Shown piece after piece: positions 1-64,000 of a stretch of DNA of 64,000 nt (its first letter is position 1; each line of letters begins with the position of its first letter). The DNA lies in the NCBI GenBank assembly GCA_903813345.2, contig CAIIXF020000009.1, positions 11,836,030-11,900,029 on the forward strand, given 5' to 3'. This stretch comes from Owenia fusiformis (lineage: Eukaryota; Annelida; Polychaeta; Sabellida; Oweniidae). The notes beneath the pieces were generated by a model. It saw only the letters and a list, made by a program, of their open reading frames with translations, did not search any database and was not told the DNA's origin. Position numbers and translations under genes: made by a program.

Positions 1-490
1 GATGATTTTGAAAAAAAAATTAGTCAATTTGAAGCAAGTTGAAAAAATACCTTTTTTGACATTGAGAAGATCATTGAAGGTCAAATGTCAAATCTAAAGT
101 CAGATTTGAATTTCTGAGAACATGTAGATGATTTTGAAAAAAAAAATTAGTCAATTTGAAGCAAGTTGAAAAAAGACCTTTTTGACCTTTTTTGACTTTG
201 AGAAGGTCATTGAAGGTCACATGTCAAATCTTAAGTCAAATCTAAAGTCAGATTTGAATTTCTGAGAACACGTGGATGATTTTGAAAAAAAATTGACCTT
301 TTTGACCTTTTTGACCTTGAGAAGGTCATTGAAGGTCAAATGTCAAATCTAAAGTCAGATTTGAAGGTCAAATGTCAAATCTAAAGTCAAATCTAAAGTC
401 AGATTTTAATTTCTGACAACATGTAGATGATTTTGAAAAAAAATTTAGTCAATGTGAAGCAAGTTGAAAAAAGACCTTTTTGACCTTGCA
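1..490. repeat. Minisatellite, about 3.5 units of 126-150 bp
   Basis: Units begin at about 1, 127, 275 and 427, each starting with gatgattttgaaaa and containing the word aaggtcaaatgtcaaatct followed by ctaaagtcagatttgaa. The third unit has an internal duplication of the 'aatgtcaaatctaaagtca' word, which explains its greater length. The array enters from outside the window on the left. No coding potential is seen. Confidence 0.85.
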
Positions 491-540
491 AAACGAAAAG
501 TTTGTTGAAAAAATTCATCAACGCTCGTCAACGCGCACAA

Positions 541-740
541 AATGGGGAAAAAAACAAAAACACGGGCGTTGGCTTAGCGGTGCACCGCTGAAGCCGGCGT
601 TGCTTTAGCGTTGGTTAAGCGGTTGCGAGCGGTAGCTAGCGTTTGTTTAGCGGTAATGCGAGCGTTGGTATAGCGGCGTTCTGCGCATGAGAGCGTTGCC
701 TCGGCGGGGGTATAAATAGCAGCAGCGTTGGTTTAGCAGC
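541..740. other. GC-rich patch with degenerate 'agcgttggtttagcgg' repeats and a TATA motif
   Basis: An abrupt GC-rich island in AT-rich DNA. A 15-16 bp word of the type agcgttggtttagcgg recurs in degenerate form from about 565 to 735. It ends next to tataaatagc (711-720), which reads like a TATA box on the plus strand. No ORF follows. It could be a promoter of a non-coding transcript, the end of a transposon, or only a GC-rich tandem repeat. I see no transcript evidence. Confidence 0.45.
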
Positions 741-744
741 ATAT

Positions 745-1115
745 CAACGTTTAAAAAAAAAAAGTTAGGTAGGCAATTGAATTTGCTAACTTTACATTAT
801 TTAACAAAAATTGATATTCTGTCATATGACTAGCGGCAACCCTACCATTTTCCATTGGTTAACATGGGAATGTCGATTTTCAAAAAGTCATAAAATTTAT
901 CATCAATTTTCGACCTGTTGTAATTGAGGAAAAAATGAGAAGATTTGGAGGTATTGAAAATAAAGTCAAATTACGTTTCAATCAATAGTACAAGTATTTT
1001 CATCGCAGATTAAGTAAATAAAAATTCAAAAGTAAAACGTAGTTCAATGGGGGAGCTAAGGTTGCCAAACTTATGGAGGGGAGTGTATGTTTTTCAATAG
1101 TATTACTTGATATAT
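745..1115. repeat. Dispersed repeat, inverted copy at 28710-29000
   Basis: The stretch from 'accattttccattggttaac' to 'ccaaacttatggaggggagt' is matched in reverse complement at 28712-28975, with long runs of identity. A more diverged relative lies at 21020-21240. No coding capacity is seen; it is probably an old non-autonomous element. Confidence 0.7.
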
Positions 1116-1119
1116 TCAA

Positions 1120-1400
1120 TGCACAGCTGTCAATTCATTGATCATCATAATAATTTATAAACTTTTACTCGTTCGTTAAATCGATGCAATTGACAATTGT
1201 GTTCTTCCGTATCACGTTCTAATTGGTTAATGGGGAGTTTAAGCTAGCATATAAAATCAAAAAACGAACCTCCACGTATGACCAATCGCCCATACAAATA
1301 CATCGATCGAATATTTTCCGTTCACGTTTAGATTGTGAAAAACATTGCAAGCTTAAATTCCTTAGTGTGTATGCCATATACCGCGGGTGAATCTGTCATC
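1120..1400. repeat. Dispersed repeat interrupted by a MITE
   Basis: 1130-1229 and 1362-1400 together match the reverse complement of 15780-15910. The match is broken exactly by the 132-bp element at 1230-1361. The 15.8-kb copy therefore represents the unoccupied site, with a single TTA where this copy has two. Confidence 0.75.
1230..1361. mobile_element. MITE, PIF/Harbinger-like (TTA target duplication)
   Basis: A 132-bp non-coding element whose ends are inverted: ggagtttaagctagcat on the left and ttgcaagcttaaattcc on the right. It is flanked by TTA at 1227-1229 and 1362-1364. A related copy is at 22183-22312. Three-base TWA target duplications are characteristic of the PIF/Harbinger superfamily; the assignment is inferred from that and from the TIR only. 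Confidence 0.75.
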
Positions 1401-1744
1401 TATGGAATTTTTTCTGCATCTTTATTCGATTTTCACACTTTTGTATTTGATTACAACCATTCGATATTCCACTCTATTAAAATGATTCGAAACACGTAAT
1501 AAATTTGTTTGTTTTTACACATTTATATTTGATTTATGTACCTATATATGCGGTAAATGCACTTGTATATGCGGTTCATGTTTTTCAGTGTTTGGTAAAA
1601 TATCACATATTTAAGTCCATGTACACACACGAACAAAGACAGTTGACACATATATTTAGAACACGCATCAAATACAAATACACTTTAGAACCAAACAATG
1701 TTCATTTACCGAACAATCATAGAGTACAAAATAGCACGGACATA

Positions 1745-2175
1745 TAGTGACTTACCCCACATAATTTATGACATGTTTCGCATAAAATTATGTGGGGTAA
1801 GTCACGTGACTTACCCCACATAAATGACACATGCTGCATGTAGCATAAAACCATTCGGTAAATCACGTGACCAGTGACGTAGAAATTTCAAAATGGATGA
1901 AACAAGCGAGGAAAAAGAATTTGAATACGATTCATATTCACAATTCAGAGAGGAAATTGAGAAGTTATTAGATCATTACAACAGGCATGAGGCTACATAA
2001 GCGATCCTTTCTTAATAGAAGATACGTTTTCGCGATTCGAGAATCACACCAGAGCTCTTTGAATATATAGATGGCGCAAGTCACATGGTCGAAGTCACGT
2101 GACTTACCCCACATCAAAACAGTGAACAATGGTTCATATAAAATCATTCGGTAAGTCACGTGACTTACCCCACAA
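1745..2175. repeat. Cluster of GTGACTTACCCCACAT repeats with a perfect 36-bp palindrome
   Basis: The word gtgacttaccccacat occurs directly at about 1748, 1806, 2099 and 2158 and inverted at about 1788. At 1788-1823 two copies meet head to head and form a perfect palindrome with 18-base arms (TTATGTGGGGTAAGTCAC), centred on CACGTG. It is probably the remains of a foldback element of about 430 bp. A 35-codon ORF (1893-2000) lies between the repeats. Confidence 0.7.
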
Positions 2176-2429
2176 ATGAATATGTTTAGCACAAATGAAT
2201 ATGTTTACCCAATACGAATGGTACTTGGCATCGCACATATTTAAAATACTTATCAAATTTATATTTGATCGGGTTGAATACACTTTTGAAGCATCTTACA
2301 TATTTGTTGTGTAAGACAGTCAATTATATGTGGGATAGTAGGTACCATTTGTTGTAACTGGTTTTGTTTATGTTCGGTTTAACTTTCTCCGTGGGGTAAA
2401 AACCGAAGATATTAATGTTACGAATATTG

Positions 2430-3254
2430 ATGCAATAAATACACTATATTGTCATACACCGCAAAGTGAATATGCCATATTCCCTGCGGAATATGACATA
2501 TATGTGTATCATGTTTACTGCGTTAAAACAACTCCATATTTCTTCCCCATTTTGCCATCTGTAAGGGTGAACGTTTCATATCGAATTCTAAAGCATTTCC
2601 GAATATTGGCCATCCCTTTTTTTGGGGGGGGGGGTGTATATCGTATAAAAGGGTGAAAATTTATTGTATATTGTATAAGAGGGGGCAAAATTTATAGAAT
2701 ATGGTATAAGAGGTGTAAAAAGTATGGTATATGGTATTATAGAAAATATATGGTATATGGTATCTAGAATTAAAGAAGCCTAATTATGAAGAAATTGTAC
2801 CCGAAGATTATACATCAGTAAAGTCAATTCAATACACAGTAACCTTAATTGATGGCATTTTGGCAAAGATCCCACTATTATATAGACTACCATTTTGTTC
2901 TTCGATATATTAATTGATACTTATTGATATGGTGGTAGAGGGTATTCAAAGGATTATTTAGGTTTGGCTGCCATATTGACGCATGATAGTTTCAAACTCT
3001 TCCAAACTAAGATCGAAAAACCACTCATTGCAAGATTAGATCAATTTTATTAGACATTGTTGAATCGTGTTATAAAAACCAGAATCTAAATTCATATGTT
3101 TGGAAACTCAAATTCCTCTCTATAGAGAGGATTTTAAAGATTATGTACGTGAGGTAACGTATACTATATTTGTATGAAATGAGCAAATGTCCTAGAAAAA
3201 TGAACGTTAAAGAAGGCAGAATGTATTTGGTATTTTCCAAAATATTCCAATGGG
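2430..3254. other. Intergenic: simple repeats and 3' flank of the 706-aa gene
   Basis: 2440-2540 has short 'gaatatgccatattcc' words related to the array at 15.7-16.35 kb. 2600-2765 is low-complexity 'tatggtatatggtat' sequence after a G-run. From about 2893 the sequence is the left edge of the segmental duplication shared with 62.15 kb. A minus-strand AATAAAA lies at about 3042-3048, roughly 210 bp downstream of the stop codon, and is conserved in the second copy; it is a candidate polyadenylation signal. Confidence 0.5.
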
Positions 3255-6200
3255 TTATGTAGGGTGTAAGAATCGGGAATGGCCATCTTTACACGCCACG
3301 GCTCCATCACAGCTCCAAATAGTAAACTTTCCCGAGGAGTAGGCGACCTTTAGCAAGTGGGAGTGATTATTCTTAGCACTTGTCGTGACTTCCACCACGT
3401 CTCCATCCTTGAGTTTGTCGACTTGTTCAGCGGTGAGTTCCAGAAGATGGGTGTGTGGGCTTTTCGTAGCCACGTCAGTCTCGAGAGTTATGTCCTCGGT
3501 TTCTTCCGACTTATCAGGATCGATACCTTCAAAGTCGGGTATCTCTCTGAATAGTTTATGGCGCCGCTTCCCCTCCATGACCAAGTCACGTAGCGCTTGC
3601 ATCTCTTGAAAGGCGGTCGATCCCTCCTCGTGTAATGGCATAATAGGATAGCGCTGTCTCATTACGCCAACGCCGGGAATATCTGGGAATAAAATGTAAG
3701 TACCAGCTGCTGATACTTTACGAACTTTTCCATCGGGATCCAGGACTCCAACTGAGTCTCTTGCAGTATCCGCAGCGTCGCCTTTTTCATTAGTCCCGGT
3801 GTAGAACTCAACAGGCGTCTGGTAGTAAAATGCGTGATTCGTGCCGTTGAACGCTTTGTCTGCCTCAAAACCACCGTTGCGACCGTTCGCATTGACTGAT
3901 TTACTCTCCATATTACTCTTCTCGAAGGCGTTTCCTTTGTACTGCAACCCATAAGGATTCCATTTACTTAGTGGCGTCAACCAGACAAGCTCCATTGGAA
4001 TTGCGAAACTATAACGAGCTTTGAGAATACAACGGTCAGCATCATAGTCTGCAGACTCCTTATCACACAAATCTAGGGACATCTCACGAACACCTGGTTG
4101 ACTGGTTTTGGCCATGAATAGAGAATCATCCCCAAATGATCTGCGATACGTTTGTTGTCCCATCGCGTCCTTGTCCTTTGTGCTGAAGAACCGATGATAA
4201 TACGCCGCGTTTAGAGGTTTCTGCGTGATCCTGTCAGTGATTTCTAGACCGTCAACTGTTTTATCTCTGAGATCTCCGGGATAGTTATCTTTGCCAGGAA
4301 TCTCGCTCATGATCTCATCAAGCAAGGTCGGCATTGTTGATGGATTTCGAAAATAATCGGGACTATCAACCGTGTTCAGTTTAAACCTTGCACTTCTTGT
4401 CTTCAGTATTTGATCCATATCTGCGTTCCGTCTCATACGGAATTGGAAATCGTCAACAAGTAAAAGTCTGTTCAGCTTAATTTCTTTCTTGATCGGATGG
4501 CAAAGAATACGATAATTCCATTGTGCGAACTCTGGTTGGCTAGCGTTATTCATGCCCATTATGGAGACGGGTAGAAATGCAAGGTTTTCTTTTGTCGACT
4601 TAGTTCCACTGTACGAAGTAAACCTGTAAAATAAATGATACCTTTATTGACTTGTCATTATATTTCCAAATGAAATGGCCTGGACGTAAACTACAAGGTG
4701 GGCCAAAAACATAAAATAGAGGTTTCTTTATCTGACTTATAAGAGTTATGTGCAATGATATTTTACACCATAAAGGACCATGTATTGTATGGCAAATGAT
4801 GTTAAACGGTGATATCTTCCAGCACGAGTACTTTAAAGCTATTTATTCAATTAAATTGGAAAAAATGTATTATAAAATAATTTCTGGCTCATTATGGTAT
4901 TCTTTTTGTGGTCTTGACTTGCCTGATTTTTTCTTGAAGGTCAAACCAACTAGAGGCATCCAAAAAATGTCTGTCGCTAAAAAATGATTCCATGCTTTCT
5001 TCAGGGTCCAACCATGCCCCTTCCAAATAACACAATACCGGTTTGAAGTGGTCCCTGTAGTCCCTTTTACTGTGGTCTTGATCCTTCCAGGCCTTGAACC
5101 ATTCACGCATTTCAAGGATCTGGTCATCAATCGTCTCCTTGTCAAGTACCGCTTTGGGCACATCGGGAAATGGAACGTTCTCAACTTCGTGGAATTCCTT
5201 GCTTGATTTACTAGGCATATAAAGTCGGTAGTCGTTGTGACGAGTACGGAACTCTACCCCATTGAGCACGGCTGAGAATTCTCCAAGACCACATGTTCGC
5301 TCGTTATTTGCATGTTGATGCATAGCGGCCACTCCGACACCACCGTACGACCTCTGGTGGTAAGACTTGAAACCTGTTTCACGACTACGCACCTAAATGA
5401 ATACATTCTCTTTATTGTCAAGCTGTCCAATGCTTCTCAAAAAACATCCTCAAATACAAAATGAAATGATAAACAATTGAAACCCTCATGATTACGGTGT
5501 GTTTTTAATCATTTGGGTACGCATAGGCCTAAAAATGTAGGCCTATCCGCTTGCAGTAATTATATGCGATTGTATGCTCTAATTTCAATTCTATTCAATA
5601 CCAAAATTAGAATAAAGCGTTGACTAAATGTTATCTTAACGGCAATGTCTTATTCTTGCAAATGCAATTGAATATGTACCTGTTTTATACCAGATTGTCC
5701 ATCCCCACGGATGCGTTCCTCTACGAAAAGCTGTTGCATCACCAGCTGGCGTGACATCACCTCGACTGTTTGTTCCATTGAGTTCATCCTGTCTGCGCTA
5801 TCATCGAGTAACATCTCCAATTTTTCTACAATTGCATTTTCATCGGGGATCATGAATAAGCATCTCTAGAGAAAGCATGTGAAAAAGAGTAAAATGTGAT
5901 ATGCAAAACAACCCTGAGTGCGTTTTCTCAACATATAGACGCGATCCTCTAACACAGAGATATTTTTGAGACAATACTGATGTTTCTACAGCAAATACTA
6001 AGAATTCAATAAAAATCAGTAAAAAACTTTAACAGACATACAATGATACACTCCCCTTTAATATGTGATTTAAAAGGGACTCCTGGATGCCAACCGAATG
6101 GGAATGAGTGTACATGTCATTAGTTAAGTGAAAAAGTCCCAGGCCATAATTTAATATCAATGTTTTATGTAAGCATTGGCGAGACCTTTGCCTTGGCCGT

Positions 6201-6384
6201 AAGGGCTTGCTACGTCTATATTAGGGCACACCACAAAAATACACTCACCTTCCATTTGATCCAATCGTCCATTATCGGCAACAGTTTCCGTTCTCCTCAT
6301 TCTAGAAGGGTGTAACTCAACAAAAGCTGCACGTATGGTAACAGCCATCAAGCCTACAATGGCAGCACTTTGAAGCAGCCACAT
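3255..6384 (-). CDS. Secreted 706-aa protein of unknown function, four exons
   Basis: I do not recognise the family. Coding exons (minus) are 6384-6249, 5825-5680, 5392-4923 and 4623-3255; they join in frame to 706 residues plus stop. Residues 1-20 form a hydrophobic signal peptide, so the protein is probably secreted or lumenal. About 38-85 is a heptad-like coiled coil that runs smoothly across the exon 1-2 junction, which supports that splice choice. An H/G-rich conserved-looking block begins exon 3 (about 95-150). The C-terminus has a paired motif: HTH (641-643), HSH (671-673), then two Cys and His699 in SCDG...CKDGHS; metal binding is possible but is only inference. Intron 3 needs a GC donor to keep frame. 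Exon 4 and its flanks recur at 62530-63898 with five amino-acid changes in 434 residues. No transmembrane segment is seen after the signal peptide. The exon 2 acceptor is the least certain boundary. Confidence 0.75.
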
Positions 6385-7788
6385 CTTCTACGTACGTTGG
6401 AATCTTACAGAGCTCTCTTTCTTACTTTTCGATAGCTTTTGCATCAACTTTGCTTCTCCCAATGTTCGTGATTTATGTCTGTTTTGGAACTTGTTGCATT
6501 AGTGTAATTGTATTAACCGTGTGTTTTAAATGCTTAAAAGCCATCTCACCAGGGGGAACAGAGATTTTCACGAAATAAGTAATGTCATGCAAGAAGTATA
6601 TTTGTCAATTTGCAAAATATTCATGCTGATTTGGCAGTTGCTCATTTTCTACTTTCATTTTTAAATCGTGACACAGTTGACGTCGTCACTTTTACGGGGT
6701 GGAACCACCTCCTTCTTGATGAAAACGATAAAAATAAAGAAATCCTCCGACGAAAGTTCATTCATTTTGTTATAAAGACGTAACGTAACGTGCGGACCAG
6801 TGAATCGAAACGTTTGCACTGAACTAACTAGCTTCAGATTTGAGATATGATTTTACTGTCTTCCTCCGAGTAGCTCGATACACGTAAACAGTAAGAGCAT
6901 GCGAACTTGTTTACCCCAATCCGTTGTTTTGACAAAGTTGAACATGAGAGAATCGGTTAAGTGTCTCCATATCACAGCATGACTTACATTAGCTATCGTA
7001 TTTAGTTAAGTGACCAGTTATATAATAAGTCTATTAGACTACGTTCGAAGTAAACAAAGTCCCACGATTAAAAAAGTGAATGATATGTGCGTGACCCAAA
7101 TCTACAACCCTTGAATTTTGGAATATTTTGCAATTAATGTAATTACTTATCGCTGTCTAATTCTGATGTCACTTCGATATGCGCTCTCATTCATTTTGTT
7201 AGGTGTACACATATTGACTGAGTGAGTCACCCCAACCCCTTTCTCTACCACCTTCGGAGTTATAAAGATTTGAACTGTTCTTAATTCCAATTTGTATCTT
7301 GCATCTTTATGCAACTGTGACGAGATCAATGGCAGCAATTTTTGTATTGTGCCTTTATAATGTCATCAAAATGGGTAAAACAAAAAATTCTATTGTTTGA
7401 TACCAATTCTAGATATCTCCAATATATAACACACTACACAGAAAATTGGCGTTTGATTGCAGCATACATCTACTACTTTGGACAAGTTCACACAACACAT
7501 TTTTTCAAGAGCTTAGTATAAATTTATCATTTTGTCATAAACTTCATATTTACAGAATGACTGCACAGAGCCTTCCTTCACAGTTGATTACTAGACATCA
7601 CCTCAAGCTATTTTAATTACAGACATCCAATTGCAGTTTTAATTAAATTTAATCTTTTTAATTTTAACAAGGTGTTCACTGAATGGCTGTGGCTTGCTCT
7701 ATCAACAAAAAGTAGTTATTGGACACTAAGATGTATATTGTTTACAAGTCTATCAAATTTTGTTCAACTGTAAATCGAATTATCGTAT
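6385..7788. other. Intergenic spacer between the 706-aa gene and GH10 gene A
   Basis: AT-rich. It should hold the promoter of the 706-aa gene on the minus strand (just above 6384) and the 3' UTR of GH10 gene A (just below 7789). I see no convincing ORF, RNA gene or repeat. Confidence 0.4.
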
Positions 7789-10700
7789 TTAGTTCAAGCC
7801 ATAGACCGCCTCAAATTGTTGGACGGTATCTTTAAACACACCAGCGCTGCGTTTAATAATGTCCGTTTTCTCAGGCTCGTTTATTTCCACATTGATCTCG
7901 GTAGTGCTGCCCTTCTTAACGCTGAACTCGCGCGTTTCGACAACATTGCCGTCAACAATGACGTCCATTTCATAATCGCCGTAGAAAGCGCGAAACCCGG
8001 ATGTTTGTTCACGCATGTGCTTCTCTGGCAGGGTGAGATAGCCATCTGTTCTCCATTCTTTCTTGAATAATCTATTCACCGTCCACCCAGCCTGATTAAT
8101 CTGAAATCGTTTTAAACTATTTTGAAAGATTTCTAGTATGAATTTATCTGTGAGTAGACTAAATAATGTGATCAATCTTGAAATATTGTAATGTATCACT
8201 GCCAACCCTATGCGTCATTCTAGAGAACAAAAGGCTCAATTCCCAATGTTGGGTTTTTTACTCACATCGAAATCTTCCGAGTCAACGAGGCTTGTGTCCG
8301 GTGTGGTAAGACTGCTATCCCAGAATCCCCTGAAGAAAATGCTGTCAACGTTTGGTTGGGCGAACGCAACACGGAGAAACTTCTCGATGTCATTGGCGCG
8401 TTCAACAACATCCTTACGTTGGACTTGAAACTGGGAAAGCATAATTGGGACGCCAGCTTGTGCAAGGATATCAAAACGAGCCTACAAATAAAACGTTAAA
8501 AATTCGTTCATACAGCCAAGGCATTAACTTTCCTTCAAAATGTTAATTTATTACTTGAAATACATATTTTAATAATATTATATGGCGGATACATAATCTT
8601 GGACAGCCCTTATCAACTGAAAACCCCCAAAATGTAGGTCCAAAATCACAAAGCTTATAATAAGTAAATACATGCATGTAACATGTAACAAATATTAAAA
8701 CGTGGACGCCTTGGACAACTCTAAATGTGAACCCCTTTTTCCATATCCCATTTTTATCCCATGTTAAAAAAACTTAAAATGTAAACACCCGCCAATCCGA
8801 ACACCTCTTGTCGGTCCAAATGGCGTTTGAATTAGACAGGTCCAGGCTGCGTTCGGATTAGAAAGGTTATACTGTACTTTGAAAGTCGAAAGTATTTACC
8901 GCAATTCGTATGGGATCTACTGCGTTCGTTTCCAGGAAAGTTCCCTGCGCATCGAGCTGAGGCGAGTAGCCAGCAGCCTTCAGAGTTTTGATTTGGTTGA
9001 CCATAGCCTGAAATGTAGATAATTATGTGATTTAGTATTTTTGAATCTAAAATGTAATTATTATGCTAGCTTTACAAAAAAGGTATAATACACGTCTTTA
9101 CACGATGTAACACATCACTACAAAAGACGACACTAGGCTATATTTTATCTTATTGCGCTCTTATGTAAAACTGCTAGAACCAAGTATGAGGTTGTATAAA
9201 GTTTGATACGTGAAAAAACAAACGATTTCAATTAATCATATTTAACCAATATTTTACTAACGGAAGCATAGTCGGGTTGTTGTATGGCGAATCTGTCGCT
9301 TAGCACTAAATCAGCAGAGCTATCGGCAGCACTCGTCCAATTAAACATCTTAGTTAGAATATCATAATCTTCCGTATACTTCTCGAAATCCCCTCTCTTG
9401 CTGATGCTTTCTCGGCTCACCAGCCATTGGTTTACCCTGAAGAATAAACTATTGTATAACATACCTAGCGAAGCATTTGTATGGAAGTCAATGGAGCTGA
9501 AGGACGGCTATATATTCCTGTATAGCCGCCGAACTTTTTTACCATGACAATTTTATGACGTCAAAACATGGAAACAAAGTGATTTCGACTGGAATCGTGT
9601 AAAATTTTGGTCTTTTTTCACCCATTATTCTACATAATACTTTCATGGAATGCAATGTAAATGTACTTTAGGTATGTAATACATCAATTATGTCCGTATC
9701 ATTGAATATATGCCTCGCAAGCTCGGGCTATATTGACGTCAGACTTCAGGCATATATTCAATGATAGGGACATAATGGCTAAGTATAGGTTGGACAAGAG
9801 GCCGTACGTATTTATTCCCCTTAATTAGTTTAAAGGGTTCCGATTAGCATCCCGTATAAAAACAATATGGCGGCTCCAGGCGAATCAACTGGATCAGTCC
9901 ATTTTTAAGAAATAAGGGGAGTGATTGCGTTCAAATAATACATGTACAACAGCCAATATAAATTCTTGTATTAGAACACGGTTTGTCTTGCTTTGTTTCA
10001 TTTGTAGGATATTTCATATGCCAAGCTGTGTGCTATTACGTTATGGGGAAATTTAGATGCCAATTTTTCCTTATTATACACAAATAGAAGATCCTGAAAC
10101 TTCACCCATAAATGTGGAATTGATTTGTCAAATAAAAATCACCCTTTTATAAATGTGTGACGATCTATAATATACGTATGCTATATAACAGTTAGAGGTG
10201 TTGACACAACGACCTCGAACCTGTGAACCCTTGAGTATTATTCCGGGATCGGGCCTTTTATACTAAACGGTGAGCAACACCAGAAACGAGCGTTCGATTT
10301 GCTAAACGATATGCGTCACCCTTTAACAACCAAAAGTTTTCATATCATATCAAAGCCTATTAATGTTTTGGTCTTAATTGTGTTCCTAATTCCGATATTT
10401 CAAAATGTATAACTTATATGATTTTTTGAATCCACAAACACAGACAGGCGTTGATAAGTGATCCAAAATGGGGGGATGTAGCTTTAACATAGGAACCCGG
10501 ATGTAACTGCTCAGCCATTGGTCAATATTTGTTAATAAGGAATTTTGATATTGAAAATTTATATTCGTTTGAGCGAAGCGATTTAAGAATATAAATACTT
10601 TCTATATATGTGCAGTGAAGTGAAGAAAAGGCATGAATCATGATTTGGTGATGTAGCATGCTGTTCGAGTTGAGCAAAGATTTTTGTGTGTTAGGCCTTG

Positions 10701-13700
10701 TTTATGCCTGGGTCACATATGCTCCGATCCATCGGCCGGCGCCCGGCCGATTGAGTATGTGACCAAGGCATTAGTGAGTGAGTTTTATGAATTGAGAAGT
10801 CATTCTGGGCTTGGTCGCCGAACAGTCAACTCCAAAAAAATTTAAGCAAAATTTTTTAAAAAGCTATTTCTGCATTCAAACAGATTTTACCTATGATTGG
10901 GTCTGATGGGTTGAGAGGTGGGGTTATACCTTTCCATAGGGCATCGACTTCAGTCGAATAGCATCTTTGGTTTTAATGGTGATCAACCACCTTGATATCA
11001 ACCAGGCAACAATTAAACGTTGCATACAACTGTTTTACTAATTGTACAATATACCCGACACAGTTTCTGCCATATGTACACGTATAATAGGATTTACAAA
11101 TAAGCAGGCCATGCAAACAGTCTTACAAAACGATATCAATCAAAAGTATTGTAAACATCTTGTCACATGTACACATACTAGTATTTACAAATAAAGGGTA
11201 GCGACCACAAGCAAAAGTGTAGCGGCCACAAGCCAAAGCTTGATCTAAATTAAAGGTGTGTTGTGTTGTGTTGTGTAACATGCCGTGTACGTAACGTGAC
11301 GTACAGAATAGAATTCATATTATCAAAAAGAGTTACAGATTTTAAACCTTCACTTAAATTCTCTGGCAAAGTACAATGACCACTTACTCCAGCTTTAGTT
11401 CCGACCACTGTATGTTGTCCCAAATTTAAGTCACATTTTACTCGTAAATACGATGGCAATAATTTAAACTTCATTGCTCCTGCTTTTAATCCGCGAGACA
11501 GCTGCCCCCTAACGTTCGTTTTTCTTGATATTGTGACTTTGAATATGAATTTGGACTTACTTGCCCTTATACCGCCCGACAAGGTCCTTCGCTCGTTTCT
11601 CCATTTTTTCAACTTTCTCATCTGAAGACAAAGCCGTGAACCAGTTAGGCCAGAATCCTTTATCATTCCAAAATACTGATTGCCCAAGAACATTCACCCT
11701 ACAATTAATAAGTCAATTTTGTCAAATTAATTCCGGGTTCAATTTAAAGTCTCTCAAGAGCACAAAAATGCAAGGATCATAAAATTCTTAGGAAACATGA
11801 TATCGAGCAACTGAATCTCGTATCACATATAGACAGAAGTTGGAATGGTATTTACTCTTAGAATTGTTTTGTGCTTTTCGTGTACCTACCCACGTTCATT
11901 TAAAGCATATGCAGCCCTGTCGCCTCCAAGCCACCACGGTTCATCCTTAAATCGAATAAAACCCATACATCATCTCGTACATAATGACTTCTTGACCGCG
12001 TTTGTGACGAAGCTTTTATATTGATAATGGTCGAAAATGTATTAATGATGTATTATACTAAGAAATTTTAATCATCCCTTCGTTCCTAATTTCAAATTAC
12101 TAATATTATGTAAACCTCCTATTTGCTGTACACTCAACTATAAGGTTTGGCATCTGGATGATCCCAATTATGTTTTGAACTATCTGTCAGGAATCCTTCT
12201 GATACAAATATTTGGAATTGAGAAAATTGGAATTTGAAGTTCTTAATAACCTGATAATTGTACTAAATGAAATACCTGGTGATACTCTGTGACCCTCCAT
12301 CTAAAGGCGGACATGGGAGTACCGGAGTTGAACGTATCGTAGAAGTAATCTTGATATCGCTGCCTGACTTCATCGCTAAACCAAGACCCATTGATGAGCT
12401 GCCATCGGACGAAAGCACCAAGCTTAAAGTCGTGTCGAAGCTGTCTTATCTAAGAAGGATTGCAAATGAATTAAAAGCGAAAGGGCATGGGTCAGTGAGA
12501 GGCACATTACGTGTTCGGATCCTTTTTTGTTGACTGATTTTTTACATTTCGCTCTGAGCATATAATAATTTGATTCTGTGTTCAGGAAAATGATGCAAAC
12601 CATTTTCAGATTTTTAATACACTTCACCGTAGTGTTGAAACAAAAACATTTTTATATGTGTGTGTTAATATTTAATTATATTGCATCATACTAAGCCTTG
12701 AATTCGATGTCTTTCATATCAGTAAAAGAAAATACCGACTTAGGCAAGGCTACATCATACCTTAAAATGAACAAAGCTTGGGTCCATGTTGTAGTTAATT
12801 TTCACACTGAAAACAATACATAAATATCACTGGGGGGGGGGGGTTGCGTTTGGCTTCTATATATACAGGAAGCAGAGATCTAACAATTACTTTTAAAACA
12901 CCGTTTAGTAAAATATCAAGCATATGATTATCCATATATATTCAACTATTATAAATAGATCAACCTTATAGCAAAACACGAAATATCTTACTTGACGTTT
13001 ACATCTCCTTTTCTATGTTCGTCAATCATTTCATTCGCTGCAGCTTCCCAGTCCTCCTCTGGAGTGATCCGTCTCAAACTCACCTCATCAATGGCGAAGT
13101 TTACATACTGACTTGAAGGGCTCGAGAAATAGACCCTCTGTTTAGTCGCTGAAGTACAAAGAAAATTTTTTTCTTGTGCTTAATCTTACACGGAAATGAA
13201 GATTATACATTAACAAGCATTGAACAACCATAAAAATATTGTTACTTTATACATTAACAAACATTGAACAACCATAAAAATATTGTTACTTTACGCCATT
13301 TAATTCATGTTTATTGTATAATATTGCATAGCCATACGGCCTTTTTATGAAATAAAAACTGCACTACACTGCACTGCACTGCACTGCACTGTACTGTACT
13401 GTACTGCACTGTAATGTATTATAAACAGTCAAAGTGTGTACTTCCATTACAATATCTGCAGTGATTGATAATATCTACTTACTGTTGCTTGGAACTACGA
13501 ATTCTCCAGCAATTTTCACCCAACCGTCAGTGTCTCTCAGTCGGGGATATCGTGCAATTTTGGGGTATACTTTCTTTCCTAAAATAAGTGATTAATATTG
13601 GTTTATACCATCATTTTTCTATTCTCAGGCAGATGTATATGACATGGTTTCTAAATGTACATATGACGTGCACGGACCTGGGGACAATTCGGGAAATGCG

Positions 13701-16700
13701 GGCTTATCTCAGCTTTGAACGTTAATCTCTGCCTTATTTAAAAAGTCAACTATGTGTTTTACATATCATTTATTCGCATTTCAATGAAATTATTTTTCTT
13801 TCCAAATTTTGATGGGATCCAACACATTTTTAAAGTTAAATATACTCCGACATCGTCAAATACGCTGTAAGACGTAACACTTTACGCTTACAGGGCTCGT
13901 TGGAATTGAGATAACTTTTGAAATAATGATCAAAATCCCACTTAAATTTCACAATTTATTCAATGGAACATTTGCATTTATGACGTCACAATTGCTTAAC
14001 GGCTACATTTCAAATTATCTTATACGAACGCTTTTAAAATTTTCAAAATTGTGTAAGGTTTTGAAGGCGAATGGGACGAGCAATAAGTTTACCTTCATTT
14101 AACCTTCTAATTTAGGTCTGATTTGAAAGAAAATTTAACTGCACAATATTGTCAGGGCGAAATTGTTTATTTTGCAAATAATATCAAAAAAAGAGCTGGT
14201 TTTCGAGACTTGAAAAAATGTGACGCATCGATTTTTTACCACAAATTCCATACATATCAATTTTTACTAACGCCCCAAGTGGATTTCTTGACCGTTTTTC
14301 AAAATTCAAAAACATTTTAGAAATATTGTCCTCGAGATCTTGCTACCCTGTAAATTTTGTAATGATTAGATAAGAATAAAGTATTTTATTTTTAGGTTGA
14401 CTAAACTTGTAAAAAATGTGACGCTTGTCGTTTTTGACGTTGTAAGGCTGTTTGCGCCCTATACTGCTCATTGTTTTGTTTTGTTTTTTTGACGCCATAA
14501 TGTTACGCTAATTGTCCCCAGTTTCGTGCGACGTGTAACACGTTTTATATTTTAAGTCCCCGTCTAAAGTTTGAAAATATTTTTTTATCATTCATTTACT
14601 ATTTGTCAGGACTTAAAAAGTGATTTTAGAGACTTTTGAACAAAAAAAAAATTTTGAAAAAAAAGTTGTGAGCATTTCATTTCTCAAATATTTAAATTTC
14701 CCGCAATTTTTCAAAAAAAGTTGAAATTTCTTAATCATCAAATATTTCTTAATGCAATTCAAAAAAGATTATCTTTTTAACACCAATGCAAAGATTGAAC
14801 AAAAGACACACTATTTCAATAATAAAATGTCATATTTAATGGGCCACTTTAATGTTTTAGCTTATCAAAAATATTTTGAAACATTAGTGATGTCACTAAG
14901 GTAACAAAAACTTTTTGAAAAAAATTGAATTTTTTTTTTCGATGTCAATCTTTTCTAAATATGCTAGGCTTTCATAAAAAAAACAATGTTGATTGTCTAA
15001 CCAGGTTAAAAGGAAGAATAAATTATGTTTTAGATATCATTGTACCATTGGTTTCTATGAGAACTAAAATTTTGAAATGCATTTTTCTCAGAACCATTTT
15101 CATGCACTGATAAGTTCATTTCTCGCTTGTTTATGAACCGATTTTCTTAATTTTTTCGGCGAAAAATATGGGAGGATGTATGCTATGCATTGGTATGAAT
15201 TGTGGCTAATTAGAAGATATGAGTGACCTCTAAAAATTGGTTTTAAATAAATTCACAAATTTTGGAACAAAAAGTCTATCAAAAACCACTTTTTGAAATT
15301 TAAAAAAAAAGTTTCACATTTCACACTTTGATAACATTGGATAAGACTACAATATAAGCCAAAGTGGTTTAAACTTTACATGGGGCCTTTAACAAAAATA
15401 GTGATCCATAATTCTGATTTTCTTTATTGAAATAAAACCTCCACCAACCGTCTTTATCAAGATAGTTGAACATCATGTCCATCCTGAACCAGTCATAGCC
15501 GATGACCTCGGGATGATTCAACAGCTTAACGTATGCCTCCATGTAGTAGTTCCCTGGCTGTAGAGCACGGTCTCCTTTGAGCCACTGGCCGAGAAGCCCC
15601 CATTTCGATCTCCTAAAAAATATGGTATCGTTAAACGTTCATGACGTTTCAATTACTGTACACGTATTCCAGGAAGAGGGCGATCTTGATCATGTCCAAT
15701 ATCAGATATGTTACGCGGTAAACACGATACAAAAATATGTCATATTCCGCAACGAATATGGCATATTCACTTGCGGTGTATGACAGATTCACCTGCGGCA
15801 TATGGCATACACACTAACCAATGAGAACGTGATACGGAAGTACGCAATTGTCAATTGCATCGATTGAACGAACAAGTACAAAACGTTATTAATTATTATA
15901 ATGATTACTGAATCAAACATTATCGAATATATTAACTTAGCAGACGTATCACTCGTGTAATAAACTTACTCAATCAATCCAGGATTCATATATTAGTACT
16001 CGACGCACTAACTATAGTGGTAATCCAGCGTAGTTTTACATTTAGAGTCGATTCTCGCAACCAATCAAATCAAGGCTTTCTGTATCACGTTTTCACCTGC
16101 GGTATATGTCATATTCACCTGCGGTATATGGCATATTCTGCAAGTGAGTATGACATATTCCGCAGGTGAGTATCGGGTATTCACTGAAATCAATGTATCG
16201 CATATTCACTGCGGAATATCGCATACTCACCTGCGGAATATGCCATATACCGCAGGTGAGTATGGCATATTCACCCGTATCACAAATACCGCGCAACCAT
16301 GAATGTATGCCATATACCGCGTAACAAGATATGTGTAACAAGATGCGTGATTTAGTGCTGACTTACACGTGTCGTTTAACAAATACATGCAATGTTTATT
16401 TACACGTTACTCTCTGAATACTGGGGTATAAACACATGAGAAGATAAAATATTGCCTTATTATATGATTCTAATATCAGCGGTTGTTAATTTCAAACGTA
16501 CTGTATCACTTTTCAAAATAATACATAATAATTCACTATAAAATGCTGATGCTTTACTACACAATTGGAAAAGGTAATTAAACAATGTTCTTACTTGTCT
16601 GTTATGGCAGCAGCTTTGCCCTTAAATCCTTGGATCTGGGAGACTTTGGCATGTAGGGGCCACCACTGGTAATCGGAGCTCCACCTATCGGACTCCATAT

Positions 16701-16812
16701 CTCCGTTTGTTAAAAGCTCATCCTTTTCTAGTTTGTAGATCCCGAGACTGTTCGATTGAACACACCATAATGTCAAAAGACATAGCCGAAATAGTATACC
16801 CATTTCTGTCAT
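7789..16812 (-). CDS. GH10-like secreted protein A: signal peptide, CBM4/9-like, GH10 fold; predicted pseudoenzyme
   Basis: Twelve exons (minus): 16812-16595, 15612-15449, 13578-13483, 13148-12992, 12806-12761, 12449-12276, 11945-11890, 11698-11561, 9436-9262, 9007-8900, 8481-8266, 8100-7789. All joins keep frame, giving 619 aa. Residues 1-22 are a signal peptide. About 28-212 is a CBM4/9-type module (LLTNGDMES; GWVKIAGEFVVP). About 228-516 is a GH10 barrel (FNSGTPMSAFRW for the family FNxVTxENxMKW; GFWD near the end), followed by the C-terminal exon with GWTVNRLF...EWRTDG and FYGDYE seen in invertebrate GH10 proteins. Known GH10 xylanases use an acid/base Glu in WDVVNE and a nucleophile Glu in TELD. 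Here the first is WLVSRE (E359 kept, Asn replaced by Arg) and the second is SQFQ (Q461). The substrate-binding RGHTLVWH strand reads LGQSVFWND. Hydrolysis is therefore unlikely; carbohydrate binding remains possible. The exon 2 donor (GTTGGT) is weak but phase-consistent. Confidence 0.88.
9437..11560. other. Intron 8 of GH10 gene A: hairpin and MITE fragment
   Basis: 2.1 kb without coding signal. 9687-9776 is an imperfect hairpin with 29-base arms beginning attatgtccgtatcattgaa and a loop of about 32 bases. 10706-10769 is a short relative of the element at 38640-38771, with ends gcctgggtcac and gtgaccaaggc. 11070-11190 carries a two-copy 'agtatttacaaataa' motif. The plus- and minus-strand ORFs over 11250-11782 are the wrong frames of exon 8. 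Confidence 0.55.
13203..13412. repeat. Two-copy 47-bp tandem duplication and (ACTGC)n microsatellite in intron 3 of GH10 gene A
   Basis: About 13203-13249 is repeated at 13250-13296 with one or two differences (attgaacaaccataaaaata in both). At 13360-13412 a pentanucleotide run of actgc changes to actgt part-way. Confidence 0.8.
13665..14535. mobile_element. Non-autonomous TIR element 'R1', unoccupied copy
   Basis: About 870 bp with imperfect terminal inverted repeats sharing ctggggac: gacgtgcacggacctgggga on the left and the reverse complement of cgtcgcacgaaactggggac on the right. It lies in intron 2 of GH10 gene A. The reverse-complement copy occupies the homologous intron of gene B (24599-26398), where it carries an 890-bp insertion. 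The 65-codon ORF at 14123-14320 recurs in the other copy but has no recognisable domain. Confidence 0.75.
14562..15395. repeat. Dispersed AT-rich repeat 'R2', uninterrupted copy
   Basis: The region matches 53475-54525 in reverse complement over its length, for example gcatttttctcagaaccatt and aagactacaatataagccaa. The 53-kb copy has an additional foldback insertion. Almost pure A/T with A-runs and no plausible coding sequence. Confidence 0.7.
15700..16375. repeat. Short-word array (atatgccatataccgcaggt) in intron 1 of GH10 gene A
   Basis: A 20-25 base word containing gcatattc/accgcaggtgagtat recurs in both orientations, most densely from 16090 to 16320. Isolated relatives occur at 1360-1400 and 2440-2540. 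The segment 15780-15910 is the unoccupied counterpart of the MITE-bearing repeat at 1120-1400. Confidence 0.75.
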
Positions 16813-18443
16813 ACTGCTGGTCCCGGTGCAGAAAACTGAGAAAAGCGGAGACAGGTGAGTATGCCGTTTCTTCTTTCTTCTTGGATTTCACTAAATACTT
16901 TTTGCTTATGCTTTCCTCACTGGCCCGTGATTTAATTTCAAAATGTTACGCTATTATGATCGTGTCTTAAAAACTTGAAAACACCAGCGGGATAACTCAC
17001 GAAGTTTCGAGTGAGACGATAATCTTTAATGGAAAGTACAAATGATTTAATTTTTGAGAAAAGTGGTCAAATCTTTCCATTATAAGTTCACGCTGGGCAT
17101 TAATGGATGTAAATGGTACTGTGACAACGCTTGACATAATCCCAATTATCGACCTAACACGAAAACAAACCATAATAGTACATAGGTCACTTTGGGTGTT
17201 TTGAAGTAAATTACATATTTGCTGGATCCTTTCAATTTTGTCAAGTATAAAAATGATTATGTAGCCTTATTTTTGTTTGGAGTAAAAGAAAATGAGATTG
17301 TTTTCAAAATTTATTTATACATAGCCCCGACTGTATCTAACTTATAATCCAAATTCGACCAACAGATAAATATAAGAAAAAATATGGATATGAATACTCA
17401 GGCTTTAGCTCCTTTATTTATTTAAATCTAGCCATTTATCTGAATCTGGGTTACTTATTTATGTACATACATGTAGTTGGAACTCGGTACAGGTAGGTAT
17501 CAATACATCAAGGACAATATTTTTCGGCCGTTTTTTAACCTGTAGATGTGAAGTAGCTGTCTTATTATCCACGTGGGTTCGCGATCCGTCACTGTGAGGC
17601 TAAATTTGGGCATGGTGTGAGGGATTGCTGTATAACTAGTCATTTTGCCCACCGTGTCCAGCCGTCTGTCTCAAAAGTTTTCACTTGGTGGCCCACACAG
17701 GCCTGAGTGTGACAGCTAAATTGGAGCAAATGTTGCGTTAGTCCATTGTCTATTTATTGTCTACATTTGATTTAATCAGTACTAGCTCACTTTTCAGATT
17801 TTTTGTTCAAATCATGCTGGGCTCATTGAAAAAAGCATGAATTCGGCAATAGTTTGTTAAGGTTTTTCTAAGGTTGTCTATGGTGATTTGAAAAGTTCAC
17901 TATCTATTTGTCAATAATTTTCGAATTTTGTGCGAGAAGTTAACTGTTTTTGCTGTTTTAATTCAAATATACATGTAGACATAAGCAACGGGGGTACACA
18001 TGTTTCAAGTATAACGAAATTCGTGTTGCCATATGTATGGAGAAAGGTGGCCACAATACGGTTTAATATAATCTAAACTTTGTTGCAAATAAACGTTTAC
18101 AACAAACATTTAGATCTATTATATTTCCTCAGCAAAATGTTAACAGAATGAATCTTCAACTTTACAAAAAACACAATATTCTTGAATAGTTAGGCAGCTG
18201 TTACCTTCCAGACAACAAATTCAACGTTGCTGTCTAACATGTCCATATTTTTAGTAATCAAGGTTTATATATTCAAAGATATATCTAAAAAATAGTTCAA
18301 CTTATCATAGATCCACTAATCATAAATCAAATAATGGATTCATAGTTTTCGTAAGATTCATTAGAATCAATGTAGATGAACGAATGCAACGTTCGGGTTG
18401 CAAATCATAAGTGTATGCTACTTTGTCCACGTAATGAATCTGA
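16813..18443. other. Intergenic spacer between GH10 genes A and B
   Basis: It should contain the promoter and 5' UTR of gene A (above 16812) and the 3' UTR of gene B (below 18444). No clear TATA box, repeat or additional gene is seen. Confidence 0.4.
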
Positions 18444-21400
18444 TTACAATAATGCGTTGAATTGTGTCATATCTGCAGAGTATACACTGCGCTTCTCAAC
18501 AGAGTCGCCATGCTTGGGGTTGTTGATCTCCACATTAACTTCAGTAGTGACGTCTTTATGAACGCTGAACTCACGCGTTTCGACGACCTCACCATCAACA
18601 ATGACGTCTATTTCGTAATCACCGTAGAATGCTCGAAAGTCGGTAGACTGAACCCTCTTGAACAGTTCTGGGAGGGTCACATATCCATCAGTTCTCCACT
18701 CCTTCTCAAACAGTCGACTGACGGTCCATCCTGCTTCGTTTTTCTGCAACATAATTGTGGCATAATTTTACGAAGACGTGGAAACTAACTTCGAACTCAT
18801 TCATTCACAGGCCCGTAAGACACTTTTCTCCAAGGGGGGTGCGGTTTTTAGCTTCCTAAAGAGAATATAAAATTGTCAATTTTTTGCCGCGTAAATCAAG
18901 GGGGGGGGGGCTCAGTTACTCCTTATATTGGTTTGGAATTAACAAATGCAACTTCCAAACGTTCCAATTGTTTTGTGGGGGGTGTGAGGAGTGGTCCACT
19001 CCCCCTAGAAAATTTTACAGTTTTGAGATGCTATTTGGTGCTTTCTGGGCACTTTCAAAGTGTAAGTTTCCAAGTAGTACGCCACCACCACGGGAATAAG
19101 AGTTGAATGAATAAAAAACCGAGCATTCAGGGGGTCTGGGGGGTGTCTGTGCCTCAAAGTGCCTATTTCCCAAGAATATTTTACAATTTTAAGATTCTAT
19201 TTGATGCTTTCTGGGCACTTTCAAAGAGTACGAGTCAATAAAAAATATTTGAAAAATCTTTTTTTGGGGGGGGGTGCCAGAGGGGGAGGTGGAGTGGGGA
19301 TGCCAGAGGGCGAGTAAGTGTTAGTCTTCCAGAATCATTAACTTTATCGAGGAGCTATTTGATGATGTCTGGGCAATTTAAAAGTGTCTGAGACAATACA
19401 AAAAACAAATTCAGAACTTTTCCATTGTTTTGTTTGGGGTGTGAGGCGTGGCCCACTCCCCCTACTTATTTCACAGTTTTACGACGCTATTTGGTGCTTT
19501 CTGGGCACTTTCAAAGTGTATGAGTCAATTAAAGAATTTGAGAAAATCACAATTTTTTTTTGGGGGGGTCAGGGGGGGGGTTCAGTGGGGGGGGGGCGCC
19601 AGAGGGGGGGGGGTTATGCAAGTGCAAGATGCAAAAGGGGGAGCAAGTCCCCCAGAAACACTAACTATATCAATGAGCTATTTGATGATGTCTTGGCACT
19701 TTAAAAGTGTCTGAGACAAAACACTAAAATAAATTTAGAACTTTTCCATTGTTTTGTGGGGGGGGTGTGAGGAGTGGCCAATACCCCTAGAAAATTTTAC
19801 AATTTTAAGATGCTATTTGGTGCTTTCTTGGTACTTTCAAAGTGTATGAGTCAATGAAAAATATTTTGGGGGGTGACAAAGGGGGGTGCGGTCGCACCCA
19901 TCGCACCCCCCCCCCCATCTGACGGCCCTGATTCACGATATGTGTTTTAATGTAGTTATATTAGAAACAACAAATTATTCGAGTCTATATGGGACGTTTT
20001 TACATGGATATATAGAAAACCACAGCAAGACACAACTCAAGGCAGCACTCAGTTCAATGCGAATTCTTCATTTAATATCTAGAGCATTGGTACATACATT
20101 GACTTCATTGGTGTCTACAAGGCTTGTATCAGGCTGAACCAGCTTTTCGTCCCAGAATCCATCCAGTGTTATTCCTTCTACTTTGGGATGAGCAAACGCA
20201 ACTCTCAGGAAGTTTTCAAGGTCATCGGCACGTTTGATGACGTCATCACGTTGAACATGTAACTGCGATACCCAAATTGGAACATCCGCTTCGGCAAGTA
20301 TGTTTAGTCGCGTCTGGAAATAACAGTGTAAAATTACTTTACATTTTTTTCAATTTTAGCATTTTTTTGGCTCATATTATTCCCTGCCTTGTGTTTTCTC
20401 TAAAAATACCCAATGTGCATACTTTCTTTTTCTACAAATGTGGTCACCAAATTTATTGTCTGGGAGTATATAGAGATTATATAGGATAATATGTTTATCC
20501 CATACCAATCTTGGTCATCTGGTTCACATTGTTCAATAGTTGAAATATTTTAGAATATTCATGTCCAGTTTTGTTTTCTTGGCCGTGGGCATATTTTCCT
20601 GTTCTCTCAAAGATTCCCACAATTATTTTCTCGAATTTTTGATTGATTAAGTGGATGCTCCTTCCCTTTTTTAAACCATCAAACAGATCACGATTGTCTG
20701 TGTTTTCTCCATTGTCGTTTACAGTCAATACGCGAACGTGACAAATTATGAACAAATATGCGAGCGGCGATTATGACGTAGCGGGCAGATATACTATATC
20801 TGCCCGCTCGGAGCGGGACGTATTTAGCTATATCTGCCCGCTGATGAAAATATAAGTTTTTACAAACCGGCTTTATGTACCTCACCGCGACCAATTTTGC
20901 ACTTGAAATCTTAAAAATGTCACCGCTTGATATTCCCTATCCCTATATAAAAAGTTTAATAGTATGTATTTTAAAATTATAATTGCAGAGCGGGATGTAT
21001 TTCGTAATTTACACGTCTCGTATAGTTTGGCAACCGGATGTCCCCATTGGACCACATATTAAAACATTTTCATGTTCTAGATTTAAAAAATATCTGTAAT
21101 ACACTGTAGTGTATCTATACTTCGTTATTTTTTGACCTATTGAAATTGAGGAATAACATTTTGAAAAACATTAACAGTCGTTAAGCGCGCCATCCAATGA
21201 TAAGTGCATGTTGCCAAACTTAGGGAGGAGTGTATCTATGAAACACGAACCTCTTACCATAATTTTGATTGGCTCGACAGGATAGTCGTCATCAAACTGG
21301 CACTGGACGTCAATGTGGGGAGAATGGCCGGCATCTTTGAGTCTGTTAATCTGATGAACCATTGCCTGGGATAGAATACAATACGATCAACAGAATGGTA

Positions 21401-24400
21401 TCCAAACATTGGCATACTCCTTAAGACTTCCCTCTGTAATGTACATGTTCACTGGGAATCTCAAACAGTATTATACAAAATAGGTTTAATGTCAAACATG
21501 AAAGCATGAACATAAATAAGCATAGCATATGCATATTTTATCTTAATTTGTCAATGCATCGTTTTGTTCTTTTCATCTACCATAGTAATACTATGTGGAA
21601 GCAAACCTTAAACATGGTACTGTGTTGTAAATTAAACAAATGACTGATGATTTTTTCCTTTAAATAAATAAAAAAAATGCCAATGGTATAACGTCTCTTA
21701 AGACGAAATATTTAACCACTGTACTGTATTGTAAAATTGTTAAATGTAGGATTACATGTAACTGTACTGTAATTGTTTTTTGCAATTGCTTTAACATGCT
21801 TATTCTTTGAAATAAAAAAATTATAAAAAAAAAAAAAAGTATTGTAACCTCATTGTACTTACGGAGCTTAAATAGGACATTCTGACAACATCGTTGTTGC
21901 TTAGTAACAGCGTTGCATCTTCATCCGCAGCTCTAGCAAAGTCAAACATCTTAGTCAAAATATCAAGATTCTTTGTATATGTCTCAAAGTCGCCTTTTCT
22001 TGATAAAGTATCTTCGCACACAACCCATTGATCGACGCTGTAAGAAAACACAACTAGCCTATCATGAAAAACAAGAATTTTAAGCTTTGAACCATTTGAA
22101 AAAATAAAAATATACTTTTATTTAATGGCTCGCCATGTTCAAATAAGTTAAAAAGTACAATCTATTTAAATAATAGGCTTTAGGGAGTTTAAGCTTGCAT
22201 TTAAAATCGAAACGCCAACCTATACGTATAACCAATCACCCATACAAATGCATCGCTTAAATATTTTCCCTTCACGTTTAGGTTTTGAAAAACATTGCAA
22301 GCTTAAACTCCATTACATCAATTAGAAAAAACTGAACTCAAAAGTAGTTTTTCAATCGCATATTTTTCTATTTATTACCTTCCCTTGTAACGTCCGATCA
22401 GATCATTCGCCCTTTTATTCATGGCTTTTACCAATTCTTCGCTATCCATGTTTTTCACCCATCGTGGCCAACGACGAGCATCATTCTCAAACACAGGTTG
22501 TCCATAAATATTCATCCTAAAATATTTGAATATTTCTGAAATTAGCCAGACTACCCCACTCAAGAGTAACCTTAGTAACCATATTTTTCATCAAACTAGA
22601 GTTGAATCAATACATCCTGGCATTCTTATCTGTGCTATTATTAATACATTGTTAAAATTTGAAAGAAAGTGTCACAAAACTCCTAATTTAAGGCACCTTT
22701 CTCAGAATGTATTGATTGTCCTAGTACATTTTGAAACCATTTTAACAAATAAGTGATACGATGAGTTAAGTAGTCGAACATGCTAAGCTCGGAGCAGTCA
22801 GAGTTGCCGTGAGTTCGAGTCACGTGACCCACTTGAATTTATTCATTCCATTTGTTAAGTGAACTTATGAAGAATTCGTTACTCCTTAACTAGGCGAGTG
22901 CTGAATAGTTAAACTTAAGCAAGTGAGAGCGATACACACCCGAGGGCCGTCCCAGTCATTTACATCCATGGACCTCCGAGGTCAAACAATATTCCACGCC
23001 TTGGTTCAACACACTAAGAAACGATCTCACACCCCTCCCACAACCATTGTAAAATTACTTACCCATTTTCTTTGAGAGTGTAAACTGCTGGGTCACTATT
23101 CTTCCAATCTAATTCATCCTGGAATGTAATACGTAAAAGGGACTTATAAAACCTATTCTTAATTAAACTGATAAGTAGTTAAATTAAGGGGAAACAATGC
23201 CAAGGAAGTATCAACCTTTTATTTTGTAATAGTCCCGTGTTTAGTGCCAATCAAATTAAAAACTTTGCCTTGCTACCTATTAGAAAATTGTATTTTAGGA
23301 GAAACTATATCGGCCCCAAAACATAGACACCATGCTGACGTACATAAATATTGTCAGGCCTATTACAATCTCTTACCTGTGTAGGTTCTACTTTGCTCCA
23401 CTTGAAGCGCAAGGCTGGCGTCGCGGAGTTGAAATTGTCGTAGACGTAGTCCCTGTAGCGGTCCTTGAAGTCCGGTGCGTAATTGTTAGAAGCATTAATA
23501 ATCTTCTCTGCCACATAAACGCCCAGCTTAAAATCATGGTTTAACTGCCTTACCTGAAATGGTAAAAAGGGATTGGCCTGATAGATTATGTCTTAAAACA
23601 TTAGTTTAGTTAATAGAAAAATCCACAATCGGATATTTAACATTATCTATTTCAAAGGCTGTGCATGCTGGCTTAGTTCGCGATTGATATGACGGACGTT
23701 GGTTCATCAGATAATAAACGGAACAGAAACATAATCATAATGAATTGTAGTCACCAAAAATTTCAATTTCAATCTATTTAGTGTAATGAAATCCTATCTA
23801 TTTTACTAGTGAACGACTAAAATGAAGCCAATTTTTTGCCTGTGTTATAACTGTCTTTATTGAATTACCTCGAATCCTACGAAGCTTGGGTCAAGGTTGT
23901 AGGTTATATTCACGCTGTAATATATAACATTATTTATCTCATGATCATTGCAATATAAGGAAGGATATAATATTTTTGCATTTCAAATCTTCAATGGTAA
24001 TTTCCCCAAATTATAACATATTGCAGATCTTTTCAGAAACATCATATTCTAGATCATAAGGAATATATTGGTAGGTCAATTGTAAATTTTGCTTGTTATT
24101 TTGTCACGCCTTATGATCTAATTCTGCCTTTACTATCTTACATCCCTTAGATCACTACAGAATCCTGATTTCTGTACCTTAATTTTACATTCCCCTTTCT
24201 ATTTTCGTGTATCATTTCATTGGCAGCTATTTCCCAATCAGCCACTGGAATAATTTGCTTCAGACTGACTTCGTCCACTGCAAACTTCAGGTTCTTGTCT
24301 TTGGATTGGAAGAGAACCATCAGTTCTGTACCTAGAAATCAAAACAAAAACTTAAAATTGGAAAAGAAAAAACGAAAATGTACAAGATATACTATTACTA

Positions 24401-27400
24401 ATCCAAAACACCAAAATATTCTTTTAATAATGGTATGCAACTTACGCAACCAAAATATAATGTCACTTACAATTTGATGGGAGCTCGAATTCACCGGCAA
24501 TTTTCACCCATCCATCGTCCGACCTTAGACGGGGGTATCCATTCAAAATACTAAACTTGTTTTTATTTTCTGAAATAAAATATGATCATATATAATTACA
24601 CGTCGCACGAAACTGGGGACAATTAGCGTAACATTATCACCCTTGGTATACGCAGCTAACGAAAAGTGACCGGTACGGGTCAAAAGCTGGACCGGTACGG
24701 GTTAACGGTTTTATTTGAATTTAAAACAGCCATAACTTGCTCAATATTGACTTCCTCGTGTCTAATTTGAAATATATGATGCCTCCTGATGCTTTTAAGT
24801 ACCCCAATTTTTTACAGATTTTTAAACTGACCAAAACTCTCTAAATGCGCATTTATGCTCTTTTCTCTCATGAACGACTGTCTCATTTTCACGATAACTT
24901 TTATTTAGTACTTCTAACATATAAGATCTATTTTTCCCCATCAAGGTATGATGTAAATGGCATGCTATTTACATCTTGTGAGTTTCAATGACGCGCGTTT
25001 GATTTTATAAAAAATGCCAAACTTTGTGACAGAGAATTTCATCCTGCTTGCAGCGAGAAGACGGACCGGTTCGGGGCAATCTGCTTGCAACGAGAAGACG
25101 GACCGGTTCGGGGCAATAGCTGATGAAATTCTTTGTCACAAAGTTTGGCATTTTTTATAAAATCAAATGCGCGTCATTGAAACTCACAAGATGTAAATAG
25201 CATGTCATTTACATCATACCTTTTTGGGGAAAAATAGATCTTATAAGTTAGAAGTACTAAATAAAAGTTATCGTGGAAATGAGACAGTCGTTCTCGAGAG
25301 AAAAGAGCATAAATGCGCATTTAGAGAGTTTTGGTCCGTTTAAAAATCTGTAAAAAATTGGGGTACTTAAAAGCATCGGGAGGCATCATATATTTCAAAT
25401 TAGACACGAGGAAGTCAATATTGAGCAAGTTATGGCTATTTTGAATTCAAATAAAACCGTTAACCCGTACCGGTCCAGCTTTTGACCCGTACCGGTCAAT
25501 TTTCGTTAGCTGCGTATACCAAGGGTGATTATGGCGTCAAAAAACCAAAACAAAACAATAAGCAGTATAGGGCGCAAACAGCCTTACAACGTCAAAAACG
25601 ACAAGCGTCACATTTTTTTCAAGTTTACTCAACCTAAAAATAAAATACTTCATCCTTATCTAATCATTACAACATTCACAGGGTAGCAAGATCTCGAGGA
25701 CAATATTTCTAAAATGTTTTTGAATTTTGAAAAACGGTCAAGAAATCCATTTGGGGCGTTAGTAAAAATTGATATGTATGGAATTTGTGGTACAAAATCG
25801 ATGCGTCACATTTTTTCAAGTCTTGAAAACCAGCTCTTATTTTAATATTATTTGCAAAATAAACAAACTGGTTATTGTTTTGTAAATTTCGCCATGACAA
25901 TATTGTGCAGTTAATTCTTCTTTCAAATCAGACCTAAATTAGAAGGTTAAATGAAGGTAAACTTATTGCTCGTCCCATTCGCCTTCAAAACCTTACACAA
26001 TTTTGAAATTTTTAAAAGCGTTCGTTTTAAGATTATTTGAACTGTAGCCGTCAAGCAATTGTGAGGTCATAAATGCACATGTTCGATTGAATAAAATGTG
26101 AAATTTTAGTGGAATTTTGATCATTATTTCAAAAGTTATCCCAATTTCAATGAGCCCCGTAAGCGCAAAGTGTTACGTCTTACAGCGTATTTGACGATGT
26201 TTGGGTATATTTAACCTTAAAAATATGTAGGATCCCATCAAAATTTTGAAGGAAAAATAATTTCACTGAAATGCAAATAAAAAATACTTCAAAAAGATAT
26301 ATAAAACACATAGTTAGCTTTTTAAATAAGGCAGAGATTAACGCTCAAAGCTGAGATCAGCCCGCATTTCCCGAATCGTCCCCAGGTCCTTGCACGTCAT
26401 AAAATTTGGAACTATAATATAACATAATATCGTAATTGCAGTATTGTAGTTCTCGTGATTTCTCTGTAAAGAATCTGCAAATCATTGATGCACTAGGTCT
26501 ACCTGGGAAAATAATATGAAATTGACGGAAGTAAGTTTCGCCGAGTTGCGTGAGTTTCGGGTTGATTTACAAGTCATAAACTCTCAGATTTAAAATGCTT
26601 TAAGTTTACGTTTGTTTATTTCGTCATTGTAATCTGAAGATATGATAAATATAAATAATAACAGTCGTACACAACCACTACATCTTAAACATTATAATAT
26701 GTACACAGTATTTCGAAGTTGCGCTAGGTTCAGACTTACAAACCTAGAACTTACGTTTCGCATTTTTGTAGCCGTATTTCATGTTCATCTCAAACCAGTC
26801 AGAACCTTTAGGATGGTTGATAATCTTGACATGGCCTTCCATGTAGTACATACCACCATGAGGCACCTCGTCACCTGTAAACACCTGACCAAATACAGCA
26901 TTCTTTTTTGTCCTGAAAACAATGAAATTAACTATTAAAGGCACTGTGTTAAGTTTGGAAATATGTTTTTATCACTATTAAGTTGTCAGCTATTTGTCAT
27001 ATGTTCAAATTTCCTGCCATTTTCAAAGAAATGTTGAAATATTTTGATATAATTCAGATAGATATTTTGCGGACTACTTTATTTATCAAACAATATAGTT
27101 TTAAGTATTTTTTTAATTTCATCACATTTGCAAGATTGCAGCAAATTGTTAAAGGAATTGGAGAATGATAATATAAAATGAGTTTGGATCGCTTCACACT
27201 CCAAGTGCAGGGTTCAAGGCATCACGTGCACCCAGTGTGGACGATGTCTGTCCACTGCGTACGGTCGGACGGGATATAACTTACATATTCGAGACAAGAG
27301 CTCCCTTCCCCTGAAGTCCATCTGTATGGGTGACGGTAGCTCCCTTGCCGTACCAGTGATATTTGTTTTTATTGTCAAAGTCACCTATATCCATATCGCC

Positions 27401-27523
27401 GTTTTTTATCAACTCCTTCCCAAGTTTGTATAAACCATTGCTTTGTAATGTAGAAGCCATGCAGGTTAACATTACCACAACTTGGAATGAGAGTTTTGAT
27501 CCCATCATTACCATTTTGATCAT
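18444..27523 (-). CDS. GH10-like secreted protein B: signal peptide, CBM4/9-like, GH10 fold; predicted pseudoenzyme
   Basis: Twelve exons (minus): 27523-27285, 26912-26755, 24569-24471, 24331-24178, 23914-23869, 23553-23377, 23118-23063, 22516-22379, 22037-21863, 21365-21258, 20313-20098, 18743-18444. They join in frame to 621 aa, and every intron phase equals that of gene A. Residues 1-28 are a signal peptide; KNGDMD and GWVKIAGEFELP mark the CBM4/9-like module; the GH10 fold spans about 233-522 (FNSATPALRFKW; NRLKDAGHSPHIDVQ; DGFWDEKL). The acid/base segment reads WVVCED, so Glu is replaced by Asp365 and the preceding Asn by Glu364. The nucleophile segment reads VSQLH, with Gln467. The RGHTLVWH strand reads YGQPVFEND. 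The active site is thus more eroded than in gene A, yet the reading frame is fully open, which argues for a retained non-catalytic role. The first ATG is used; Met4, Met6 and Met7 are alternatives. A broken partial copy lies at 58446-59545. Confidence 0.88.
18808..19930. mobile_element. 1.1-kb G-rich TIR element in the last intron of GH10 gene B
   Basis: It starts caggcccgta and ends with the reverse complement of cagggccgtc, flanked by ATTCA on both sides (18803-18807 and 19931-19935). The interior is a degenerate tandem array: the word tgctatttggtgctttctgg recurs near 19030, 19195 (variant), 19485 and 19815, separated by long G-runs. The plus-strand ORFs over 18873-19714 are products of this array and not genes. 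Shorter relatives with similar ends are at 36394-36594 and 48051-48227. Confidence 0.65.
20780..20808. repeat. Near-perfect palindrome agcgggcagatata / tatatctgcccgct
   Basis: Two 14-base arms around a single C, within intron 10 of GH10 gene B. A third copy of one arm, tatatctgcccgct, follows at about 20829-20842. The surroundings are unusually GC-rich for this intron. Confidence 0.8.
21000..21245. repeat. Diverged member of the 745-1115 repeat family
   Basis: It shares 'gttgccaaacttagggagga', a 'gacctattgaaattgagga' segment and the same order of words with 745-1115, but with many changes. It ends just before exon 10 of GH10 gene B. Confidence 0.5.
22183..22312. mobile_element. MITE, PIF/Harbinger-like, second copy
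   Basis: 130 bp with ends gggagtttaagcttgcat and ttgcaagcttaaactcc, flanked by TTA at 22180-22182 and 22313-22315. The interior resembles the copy at 1230-1361 closely (caatcgcccatacaaat versus caatcacccatacaaat). It sits in intron 8 of GH10 gene B. Confidence 0.8.
22520..22875. repeat. Intron 7 segment of gene B, duplicated in reverse at 58446-58790, with a tRNA-like box B
   Basis: The segment matches 58446-58790 in reverse complement with few changes (attgattgtcctagtacatt). At 22790-22835 the sequence gagttcgagtcacgtgac resembles a pol III box B, so part of it may be a tRNA-derived SINE fragment. No complete tRNA cloverleaf is apparent. Confidence 0.6.
24599..26398. mobile_element. TIR element 'R1', copy carrying a nested foldback insertion
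   Basis: Reverse-complement counterpart of 13665-14535, located in intron 2 of GH10 gene B. Its left end is cgtcgcacgaaactggggac and its right end is the inverse of gacgtgcaaggacctgggga. It is split after ...gcgtaacattat by an 890-bp insertion at 24638-25527. Confidence 0.78.
24638..25527. mobile_element. 890-bp foldback element with arms of about 430 bp and ATTAT target duplication
   Basis: Nearly the whole element is an inverted repeat: it begins cacccttggtatacgcagct and ends with the inverse, and the arms match with scattered changes to a short centre near 25080. It is flanked by ATTAT at 24633-24637 and 25528-25532; the empty site in the other R1 copy has one such pentamer (14497-14501, inverted). 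The tips contain paired 'accggtacgggt' words. No ORF. A partial copy of one arm lies at 61920-62140. Superfamily not assigned. Confidence 0.85.
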
Positions 27524-29837
27524 TTACAAGTCGTGGATGAAAATGTTTCAAATGTCCTAATTTGATGCTCCCTGAAAGCTCAATTTCGTAACGTTCATTC
27601 CTGACAATAAAGACTCGTTCCTTTCGTATTCTAATCCAAATTCTCTTTATCGCTCGAGTGGCTCCCATGGAACACAACCTCATTCGCGACATATGCTGCA
27701 AATAGCTTATATATGGTTCATTATATGCCATGTAAAATTTGCATTGTATGTTATTGTAATTGTATGTATAGTTTCAGTTTTTATTTTATCATGTTTATTT
27801 GCTGTACACTTACCCGAAAGGGATTTTTAGTACAATAAAGCATTGAATAATGTCGTCATGCATAGATACGAGGGTATGCCATTGAGGATACTAGAATTAT
27901 TATAGTATATGCCACGTCATTATGCATATTTGTTATTTTTCAATGTATGTACATATATCTGTTACATGCGTGGCTTTTAAATTACAAAAGTAGTGCAATA
28001 TAAACGTGGAAATGGGTTAAAGTATGATTTAGATGTTGAATTTAGCATATTCGATGAGTTCAATGTGACAAATGGTTCGCCCACTTACCATTATTCGTGC
28101 CTTTGTTTTGGCAAAGTATAATTAGTTAATGGTAAAACCCTATGTGGTAAAATTGGTAAATAGTTTAATTTAAATTGAACTTGCTGTCACGATTTTCAAA
28201 ACAACCACGGTAATCTGGTAATGTTTGGCAGGAACTGATTTAAATGGTATATGGACCTAACCATGAGGCTAAAATGCACCCTTGGGCACTTATCAATTTT
28301 TAAAGATTCTATTAGTTAACTAGAAGGGATAGAGAATGTGAAATGTTGAAAGCGAAGTCACACTAACGTTTCCCTTACGTAAATGATTGAAATACCTCAT
28401 CATATGAAGAATGGTTTGTTTAATCTGCCGCCCAACCTTTGTGGATTTCCATCTACCCACCTCTCATGCATCTTTCATCACGTGAAACTATTTCAAGTTC
28501 ATCATAATCCAATACGTAGGTTGCACGTTTGTATTTCAGACGTACAGTGACGTTGGGGAGACCGGGGCAAAACGGGACACCTTTTCAGTGTTTTACACTA
28601 TAAGTTCAGTCAGTTAAACGAAAGCATATTATTTTTCATGTTGGGAACATCATTACTCAAATAAATGCGGAAATAAATAACTTTGTTTCATTTTATACCC
28701 TGGCAACGACTTGTGTACACTCCCCTCCATAAGTTTGGCAACCTTTTTCCCCCATTGAACTACGTGTTAAAGCCACTTTACGTTTGAATTTTTATTTACT
28801 TAACCTGCGATGAAAATACTTATACTATTGATGGAAACGTAATTTGACTTTAATTCCAATACCTCCAAATTTTCTCTTTTTTTCCTCAATTACAATAGGT
28901 CAAAAATTGATGAATTTTTGAAAATCGACATTCCCATGTTAACCAATGGAAAATGGTAGGTTTGCCGCAAGTCATATGACAGAATATCCATCCATCCGAG
29001 TCCTTGCAAAAAATACGAGTTAGACAGGAAATTGAATTTGCTAACTTTATTTAACAAAAAATTGATATGTTTCTTCAGGTTCAACAAAGTTATAGGGCTT
29101 TAAAGTCAAAATTGTTTTTCAAAAAACCTCTCCCATTGAAATAACACAGGAGGGGAAAAATTATTTTCAAAAATGACTTTAAAGCGCTGTAACTTTAATA
29201 TTCATCAAATAAACTAAACGCTTAGTGTTCAAAAAAGTTAGACAATTCAATTTTATATATGAAAATATTTTTTGCTGAATCTTTTACTGAAAATATATCC
29301 TGATTTCTGATTTGCCCCGAACCCACCATTTCCCATTGGATTACATGGAAATGACGATTATTATTCGGTGCGGAGAACTGACGAATATATTGACGAAATC
29401 TTGTGCCCATTTCAACATCAGTATAACAAACAAAACACCACATTTACGTGTAAGTTATATACTCTTTATTTCAAATAAATACTTAGGTTCACATGAAGCC
29501 CGATGTTTTGGTTGGATGGCTAATAGGGAATGAATAATAAGTGATGATTCAGCGACATGTTTTTTCCGGAGTAACTTAAATCCTCCTTTTTGCATTGGAC
29601 CTCGTCTGGCCCAGATCTACGACTTCGGAAGTAGATAACTGGGCCAGACGAGTTTGGTTACATTAGAATGTAACTATATGATATTATTGACATATGGATT
29701 GTGATTTCACATTAAAATTGTGATCCTTGTAAGACTAAATGAACTTTTGAAGGTTTTTCAACATTGTGTCAATAGGGATTTAGCCCGACCATTTTTAGAA
29801 AACTTGAAAATCTCTAGAATTTGAATCAAGGTAAATA
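27524..29837. other. Upstream region of GH10 gene B and intergenic repeats
   Basis: 27524 upwards holds the putative promoter of gene B; no clear TATA box was recognised. 28410-28460 shares 'gtggatttccatctacccacc'-type sequence with the inverse of 34900-34950. 28710-29090 is the inverted copy of the 745-1115 repeat. 29601-29652 is a hairpin with arms of about 20 bases (ctcgtctggcccag). Nothing else is recognised. Confidence 0.5.
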
Positions 29838-31776
29838 CCAGGTCGTTCAATAAGTTCTCATAATTTTGCTCTCATTTTAAGAGTTTTTTATATTTTTCCA
29901 TGAAAATTTCACAGACGATGCAGAATGTATCTGTGTAACAACTCTGCAAAGATTATGTATTAATTCTAATGGTTGTGGAAATGGCGGTTGCTATAGTAAC
30001 GTCAAAAATCGGTAGGCGGGGCAACTTTATTTGATCGTAAAATCCATGGATGTAGTTAGATTTCATCTTGACATGTCATATGTTTTATCTGAAAGATTTG
30101 CAACCATAGAAACAGGTTTTGACATCAGTGTGAAAGATGCAACTTTTCTGAGTATAGTTATTACTGTGACATCACATAAAAAGGTATGACATCACAGAAA
30201 AGGTTTCAATAGAGAGACCCAAGATGGCAGCTGACTGTGGTCTTGTGAAAAGTCAAGATGAAATTCAAATTCAAATCCGTAGTGTGATAAGATTTTGTGT
30301 GTTATCCAAGAAATCAAGAGGAGAAACAATAAAAGCAGTTCAAGATATTTATGGAAAGGAGTTAATGAGCACACCTACCATATACCAATGGTATCAAAGG
30401 TTTGGTTCAGAGGGAAGAAAATCTGTGATGGATGAAAAACGGACTGGCAGACCGGTAAAAGTCACCAACCCAAAGGCTGTTGAAAGAGTTAAGACAGTTC
30501 TAGATGATGATCGCCGCATCTCTGTACGGGAACTTAGTGAGAATGTGAACATTAGTATAGGTAGAACACACTTCATTCTGAAAGAGAAGCTTAAAATGAA
30601 CCTCATGTGTGCTAAATGGGTGCCAAAGGAGTTAACTAGTGACCAGAGAGCCCGCAGAGTTGAGGTTTCCCAAGAATTTCTAAGACGATACCAAGATGAA
30701 GGGGATAGTTTTCTTCAACGAATTATCACATGCGACGAGGTGTACGTCAGCTATTATGAGCCCCTTGGGAAGAGAGCATCAAGTGGTTGGAGAACTAAGA
30801 ACTCACCTACTCCCATTTCAACCCTGGCAAAACTGACCAAAAATGACGGCAAGGTGATGTTCATTGTGTTTTTGGATAGCTCTGGGGTGCTGCTTACGCA
30901 TGCAATTCCTGATGGTCAGAGAATAAACAAGGACTATTATGCAATGGTAAGCTTATTCATTATTAATAAATTAATCAATATAAGAGTAAAAACATTAAAT
31001 CAAATCAAATTTAAAATCAGATTTGAACTATAAAAATGGTTAAGTACAAATGTTAAAGGCATTAGTATCCTATCCTACTGACTATTTCAGGTTCTCAAGA
31101 GGCATCTCAAACGGGCCTTCTCAAAGAAACGCCCCCTCCTAGAGTTGGCGACAAGAATATTTCATCAGGATAATGCCCCGTGTCACCGGGCAGAACTTGT
31201 ACTGAACACCATAGGAGAACTCGGAATGGAAGTTCTCCCACAGGCACCATATTCACCTGATGAAGCCCCATGCGACTTTGGCGTGTTTGGCAGAATGAAA
31301 GATGAGCTGAGAGGTTTTCGATTTGCATCGACAGAAGATTTGCAGAATGCAGTCCAAAATGCTCCCAGAGCTAGATTTCCTGATGGATTCCATAAAATCT
31401 TCGAGGATTGGGTAGAACGTCATCGAAAGTGTGTCGCATCCAATGGACATTATTTTGAGCATTTAAAGTAGGAATAGAAACATTTACCCCATACTGTTTC
31501 ATGGGATAAATGGGACTACATGACATTAAAACACTTGTTACTCTCCACAATGTTGAACTGAATTATATGCCACTATGACGTCAAATAATCTGCCCCGCCT
31601 ACCCATTTTTCATGTTACTATAACAACCGCCATTTTCACGACCATTAGAATTAAAACTTAATTTTTGCAGGGTTGTTACACAGATACATTCTGCATCGTC
31701 TGTGAAATTTTCATGGAAAAATATAAAAAACTCTTAAAATGAGAGCAAAATTATGAGAACTTATTGAACGACCTGG
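29838..31776 (+). mobile_element. Mariner transposon, 1.94 kb, with about 195-bp terminal inverted repeats
   Basis: The ends are ccaggtcgttcaataagttc and its inverse. The inverted repeats extend for about 195 bp (29838-30035 and 31580-31776) with few differences, far longer than the roughly 30 bp usual for mariner. TA precedes the left end (29836-29837); the right flank is AC, so the target duplication is altered or the chromosome rearranged. The element encodes one apparently intact transposase. Confidence 0.88.
30224..31471 (+). CDS. Mariner transposase (D,D34D), two exons
   Basis: Cut-and-paste transposase acting in the nucleus on the element's own ends. Exons are 30224-30946 and 31091-31471; the 144-bp interval starts GTAAG, ends TTTCAG and contains an in-frame stop, so it must be removed to give the 367-residue protein. 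Residues 20-90 hold the paired helix-turn-helix DNA-binding region ending in RTGRP. WVPKELT is the mariner linker motif. Catalytic Asps are in ITCDE, HQDNAPCH and YSPDEAPCD; the last two are separated by 34 residues, the mariner signature. No internal frameshift or stop is seen apart from the intron. Intact coding sequence and similar TIRs suggest recent activity. Related proteins are often labelled SETMAR-like, but no SET domain is present here. Confidence 0.88.
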
Positions 31777-32685
31777 ACACAGTGCAAAAACTAAGTTGTT
31801 TTGATAGAAAATTAGAATTCAAATAGAAGAAAATGTTAGTCTGTAGTGGATAAAAATGCAGATCTCCTAAAATCTCATAAAAACGAGACCTTAACGAGAT
31901 TTCAAAGCTATATGGAAAAGCCACTATTAGATAGATGCCTTCACTGGGCTATTCTCTATACTTGTGTCCGTGCGTAATTTTGAGTAGCGAGTGTAAATTC
32001 TTTTCGGAAACATGATTATGTTTTCCATGCAATATGAATTGTAGATATCTGACAAAATATGGATAGCCTTAAATATAAATTTTGTGTTTTTGAACTTGCG
32101 GAAATATCTTGAACACTTTGAAACTGAACTACAGTTCCTTAATAGGTCGTTCAGTTTTCTTGTTTTTGTTCTACACAACAGTTGTGTTTAATACCCACGC
32201 GTTATTATTAATAAGCGTAATCAGATTATTTCAAGCGTCGAAATAGCTTATTTTCCTCGACGTATCTACACAAACCTATTCACTTACCGTTATATCTAGC
32301 GATCTAGATGCGTCAATTATAATTGTTTTCACTCATCGGCTTTAGTGGCACGCGATACCTTTTATTTCATTCATTTGAGACGCAATTGATATATTGGCAA
32401 CAGATCAAATGTTCTAAATGATTCTTCTTCATTTTGGAATGTTTCTCCTACCCGATATTCAAAGATGTGTCTTAAATATTATACTTTACATTGATAACGA
32501 TTCTTGTACTTTCTGTCTTAACGACTCACGTTCACATTTGCAAGAGTTGTTGATTGCGTTGCCTTGATCGTTGGTCGAACTTCGATTCCAACTAAATCAG
32601 ATTAATCAATTAAGAAATGTAATTTCATGTTTATCCAAGCAAATAATTGTAACAACTACAATTTATTTTTTAGCAGTTTTGACAC
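31777..32685. other. Intergenic, nothing recognised
   Basis: AT-rich sequence with no supported gene, RNA or repeat. Confidence 0.4.
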
Positions 32686-33060
32686 CTAAGCAGGGTAGCC
32701 TGGTGGCGTAGACTGAGGCTACTTTGCGGTTGAACGTCGTGGGATACGGAGGTCCCGCGTTCGAGCCCCAGGTACGGAGTTGTTGATCATTGTCACTACG
32801 GACACCCGGTCCGAAGGTCCAACCGTTTACCGGCCCTTGGCATGGGTTGGTTCTCTGGCCGCTCTTGCCGGAGACAGATTGTGAGACTGTGGTTGGTTCC
32901 TCCACTAATGTGCTTTAGTAAACTCCGGGAGTCATATAGTATGGTAGCGGGCCCCCACCAAGGGCAGTAGTGGAACGACGCGAATCGGTCCCAGTATGGT
33001 TGCCTTGCAACTGAAGAGACTCGAGGAAATCATGCCATTCGCAGTGACCCAGAAAAGACT
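32686..33060 (+). repeat. Probable tRNA-derived SINE
   Basis: The head tagcctggtggcgtagactg resembles a pol III box A, and gcgttcgagcccc about 50 bases later matches box B (GTTCGANNCC). A GC-rich body of about 300 bp follows, unlike the AT-rich flanks. No second copy exists in the window, so the family is not confirmed. Confidence 0.55.
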
Positions 33061-33184
33061 TTTGCTTATTAATTTGACGTTTTAATTCATTTATTTACAT
33101 ACTTTATTCATATTACTTTCCAGGCAGTTATGATTTTTATTGGTCAAATGAATGAACGAGACATCTAGATAGTATTAAATACAT

Positions 33185-33421
33185 CTAGATAGTATCAAAA
33201 CCATTATTCGATTTGTTGGACATATATAAAATAACACTTGAAAACACAACACACATAGCTGCAATATCCGTAGCATTTGGCACAGACGGTTCCCACGCTC
33301 TATGATTTTGTGCGGTCATCATTAGATAAGGAGGTACGGTTGATTCAGATTGGCCCATGCATACTTTGAGAAATGAGATAGCAACAAAAAGAAACACCGG
33401 AAATAATCCAGAAATGTCCAC
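33185..33421 (-). CDS. Hypothetical 78-aa small secretory/membrane protein
   Basis: Unrecognised. The ORF starts with ATG and encodes a hydrophobic signal-like N-terminus (about 1-22, ending CMGQ), a short polar stretch with one glycosylation sequon (NAT), a second hydrophobic segment (IAAMCVVFSSVILYM) and a short polar tail. This is the layout of a small type I membrane protein. No intron, neighbour or homologue supports it, and chance ORFs of this size are common here. Confidence 0.25.
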   Translation of the reverse strand: MDISGLFPVFLFVAISFLKVCMGQSESTVPPYLMMTAQNHRAWEPSVPNATDIAAMCVVFSSVILYMSNKSNNGFDTI

Positions 33422-36390
33422 ACCCTTAATTGTTTTCGTTAGTTATGGCAAGGCCCCGGAGAAAAAATAGCATTCGTGGGTAGCTTAATTTTTGTACCAA
33501 TTAGAGCCATGACTTAAACTCAACCAAGAACGGTGGGGCAAAGTCCCTATGGGTCCCAATTGAGAATCAATTCAAATCAAATTGAGAATCAGATGACCTG
33601 CTACGCCTAGTATTGATTTGCCCCTAAATAGATATTAAAGGGACGCTGAATATTGGACTTTTTAGTTAATGAGCACCATTTTAAACAGCCAATTAAAACA
33701 TGTATTCAATGTTTCTAAATAATGAAACTGAAACATTGGGCAAAATAATTGATATTTCGTTTGTGGAATGAAAACTGATGATAGATATAATATCAGTAGC
33801 CAAAAACTGTATAAGCAATTTAAACATGGAAATGATGCCAATTTAGAAGTATTATATGAAAAGAAATGTTTGTGAAATGGTTAGAAAATGAAATGACTTC
33901 AGAATTAATGGGATCATTGAGGCACACATTGATAAAAATCACACTTCAGAAAGATTTAAAGTAAAACAAATAAATGCGTTTCTTACTATCTCCATGACAG
34001 CATATCTTGCTCTCCCTCCATGACAACAATTTTTGGCCCCATCAGCACAAGATCGAAAATACAGTAATTATCAAGTTCAATAAGAAATGTGAAACTTTAT
34101 ATTTAATAGCACAATTATTTATTTCTACCAATGAAACAATACATGCATAAAGTATAAATAAATGTTAACTTCATTGAATACAGAATTTACCACAGTTAAA
34201 TATATTTTATGAAGTACAGGGTTTACCATAATCAAACATAAATAACAGAATTATGACTTTATCCTCTATGAAATACAGAAATTGATGGTTAACTGGAATT
34301 AAGTTTGTTGAGACGACCCCTCAATCCGAAACGCCTAGCATCAGTTAAAACTGGCCGCAACTGAGATGTAAAGATGTTCAAAGATTTTAAATTAAGCTTT
34401 GACTTTTCAGGCTCTACTTTTATGATTCTATGCCTATATAATGTTACTGTGCACTATCATACATGTACATAATCATGTGTCTACATGACGTTTTGAAAGA
34501 GTATAGAGCTCGATTCAAAGCACCGTTCTTGCGAGTTTCAAATGAAAATATTGAAAAACGCGCGAGTATGAGGACCGCAACTTTTTATGTCTACACTGAC
34601 AAAAACTTGAAATTCCCGATATAAAGATATTGTCCCACGCGGAAGTGCACGTCACAAAACTGATGGGTTAAGGCAATATGCCGTCCCACTGGCATGGATT
34701 TCGGTACAACGCGCATCGGTAGGCCTTTTCAGCACAATGCGCGTCGGTATAATGGGTTTCGGTATAATGCGCGTCGGTATAATGAGGCTAGCAAAACGGG
34801 AAGCTCGATTCTGGCAAATTACCCTGGCAACGACCTGTATAGCTGATTTTGGCACCAATTAAGAAAAAAATAAAGAGGAAATTTAAAAAATTATACCCAT
34901 ATAGTGTGGTAGGTAGGTGGAAATCCACATAGGTGGGGGCGGCAGAATAAACAAACCCGGAAGATAAAGGGAGATGTACAAATGTCCAAATTCATGAGAA
35001 TTTAACATTCATGAGAATTTACATTCGAACATGACTGTATTCACGCCTTCTATAAACTGTAAACAAAGTCAATGCTTCAGCTGGGTTATATTCGAGATCA
35101 AATCACCGGCCCTGTACTAAGTGTTTGGGTCTAGGCACAAAAACTTTCAAACCCCTCACTCCCTTCGGTCGTTCAGGGTACAGAAAACGTTTGTGCCTAG
35201 ACCCTGCGGGGTGTATTCGAAACTAGGAGCCCTGCTCTTCGGTCTATATTTCTTAAATAAAGTTAAAAAACGTTGGATTTATTAAAGATTCTCGCAATCT
35301 TTATCCAATCAGCGTTTGCGATGTGTATCGGCTCACGTATAAAAGGCGAATCCAACTCAAATCCATGCAGGGGTGTATGAGGTACTCGAATAGGAGAGCT
35401 CGTGAAATCTAGATTTATATGCACATGGTCAATGTTTACACATGTTTGGAGTTATTGAAGAAAATGTGATATGGGTGTGGTTCCAGATTTGAAGTCATTG
35501 CTGGAAAATATGATTTTAATACGTGAAATTATATCAATAAATACAGCACTAAAAATAACAGTTCACATGAAGTACATGTATGATTGTGTCCAGAAATGTT
35601 TGAAACCCTTACGGAAAATTCTGTCTGCATTTTGTCACCATTGCTCTTTCTTCCCACATTCTAGTGCTGTTTGAATGAATATATTAATTAATGTATTTCT
35701 AACTAAAATATATCACATTTTTTATAAACCACAAACATTTAGATCATAAAACAATTATTCAATACTTGAGTGAGCATGATATGCAAGGGTTACTAAGTTC
35801 ACTGCGTCAAATGTGAAATTCCAAGCAATTTCTAGACGTGCAAAGATAGTCTAGGAACTCCGCGTATCTAGAGATTCCAAGACGTGTCAAGAGGTGCAAA
35901 GACCTCGCGTGTAAAGAGCGTGTCAAGAGTTTTGATATCTCTTTGCACAGCCTTATCAAAACAAACAGTATAATTAGACCGGCCACATGTTGTTATGCCC
36001 TATAGTCGCGCTTAATTATACTTTACTAGGATTGGAATATAACAATCATTTTAATTTCGTGTTAATAATAATTTGTGTTTTTTAAATCATTATCAAAATA
36101 AAATTAATTTAAAAGTATGCGTGTGCGTGTAAGTATATGCAATAGCTTAGTCGAAATGAGTAGATGTGTGCAGATGGAGATCGCCTATGTATTTTGCTAA
36201 ATCTGACATTTTTACAGGATCATGTTAAAGATCAAATGAAAACACGAAATGTGTTTTTCTTAGGTTTATCTACCCTGATTTCGAGTGATTTTAACTTGGA
36301 CGCATATTCCTAGATATTAAAACAGTTTGAATAATTAACAAAGTCCACTTTGAACCGTGTCAATCAAATTGTCAAATATGTAGATAGCAC
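33422..36390. other. Intergenic, with small repeats and one hairpin
   Basis: 34690-34795 holds four 'cggtataatgcgcgtcggta'-type tandem words. 34900-34950 is the inverse of 28410-28460. 35128-35205 is a hairpin with 15-base perfect arms (gggtctaggcacaaa). 35808-35960 contains alternating 'gtgtcaagag' and 'gtgcaaagac' words, related to 52195-52430. No gene is supported. Confidence 0.5.
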
Positions 36391-36393
36391 ATG

Positions 36394-36594
36394 CAGGCCC
36401 GAATACAGGGGGGGTAGATTGGTTCTAGCGACCCCCCCCCCCCCCTCCGTGACCAAAATTGCATTTTTTACCCCATACTGAGCACCTTTTAAATTATTTT
36501 GCTCATTTTTGAACTAACATTGCCAAAAGTAAACTCCCCCTGGAATTTCTTAAAAAGGTAACCCACCCCTTGGCAAATCCTGGCTATGGGTCTG
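36394..36594. mobile_element. Small TIR-like element with C/G-run (CAGGCCCG family)
   Basis: About 200 bp, collinear with 48051-48227: caggcccg start, C-run, 'gagcac..ttttaa', 'ccttggcaa' and 'tcctggcta' near the end. The terminal inverted match is short and degenerate here. Non-coding. Confidence 0.55.
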
Positions 36595-36731
36595 AAACGC
36601 CTGAAACATGCTCTGATATAATGAGGCATATTCTGTGATCTGAGCATATCAGATGGGAAGAGTTATGAATGTCAATAAGTGTGATTGTTATCATGTAATC
36701 ATCTACCTTAATGTCAATACATTACATTATA

Positions 36732-37445
36732 CAAATAGTGACTGCCATTGAGGGCAATAGTGTAAATTATTTCCCCGAGGGAATATCCTCTACAATGTAC
36801 TATTCCCGAAGCCGCAGGCTGAGGGAATAGTACATTGTAGAGGATATTCCCAAGGGGAAATCATTTACACTATTGCTCGAAATTAGGCAGTCACTATTTG
36901 TTTTATTATATACCCTATACTGACTCTTGTCCCGTTTCCTCTGCGAAGGCCAAAAAGGCTTAGAAAGCCCCCTCCCCGGGTGCCGGGTCCATTGTTAGCA
37001 TTATAAGCTGTGACGTCATCAGATGCTCAACAGAAATTTTTGCCTCTGAGACTCTCACTTGACAAATTCAATCGCGTTTAACACGCGGAATAGATTATAA
37101 TAACACTTGAAATTACACAGACGTATTGAGCTTAGGGAACTTTATACACGTTGCTTATATTGTATCGTTCACGCACGTCTGTCATGGTGAACGGAGTTGA
37201 TTTGTGTTTGTGCTCATCCTCCATTTTTCTGTTTTTCGTCTGCGCAGTGATGATGCGCAGACGTTTCCAAGGGTAATAGAAGTTGCAATTGTGACGTCAG
37301 CGGGCAATAGTTCAAATGTATATTCCCGCTGACGTCACATTTGAGGGAATATAACTTTCCGAGGGAAATAGTAAATCTATTTCGGAACACGTGACTAGGT
37401 ATTGACCAATCAGGATTAGTGTTACATATTGGGTATATAATAAAA
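36732..37445. mobile_element. Foldback cluster: 169-bp hairpin and adjoining inverted-repeat segment
   Basis: 36732-36900 folds on itself almost completely: caaatagtgactgcc pairs with ggcagtcactatttg, and an inner perfect arm begins gggaatatcctctacaatgt. Directly beside it, ttttattatataccc (36901-36915) is inverted at 37431-37445, and the sequence between contains a second hairpin with tgacgtcagcggg arms near 37290-37335. Both parts share 'gggcaatag' and 'gagggaatat' words, so they are probably one element family. Confidence 0.7.
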
Positions 37446-38639
37446 TGTAGTAAGGCATTGTACATGTATTTAACAACAGGCACATCCTTCTTCAAAGGAC
37501 TTCATTTATACTTGTAAAATACCCTTCCAGCGAGGATGCAACAGGCACAGTTACACAAGTTTTATGACCCCAATTAGATGAAATGTGAGCTGGGATGAAA
37601 GATCTCAAAAATCAAGGGCTGGGAAGATTTGAGATGTCATGGTTTACTATCATGACGCTGAAACATGTGTCGCTTATTGTCACCTGTATTGAAAATGATG
37701 GGGCGACGGCAGTGCCCCGAGTCTTTTTGATCTGTTTAATCTTATTAGTTACTATTTAAAATTGAATGATTTAGGACCCCGGAAGCAAAACAACTCCTTG
37801 TTATGAAAGGAATACACCACCCACATGGACAGAATCCCTCATGTAAACCATCTATAAATAGCTTTGAAATCAATTTGATTTTCTGAATCTCAGATGGAGA
37901 GTACTCTTTGACAAGATCAACATTTAAAAGTGTAGGAAAGTTTTGATAAAGATGTTTAATAGCTAATTATTCAGACATATTGTTCTTTCATGTTGACGAT
38001 CATCGAACATAATTGCAATCAACTTCCATGATATTTGCAATTTTGAATTATTTCGAATGCAAATGTACTCAAGTACTATATCCTGGGTTCTGCCCGGATC
38101 CCCGAAAACGTTTAAAATCAAACTCGATTATTTAGCTAGACTTCAAAATAAGGGATTCAATAGAAACATGAAATCCATATCACTGTATAAATTGTGGAAT
38201 TTCTAGTAATTTTTAGACGTGCTTAGCCGGTCTAGAAACTCTGCGTATCTAGAGATAGAGGAGGGGAGAGAGGGCTAATTTTATAGCTGAAATTAAAAAT
38301 AGCTTATGATCTATAAATATAATATATGGTTGTTCTTATAATGAACAACTATTGGTTTAATATCTGATATGTGGACGGATATTTCTTGATTTGGTTTAAA
38401 AAGAAACTGAATGTAGGGTTGCAAAAATGAGGGAGACAAAGACGTTCGAAGGGTGGGGGTAAAATTAAATTAAAATTAAGCTGAGACAGAATGAGAATAA
38501 ACATATCTGTTAGTTGCTCATGTAAACGAAAACAAATTAGAGGGTTCATTAGCACCGCAGACCAGATTTGCAATATTGGGGGAGTGCATTTTCCCAGGAT
38601 TTCAAACAATACTATATCTAAAATGTTGCCCCTCATATG
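37446..38639. other. Intergenic, nothing recognised
   Basis: The sequence near 38200-38260 shares 'tctagaaactctgcgtatcta' words with 35850-35880. The minus-strand ORF at 38349-38636 lacks a domain or a splice context and is not supported. Confidence 0.4.
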
Positions 38640-38771
38640 CCTGGGTCATATTTGCTCCGATTCATCGGCCGGGGGCCGATTGAGTGTTTTTTCAAACATG
38701 AAAACAATTTTAAACAAAATACTCAATCGGCCGGAGGCCGGACGATGAATTTGAGCAAATGTGAACCAGAC
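38640..38771. mobile_element. Small MITE with ctgggtcatatttgctc ends
   Basis: The left end ctgggtcatatttgctccg pairs with ...gagcaaatgtgaaccagac on the right. Inside, atcggccgggggccgattga-type words are themselves inverted. A shorter relative is at 10706-10769. Non-coding. Confidence 0.65.
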
Positions 38772-39770
38772 ATTAGAAGCAAATAATTATGCTTGAACTA
38801 CCAGTTTCAGTAGCCCCCTGTCCTTCATATATTAATACTTTTCTTGTACCCTCGTCAAGACCACACAATAATCAATTAATTTTACTGTTTGAATGGGTTT
38901 TTGCTTTTTCATGGACAGGATATCCGAAGATTTCCTTGATTACAGCATGGGCTTTCAAGAGAGTTCATGATTGCACTCTATTAGAGGCTATTTTTAATTC
39001 CTCGTTATTTTAGCTACGTATCTCTGTTTGCCGGCTAATATACTACAATTTCACCAGGTTTACGAACTTCAATAAACTATTTCTTTAGGACTGATATTTA
39101 CTGAGATATTTTCTGTATTTCTTTTGGAAGAATGTAGAATTGATGACATGTTGACAGGAAATGGGACCCAAGAAGTTTTCTGAAGTGTATTGGACTAAAA
39201 TTCCAAACTGAAATTTGACGGATTTTTAATTTGGCGGATTTTATGGATCCGCCAATGAAATTCAAACTGGAGCAAAATTGTATGTGTATTATCAATATTA
39301 TTTTGTATCTATCTGACATTATCATTTCGAACATTCCGAACCCGGATTCCGAACATAATAATAATATGAGATGAAATTCTGTCAGAATGGAATACATGGT
39401 CATGGTTCATCTTATTCTAAATGAACAAACCATATCGCAGGTGCAGGAAACTCCCCGTTGACATTTTGTTCATATAAAAGGCATTTGCATTAAACCTTTT
39501 GTAAACTATGTTATCCCTCTGAAGGTTGTGACAAAATATAGTTCTGTACCTTATGTTGTTTCACAAGTGTTTCTCTTCTACAATAAATAAGCGTCATCAA
39601 AACACCAAAAAGCTAGATAGTCAAATGCGTATGCTATTTTCTGTAACACGCATGTATTCTACTACCCTTTGCATTCGTTTGACTTCACTTCTTAAAAGAG
39701 AGCTACGTCTTCCCCCTGTAGTTTAACTAGACTCTGCACGCAGGATAGTATTCTACAGATTTTGACATAC
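38772..39770. other. Intergenic, nothing recognised
   Basis: AT-rich left flank of the Ngaro-like element; no supported gene or repeat. Confidence 0.4.
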
Positions 39771-39972
39771 AGGTATGTTATGGTTCTTGTCTGCAAGTAT
39801 CATAACAGTTTTTATGTGAACCAATAGGATTCCTTGGACAATTGGGGTTGGAAGCTATAGCTAGGAACTTTCCCTGGCACCTCACTTTGGACCAGTACAT
39901 TAAAGACACAAGAGTACATTAAAGACACAAGTTCTGTTAGACAATTTTTCAAATAAAAAATTCAAAATTTAA
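39771..39972 (+). repeat. Split direct repeat A1 of the Ngaro-like element
   Basis: 202 bp starting aggtatgttatggttcttgt; repeated as A2 at 45814-46015. It contains an internal 'gtacattaaagacacaag' doublet. Confidence 0.9.
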
Positions 39973-40067
39973 CGGAGGCCTTAGGATACAAGTAAGCAGA
40001 ATTTTAGGACTCCAGGAAAATATAACACGGTTAGTGATTTATTCAATTATTGACTTATGATGTCAGT

Positions 40068-40652
40068 ATGAAGGTTTTGCTTTTGGGACATTCTTTTGTA
40101 CCTCGATTAGAAGCATATATTGAATCTGAAGCTGATTATAAAATCAACAGAAGTTTTGACATTTCTTCAATAGACACTAAATTTGTTCATGGAGGTTCAA
40201 CAATATTAAAGATAAGTAAAATACTTCATCACATAAGGCAATGGTTGCCAGAAATAGTTATATTACAATGTGGAGGAAATGACATTTCCAATGGTTCTAG
40301 GCCTGAAAAAGTCGGATTTGAAATTTCAGAATTTGCGACAAAACTTTTATCTTTGGGAGTTAGACAAGTAGTTATCTGTCAACTCATTAGCCGTTTTAGA
40401 CTAAGGTCAACCAGCAAACTTGATGTTAAGTCATACAATAAAAATGTCTCAATTGCAAACACTTATTTATATCACATCTGCCAAGTTGAAGATAATATTT
40501 TATTCTGGCAACATGATGGATTTAGAAAGGCTGAGACTCCAAATATGGACTATTATTGTGATGATTTGGTGCACCTTAGTAACAGTGGAAATAGGAAATT
40601 ATACAAGAGTATAAGAGGTGCTATATTGTTCCTGAAAAATAAATTGCAATAA
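40068..40652 (+). CDS. SGNH/GDSL-type hydrolase of the Ngaro-like element
   Basis: 194 aa from the ATG at 40068; the open frame reaches a little further upstream without an ATG. SGNH hydrolases are esterases or lipases with four conserved blocks. Here they read LLLGHSF (Ser nucleophile, about residue 8), VHGGST (Gly), QCGGNDIS (Asn) and DDLVHLS (catalytic Asp-x-x-His near 175), so the catalytic set is complete. Hydrolase ORFs are known passengers of some Ngaro elements; their role in the life cycle is not established. It lies first, upstream of Gag. Confidence 0.85.
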   Translation: MKVLLLGHSFVPRLEAYIESEADYKINRSFDISSIDTKFVHGGSTILKISKILHHIRQWLPEIVILQCGGNDISNGSRPEKVGFEISEFATKLLSLGVRQVVICQLISRFRLRSTSKLDVKSYNKNVSIANTYLYHICQVEDNILFWQHDGFRKAETPNMDYYCDDLVHLSNSGNRKLYKSIRGAILFLKNKLQ

Positions 40653-41178
40653 TGTAAGTCAGTTTTGGGTCTCAGCACTTTTTATTAAGTCAGTTATTTA
40701 CTTGCTAAATATGTAGATTACTGTTACTTTGTTGATAAAATAATTTGGACTAACAAGTTATGTAATATTTTGACATGTTATTACTATCGATCATACCATG
40801 CCTTGCTGTATAATTTCTTTAGACCAATGGGAGCAACTTATTGGCATGCACATTGTGCAACAGGGCTTGAAGGCCTATATTGATTATTTATCATATAGAC
40901 ATTTTGTCTACATATTGCCCTACCGGAATGGTTTTATTGCCTTGGGAACAGTGCCCTTGTGGAAGGGATGGGCCATAAATACTACGTATTTGTCCATAAA
41001 TGTTCTGCCCTTTGCGTCGATTTACTTGTGTACTGCAAGTGCTATGACCGATCCTAACATACATTTTGCTATATCTAATGCATATATTTATTTTACCATT
41101 AACTGCACTTTTCCAGAGGTGTTGATGGAATGTATATATAAGAAAATATTACTGCCACAATTTTATTTGTTTAAGGAG

Positions 41179-41988
41179 ATGAGTGGACGTGGCAAAGGAC
41201 GGAAGCCTAGACGTGGCAGATCAGCAGCCAGACGTCTTTCCAGTGCGGGGACGCAGAGTGGCGATGAGCCTGCCCCTAAACGCCCCAGACAGGGGAGCAG
41301 CTCTAGTACAGCCTCGGGGAATAATGCGATGGGCAATGGTACAGAAACTCTAGCGTCTGACAAAAATGCCAAGGACACCCATCCAGAATATGTCACAAAA
41401 TCAGAACTCAAGAGCATCATTCATGAGGCAATTGCAGAGTTCGCAGAAACAAGGGAAAGTGTATCTGAAGTACTCGACAAAAATGAAAAAACTGTTGCTG
41501 AGGAACCTGTTGGTAAGATAACTCAGGGGCAAGGGGAGCAAAAGCAATCATATGTAGAAATAGAGTTACCTTTGGATGCAAGGGTGAGTCTCAAATTGAG
41601 ACAAAAAATACTAAATGGGGAATTCGTAGAATTTTCTTCCCTTTTAAAAAATGAGATGCATGAGAAACATCAGCTCTCTATAAAACACAATGATGAGGGG
41701 GAACCTCAGCTTTATTTCGCTCCTCCTGCCTCAAAGAAAGTGTTGTCATTTGGGGAATGGCAACAGGCATTCAGAATATATTCAACAATACTTACATCCC
41801 AAAATGCCTCCATCGCATGTGACCTATTGAAATACAATGATACAATTGTCAGGCTCATGCGGATGGAGGGCAACTGGTATAAGTACGATGAGGAATTCAG
41901 GATGTTGAAGGAAAAAAGGCCTGATATGCCTTGGGGTAATCTACATAATGAATTGTTCATTGTAATGTCAGCTCAGAAAAAAAGATAA
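41179..41988 (+). CDS. Gag-like protein of the Ngaro-like element
   Basis: 269 aa from the ATG at 41179. The frame is open back to an ATG at 40798, but that extra part is hydrophobic and Cys-rich and looks like non-coding DNA. The protein begins MSGRGKGRKPRRGRSAARR, a basic stretch resembling histone H2A/H4 tails, then a low-complexity Ser/Pro region and an alpha-helical core (about 130-265: FSSLLKNEM...FGEWQQAF). It probably forms particles. The frame ends at 41988 just after a run of seven A (41977-41983). A different frame continues from there to 42247 with a Cys/His-rich zinc-knuckle segment (CxxCxxxHxxxxC), so either ribosomal shifting or a one-base indel separates the two. Confidence 0.75.
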   Translation: MSGRGKGRKPRRGRSAARRLSSAGTQSGDEPAPKRPRQGSSSSTASGNNAMGNGTETLASDKNAKDTHPEYVTKSELKSIIHEAIAEFAETRESVSEVLDKNEKTVAEEPVGKITQGQGEQKQSYVEIELPLDARVSLKLRQKILNGEFVEFSSLLKNEMHEKHQLSIKHNDEGEPQLYFAPPASKKVLSFGEWQQAFRIYSTILTSQNASIACDLLKYNDTIVRLMRMEGNWYKYDEEFRMLKEKRPDMPWGNLHNELFIVMSAQKKR

Positions 41989-41989
41989 A

Positions 41990-42247
41990 AATGTAGCTTC
42001 TCAAAAGCAAAATTTTAGGCATCAGCAGAAGGGTCAGAGAGGGCAATCAAAGAAAGAGAAGAAGTATGGTTTTTGTTGGAATTGGAATGAGGGGTCTAAT
42101 GCATGCTTGTCAGATCCTTGTAAATTCTTACCCCATAAATGTTCAACCTGTGAAGGTAATCATAAGGCGATAAATTGTCCAAAGTCAAAGCCTCAGGCTC
42201 ATAGTGGTTCTGGTTCTTTTCGAAGTAAAACAAAAGAGCAAATTTAA
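41990..42247 (+). CDS. Zinc-knuckle C-terminal extension of Gag, shifted frame
   Basis: In the +1 frame relative to Gag the sequence is open from the A-run to the stop at 42245-42247. It encodes a Lys/Gln-rich linker, then FCWNWNEG...CLSDPCKFLPHKC and CSTCEGNHKAINC. The last is a CCHC-type knuckle typical of nucleocapsid regions. It overlaps the start of the RT frame by about 45 bases. There is no ATG of its own near the start, so it is presumably expressed as a fusion. Confidence 0.65.
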   Translation, partial: NVASQKQNFRHQQKGQRGQSKKEKKYGFCWNWNEGSNACLSDPCKFLPHKCSTCEGNHKAINCPKSKPQAHSGSGSFRSKTKEQI

Positions 42248-43907
42248 TCATGAGCAAATTGAGGATGATTTATTGAGCTTGGAAACTACATCTGTCTTAT
42301 CAACACCAATTAAGCCAAGTGTTTTGTTTCAATATCTTGAGGGCTATGATGAAAGATCCAGATATTTTCTTTTTCATGGTTTCACTAAAGGATTTGACAT
42401 TATGTGTAAGGAATCAAACATCAAAATCGGCACAAATACACAAAATAGTTCAAATCTCAAATCAGCCAATGACAATGAGCATTTGGTCTGGGAAAAGTTA
42501 AATAAAGAAATCAAGGAAAATAGAATTTCTGGTCCTCATGATATAAGTGAAAGAATGATAGGTAGTATTTTTGTAAGTCCACTTGGGTTAGTTCCTAAAA
42601 AGGATCCAAATAAGTTCAGACTCATTCATCATTTGTCATTCCCATATGGTCAATCAGTTAATGATATGATAGATGATGAATATTGTTCAGTGCAATATGC
42701 AACGATAGATGATGCAGTCAACTTAGTAAGGATACATGGCAGGGGTTGCTATCTGAGTAAAACATACATAGAAAATGCATTTAGATGTTTACCAGTTTCA
42801 CCAGCTTGTTACAAGTATTTATTCATGAAATTTCGAGGGAAGTACTATTATGATAGAAATCTACCAATGGGATTGAGCATTAGTTGCAGGCTGTTTGAAA
42901 TCTTCAGTTCAGCATTGCAGTGGATTGCCCTTGCAAAAGTGCAAGTTCATGGGGTCATCCATATCTTGGATGATTTTCTTTTTGTTGCATCTTCATCAGA
43001 CCAATGCAAGCAAGATCTTGAGGGTTTCATTCAGACTTGTAAACAGATAGGAGTTCCCATTTCCAAGGAAAAAACATATTATCCAGAAACAACTCTATCA
43101 TTTGTGGGAATTGAGATAGATTCAAAAAAATTTTGCCTTCGTATCCCGATTGATAAAGTTGATAGGTGTATTCAGAAGATCAATGAATTATTAGAAATGA
43201 GGAAAATGGGAAAGAAAGCTAAGCTAGTTCAGGTCCAATCTGTCATAGGTCTGTTGAATTTTTGTTGCAAGGTGATACCAAGTGGTAGATGTTTTCTCAG
43301 GAGGCTTATTAACAGCACAGTAGGCAAAACAAAACCTTATCACAGGGTAAAGATAACAGCCAGTGTTAAATTAGATCTTGAGATGTGGTTATGCTTCCTG
43401 GAAGATTTCAATGGAAGTGCAATATTCTTAGATAACAATTGGATCAGTTCTGATCGTCTCTCGCTATTTTCTGACTCAGCGTCCACAAAGGGCTTTGGTG
43501 CTTTGTTTGGCAATCATTGGTTTTATGGTCAGTGGAATTCTGAATGGTTGGGCTATAATATAGCAGAGATGGAATTATACCCCATAACACTTAGCATTGA
43601 GATTTGGGGTAGTGAAATGTGCAACAAGTCAATCATCTTTTACTGTGATAACCAGGCAGTTGTTGAGATCATAAATAAAATGACTGTCAAACATGACCAG
43701 GGAGGTAGGCTTATGTTCTTACTTAGAAAATTAGTCTTGTCATGTTTGAGGCATAACATCTTGTTTAAAGCGGATTGGATTCCCACACATGTAAACAAAC
43801 AATGTGATTTATTATCACGCTTGCAGGTGGAAAGGTTCAAATTGTTGACACCAGCCGCAGACCAAAGAATGACAAAAATACCAGATTTGCCAACATTCAG
43901 GATATAA
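42204..43907 (+). CDS. Reverse transcriptase/RNase H of the Ngaro-like element
   Basis: About 567 codons; there is no ATG at the 5' end of the frame (first ATG near 42401), so expression by fusion or shifting from Gag is likely. RT motifs in order: LGLVPKKDPNKFRLIHHLSFP-type block, motif A region KTYIENAFRCLPV, PMGLS, and motif C ILDDFLF; then VGIEI, and an RNase H domain starting FSDSASTKGFGALFG with a following FYCDNQAV. In this family motif A normally has Asp before the Ile/Leu; here that position is Tyr (codon 42765-42767), which should abolish polymerisation. Its 3' end overlaps the recombinase frame. Confidence 0.88.
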   Translation: MVLVLFEVKQKSKFNHEQIEDDLLSLETTSVLSTPIKPSVLFQYLEGYDERSRYFLFHGFTKGFDIMCKESNIKIGTNTQNSSNLKSANDNEHLVWEKLNKEIKENRISGPHDISERMIGSIFVSPLGLVPKKDPNKFRLIHHLSFPYGQSVNDMIDDEYCSVQYATIDDAVNLVRIHGRGCYLSKTYIENAFRCLPVSPACYKYLFMKFRGKYYYDRNLPMGLSISCRLFEIFSSALQWIALAKVQVHGVIHILDDFLFVASSSDQCKQDLEGFIQTCKQIGVPISKEKTYYPETTLSFVGIEIDSKKFCLRIPIDKVDRCIQKINELLEMRKMGKKAKLVQVQSVIGLLNFCCKVIPSGRCFLRRLINSTVGKTKPYHRVKITASVKLDLEMWLCFLEDFNGSAIFLDNNWISSDRLSLFSDSASTKGFGALFGNHWFYGQWNSEWLGYNIAEMELYPITLSIEIWGSEMCNKSIIFYCDNQAVVEIINKMTVKHDQGGRLMFLLRKLVLSCLRHNILFKADWIPTHVNKQCDLLSRLQVERFKLLTPAADQRMTKIPDLPTFRI

Positions 43908-43939
43908 TAAAAAACGCCAACTCTTTATTAAGTAAAGCC

Positions 43940-44821
43940 TTGGAACCCAGAACAAAAATTGCTTACAAACATGCGTGGGATATGTTAGGACAGTTTTGTA
44001 TACATTATGGATTTCCATGTATCCTACCAGTACAATCTGATACATTATGTCTGTTTGTATCATACTTGAATAACAAAGGCTATAAGGGGTCTACAATTAC
44101 ATCATATTTATCGGCTATAGGCTACATGCACAAGATAAATGGTTTTGAAGATCCTCAGAAGTGTTTTTTGATTCAAAAATTATTGGTAGGGGCAACTAAA
44201 GATAAGAGTTCAGCAGATGCAAGACTACCCATTTCCCTTCCAATATTGCATAAACTGGTTGATGCATTATATAACATCACAGAGAATGGTAGTGAATTTT
44301 TACTATTCCGGGCAATGTTCTTATTGGCATTTCATGCCTTTTTGAGGGTAGGTGAGATAACAGTAAGGTCAAAGGAAGAAAGAATAAGAAATTTGATCTT
44401 GCAACGACAAGATGTAAAGGTAGTTAAGGAAGTCAATCGAGTCTTTGTAGAACTAACAATTAGACACTTTAAACATAACTCAAAAAATAGACCATTCTCA
44501 ATGACAATTAATGCAAAGGATGATGATAGGTATTGTCCAGTAAGTGCAGTGTCCTCTTATTGTAAACATAAGAAACACGAGCAAGGTCCAATGTTTATAT
44601 CAGCTGATAGGACAGCAGTTGGTAGGTCACATTTTGTAAGAGTTCTGAACAGAGCTTTGAAGTACATTGGCTTAGACTCAACCCAATTCAAGTCTCATTC
44701 GTTCCGCATTGGCGCTTGTACTCATGCAGCATCTCAGAACATTTCTGATGCTCGTATTAGAGATTTAGGTAGATGGAATAGTAATGCATTCAAAAAATAT
44801 ATACGCATTTCTTCAATGTAA
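43940..44821 (+). CDS. Tyrosine recombinase of the Ngaro-like element
   Basis: 293 codons; the frame is open upstream through the end of the RT frame to before 43820, and no ATG is near 43940, so it too may be made by frame change or reinitiation. The catalytic pattern is present: Arg in AFLRVGE, His and Arg in HSFRIGACTHAA, then LGRWNSNAFKKYI with Trp and the Tyr nucleophile. It would cut and join the circular cDNA into the host chromosome. Phage-integrase-like core-binding helices precede it (about residues 1-75). No disabling change was noticed. Confidence 0.88.
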   Translation: MEPRTKIAYKHAWDMLGQFCIHYGFPCILPVQSDTLCLFVSYLNNKGYKGSTITSYLSAIGYMHKINGFEDPQKCFLIQKLLVGATKDKSSADARLPISLPILHKLVDALYNITENGSEFLLFRAMFLLAFHAFLRVGEITVRSKEERIRNLILQRQDVKVVKEVNRVFVELTIRHFKHNSKNRPFSMTINAKDDDRYCPVSAVSSYCKHKKHEQGPMFISADRTAVGRSHFVRVLNRALKYIGLDSTQFKSHSFRIGACTHAASQNISDARIRDLGRWNSNAFKKYIRISSM

Positions 44822-45617
44822 GGGTGTAGAGAGTTAGAGTGATCAGTGAGCAAGTCTTCTAACTTCACATGATATATGATATCTTAAGTTAATGTTTCTG
44901 TTATCTCTGACTCAGAGCTGGGAAACCTCAAAAACACATTGGTCAATTTGTCTTCACAGGGGTGAGGACAATATATCCATTGAATTTGTCCCATTAGGGC
45001 TGTGAGCAATAAATAACTATTTGATTAATGTTTCACCTGTTTAACTGTTAAACAATGAAGGGTGTCAAAACACATTTATGTAGTTTTTTATAATGACATA
45101 AAACTCAGAATAAAATGTATGTACTGAACTGAAAAACATGTATTGTATAAATAATATATGGTGTATGCTTATTTATCTTCATAGTATAGGATATCAAGAA
45201 CGTTTGTATCTTAAATACCTGCATGTTATCATGTATCTTGTAAAATTGGTCTATCATTGGGGTATCATAGGGTTGTTTACCTCAATTGATGCATCACATA
45301 CTGTCAAATAATGAAGAATATACTTTGTAAAGGCAAGGGGTTGTCCTTTACTTCTTAGAGTCTTACATATATTATCAACAAAATTATAACCATTTATATA
45401 ATCTTATACTTAGTGTTATCTAACAAAGTAGTTTTTCATACCTGTTTATATTTGTGCTCTTGCATAATAGTAAGTGTTTATGATGTTATAGACATAGGGT
45501 TGTCTATGTCATCATATTCATTATCATTCATTTCTGTTGTTGCGGTTTATTATATTCTCTAGGGCATGACACATGTCTCGGGTAGGCACCTCCAGTGCCT
45601 ACCTGAGATATGTGCAT

Positions 45618-45814
45618 ATGGCCGTCATGCCATCTATTTTATGTAAAATAAAATTTTGAAGCTTTAAATAAAAGTTCACTGTGGCCGTCATGCCATCTAT
45701 TTTATGTAAAATTAATTTTGAAGCTTTAAATAAAAGTTCACGCCAGTGAACCTTAGCACCAACAGATATGATTTATCTTTTGTTTCATTCTATTATACTG
45801 GTGGTGAATATAAA
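45618..45814 (+). repeat. Split direct repeat B1 of the Ngaro-like element
   Basis: 197 bp, repeated as B2 at 46108-46304. It has an internal tandem doublet of about 60 bp starting gccgtcatgccatctatttt. Confidence 0.88.
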
Positions 45815-46015
45815 GGTATGTTATGGTTCTTGTCTGCAAGTATCATAACAGTTTTTATGTGAACCAATAGGATTCCTTGGACAATTGGGGTTGGAAGCTA
45901 TAGCTAGGAACTTTCCCTGGCACCTCACTTTGGACCAGTACATTAAAGACACAAGAGTACATTAAAGACACAAGTTCTGTTAGACAATTTTTCAAATAAA
46001 AAATTCAAAATTTAA
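45814..46015 (+). repeat. Split direct repeat A2 of the Ngaro-like element
   Basis: 202 bp identical by eye to A1 and directly abutting B1. Confidence 0.9.
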
Positions 46016-46107
46016 AACCCTCCTCCAACCCCTATCCAACATGCCACCTCTCATCACAAGTTGTAATGTAATGGCTCTGGTGCCATCTATTGTACTAGTG
46101 TGCCGTC

Positions 46108-46304
46108 ATGGCCGTCATGCCATCTATTTTATGTAAAATAAAATTTTGAAGCTTTAAATAAAAGTTCACTGTGGCCGTCATGCCATCTATTTTATGTAAA
46201 ATTAATTTTGAAGCTTTAAATAAAAGTTCACGCCAGTGAACCTTAGCACCAACAGATATGATTTATCTTTTGTTTCATTCTATTATACTGGTGGTGAATA
46301 TAAA
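46108..46304 (+). repeat. Split direct repeat B2 of the Ngaro-like element
   Basis: Second copy of B1; 92 bp separate it from A2. It marks the right end of the element. Confidence 0.88.
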
Positions 46305-48050
46305 TTATACTTTGTTATTTTAAAAGAAGAAATGCCATTTATAATGTAAATTGAATTAAACTGCATGTATGTGTCTAAGAAATTCATGCTAGTATTTTTA
46401 AAATTGTTTGTTATTAATCTAATTGTAATTTTTAACATTAGTGGTTGATAAGCCCAAGTGGGCTGGGTTGCTTTTTATTACTTTTCTTTTGTATTGTATT
46501 GTATTGCATTGTATTGAACCTACCACTGTAAATAACAATAAAACTAAACTAAACTAAACTAAACTAAATGAGAGACTAGGAAAAACACTTTAATCTAAAA
46601 AGCTGCAAAGAGTAATCATATACATATAAAAGTAACATTTTATATGTCATTTGAAGAATGTAATCCTATTTTCTTTACTTTATTGCTATATTTACTGTTG
46701 TTGGAAATTGTATATCGGATGTACGTTTGGCCCTAAAAGGGCATCAGTACTAATAAAATCCTATAATAATATATACTAGGTATCGCCTATAACAAAATCA
46801 TCACATGTTCCAACCGCCGAAAGTCGGACACGAGGCATTATCTAAAAAGGCCCAAGAACACGTTCCCATGAAAAGTCATTACATGTACAACATAGGCCAT
46901 GAGCATGCAATAGATGCATAGGCCTAGCTAGGGGCGATGGGGGGGATGTGCGATCGCTAATAACCATGCGATAAAGATAGAACCATGAGATAGAGGAAGA
47001 AAAGAGCACCCCAGACTGGAAGCTTGCTACCCCCTGCCTGCACAGTGTATATCAATTTACATTATCCGTTATTTCTAGCATTTAACTCGGGGTAGTTTTT
47101 TTCTGCCAGGGTAACTCTGTCTCATAATGTTTACTTACATGTTACGTACATGTATATATTGAAAATGATTGTTGGGGGGGGGGTAAAGCGTCTTTATCCT
47201 AAATTAGTCTTAATGATCCAAAATGTTGAAGAATCGGAATAAAAATATTAAAAACAAAGATATAGCTGTGGTCCTGTATGCGACCTTGCTTACAATCCCA
47301 AATAATTTCCTTCTGATTACACATCATATTTCTCAGCATGTTTTGACATTCTGATACCATATTTCTGTTTCACCTGAAACATCTCGGGGCTGAGAGGAAG
47401 TGAGATGTCATGGTTTATCCAGGATAATTTTGGATCGAGTCATGGGGTTTGATTCATGTTATTTCCCTATAGGCCATCGTCTGACTTTTTATTTGTAAGA
47501 ACGGAAATTTGGAATATCTCATTTAAAATGGCAACAAAGTAAAATCTTGGCACAGGGGCACAAATAAATTGTTAAAAACGTTTAAAACAAGGACAATCAT
47601 TAATCTTAAGCATTTGAATCTTGTAAACGGCCGTGAGATTATACTTTTTGGTTCCCATGATTTCAAATCTTTGATCAATTCAATATCTAGAAAAACAATA
47701 TTAATTGACATTAGACAAAGTCTAACAAATCATGAACGAATCAAACTAAAATTCCTTATAAAACCGGAATCAAATGTTTTAAATGAAATCCAAGTTATAC
47801 ATGGGTATTGTCAAACTTATCCCCGATTTAACAATGATGCAAAAATCCATCCTTTGATCATTAGTTTAATCACAAGTTCAGGTTATGTGGATTATAAAGT
47901 TAAAACTCTTAAAGAATAATCCCTTGTCATTGAAAATGATACCGAGACCCTCATACTTCTCCCGGGATACTTCTCTTGAAACCAGACTCGATATTTGGAA
48001 TACACTCTCTGTATAAAACACATTATTTAAACCCTCAAAATGAATATATT
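46305..48050. other. Intergenic; (aaact)n tail resembling a LINE/SINE 3' end
   Basis: 46490-46520 has gtattgtatt pentamers and 46541-46568 has five copies of aaact, preceded by aataaa. This resembles the end of a non-LTR element, but no coding part is present. The rest, including the ORF at 47569-47919 (no ATG, no domain), is not supported as a gene. Confidence 0.45.
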
Positions 48051-48227
48051 CAGGCCCGTAGCCCCCCCCCCCCGGCCAAAAAATCTTTCAAATCATGCAG
48101 TTTTCACCATTCTGAGCACTTTTTTAAGTGATTCTGGCTAATTTTGGACCAAAATTGTCACAAGTGAACCACTTCTGGAATTTTTCAAAAAGTGAATCCC
48201 CCTTGGCAACTCCTGGCTACAGGCCTG
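48051..48227. mobile_element. Small TIR element, CAGGCCCGTAGCC family
   Basis: 177 bp. The left end caggcccgtagcc pairs with ggctacaggcctg on the right. A C-run follows the left end. It is collinear with 36394-36594. Non-coding. Confidence 0.7.
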
Positions 48228-48433
48228 ATACTCTTTGGTGTAAAATAAAGGTAATTTTGCTTAGCGCCTGTTTCGAGATTCGCAAAATTAAACCCTGATT
48301 CAATCCATTCCTAGCAGAACACCAAACGCTGAAAAAGGACACATCGTGAAAGGAAACAAAAATATTATTTTCAAAGTTCCGAAACAAACATGTCTTATTG
48401 TAGTTTATGGCTATATCAATTGAATACATGTTA

Positions 48434-49349
48434 CAGGGACGTAGCCAGCCTTCAGTCAGGGTGGTGCGATCGTCAAAAAATCGGTTTTCAGTCGGGGGGA
48501 TGCGATTGTGGCATATAAACAAGCCAAACATTAAGATTTATCTTGATTTTTTCAAAAATTGATGCAAATTCCTTCAAAATTGACCTAGAAGTTTCAAATG
48601 AAAGCCATTCAAAGCTCCTTTCTTCTTCCTTCTCTATTGGTTAAGCGGGGGGGGGGGGGGTGCGATCATTCACGAATCGCACCCCCCCTGGTTACGCCTA
48701 TGTGTTAAAACTTTACACAATATCAATATTTAAAACTGTATCTTGTAAGTGGCTTATTAAGCATCAGATCAATCACTAAGAACCCCTCTTATCTGCCGTT
48801 TGCGTTTGGAAGGATAAAGACAAAGGGGACGCGGCTACATGTATATCGCGATAACGTGAAATCTTTATGACATATCCCTTCACCAGGGCCTACATACCAA
48901 TATTCTTAACACCACTTATTAAAGGATGCATGCATCAAGGGGTAGACATCATTCGAAAGACATAAACATGACCGGGTCGGTCAGGGGAAGGTTTGCATAC
49001 GATGCAATTTGTACATGCAAGCTCATTTTTCACATATAAATTAATAAAGTCGATTCCTTGGGAATACGTTATTGGGTTTATAAGCGTAACGAGGAGAAGC
49101 GATGGGTTCGCACCCCCTCCTACAAGCAATAAAAGGTACCATAAGGTAGAGGAAGAAAGGAGCATTAAATTGATTTTTTGTTTGAAGCTTCTAGCTCAGG
49201 TTTGAAGGAAGTTGCATCATTTTCGTAAAAATTCAAAACAAATATTTTTTGCCTCATTTATGTCACGATCGCACCCCCCGACTGAAAACCTAAAATAGTT
49301 TGGTGATTGCATCACCCCTCCCCCCGACTGAAAGCTGGCTACGGCCCTG
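48434..49349. mobile_element. 916-bp TIR element, CAGGG(A/C)CGTAGCCAGC ends
   Basis: The left end cagggacgtagccagccttc pairs with the inverse of cagggccgtagccagctttc on the right. Several ggggggtgcgat / atcgcacccccc words lie inside (48490, 48655, 48680, 49265). No target duplication is evident and no transposase is encoded. It is related by its ends to the elements at 18808 and 48051. Confidence 0.7.
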
Positions 49350-52190
49350 GGGTTTTATCGAAAACTATATCGTCAACATTTTATCATTATGCGGAAAGTC
49401 CAATATGAAATCTTAAATGGTAAATATGTTGCATTTATGGAGCGAATTCCACTGTAAACTATAATGTGAATGTTTGATATGAATTCTTCCGTACAACCAT
49501 CAATATCCATTCTTTTGAAATAAGATGTTACAACAAAGGGAATATTGAAAACTACAGTGGTAAGAGCATCTTTCTGACTGCTAATTATGTGTATCAACAT
49601 TTTGATTGCACCTCAGCTGGAGATTAAATCTTATAATAATTTGATCAAAGGGATTGTAATTTTCCCCAATTCGCTTATCTATGTTACAATCTGTATACTT
49701 GTTATATTGTGAGCGGTATGTGTTGATAAACCAAAAAGATATGTTTTTTGGATATCAACATTTAGAAAAAAGTGTAAGATACCATTCTATATGTTTATCT
49801 TAGTGTTTAGCATAGGTAAGAATGGGGGATGGGCTGACGGGGGTCCGTCTTTGAATAATTCCAAGGGGTTCATATATTATCACAATTTTGCTACAGAATC
49901 ACATGGAAAGGGCATGATTTGAAAGATTATTTGGCCAAGGCGTCCGCTATTAACATGAGTATGAATTTTATAAAAAAAATTACTTGAATCAAAATCGAAG
50001 AATTCCTTGCCCCGTGTGTTCACCATTCACCCCGGGGGTTCACACTCGGCTCAGGTGGGGTACCTTTTTTACATTTGGTATGTCAAGCCAATGGACCCAC
50101 ATTTTAAGACAGATTTTTCCATTTTCTGGTATAAGAATCGGTGTGGAAAATATGTTACCCCTCAATTGTGGTACGGCATTGGTCCCGGGGCATTGGTCTA
50201 GTTGTTACACATATCCTTCATTTGAGGTTGTTTATGATCATTTTACTCAAAGATCTGCCTTCTTCTCGGGGCATTCGATATTTCGAATGGCCTTGGTCTT
50301 ATATTCTGGATATTTGGTACCCGGGGGTATGGCATTGGTTCTATATTTGGACGTTTGACATGGCATTGGTCTTGTGTTTGGACATTTGATATGGCTTTTT
50401 GGGGTTTATTTTAGTTTGTATGAGAACACATTTAATGCCACCCCCCCCCCAAATTACAAATCTACATCTATTCTCTCTATCCCAAAGGTGGATCGGAAGC
50501 ATGAAAAACAGATGCAGACTCGGGACAGTTGCAAGGGGGGCTATAATGGAGAAATTCGTTTTGATTTTGAGTCTAACTGAAATATTTTGTCACAAATATT
50601 AATTAAATACGCAAATAGCCTGTTTTATTAAATGAGACTAGGGCAAAAAATATATTCATTAAATCTAAAGCCTAGACGATATCTTCTGTAATCAAGGTGG
50701 TTTTGGTACACTTCCGCAATTATAAAAACAAAAACATAGACTAAGTTATTAATCTTTTGTTATCATATCAGATTAAGTCAGTTTTGTCTCCGATTGTTAT
50801 GCAGGTGTGTGTATCGACTCCAGTGAACAACATTAAGTGAATCAATCCTTGAAATTCCCAAATTCATTCCAAATTCTGGCCGTTAACCCCCCCCCATGTC
50901 TCTTAATTACATTTATTTTGCAAATGATATATAAATTATAGATTAAAATATTTCATTTTCGAATTGCACAAAGGGCAACATGTGAAGATAAAACCGCGAT
51001 CCTAAAGCTACTTGCGGTTTATGGTCCCCAATATCATTATTATATTAATACCAATACAATGTACCTCTATGAATATCATAAATTCACTCCTTTTTAATAT
51101 CAATAGTCAAACAAATTAAGTAGTATGCTACAGTTGGTTATCAATCGGAGTTCACGACCTATTGATTACTCTTTAATACAAAATTTAACCATTTTAGAAT
51201 GGGTAACTCACACCCCCCCGTCCATGTCCATGAAGTGCGTAGACTGACATAATAGTGCCATTTATTAATTAAACATCACTGATTTATGTTGAGACATTCA
51301 GTGCGATTATTTCATTTCTTTGTCCAAAAAGTTAAAGCACCAATTAAATACATATTTTTATCACACAAAAGGGGCAGAATACTTGACCTTGAATCAATTC
51401 ATATCCCGATAATTCTTTACAAGGGAATGTTTCTTATTAAAACATAAGCAGCGCCTAGGCGTCGATTGGGGGGAGGGGGTCAATCCGGTGTTCTCGGGCT
51501 ATGTACAGCCAAGTATCCTGTTTATGTGAAAAACCTACGTTCCCGAATCACAATCAGACAATTAATTAGTATATTTGCTGTGTCTAGCAATTGATCATAG
51601 AATTAGATGTTGCGAAAACTATGGGAACTTGTACTGTACCTGTCTGTTTATGGATAGGCTGGGAAAGAACAGCAGAGAGAATAGTACATTTGATTGAATA
51701 TGCTTGTTTTGCCCAATTGTGTATTAAAATGCCCCTCATTTATCATATGTATGGTCACAAGTTAAGTCGGCGATAATTTGTATTGACTAACTTGAAACAA
51801 ATTACTCCGAAATCCAAATACTCATCGAAAAGTAAGGTTATCTTTATATTAAGCTAATACAAAATAAATATATAAATAGGCCTGATGTATCAGTGTTTTC
51901 AAAGTTTATTGCACGTTTTATCCTTGAAACGCCTTTCTTTTTCTTATCATGATATGTATTTCCTTCACTTAGGATCAATGTCCAAAATGTTTAAATAAGT
52001 CAATGTGTCAGCGTACATACAAAATAGTCTGTTTAATATTTGCTACATGTACTTGTTCCAAACAGTCTGCGAAAGAATGATTAAAAAATATATCAATTAA
52101 AAGTATCAGAGAAAATACTTGCAATCGTTAAAATACTGTATGTATTGCTATTGGTAATTAGGTTAGTTGTTTACACATAATTATGTTGTT
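49350..52190. other. Intergenic; one degenerate repeat at 49984-50410
   Basis: 50160-50400 holds repeated 'ggcattggtc..atttgga' words on the plus strand, giving overlapping Trp/Phe-rich ORFs in three frames; this is a repeat signature and not a gene. The rest is AT-rich without recognised features. Confidence 0.45.
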
Positions 52191-52194
52191 CAGT

Positions 52195-52430
52195 GTGCCA
52201 AGAGCGTGTCAAGAGATTCCATTAATTGTCACAGGGCGTGCAAAGACTTTTTGACATGGTCTTTACACGTCTTTGCACTGCGTGTGCCAAGAAGTGCAAA
52301 GAGGTGTAAAGAGTTGAATTCATCGCGTGTCAAGAGGTGTAAATAATTGGCACGTCTAGAAACCCGGCGTGTAAAGACCAGTTTCTAGACGTGTCAAGAG
52401 TTGGAATCCCATATTTCACGCAGTGGTTGA
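52195..52430. repeat. Array of 'gtgtcaagag' / 'gtgcaaagac' words
   Basis: At least ten 10-base words alternate in direct and inverted orientation, with the ends ttctagacgtgtcaagagtt and cacgcagtgg. The same words occur at 35808-35960, in inverted overall order. Probably a foldback-type element; non-coding. Confidence 0.6.
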
Positions 52431-52487
52431 CACAGTAAATGACCACTGATATTGTGTTAGTCCATGCACAAAGCGTATTCTGCTAAG

Positions 52488-52930
52488 GCCATAAGAAGTA
52501 GATTCTTTGTTTTGCGTCCCCTTGCTTGCATGATTTTGAGTAAATCAGAAAAAACAAACCGACATTCACATGGAATTCACAAGGCTCTGAAAGTACCATC
52601 AAACTTCGTTCAATCAGAATCATATGAAATGGCGGATAATTTGACATGCGCCAAAATTGACAGTGTTATTGATTACTTGACATACATTGTGTATTTTCTA
52701 ATTTTTTACCCTTGAATAATAGCTATGTGTAAATATATTGTATAAAATGTATAGATATGTGTTCGTGATCACTGCAAATTGGTATGTCATTCCTTTTTAT
52801 GCCCATAAAATGTATTCATTTCTCAACAAACAAGTTTGTGTTTTTTCTTGAGTTTGTATTTGTTTTCCTTTTACCCTTGTATGATTTGGATTTTGCCAGG
52901 ACGCAAAACAAAGAATCTACTTCTTATGGC
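52488..52930. mobile_element. 443-bp MITE with perfect 32-bp terminal inverted repeats
   Basis: 52488-52519 (gccataagaagtagattctt at its start) is exactly inverted at 52899-52930. No transposase; the 83-codon ORF that begins just outside the left end is not convincing. I could not define a target duplication. Confidence 0.85.
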
Positions 52931-53474
52931 ATAATACACATTTCCTAACACCCCCCACTTTCATAGTGAAGTGGCTAATTGGTTTATGTTTACGTTTTAA
53001 TGTGTTTTGTGTTCCTTGTTACAGCAAGGGGGGCCAGTAAAGTAGACTAACATGTTTGCATGGCAAATTTTGATCGAATATGTGAGACACTTTAAAAGTA
53101 TACTCATCAAACCGTCTCAATCAATCTCCATAGTGTCCGGGGTTTCTTCACCATGAATATAACAAAAAATGCGTGTGAATGAGCTTGCCTCACCAGTGTT
53201 GCCAGATAGACAGATTTTTCAAGATTAGGTGGGCATGGACTTGTGGGTTTTTCGATATAATGTGAAACCAGATGATGCGATGGTAAGACTACGACACTGC
53301 TTTTTAAAACAATTTATACAACTCGCGATAGACGTCCCATAAGAGAGGACTGCTACAAATGAGGAACCTTCTATTGATCATGCTTACTCTTTACCCTCAG
53401 CAGGTAGTTGGGTATCTATGGGACTTGTTTTTTCAACGTGAATTACAACGATACTCGAATAGTATGACTTAAAC
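52931..53474. other. Intergenic, nothing recognised
   Basis: AT-rich spacer between the 443-bp MITE and the R2 repeat copy; no supported gene or repeat. Confidence 0.35.
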
Positions 53475-54525
53475 ATGTTAAAGCTCCCATATAAATTTTA
53501 AATCACTTTGGCTTATATTGTAGTCTTACCCGATGTTATCAAAGTATGATATGTGAACTTTTTTTAATTTCAAAATGGTTTTTGAAGGACCTTTTGTTCG
53601 AAAAATCGTGAATTTGTTTAAAACTAACGTTTAGAGGTTACACGTATCTTCCAATAAGCGATAATTCATACCATGTTTATTTGCCGAAAAATTAAGAAAA
53701 TCGGTTCATAAATAAGCGAGAAATGAACTCATCAATGCATGGAAATGGTTCAGAGAAAAATGCATTTCAAAATTTTAGTTCTCATAGAAACAAATGGTAC
53801 AATAATATCTAAAACATAATATATTCTTCCTTTTAGCCTTTTTATTTTTTCGTGAAGCCACTCAGTAAAATTACGATTTCTCTGCAACATGATTTCCAAT
53901 CAAGATCATTCAAGTATCTATGTGTTTATGACACGTTTGGGCGTCCGGGAATTACAACGTCTTCCTTAAGTTTGCACCCATAGTGGGTAGACGTTGTACA
54001 GGATGCCCAAACGTGTCAGGAACACATAGATACTGATGTTGATTGGACATCAAGGTACAGAGAAATCGTAATTTTACTGAGTGGCTTCACGAAAAAATAA
54101 GCAGCACCTTAGGCCACCCTTAAACCTGGTTAGACAATTTTGGTTTATTTTTGAAGTTTTATTTAGCATATTTAGAAAAGATTGACATAGAAAAAAGAGT
54201 GAATGAGCCATAATGGCATCACTTAGGTTGCAAAATATTTTTAAATGCCAAAACATTGAAGTGGCAAATTAAATATGGCCTTTTATCATTGAAATTGTGG
54301 CCCTTTGTTCAATCTTTGCATTAGTGCTAAAAATATCATATTTTTGAAATATATGGAGAACTTTTTTATGATTAAAAAATTTCAACTTTTTTAAAAAATG
54401 GCGGGAAATTTGAATATTTGAGAAAAGAAATTCCCAAATTTTTCTTTCAAAAATCACTAAAATAACTTTTTAGTCATGACAAATCGTAATCGAATGGTAA
54501 AAAACACATTTTTAAACGGGCACTT
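53475..54525. repeat. Dispersed repeat 'R2', copy interrupted by a foldback element
   Basis: Inverse of 14562-15395. The match is broken between ...attcttccttttag and aacctggttagac... by about 285 bp of foreign sequence (53836-54120). Confidence 0.7.
53836..54120. mobile_element. Foldback MITE inserted in R2
   Basis: It contains 43-base arms (53842-53884 and 54057-54099; start tttattttttcgtgaagcca) and continues as a looser palindrome through gacacgtttgggcgtcc / ggatgcccaaacgtgtc. The uninterrupted copy at 14.6-15.4 kb shows the empty site. Confidence 0.78.
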
Positions 54526-55790
54526 TTTTCTACAATTCAGATTTTCTTAAAAAAATCAAAGTGAAAGATACAAAAATGTGAAAATTAGAATGATTAACCT
54601 TTTAGTTATTTCTCAAAAATATTTTAATTTAACATTGTTCTCAATTGGAAAATCTAGAATACCAGTGTTTGAAATAACTTTAAATATCATGAATCAGTAA
54701 AAAATATTAATAGACTAATATAATATTGCCAAAAATGTCTAGATAGATCAACATGAGTGTGGCATATAAAAAGAGATCAAAAAATATATTTTGGACGGTT
54801 AAAAAATGGAAAATAAATTCTGTCGGGTTTCTAACCCAATCTCTCGTTTTTTTTAATACTACAAGTGATCAAAAAATACTTTGTGGAATGTAAATTTTGC
54901 TTAGGGGGAGATGGGAGATCAACAGAAAAGAAATTCCACATTTTGAAGATTGCCAATCCAATCCATCTCCTACATGAATCCAATCAACTCGATCCAATCA
55001 ATATTTAAGCTTAATCCAATTTAAAATATTCTATTTCTATTGAAAAAAAAACATATTCTTGCATTTCTCGCATCGTTATTCGAACCACATTGAACAAACA
55101 AAATATCTACGGTCATAATGAATTCATTTACCTTCATTTCCATTTTGAAATACTTTTGCCTCTCAAGTCTATAGAAACGGTTAAACGCTGAAGAACAAGC
55201 TACACTAATTTGCAACGGATCCACTTCAACCAAGTGTTATAAATGCCGACGATACAAACAACGCCAAATAAAAAATATACTAATAACCTCATTTCAGCGG
55301 GAAATATCGGGAACTATTGGACCAAGGACCAAGGTATAATGGCCACCTTATACCCAGGGCTGAAATAGCAAGAACGGGCTGTTACTGAACGATATCTCAT
55401 TTTCTGGGGATGATTACCGGGCTGAAATATCAATTTTAGCAAAAGTCTATATGATACACGTAATAAAGTATAAGTAGCTATATAATATAGTCATTGAGCC
55501 TGGCCATAGGAAAACAGGTCTTATCACCAAAATTGAAATTGTGCTACAGAGCCAAAAATGTTCCCAAGATTTAGAGGAAAATTTGCTAAATTCAAATCCG
55601 ACTTATTGGTTTATATATGCAAGGAAAAATTGTTAAGACACAAGCCATGGCTCATTTGAAAGGTCACTTTGTGCTTTTTAAGATAAACAAAAATCAGAAT
55701 AATGAAAAAATCTGTGATAAAACCCTTTTTCCTGTGGCCCGGCTCAATTAGGATTAATTATTCCATCGGGCTTTTTGTTTTATGGTCAGC
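54526..55790. other. Intergenic and 3' flank of the SLC22-like gene
   Basis: AT-rich; no supported gene or repeat. It should include the 3' UTR of the transporter just below 55791. Confidence 0.4.
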
Positions 55791-57620
55791 CTATAACATT
55801 GTCAGATCAACATGATTATCATAATTCATGTTTGGAATACCATCATCCGATTTGTTCACAAATTCGTTGCCGATTGTTTTTGCACTTGGAATCACGCGTC
55901 TGTCGGAATCTAATTGTTTAATTTCAATGGAATCGAAACCATCGTTTACTGACCCAATGCTGCTTGTGCCATTTCTCACACCTTGTCCACTATTTGCTTT
56001 CTCATCCATCTTACCAGTGCCGAAAAGCTCGGCCTCTAGGAACGTCTCAGGTAGTTGTCTACCCTTAGTTTCCGGGAGAAGGAATGCTAGCGAGCCAGCA
56101 ATCAAAGGAAAGACTCCCAAAATCACATACGGCAACCCATACCAAATGCTTCCAAGTAAAGGGATGTTTGGACTTATTAGGCCTCCAATCCTTCCAAAGC
56201 TGGAGCCGCTACCAAGACCGACATTCCTCGCAGGAGTAGGGAATATTTCCCCACTGTATAGGTACAGTACTCTAAACACGATGCCTATTAGTAACGACCC
56301 GCAGAGGGCCGTTGTCGTGGTCAACGCCATGATTTTTGTCGGCAACAGGCCAATCATTACAAAGGCCAAAATCCCGTTTACAATGAAAAACGAAATTATT
56401 ATGGTCTTCCTGCCCATTTTGAATAATGCAATTAATATAAGTAACGGACCTATAACATCAGCGACTCCATTGATGATGAAATTGTTTAAATAAATGTCAC
56501 CGGGTATCAACGTGCCAATGTTGAGTGCCATTGCGTATGCACCAAACACAACGGCAAACCACTGGACCCAAACCACTATTGTCCTTCTCCTCATGTTCGG
56601 AGTACGGAATAAGTCAAATACTGACACTTTATTTTCAGCTTTTTTGATCGGACTTTCTGGTTTTGAGCTTTGGCTATCTTTTAAGGTAAATCCCTTAGGA
56701 AGGGCCGCTTTATTTATTTTAGCAATTCTTTTGCATATATCGTCAGCTTCTTGGTATCGTCCTCTTGAGATTAACCATCGAGGTGATTCGGGCAGGAAGA
56801 CTATTGCAATAAGACCTGGGATGATAACCATGGCTGATATAATCTGAAGCCATTTGTTGCTTCTTACTACGAAAGCAACGATTGTAAGAGACGCTTTCAA
56901 TATACGCAATAAAGACGTGTAAATTGTAGCGTGTGTCCGGTGCACAGGTGGCATCAACTCAAGAGTAAGGACCCAAAAACAGGTGTAAGCCCCAAGAGAC
57001 GTCAAAAGGGAAAGCCAACGCATCGCCAGAAATAGGATGAAATTGTTTGAAAATGCCCCACCGAGAATGGCACCGATCGAGCAAACTGTCATACCCAGAG
57101 TTGTTCGCTTTCTTCCAAACCTGTCAGAGATCAACCCAGACAGGAAAGCTCCAAATAAAAGTCCAAGCATCTGGAATGTGGCAGGAAGCGTATACATCCA
57201 GTCATGCTCGCAAACAAGCTCAAACTCGCTTACAGCTGTTGATTCACGCACAGACCTATCAAACACCCATCCATTGTTGCAAGCAATTTCATCAGTCGTC
57301 CCATTGCCTAGCCACGTGTCGATCATGTCCGGATCAGTGAAATTGATAGCGCTGTAGTTATAATTGAACATACTACATCGTTTGTGTACTGTATCGCCGA
57401 AGGGGTCAGTTGCCTGAGGTATAGCAATTAACTTCTGCATGGTTTCATTCAAGTGTTGCAACTCAGGAACCTTACACCAATGGTCCATCTTGCCAGCGAT
57501 AAACACAGTAAGAATATATTGCCAGCCATTTCCTGCATAGAATATATTCCAAACGATTATTACTAAAATCTGAAATCGTCCAAATCCTCCCAACAAACCC
57601 AAAGCGTCGTCAAACTTCAT
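55791..57620 (-). CDS. SLC22-type organic ion transporter (major facilitator superfamily), intronless
   Basis: 609 aa from ATG 57620. SLC22 proteins carry organic cations, anions or carnitine across the plasma membrane. The family start MKFDDALGLLGGFGRFQ is present. A large extracellular loop (about 45-140) between TM1 and TM2 has Cys residues and four glycosylation sequons (N58, N88, N93, N106). The MFS signature is SDRFGRKR (165-172), PESPRWLISRGR follows TM6 (277-288), and a second-half MGRK and a late PETKGRQLPE complete the pattern. About 12 membrane helices are expected. The cytoplasmic tail of about 90 residues is long for the family. Substrate cannot be told from sequence. Most animal SLC22 genes have several introns, so the single exon suggests retrocopy origin or intron loss; no poly(A) tract or target duplication was noticed. 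The overlapping plus-strand ORFs are shadows. Confidence 0.9.
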   Translation of the reverse strand: MKFDDALGLLGGFGRFQILVIIVWNIFYAGNGWQYILTVFIAGKMDHWCKVPELQHLNETMQKLIAIPQATDPFGDTVHKRCSMFNYNYSAINFTDPDMIDTWLGNGTTDEIACNNGWVFDRSVRESTAVSEFELVCEHDWMYTLPATFQMLGLLFGAFLSGLISDRFGRKRTTLGMTVCSIGAILGGAFSNNFILFLAMRWLSLLTSLGAYTCFWVLTLELMPPVHRTHATIYTSLLRILKASLTIVAFVVRSNKWLQIISAMVIIPGLIAIVFLPESPRWLISRGRYQEADDICKRIAKINKAALPKGFTLKDSQSSKPESPIKKAENKVSVFDLFRTPNMRRRTIVVWVQWFAVVFGAYAMALNIGTLIPGDIYLNNFIINGVADVIGPLLILIALFKMGRKTIIISFFIVNGILAFVMIGLLPTKIMALTTTTALCGSLLIGIVFRVLYLYSGEIFPTPARNVGLGSGSSFGRIGGLISPNIPLLGSIWYGLPYVILGVFPLIAGSLAFLLPETKGRQLPETFLEAELFGTGKMDEKANSGQGVRNGTSSIGSVNDGFDSIEIKQLDSDRRVIPSAKTIGNEFVNKSDDGIPNMNYDNHVDLTML

Positions 57621-58445
57621 GTTGAACTGTCTGATAAAGTTTAAATCAATACTTTAAAGTCGAACATAAATGCTGAAACGAATTACATCTTAATTTTTGC
57701 TATTGTCTTTTGAAGAAAACAATAGATAATTTACTTAACCACTCATATTTTAACATATCATTTTATCTTTGTTGAATGCTTTTGTTCTATGATCAGCATA
57801 GGATCGTATAACCAAAGATGCACTTATTTAGCATATAAGCTTTACTACTGCGTTCATCACTTCACAATGTTAAATTCAATTATACATTTTTCGATCTGAA
57901 ATCCTTGATTGATGGATATTTACACTCAAAGAAGGTATTGTATTGTGGTTATATTCATCATACATCCATTCTCTTTTGATCGAATACGTCACGATGGACT
58001 GTGGCAAAATTAATCAAAATGTATTGAAAACATATATGAAAAGCTGTATCATTGACAAAGATCGTAATCGGTCCGAATATTTTTCCATGTGCTCTGTTGT
58101 TCGGAACTAGGAAATAGTATTTATTCTCTGATGAATTCATCATACTTAAATGACGTTGGGAGATTTTATTGAAGTACAAATGCAACTAAATTAATACTGG
58201 AAATGAAATCGATGGATAAGTATTTGAAATTACTTTTGCTACTACTAGATATCGTACGCTGATGATGCAGTCATCTTTGCCATCATTTTTCAAAATGGCC
58301 CCTCAATAACCTAACTGTTATTAGAAATTCACACATACATTTATTCAATTTTCTTTATACTAGCAGTTCAATCCACAAAAATTCAGATAATGATAAAATA
58401 ATTATTTGTGAAAATGTTAATGATGTATTGACATGGTCATGATCA
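57621..58445. other. Upstream region of the SLC22-like gene
   Basis: AT-rich, with the presumed minus-strand promoter just above 57620. No TATA box, repeat or further gene is recognised. Confidence 0.35.
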
Positions 58446-59545
58446 GTAAGTTCACTTAACAAATGAATAAGCTCAAGTCGGTCACGTGTCTCCAACTCAC
58501 GGCAACTGCTCCTAGCTTAGCATGTTCGACCACGTAACTCATCGTATCACTTATTTGTTAAAATGGTTTCAACATGTACTAGGACAATCAATACATTCTG
58601 AGAAAGGTGTCTTAAATTAGGAGTTTTGTGACACTTTCTTTCAAATTTTAACAATGTATTAATAATAGCACAAATAAAAATGCCAAGGTGTATTGATTCA
58701 ACTCTACTTTGATGAAAAATATGGTTACTAAGGTTACTCTTGAGTGGGGTAGTCTGGCAAATTACATAAATACCCAAATATTTTAGGATGAATATTTATG
58801 GACAACCTGTGTTTGAGAATGACGATCGTCGTTGGCCACGATGGGTGAAAAACATGGATAGCGACGAATTGGTAAAAGCCATGAACAAAAGGGCGGAGAC
58901 ATATACAAAGAATCCTGATATTTTGACAAAAATGTTTGACTTTGCTAGAGCTGCCGATAACGATGCAACACTGTTACTAAGCAACAATGGTGTTGTCTGA
59001 ATGTCCTTTTTAAGCTCCGTAAGTACAATAGGTTACTACATAGTAACCTTTTAAAATTTGCTTCCATATGGTATTTCTATGGTAGATGAAAAGAACAAAA
59101 CGATGCGTTAACAAATTACGATAAAACATGCTGATCAATGCATATAATTAGAGAATATAATATGCTTATTTATGTTCATCCTTTCATGTTTGACATTAAC
59201 CCTATTTTGCAGCACTTTACAGCGATGTAAACAGTACTAAACAATGTAGTTCAAGCACTGCGTTTTACAGCGATGTACAGTGCTACTCTTACATCACTGT
59301 TTCGAACAGTGTAGTACAATACCGTTTCTACAACGCTGTAGAGCAGTTTTATAAACAGCGTTGTATAGTACCGTTTGAGATTGGCAATGTACATGATACC
59401 AATGCAGTATTAACGTAGGAAAGTCTTTATGAGCAGTATGCCAATGTTTGGATACCATTCTGTTAATCGTATTGTATCCTATTCCAGGCGATGGTTCATC
59501 AAACTAACAGACTCAAAGATGCCGGCCATGGGATGGCCATGATAC
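58446..59545 (+). pseudogene. Broken partial copy of GH10 gene B (exons 8-10), inverted
   Basis: 58446-58790 is the inverse of intron 7 of gene B. At 58788 the exon 8 sequence begins (MNIYGQPVFEND) but after the codons for NKRA it jumps into the middle of exon 9 (ETYTKNPD...), with intron 8 and the catalytic-site segment deleted. The Arg codon of VVRMS is TGA at 58998-59000. Intron 9 follows, with a foreign insertion of about 200 bp at 59210-59400, and exon 10 begins at about 59487 (MVHQTNRLKDAGH) and then loses similarity. No upstream or downstream exons are present. Retained introns show that this is a DNA-level duplication and not a retrocopy. Confidence 0.88.
59210..59400. repeat. Imperfect short repeats (cagcgatgtaca-type words) inside the pseudogene
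   Basis: Words such as acagcgatgta, aacagtgtagta and acaacgctgtag recur in both orientations. They are absent from the parental intron of gene B, so the block was inserted or expanded after duplication. Confidence 0.55.
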
Positions 59546-60951
59546 TGATCTTCAGCGTTTTTACCCACCTAGGAAAATATTTTAAGGTGCACTATAATAT
59601 TAGTTCATAACTCAAAGGATATATAAACTATTGTTCTGAGTTCTACAGCATACATTGTTAGTACAGAGATGAATACTATCCTAAAGTAATAGGTCGATAG
59701 CTTTGTTGGTTTCGGGAAACTACAATTAATTAGAAAAATATGCAATTTTTGTCATTTTTTTCTTGCCTATGTTATATTTGTAGCTTCATGCAAAATATGA
59801 CAACTTTAACTGCTCAAAGTAGTATTCTAACATCATTCCCTAGCTATGTGTGACATTGTAATATATCTATTATAGTGATGAAGTACTATTTTGTAATTTT
59901 AATATGATTTTATAGTGCCCTACCCCCGGTATATAGAAGAAAGGTGGTGTTTTTCTGGTTTTAATATCTTATTGACTTCTTCGTGGAAGATATGATTATG
60001 GTGTCAGTTTACAATGAGTAGCTTTACAATGGTTAACTATTCACATGAATAGAGGGTCGGGACCTCAAAAATACCAGAACTGTGAAGTGGCATCCTTGGG
60101 CGACCTGTTCAGAGCAGTTTCCTTACACTCCGATAAAATCTGCGGGGGATACTAAAAAAACCTCTATATCTCAGATACTAATGAAGATACTGACTTTTCA
60201 GGAATTTTCAGGAATTGGTCCTGGTATGATAGATAACCTGTATGACAAAAATCAAAAAACTACGTTGCCATAGTAACAAGAATACCACACTACTGTGAAA
60301 CAATTTAAATCTGCGGCGCGAACTTTTCGCGAAAATTCCATTTTTGATACTCCCTAGAAATGCTTGTTGTGAATTGAACAAAACGTATTCGTGTTGGATG
60401 TAAATAATATTATAATATATATTTCTATTCACAAGTTGGGTCTATTTACTAACAATAGGTAGTGTGGAGGAAAATTCCTGATCATGTCTTGCTTCTCCTA
60501 AAGACAATTACATGTGTTTTAATTGATGGAAATTGTGTTGAGACCATTTGAATGGTACATATTGTATGGTATGAAAGATACTGTATTTTCAGCAGTGATG
60601 TCTCAAGCAGAGAAAATTTGGAAATTTTTCATGACAAATGCAGAATACAGATTATGACCATGACAAGCCAAAAATAAATCATACATACGTACATATTTTC
60701 ATCTTTAACATTTTCACAAACAATCATTTTACCATTATCTGAATTTTTGTGGATTGAACTACAAAAATAAAGACAATTGAATAAATAGGAAAAAAGGTTC
60801 CAATTTTTATCGGCCCACTCTGTAGCTGGATAAGGTATGTCCGGTTCCAGCCAATCCGAACACAGTATTTCACATGACAGCAGTGCGTGAAATAATCAAT
60901 AACGCATTCGTTTTATGTCGTAATCATGGTAAGCGAGCTGAACTCACACTG
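59546..60951. other. Intergenic, nothing recognised
   Basis: AT-rich sequence; no supported coding region, RNA or repeat. Confidence 0.4.
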
Positions 60952-61437
60952 ACACCCCAGTCACAATTGTCGCACGGCGGCCGCAAGTCGACCGCAGATC
61001 AATTTAATCGGTGAATTTCTGCGGCGAGCGTAGAAAAACTACGCTCGCCTTGTGACCTCCGTGCGGCGAATGCAGATTTTTAAAGGTCGCAGGGAAGGCG
61101 TAGAAATTATAACTCGGAGTTCATATCTGAGGTCCCCGTAGAAATCAACTGGCTCAACAAGATTGAATCATTATTTGTCAATGCGGTTTTACGATCACTT
61201 TTCATTTGATATTACATCCCAGCACTATGAATAACATTTATAAATTGTCCCGATGTAAATAAAATGAAAAAAGTATTATTTATCAACAGAAATGTAAAAT
61301 TCACCGTGCGGCTGCCGTGGGAAATGTGACTGCAAAAGTATGAGCTGAGCGCAGAAATTCCACGGCGAGCGTAGAAATGTTACTGGCCGCAGAAATGATA
61401 GACCGCAAGGTCGCCGTAGGAAATGTGACTGGGGTGT
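60952..61437. mobile_element. 486-bp TIR element with acaccccagtcaca ends
   Basis: The left end acaccccagtcacaattg pairs with the inverse of acaccccagtcacatttcc on the right. The outer quarter on each side is GC-rich with gcggcgagcgtagaaa-type words in both orientations; the centre is AT-rich. No target duplication is clear. Non-coding. Confidence 0.75.
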
Positions 61438-61919
61438 TAGTTATATTGATGCTTTGCCAATTTGAACCATGCAAAAAGGATATTGGGGGGGGGGGTTGTT
61501 AGTAGAATATTCGGGGAAGTCTTTCATGCATTTCGTTTATGTTTTTCATCCCAAAATATCAAATACACTTTAAAACATATAAGATAACACCGTATAATTC
61601 CCCCAAAAAATATTTCTCATTTTCAAAGATTATCTATGGATAACCACCCAGGTATTTTCATTTTTCAAACTTCAGAGGACTGGGAATCAATTATCATGTT
61701 CGCTTTCGAATACTATAAATGCTATTTTTAATAGATTCCATGTTTGCCAATAATTTCTCAAATTGTGTAAATGGTACATATTCCTTAATCCCTAGAATTT
61801 TCTCTGTGAGAAATTTCCCATATTAATCCAATGGTACGGTTCCAAGCGCATTTTGAGATAACAGGAAAGTCAATATTTAATATACACCTTTTTAGGTTGC
61901 GATATAAACGAACTTCGGG

Positions 61920-62140
61920 ATTTTTTTATAAAATGAACCTAAGGTCATTGAAACTCACGAGATGTAAATTGCATGTAATTTGCATCATACCTTGATGTAT
62001 ATGTTGGAAGTACTAAAGAGAAGTTATTGTGAAAATGAGGAAGCCCTTCTCGAAAGAAAGATAAAAATGCACATTAAATTTCGTTTAAAAATCTGTAATT
62101 CATTCGGGGGCATCATATATTTCAAATTAGACATGAAATA
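61920..62140. repeat. Partial copy of one arm of the 890-bp foldback element
   Basis: It follows the word order of 25150-25410 (cattgaaactcac, gatgtaaat, catttgcatcatacc-type words, then gggggcatcatatatttcaa) with substitutions and small gaps. It ends where the segmental duplication of the 706-aa gene begins. Confidence 0.6.
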
Positions 62141-62149
62141 GACAACAAT

Positions 62150-64000
62150 TCTGTTCTTTGATATATCAATTGATATTTATAGATATGGTGGAAGAGGTTA
62201 TTCAAAGGATTATTTAGGTTTGGCAGCCATATTGACGCATGATAGTCTTCAAACTCATCCAAACTAAGATAGAAAAACCACTCTTGCAAGATTAGATCAA
62301 TTTTATTATACCTTGTTGAATCGTGTTATAAAAAACAGAATTTAGTTAATCTGAAAACATAGGATCTAATCCAATACAAGGGCCGATCAAAAAGTTTCTT
62401 AACGTTGGCTCTAGATTTTTTAATAAGAGGAGTTGGATGCTCAAACTTTAAAATAAGCAAATGTCCTAGAAAAAGTACATTTCTAAAGAAAGCAGAATGT
62501 ATTTGTTTTTTCCAAAATATTCGAATGGGTTATGTAGGGTGTAAGAATCGGGAGTGGCCATCTTTACACGCCACGGCTCCGTCGCAGCTCCAAATGGTAA
62601 ACTTCCCCGAGGAGTAGGCGACCTTTAGCAAGTGGGAGTGGTTATTCTTAGCACTTGTCGTGACTTCCACCACGTCTCCATCTTTGAGTTTGTCGACTTG
62701 TTCAGCGGTGAGTTCAACAAGATGAGTATGTGGGCTTTTCGTAGCCACGTCGGTCTCGAGAGTTATGTCCTCAGTTTCTTCCGATTTATCAGGATCGATA
62801 CCTTCAAAGTCGGGTATTTCTCTGTATAGTTTATGACGCCGTTTTCCCTCCATGACCAAGTCACGTAGCGCTTGCATCTCTTGAAAGGCGGTCGATCCCT
62901 CCTCGTGTAATGGCATAATAGGATAGCGCTGTCTCATAACGCCAACGCCGGGAATGTCCGGGAATAAAATGTAAGTACCAGCTGCTGATACTTTACGAAC
63001 TTTTCCATCGGGATCCAGGACTCCAACTGAGTCCCTTGCAGTATCCGCAGCGTCGCCTTTTTCATTAGTCCCGGTGTAGAACTCAACAGGCGTCTGGTAG
63101 TAAAATGCGTGATTCGTGCCGTTGAACGCTTTGTCTGCCTCAAAACCACCGTTGCGACCGTTCGCATTGACTGATTTACTCTCCATATTACTCTTCTCGA
63201 AGGCGTTTCCTTTGTACTGCAACCCATAAGGATTCCATTTACTTAGTGGCGTCAACCAGACAAGCTCCATTGGAATTGCGAAACTATAACGAGCTTTGAG
63301 AATACAATGGTCAGCATCATAGTCTGCAGACTCCTTATCACACAAATCTAGGGACATCTCATTAACGCCTGGTTGACTGGTTTTGGCCATGAATAGAGAA
63401 TCATCCCCAAATGACCTGCGATACGTTTGTTGTCCCATCGCGTCCTTGTCCTTTGTGCTGAAGAACCGATGATAATAGGCCGCGTTTAGAGGTTCCTGGG
63501 TTATCCTGTCAGTGATTTCTAGACCGTCAACTGTTTTATCTCTGAGGTCTCCGGGATAGTTATCTTTACCAGGGATCTCGCTCATGATCTCATCAAGCAA
63601 GGTCGGCATTGTTGATGGATTTCGAAAATAATCGGGACTATCAACTGTGTTCAGCTTAAACCGTGCACTCCTTGTCTTCAGTATTTGATCCATATCTGCG
63701 TTCCGTCTCATACGAAATTGGAAATCGTCAACAAGTAAAAGTCTGTTCAGCTTAATTTCTTTCTTGATCGGATGGCATAGAATACGGTAATTCCATTGAG
63801 CGAACTCTGGTTGGCTGGCGTTATTCATGCCCATTATGGAGACGGGTAGAAATGCAAGGTTTTCTTTTGTCGACTTAGTTCCACTGTACGAAGTAAACCT
63901 GCAAAATAAATGATACCTTTATTGACTTGTCGTTATATTTCCAAATGAAATGGCCTGGACGTAAACTACAAGGTGGGCCAAAAACATAAAATAGAGGTTT
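62150..64000. repeat. Segmental duplication of 2890-4740, direct orientation
   Basis: Gene exon, 3' flank and the start of the intron are shared with the left end of the window at very high identity. A block at 62370-62455 replaces the sequence at 3095-3180. The duplication runs out of the window on the right. Confidence 0.9.
62530..63898 (-). CDS. Second copy of the secreted 706-aa protein gene, last exon only (partial)
   Basis: This corresponds to exon 4 of the gene at 3255-6384: about 455 codons ending at the stop, with the acceptor (TTTTGCAG) at 63899-63900. Exons 1-3 would lie beyond 64000. Over 434 aligned residues only five differ from the first copy, including HTHLL to HTHLV beside the first His motif; the frame is open. 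Both copies therefore seem functional or very recently duplicated. An assembly artefact, such as two haplotypes placed in series, cannot be excluded from sequence alone. Confidence 0.82.

Follow-up and report, generated by a model that had tools for sequence, protein, structure and literature searches.

Two neighbouring minus-strand genes, together spanning positions 7789-27523 of the window (the whole 64,000-nucleotide stretch of DNA analysed), encode proteins in which the GH10 fold is kept and the catalytic pocket is not. The most likely reading of both is as GH10 pseudoenzymes that purifying selection maintains, neither xylanases nor pseudogenes. Our best explanation as a whole, which combines old GH10 descent, loss of catalysis before the duplication, selection on the fold and a role in matrix or mucus, is given a probability of about 0.6.

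Gene models, family assignment and surroundings

The gene models are guided reconstructions from open frames and GT-AG sites, in which a core peptide for each exon was chosen by eye and introns were set by the top-scoring splice pair that preserves the frame. This fresh reconstruction agrees with the original prediction of two genes with 12 exons each, encoding 619 and 621 amino acids. Both frames are open over their full 619 and 621 codons, the intron phases are common to both genes (11/11) and intron positions fall within one alignment column. Two final acceptors score equally in gene 1, 8100 (619 aa) and 8091 (616 aa), the former in agreement with gene 2, and several further introns in both genes have frame-keeping alternatives that score lower; under every alternative splice choice listed the nucleophile codon stays in exon 11. 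The two proteins are identical at 309 of 610 positions (51%, BLASTP). The predicted signal peptide was recovered as a hydrophobic N-terminus in each protein, and from this leader both are probably secreted.

Table 1. Positions of the features discussed, numbered from the first letter of the window, with the evidence for each.
Feature	Positions	Strand	Evidence
Gene 1, putative GH10-fold pseudoenzyme, 619 aa	16812-7789	minus	splice reconstruction, Pfam GH10 1.2e-15, PDB 7d88 3.7e-36
Gene 1, exons 1-12	16812-16595, 15612-15449, 13578-13483, 13148-12992, 12806-12761, 12449-12276, 11945-11890, 11698-11561, 9436-9262, 9007-8900, 8481-8266, 8100-7789	minus	
Gene 1 exon 1, hydrophobic leader, likely signal peptide	16595-16812	minus	Kyte-Doolittle 11-residue maximum 2.11 at residue 5
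Gene 1 beta-3 His (G-H motif) replaced by Gln310	11680-11682	minus	alignment
Gene 1 acid/base position, Glu359 kept; preceding Asn replaced by Arg358	9409-9411	minus	alignment
Gene 1 nucleophile position, CAG = Gln461, 7d88 column 300	8431-8433	minus	reconstruction and alignment
Gene 2, putative GH10-fold pseudoenzyme, 621 aa	27523-18444	minus	splice reconstruction, Pfam GH10 5.9e-21, PDB 7d88 2.8e-32
Gene 2, exons 1-12	27523-27285, 26912-26755, 24569-24471, 24331-24178, 23914-23869, 23553-23377, 23118-23063, 22516-22379, 22037-21863, 21365-21258, 20313-20098, 18743-18444	minus	
Gene 2 exon 1, hydrophobic leader, likely signal peptide	27285-27523	minus	Kyte-Doolittle 11-residue maximum 2.10 at residue 13
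Gene 2 beta-3 His replaced by Gln316	22498-22500	minus	alignment
Gene 2 acid/base position, Asp365; preceding Asn replaced by Glu364	22010-22012	minus	alignment
Gene 2 nucleophile position, CAG = Gln467	20263-20265	minus	reconstruction and alignment
Third, decayed GH10 copy	58447-59529	plus	three blastn pieces, tblastn hits and reading frames
Gene X, adjoining the pair	about 3258-6387	minus	

Membership of both proteins in the GH10 family, and with it the predicted barrel, is borne out by Pfam scores of 58 bits (gene 1) and 75.4 bits (gene 2) against a curated cut-off of 22.1 bits (PF00331). The top PDB match for both is 7d88, a Beta-xylanase (E values in Table 1), at 26% identity to gene 1 and 25% to gene 2; the match extends beyond the barrel to the segment ahead of it and to the C-terminal domain, and the next other enzyme, 3niy, is far behind (8.1e-14 and 1.7e-14). 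The CBM4/9-like module named in the original prediction is present as a match in both genes, but at 15.9 bits (gene 1) and 23.6 bits (gene 2) it lies below the curated cut-off of 25.9 bits (CBM_4_9, PF02018), and the top PDB match of this region in gene 2 is a fragment of xylanase C, matched only weakly (E = 0.046). Neither protein matched NCBIfam at E 0.01, and a scan of viral contigs with gene 2 returned three pattern matches and zero relatives.

The third GH10 copy is made up of fragments of exons 8-10 of gene 2 and of adjoining introns, inverted relative to gene 2, to which it is 92.4% identical over 460 bases and 77-82% identical in the two other pieces (overall range 77.0-92.4%). Compared with gene 2, it is interrupted by an in-frame stop, has exons 8 and 9 fused by a deletion and is without the acid/base segment. 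Gene X gave no useful match in Pfam or PDB; a second copy of its last exon, at 62533-63918, has an open frame of 462 codons, and omega = 1 is rejected for it (2ΔlnL 64.1). The decayed copy and the repeated exon of gene X together indicate that the array was duplicated and rearranged. The GC content of the window is 33-39%, and the spliced genes give it a eukaryotic look; together with its mobile elements, they point to an invertebrate animal as the likely source. A tRNA scan with bacterial settings and an Rfam scan of the window found nothing.

Residues of the catalytic pocket

Both proteins were aligned with MAFFT to the 7d88 fragment and to 31 bacterial loci, all from one genome-contig scan with that fragment. 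The bacterial rows are not independent, as they include six Bacillus loci at 90-99% identity to 7d88 (one from Bacillus altitudinis, L004, at 99%), many Bacteroidota and one partial locus (L029). Over the printed stretch, 7d89 differs from 7d88 by two Glu to Ala changes, one at the acid/base position of the alignment and one at the nucleophile position; judging by the two sequences, these Glu presumably form the catalytic pair, and 7d89 would be an inactive mutant.

At the nucleophile column (7d88 column 300), all 31 bacterial relatives have Glu and both genes have Gln. HMMER alignments to 7d88, 7d89 and 3niy likewise set both Gln, each encoded by CAG, on the nucleophile Glu. The central claim of the original prediction thus holds, and the alignment to the GH10 profile and to solved structures that it had proposed as a check put no Glu at this position. 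Catalytic GH10 enzymes are recognized by a Glu nucleophile after beta-7 within a TE motif, by Asn and Glu at the acid/base site after beta-4 and by a conserved pocket of 12 positions. Neither gene has the first; in place of Asn-Glu, gene 1 has R-E and gene 2 has E-D; and of the pocket, gene 1 keeps 3/12 positions and gene 2 keeps 2/12.

The 12 positions that we take to form the GH10 pocket (7d88 columns 116, 117, 120, 153, 157, 201, 202, 270, 272, 300, 334 and 342) were chosen after the first alignments were known and were restricted to invariant columns, i.e., the 61 columns at least 95% identical among the bacteria. Because the list postdates the first alignments and the bacterial rows lack independence, the p values are only indicative. 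Gene 1 retains positions 157, 202 and 270, and gene 2 retains 120 and 270. The eight positions lost in both are the nucleophile, the beta-3 His, the beta-6 His, the Glu-Asn pair of the -2 subsite, the Asn preceding the acid/base residue and two Trp. Of all invariant columns, 31/61 are kept in gene 1 and 29/61 in gene 2, and those outside the pocket are retained at 28/49 and 27/49 positions (one-sided Fisher tests vs the pocket, 0.046 and 0.017, respectively). A single pocket position of the 12 is kept in both genes, vs 25 of the 49 other invariant positions (p = 0.0067). All 12 are kept in 29 of the 31 bacterial relatives, including one at only 30% identity to 7d88 (L028); the exceptions are L008, which keeps 11, and the partial L029, which keeps 5 and in which the acid/base column is missing. 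Both genes retain the beta-6 Gln and the Trp at 7d88 column 337. Beyond what the original prediction described are the further lost residues, the acid/base Glu of gene 1 and the decayed third copy. With eight pocket positions lost in both genes, the nucleophile Gln is real and one among many losses. From these replacements, classical GH10 catalysis has very likely been lost, and both proteins would lack xylanase activity.

Selection on the two copies and alternative readings

Selection was assessed between the paralogues with a pairwise maximum-likelihood codon model over 610 aligned codons. The model rejected omega = 1 overall (2ΔlnL 244.2) and in each part, with 2ΔlnL of 131.1 for GH10, 57.7 for the CBM and 50.2 for the C-terminal domain, where the fitted branch length was unusable and the likelihood ratio alone is quoted. 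Counting methods yielded no dS over the full alignment because synonymous sites are saturated, so that point values of omega (0.068 overall) are unreliable and we use only the rejection of omega = 1. The genes differ at proportions of 0.356, 0.269 and 0.615 of first, second and third codon positions. That both would be maintained as proteins by purifying selection is well supported by this paralogue comparison, although the signal could partly predate independent losses. Open frames combined with the rejection of omega = 1 are what is expected of selected pseudoenzymes as opposed to pseudogenes, here for the paralogues only, and with eight of 12 pocket positions lost in both they sustain the predicted conserved pseudoenzymes.

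The pocket did not share in this conservation. Gene 1 and gene 2 agree at 3/12 pocket positions vs 35/49 other invariant positions (Fisher p = 0.0044), and when 12 aligned columns were drawn at random 20,000 times, 2.1% of the draws matched at three columns at most. Among 93 control pairs of bacterial relatives at 45-65% identity (L029 excluded), 86 agree at all 12 pocket positions and seven at 11. By part, the fraction identical between the two genes rises from 0.45 for the CBM through 0.51 for GH10 to 0.61 for the C-terminal domain. With the lowest identity, the CBM is not singled out as the key part, and a glycan-binding role is not favoured.

Two alternatives concern whether these are intact genes with a true substitution. 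A gene-model or assembly error, with a true exon 11 that carries Glu, could appeal to the splice tie in gene 1 and to the lower-scoring alternatives elsewhere. However, Gln occurs in both genes inside a well-aligned exon 11 with GT-AG flanks, and five positions in exons 6, 8, 9 and 10 as well as two more in exon 11 are also lost in both. The pattern [ITVL][TS]E[LFYMI] occurs just once in the three minus-strand frames of 7700-9100 and 18400-21400; since this match sits in the C-terminal tail of gene 1, no Glu-bearing alternative exon 11 is visible there, nor is any T/S-E-L/F/Y/M/I motif found nearby in the exon-11 context. An error of this kind was rejected on that ground and seems extremely improbable. 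Recent inactivation, with both genes now becoming pseudogenes, would fit the decay of the nearby third copy through deletion and stop, but both main copies have uninterrupted frames, of 619 and 621 codons, and splice at matching positions, and saturated dS points to an old duplication. We rejected this reading, which we consider very improbable, because omega = 1 is rejected between the paralogues (2ΔlnL 244).

The other two grant the substitutions and differ on what the barrel does. Both proteins could still be enzymes of an altered kind, in which the acid/base Glu of gene 1 or a re-wired pocket drives another reaction that needs no classic nucleophile, e.g., slow hydrolysis or transglycosylation. 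The retained Glu359 of gene 1, the beta-6 Gln in both genes and the strong constraint on the barrel in the codon model are compatible with such an activity; it is nevertheless improbable, given that the acid/base residue of gene 2 is Asp, that both genes have lost the Asn preceding the acid/base residue, the beta-3 His, the beta-6 His, the -2 subsite Glu-Asn and two Trp, and that the pockets of the paralogues, identical at 3/12 positions, differ so that no common new active site is visible. Some chitinase-like proteins bind glycan without cutting it, and lectin-like pseudoenzymes whose barrel cleft binds glycan in the same manner are a possible but rather unlikely reading here. The retained GH10 fold, the Trp at column 337 in both genes and the weak matches to CBM4/9 and to the xylanase C fragment (E = 0.046) speak for it. 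Against it, the presumed xylan-contacting positions are poorly conserved between the genes, which counts against a shared sugar-binding cleft, and both genes lack two Trp and the Glu-Asn pair of the -2 subsite. The polysaccharide-binding or structural role suggested by the original prediction was not borne out, with a sub-threshold CBM, a PDB match at E = 0.046 and pocket agreement of 3/12 between the genes.

Proposed history and comparison with known systems

Under the pseudoenzyme explanation that we prefer, the ancestor would have been a GH10 xylanase of the 7d88 type, with a leading W..AN..I..HRK segment, the barrel and a C-terminal AF.G.YE domain. Before the duplication, the common ancestor of the two genes would have lost the machinery of a retaining glycosidase through replacement of the nucleophile Glu and of the beta-3 His by Gln; the -2 subsite Glu-Asn pair, the Asn preceding the acid/base residue, the beta-6 His and two Trp were probably also gone by then. 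Given Gln at columns 153 and 300 in both genes and eight shared losses, loss before duplication is the simplest history; independent losses or gene conversion are possible alternatives. Later purifying selection would have acted on both copies, for which the fold would matter and hydrolysis would not. We favour a role as secreted, carbohydrate-associated matrix or mucus proteins, as suggested by the leader, by a CBM-like module that matches weakly and by a pocket that is not conserved. Any glycan contact would be made via the N-terminal CBM-like module, the barrel and C-terminal domain could form a rigid scaffold for protein interactions, and the old pocket would be free to drift or to diverge between the copies. 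A more speculative and quite doubtful extension is that a family of xylanase-annotated animal proteins consists of old, selected GH10 pseudoenzymes whose dismantled pockets became paralogue-specific ligand sites. Two pocket positions carry opposite charges (7d88 column 201, Arg in gene 1 and Glu in gene 2; column 334, Arg and Asp, respectively), and on this reading the two proteins would have different binding partners or would pair with one another.

Xylanase-family genes in animals are usually taken for digestive enzymes. If some animal GH10 genes are pseudoenzymes of this type, annotation counts would overstate plant-digesting capacity, and two short motifs (TE.D and NE) would separate likely active from likely dead GH10 copies in any animal genome. 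In the titles and abstract openings among the matches listed in our literature search, no animal GH10 pseudoenzymes are described.

In excerpts of the papers considered here, GH10 and xylanase genes appear in several animal settings. Ampullaria crossean EGXA and Pomacea canaliculata GHF10 are enzymes listed among invertebrate cellulases (PMC4123733). In the oyster, 11 xylanase genes are nearly unchanged by diet and their role is called speculative (PMC13128122). A study of the shipworm digestive gland has GH10 among putative endogenous transcripts and puts oyster xylanases in GH30 (PMC5840672). PMC13128122 gives no family for the oyster genes (GH10 occurs 0 times) and PMC5840672 assigns GH30, so that their link to GH10 is at most tentative. 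Bacterial GH10 is described from the crystalline style of shipworms (PMC8561940), a survey of putative plant cell-wall-degrading enzymes across animals raises a possible GH10 transfer in a springtail (PMC12198962), whelk larvae have a protein annotated as xylanase (PMC4926457) and whelk egg-capsule fluid a transcript named 'RsgI6 (endo-1,4-beta-xylanase)' that was assigned to bacteria (PMC10913743). Loss of catalytic residues is not discussed in the excerpts of any paper cited in this paragraph.

The molluscan GH10 proteins resemble our two genes in being animal-encoded, and EGXA is, according to a reference title, a xylanase with an N-terminal cellulose-binding domain; unlike our genes they are listed as enzymes, a distinction that follows their description and, for Pomacea, the title of the cloning paper (PMC4123733, in excerpt). 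The Beta-xylanases 7d88 and 9rhv share with both genes the order of segments (W..AN..I..HR, barrel, C-terminal AF.G.YE; residues 189-590 of gene 1), whereas both genes differ from them in the replaced residues of the catalytic pocket and in the extra N-terminal CBM-like module. Chitinase-like proteins and the imaginal disc growth factors of insects are GH18 pseudoenzymes, secreted, with a glycosidase barrel in which the catalytic Glu is lost, and in imaginal disc growth factors it is replaced by Gln. They provide an analogy only, as they belong to GH18, with a different mechanism, and are not members of GH10.

Gene X and the GH10 genes

Comparison of gene X, the neighbour of the tandem GH10-fold pair (genes 1 and 2), with Pfam and the PDB gave no useful match. 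Judged by eye, its leader appears hydrophobic. The DNA around the repeat of its last exon is 92.8% identical between the two locations, and the pairwise maximum-likelihood codon model rejected omega=1 for this exon; the repeated exon therefore looks maintained. The third GH10 copy contains an in-frame stop, and its exons 8 and 9 have been fused by deletion. In both intact GH10 proteins the Lys-Arg pair and the serine that follows it are a possible processing site, cleavage at which would free a short C-terminal peptide.

Further features of the window
Feature	Position	Strand or orientation	Remarks
Gene X	about 3258-6387	-	last exon again at 62533-63918 (-)
Repeat, ~870 bases	13662-14501 and 25528-26401	opposite orientation	intron 2 of genes 1 and 2
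Additional inverted repeat	24632-25533		intron 2 of gene 2
Mariner/Mos1-type transposase	30170-31468	+	two open pieces; Pfam match on first
Retroelement	39767-46304	+	reverse transcriptase frame; overlapping tyrosine-recombinase frame
MFS transporter	55794-57653	-	single long open frame; Pfam Sugar_tr 7.3e-29
Third GH10 copy, decayed	58447-59529	+	inverted; corresponds to gene 2 exons 8-10
Lys-Arg then Ser	aa 599 (gene 1), aa 606 (gene 2)		exon 12, near C-terminus

Repeats and mobile elements

The two copies of the ~870-base intron 2 repeat share 90.4% identity between genes 1 and 2. Inverted repeats (29838-30034 and 31581-31776; 93.4% identical) flank the transposase, and direct repeats of 206 bases (99.5%) and 197 bases (100%) surround the retroelement, which we infer to be DIRS-like.
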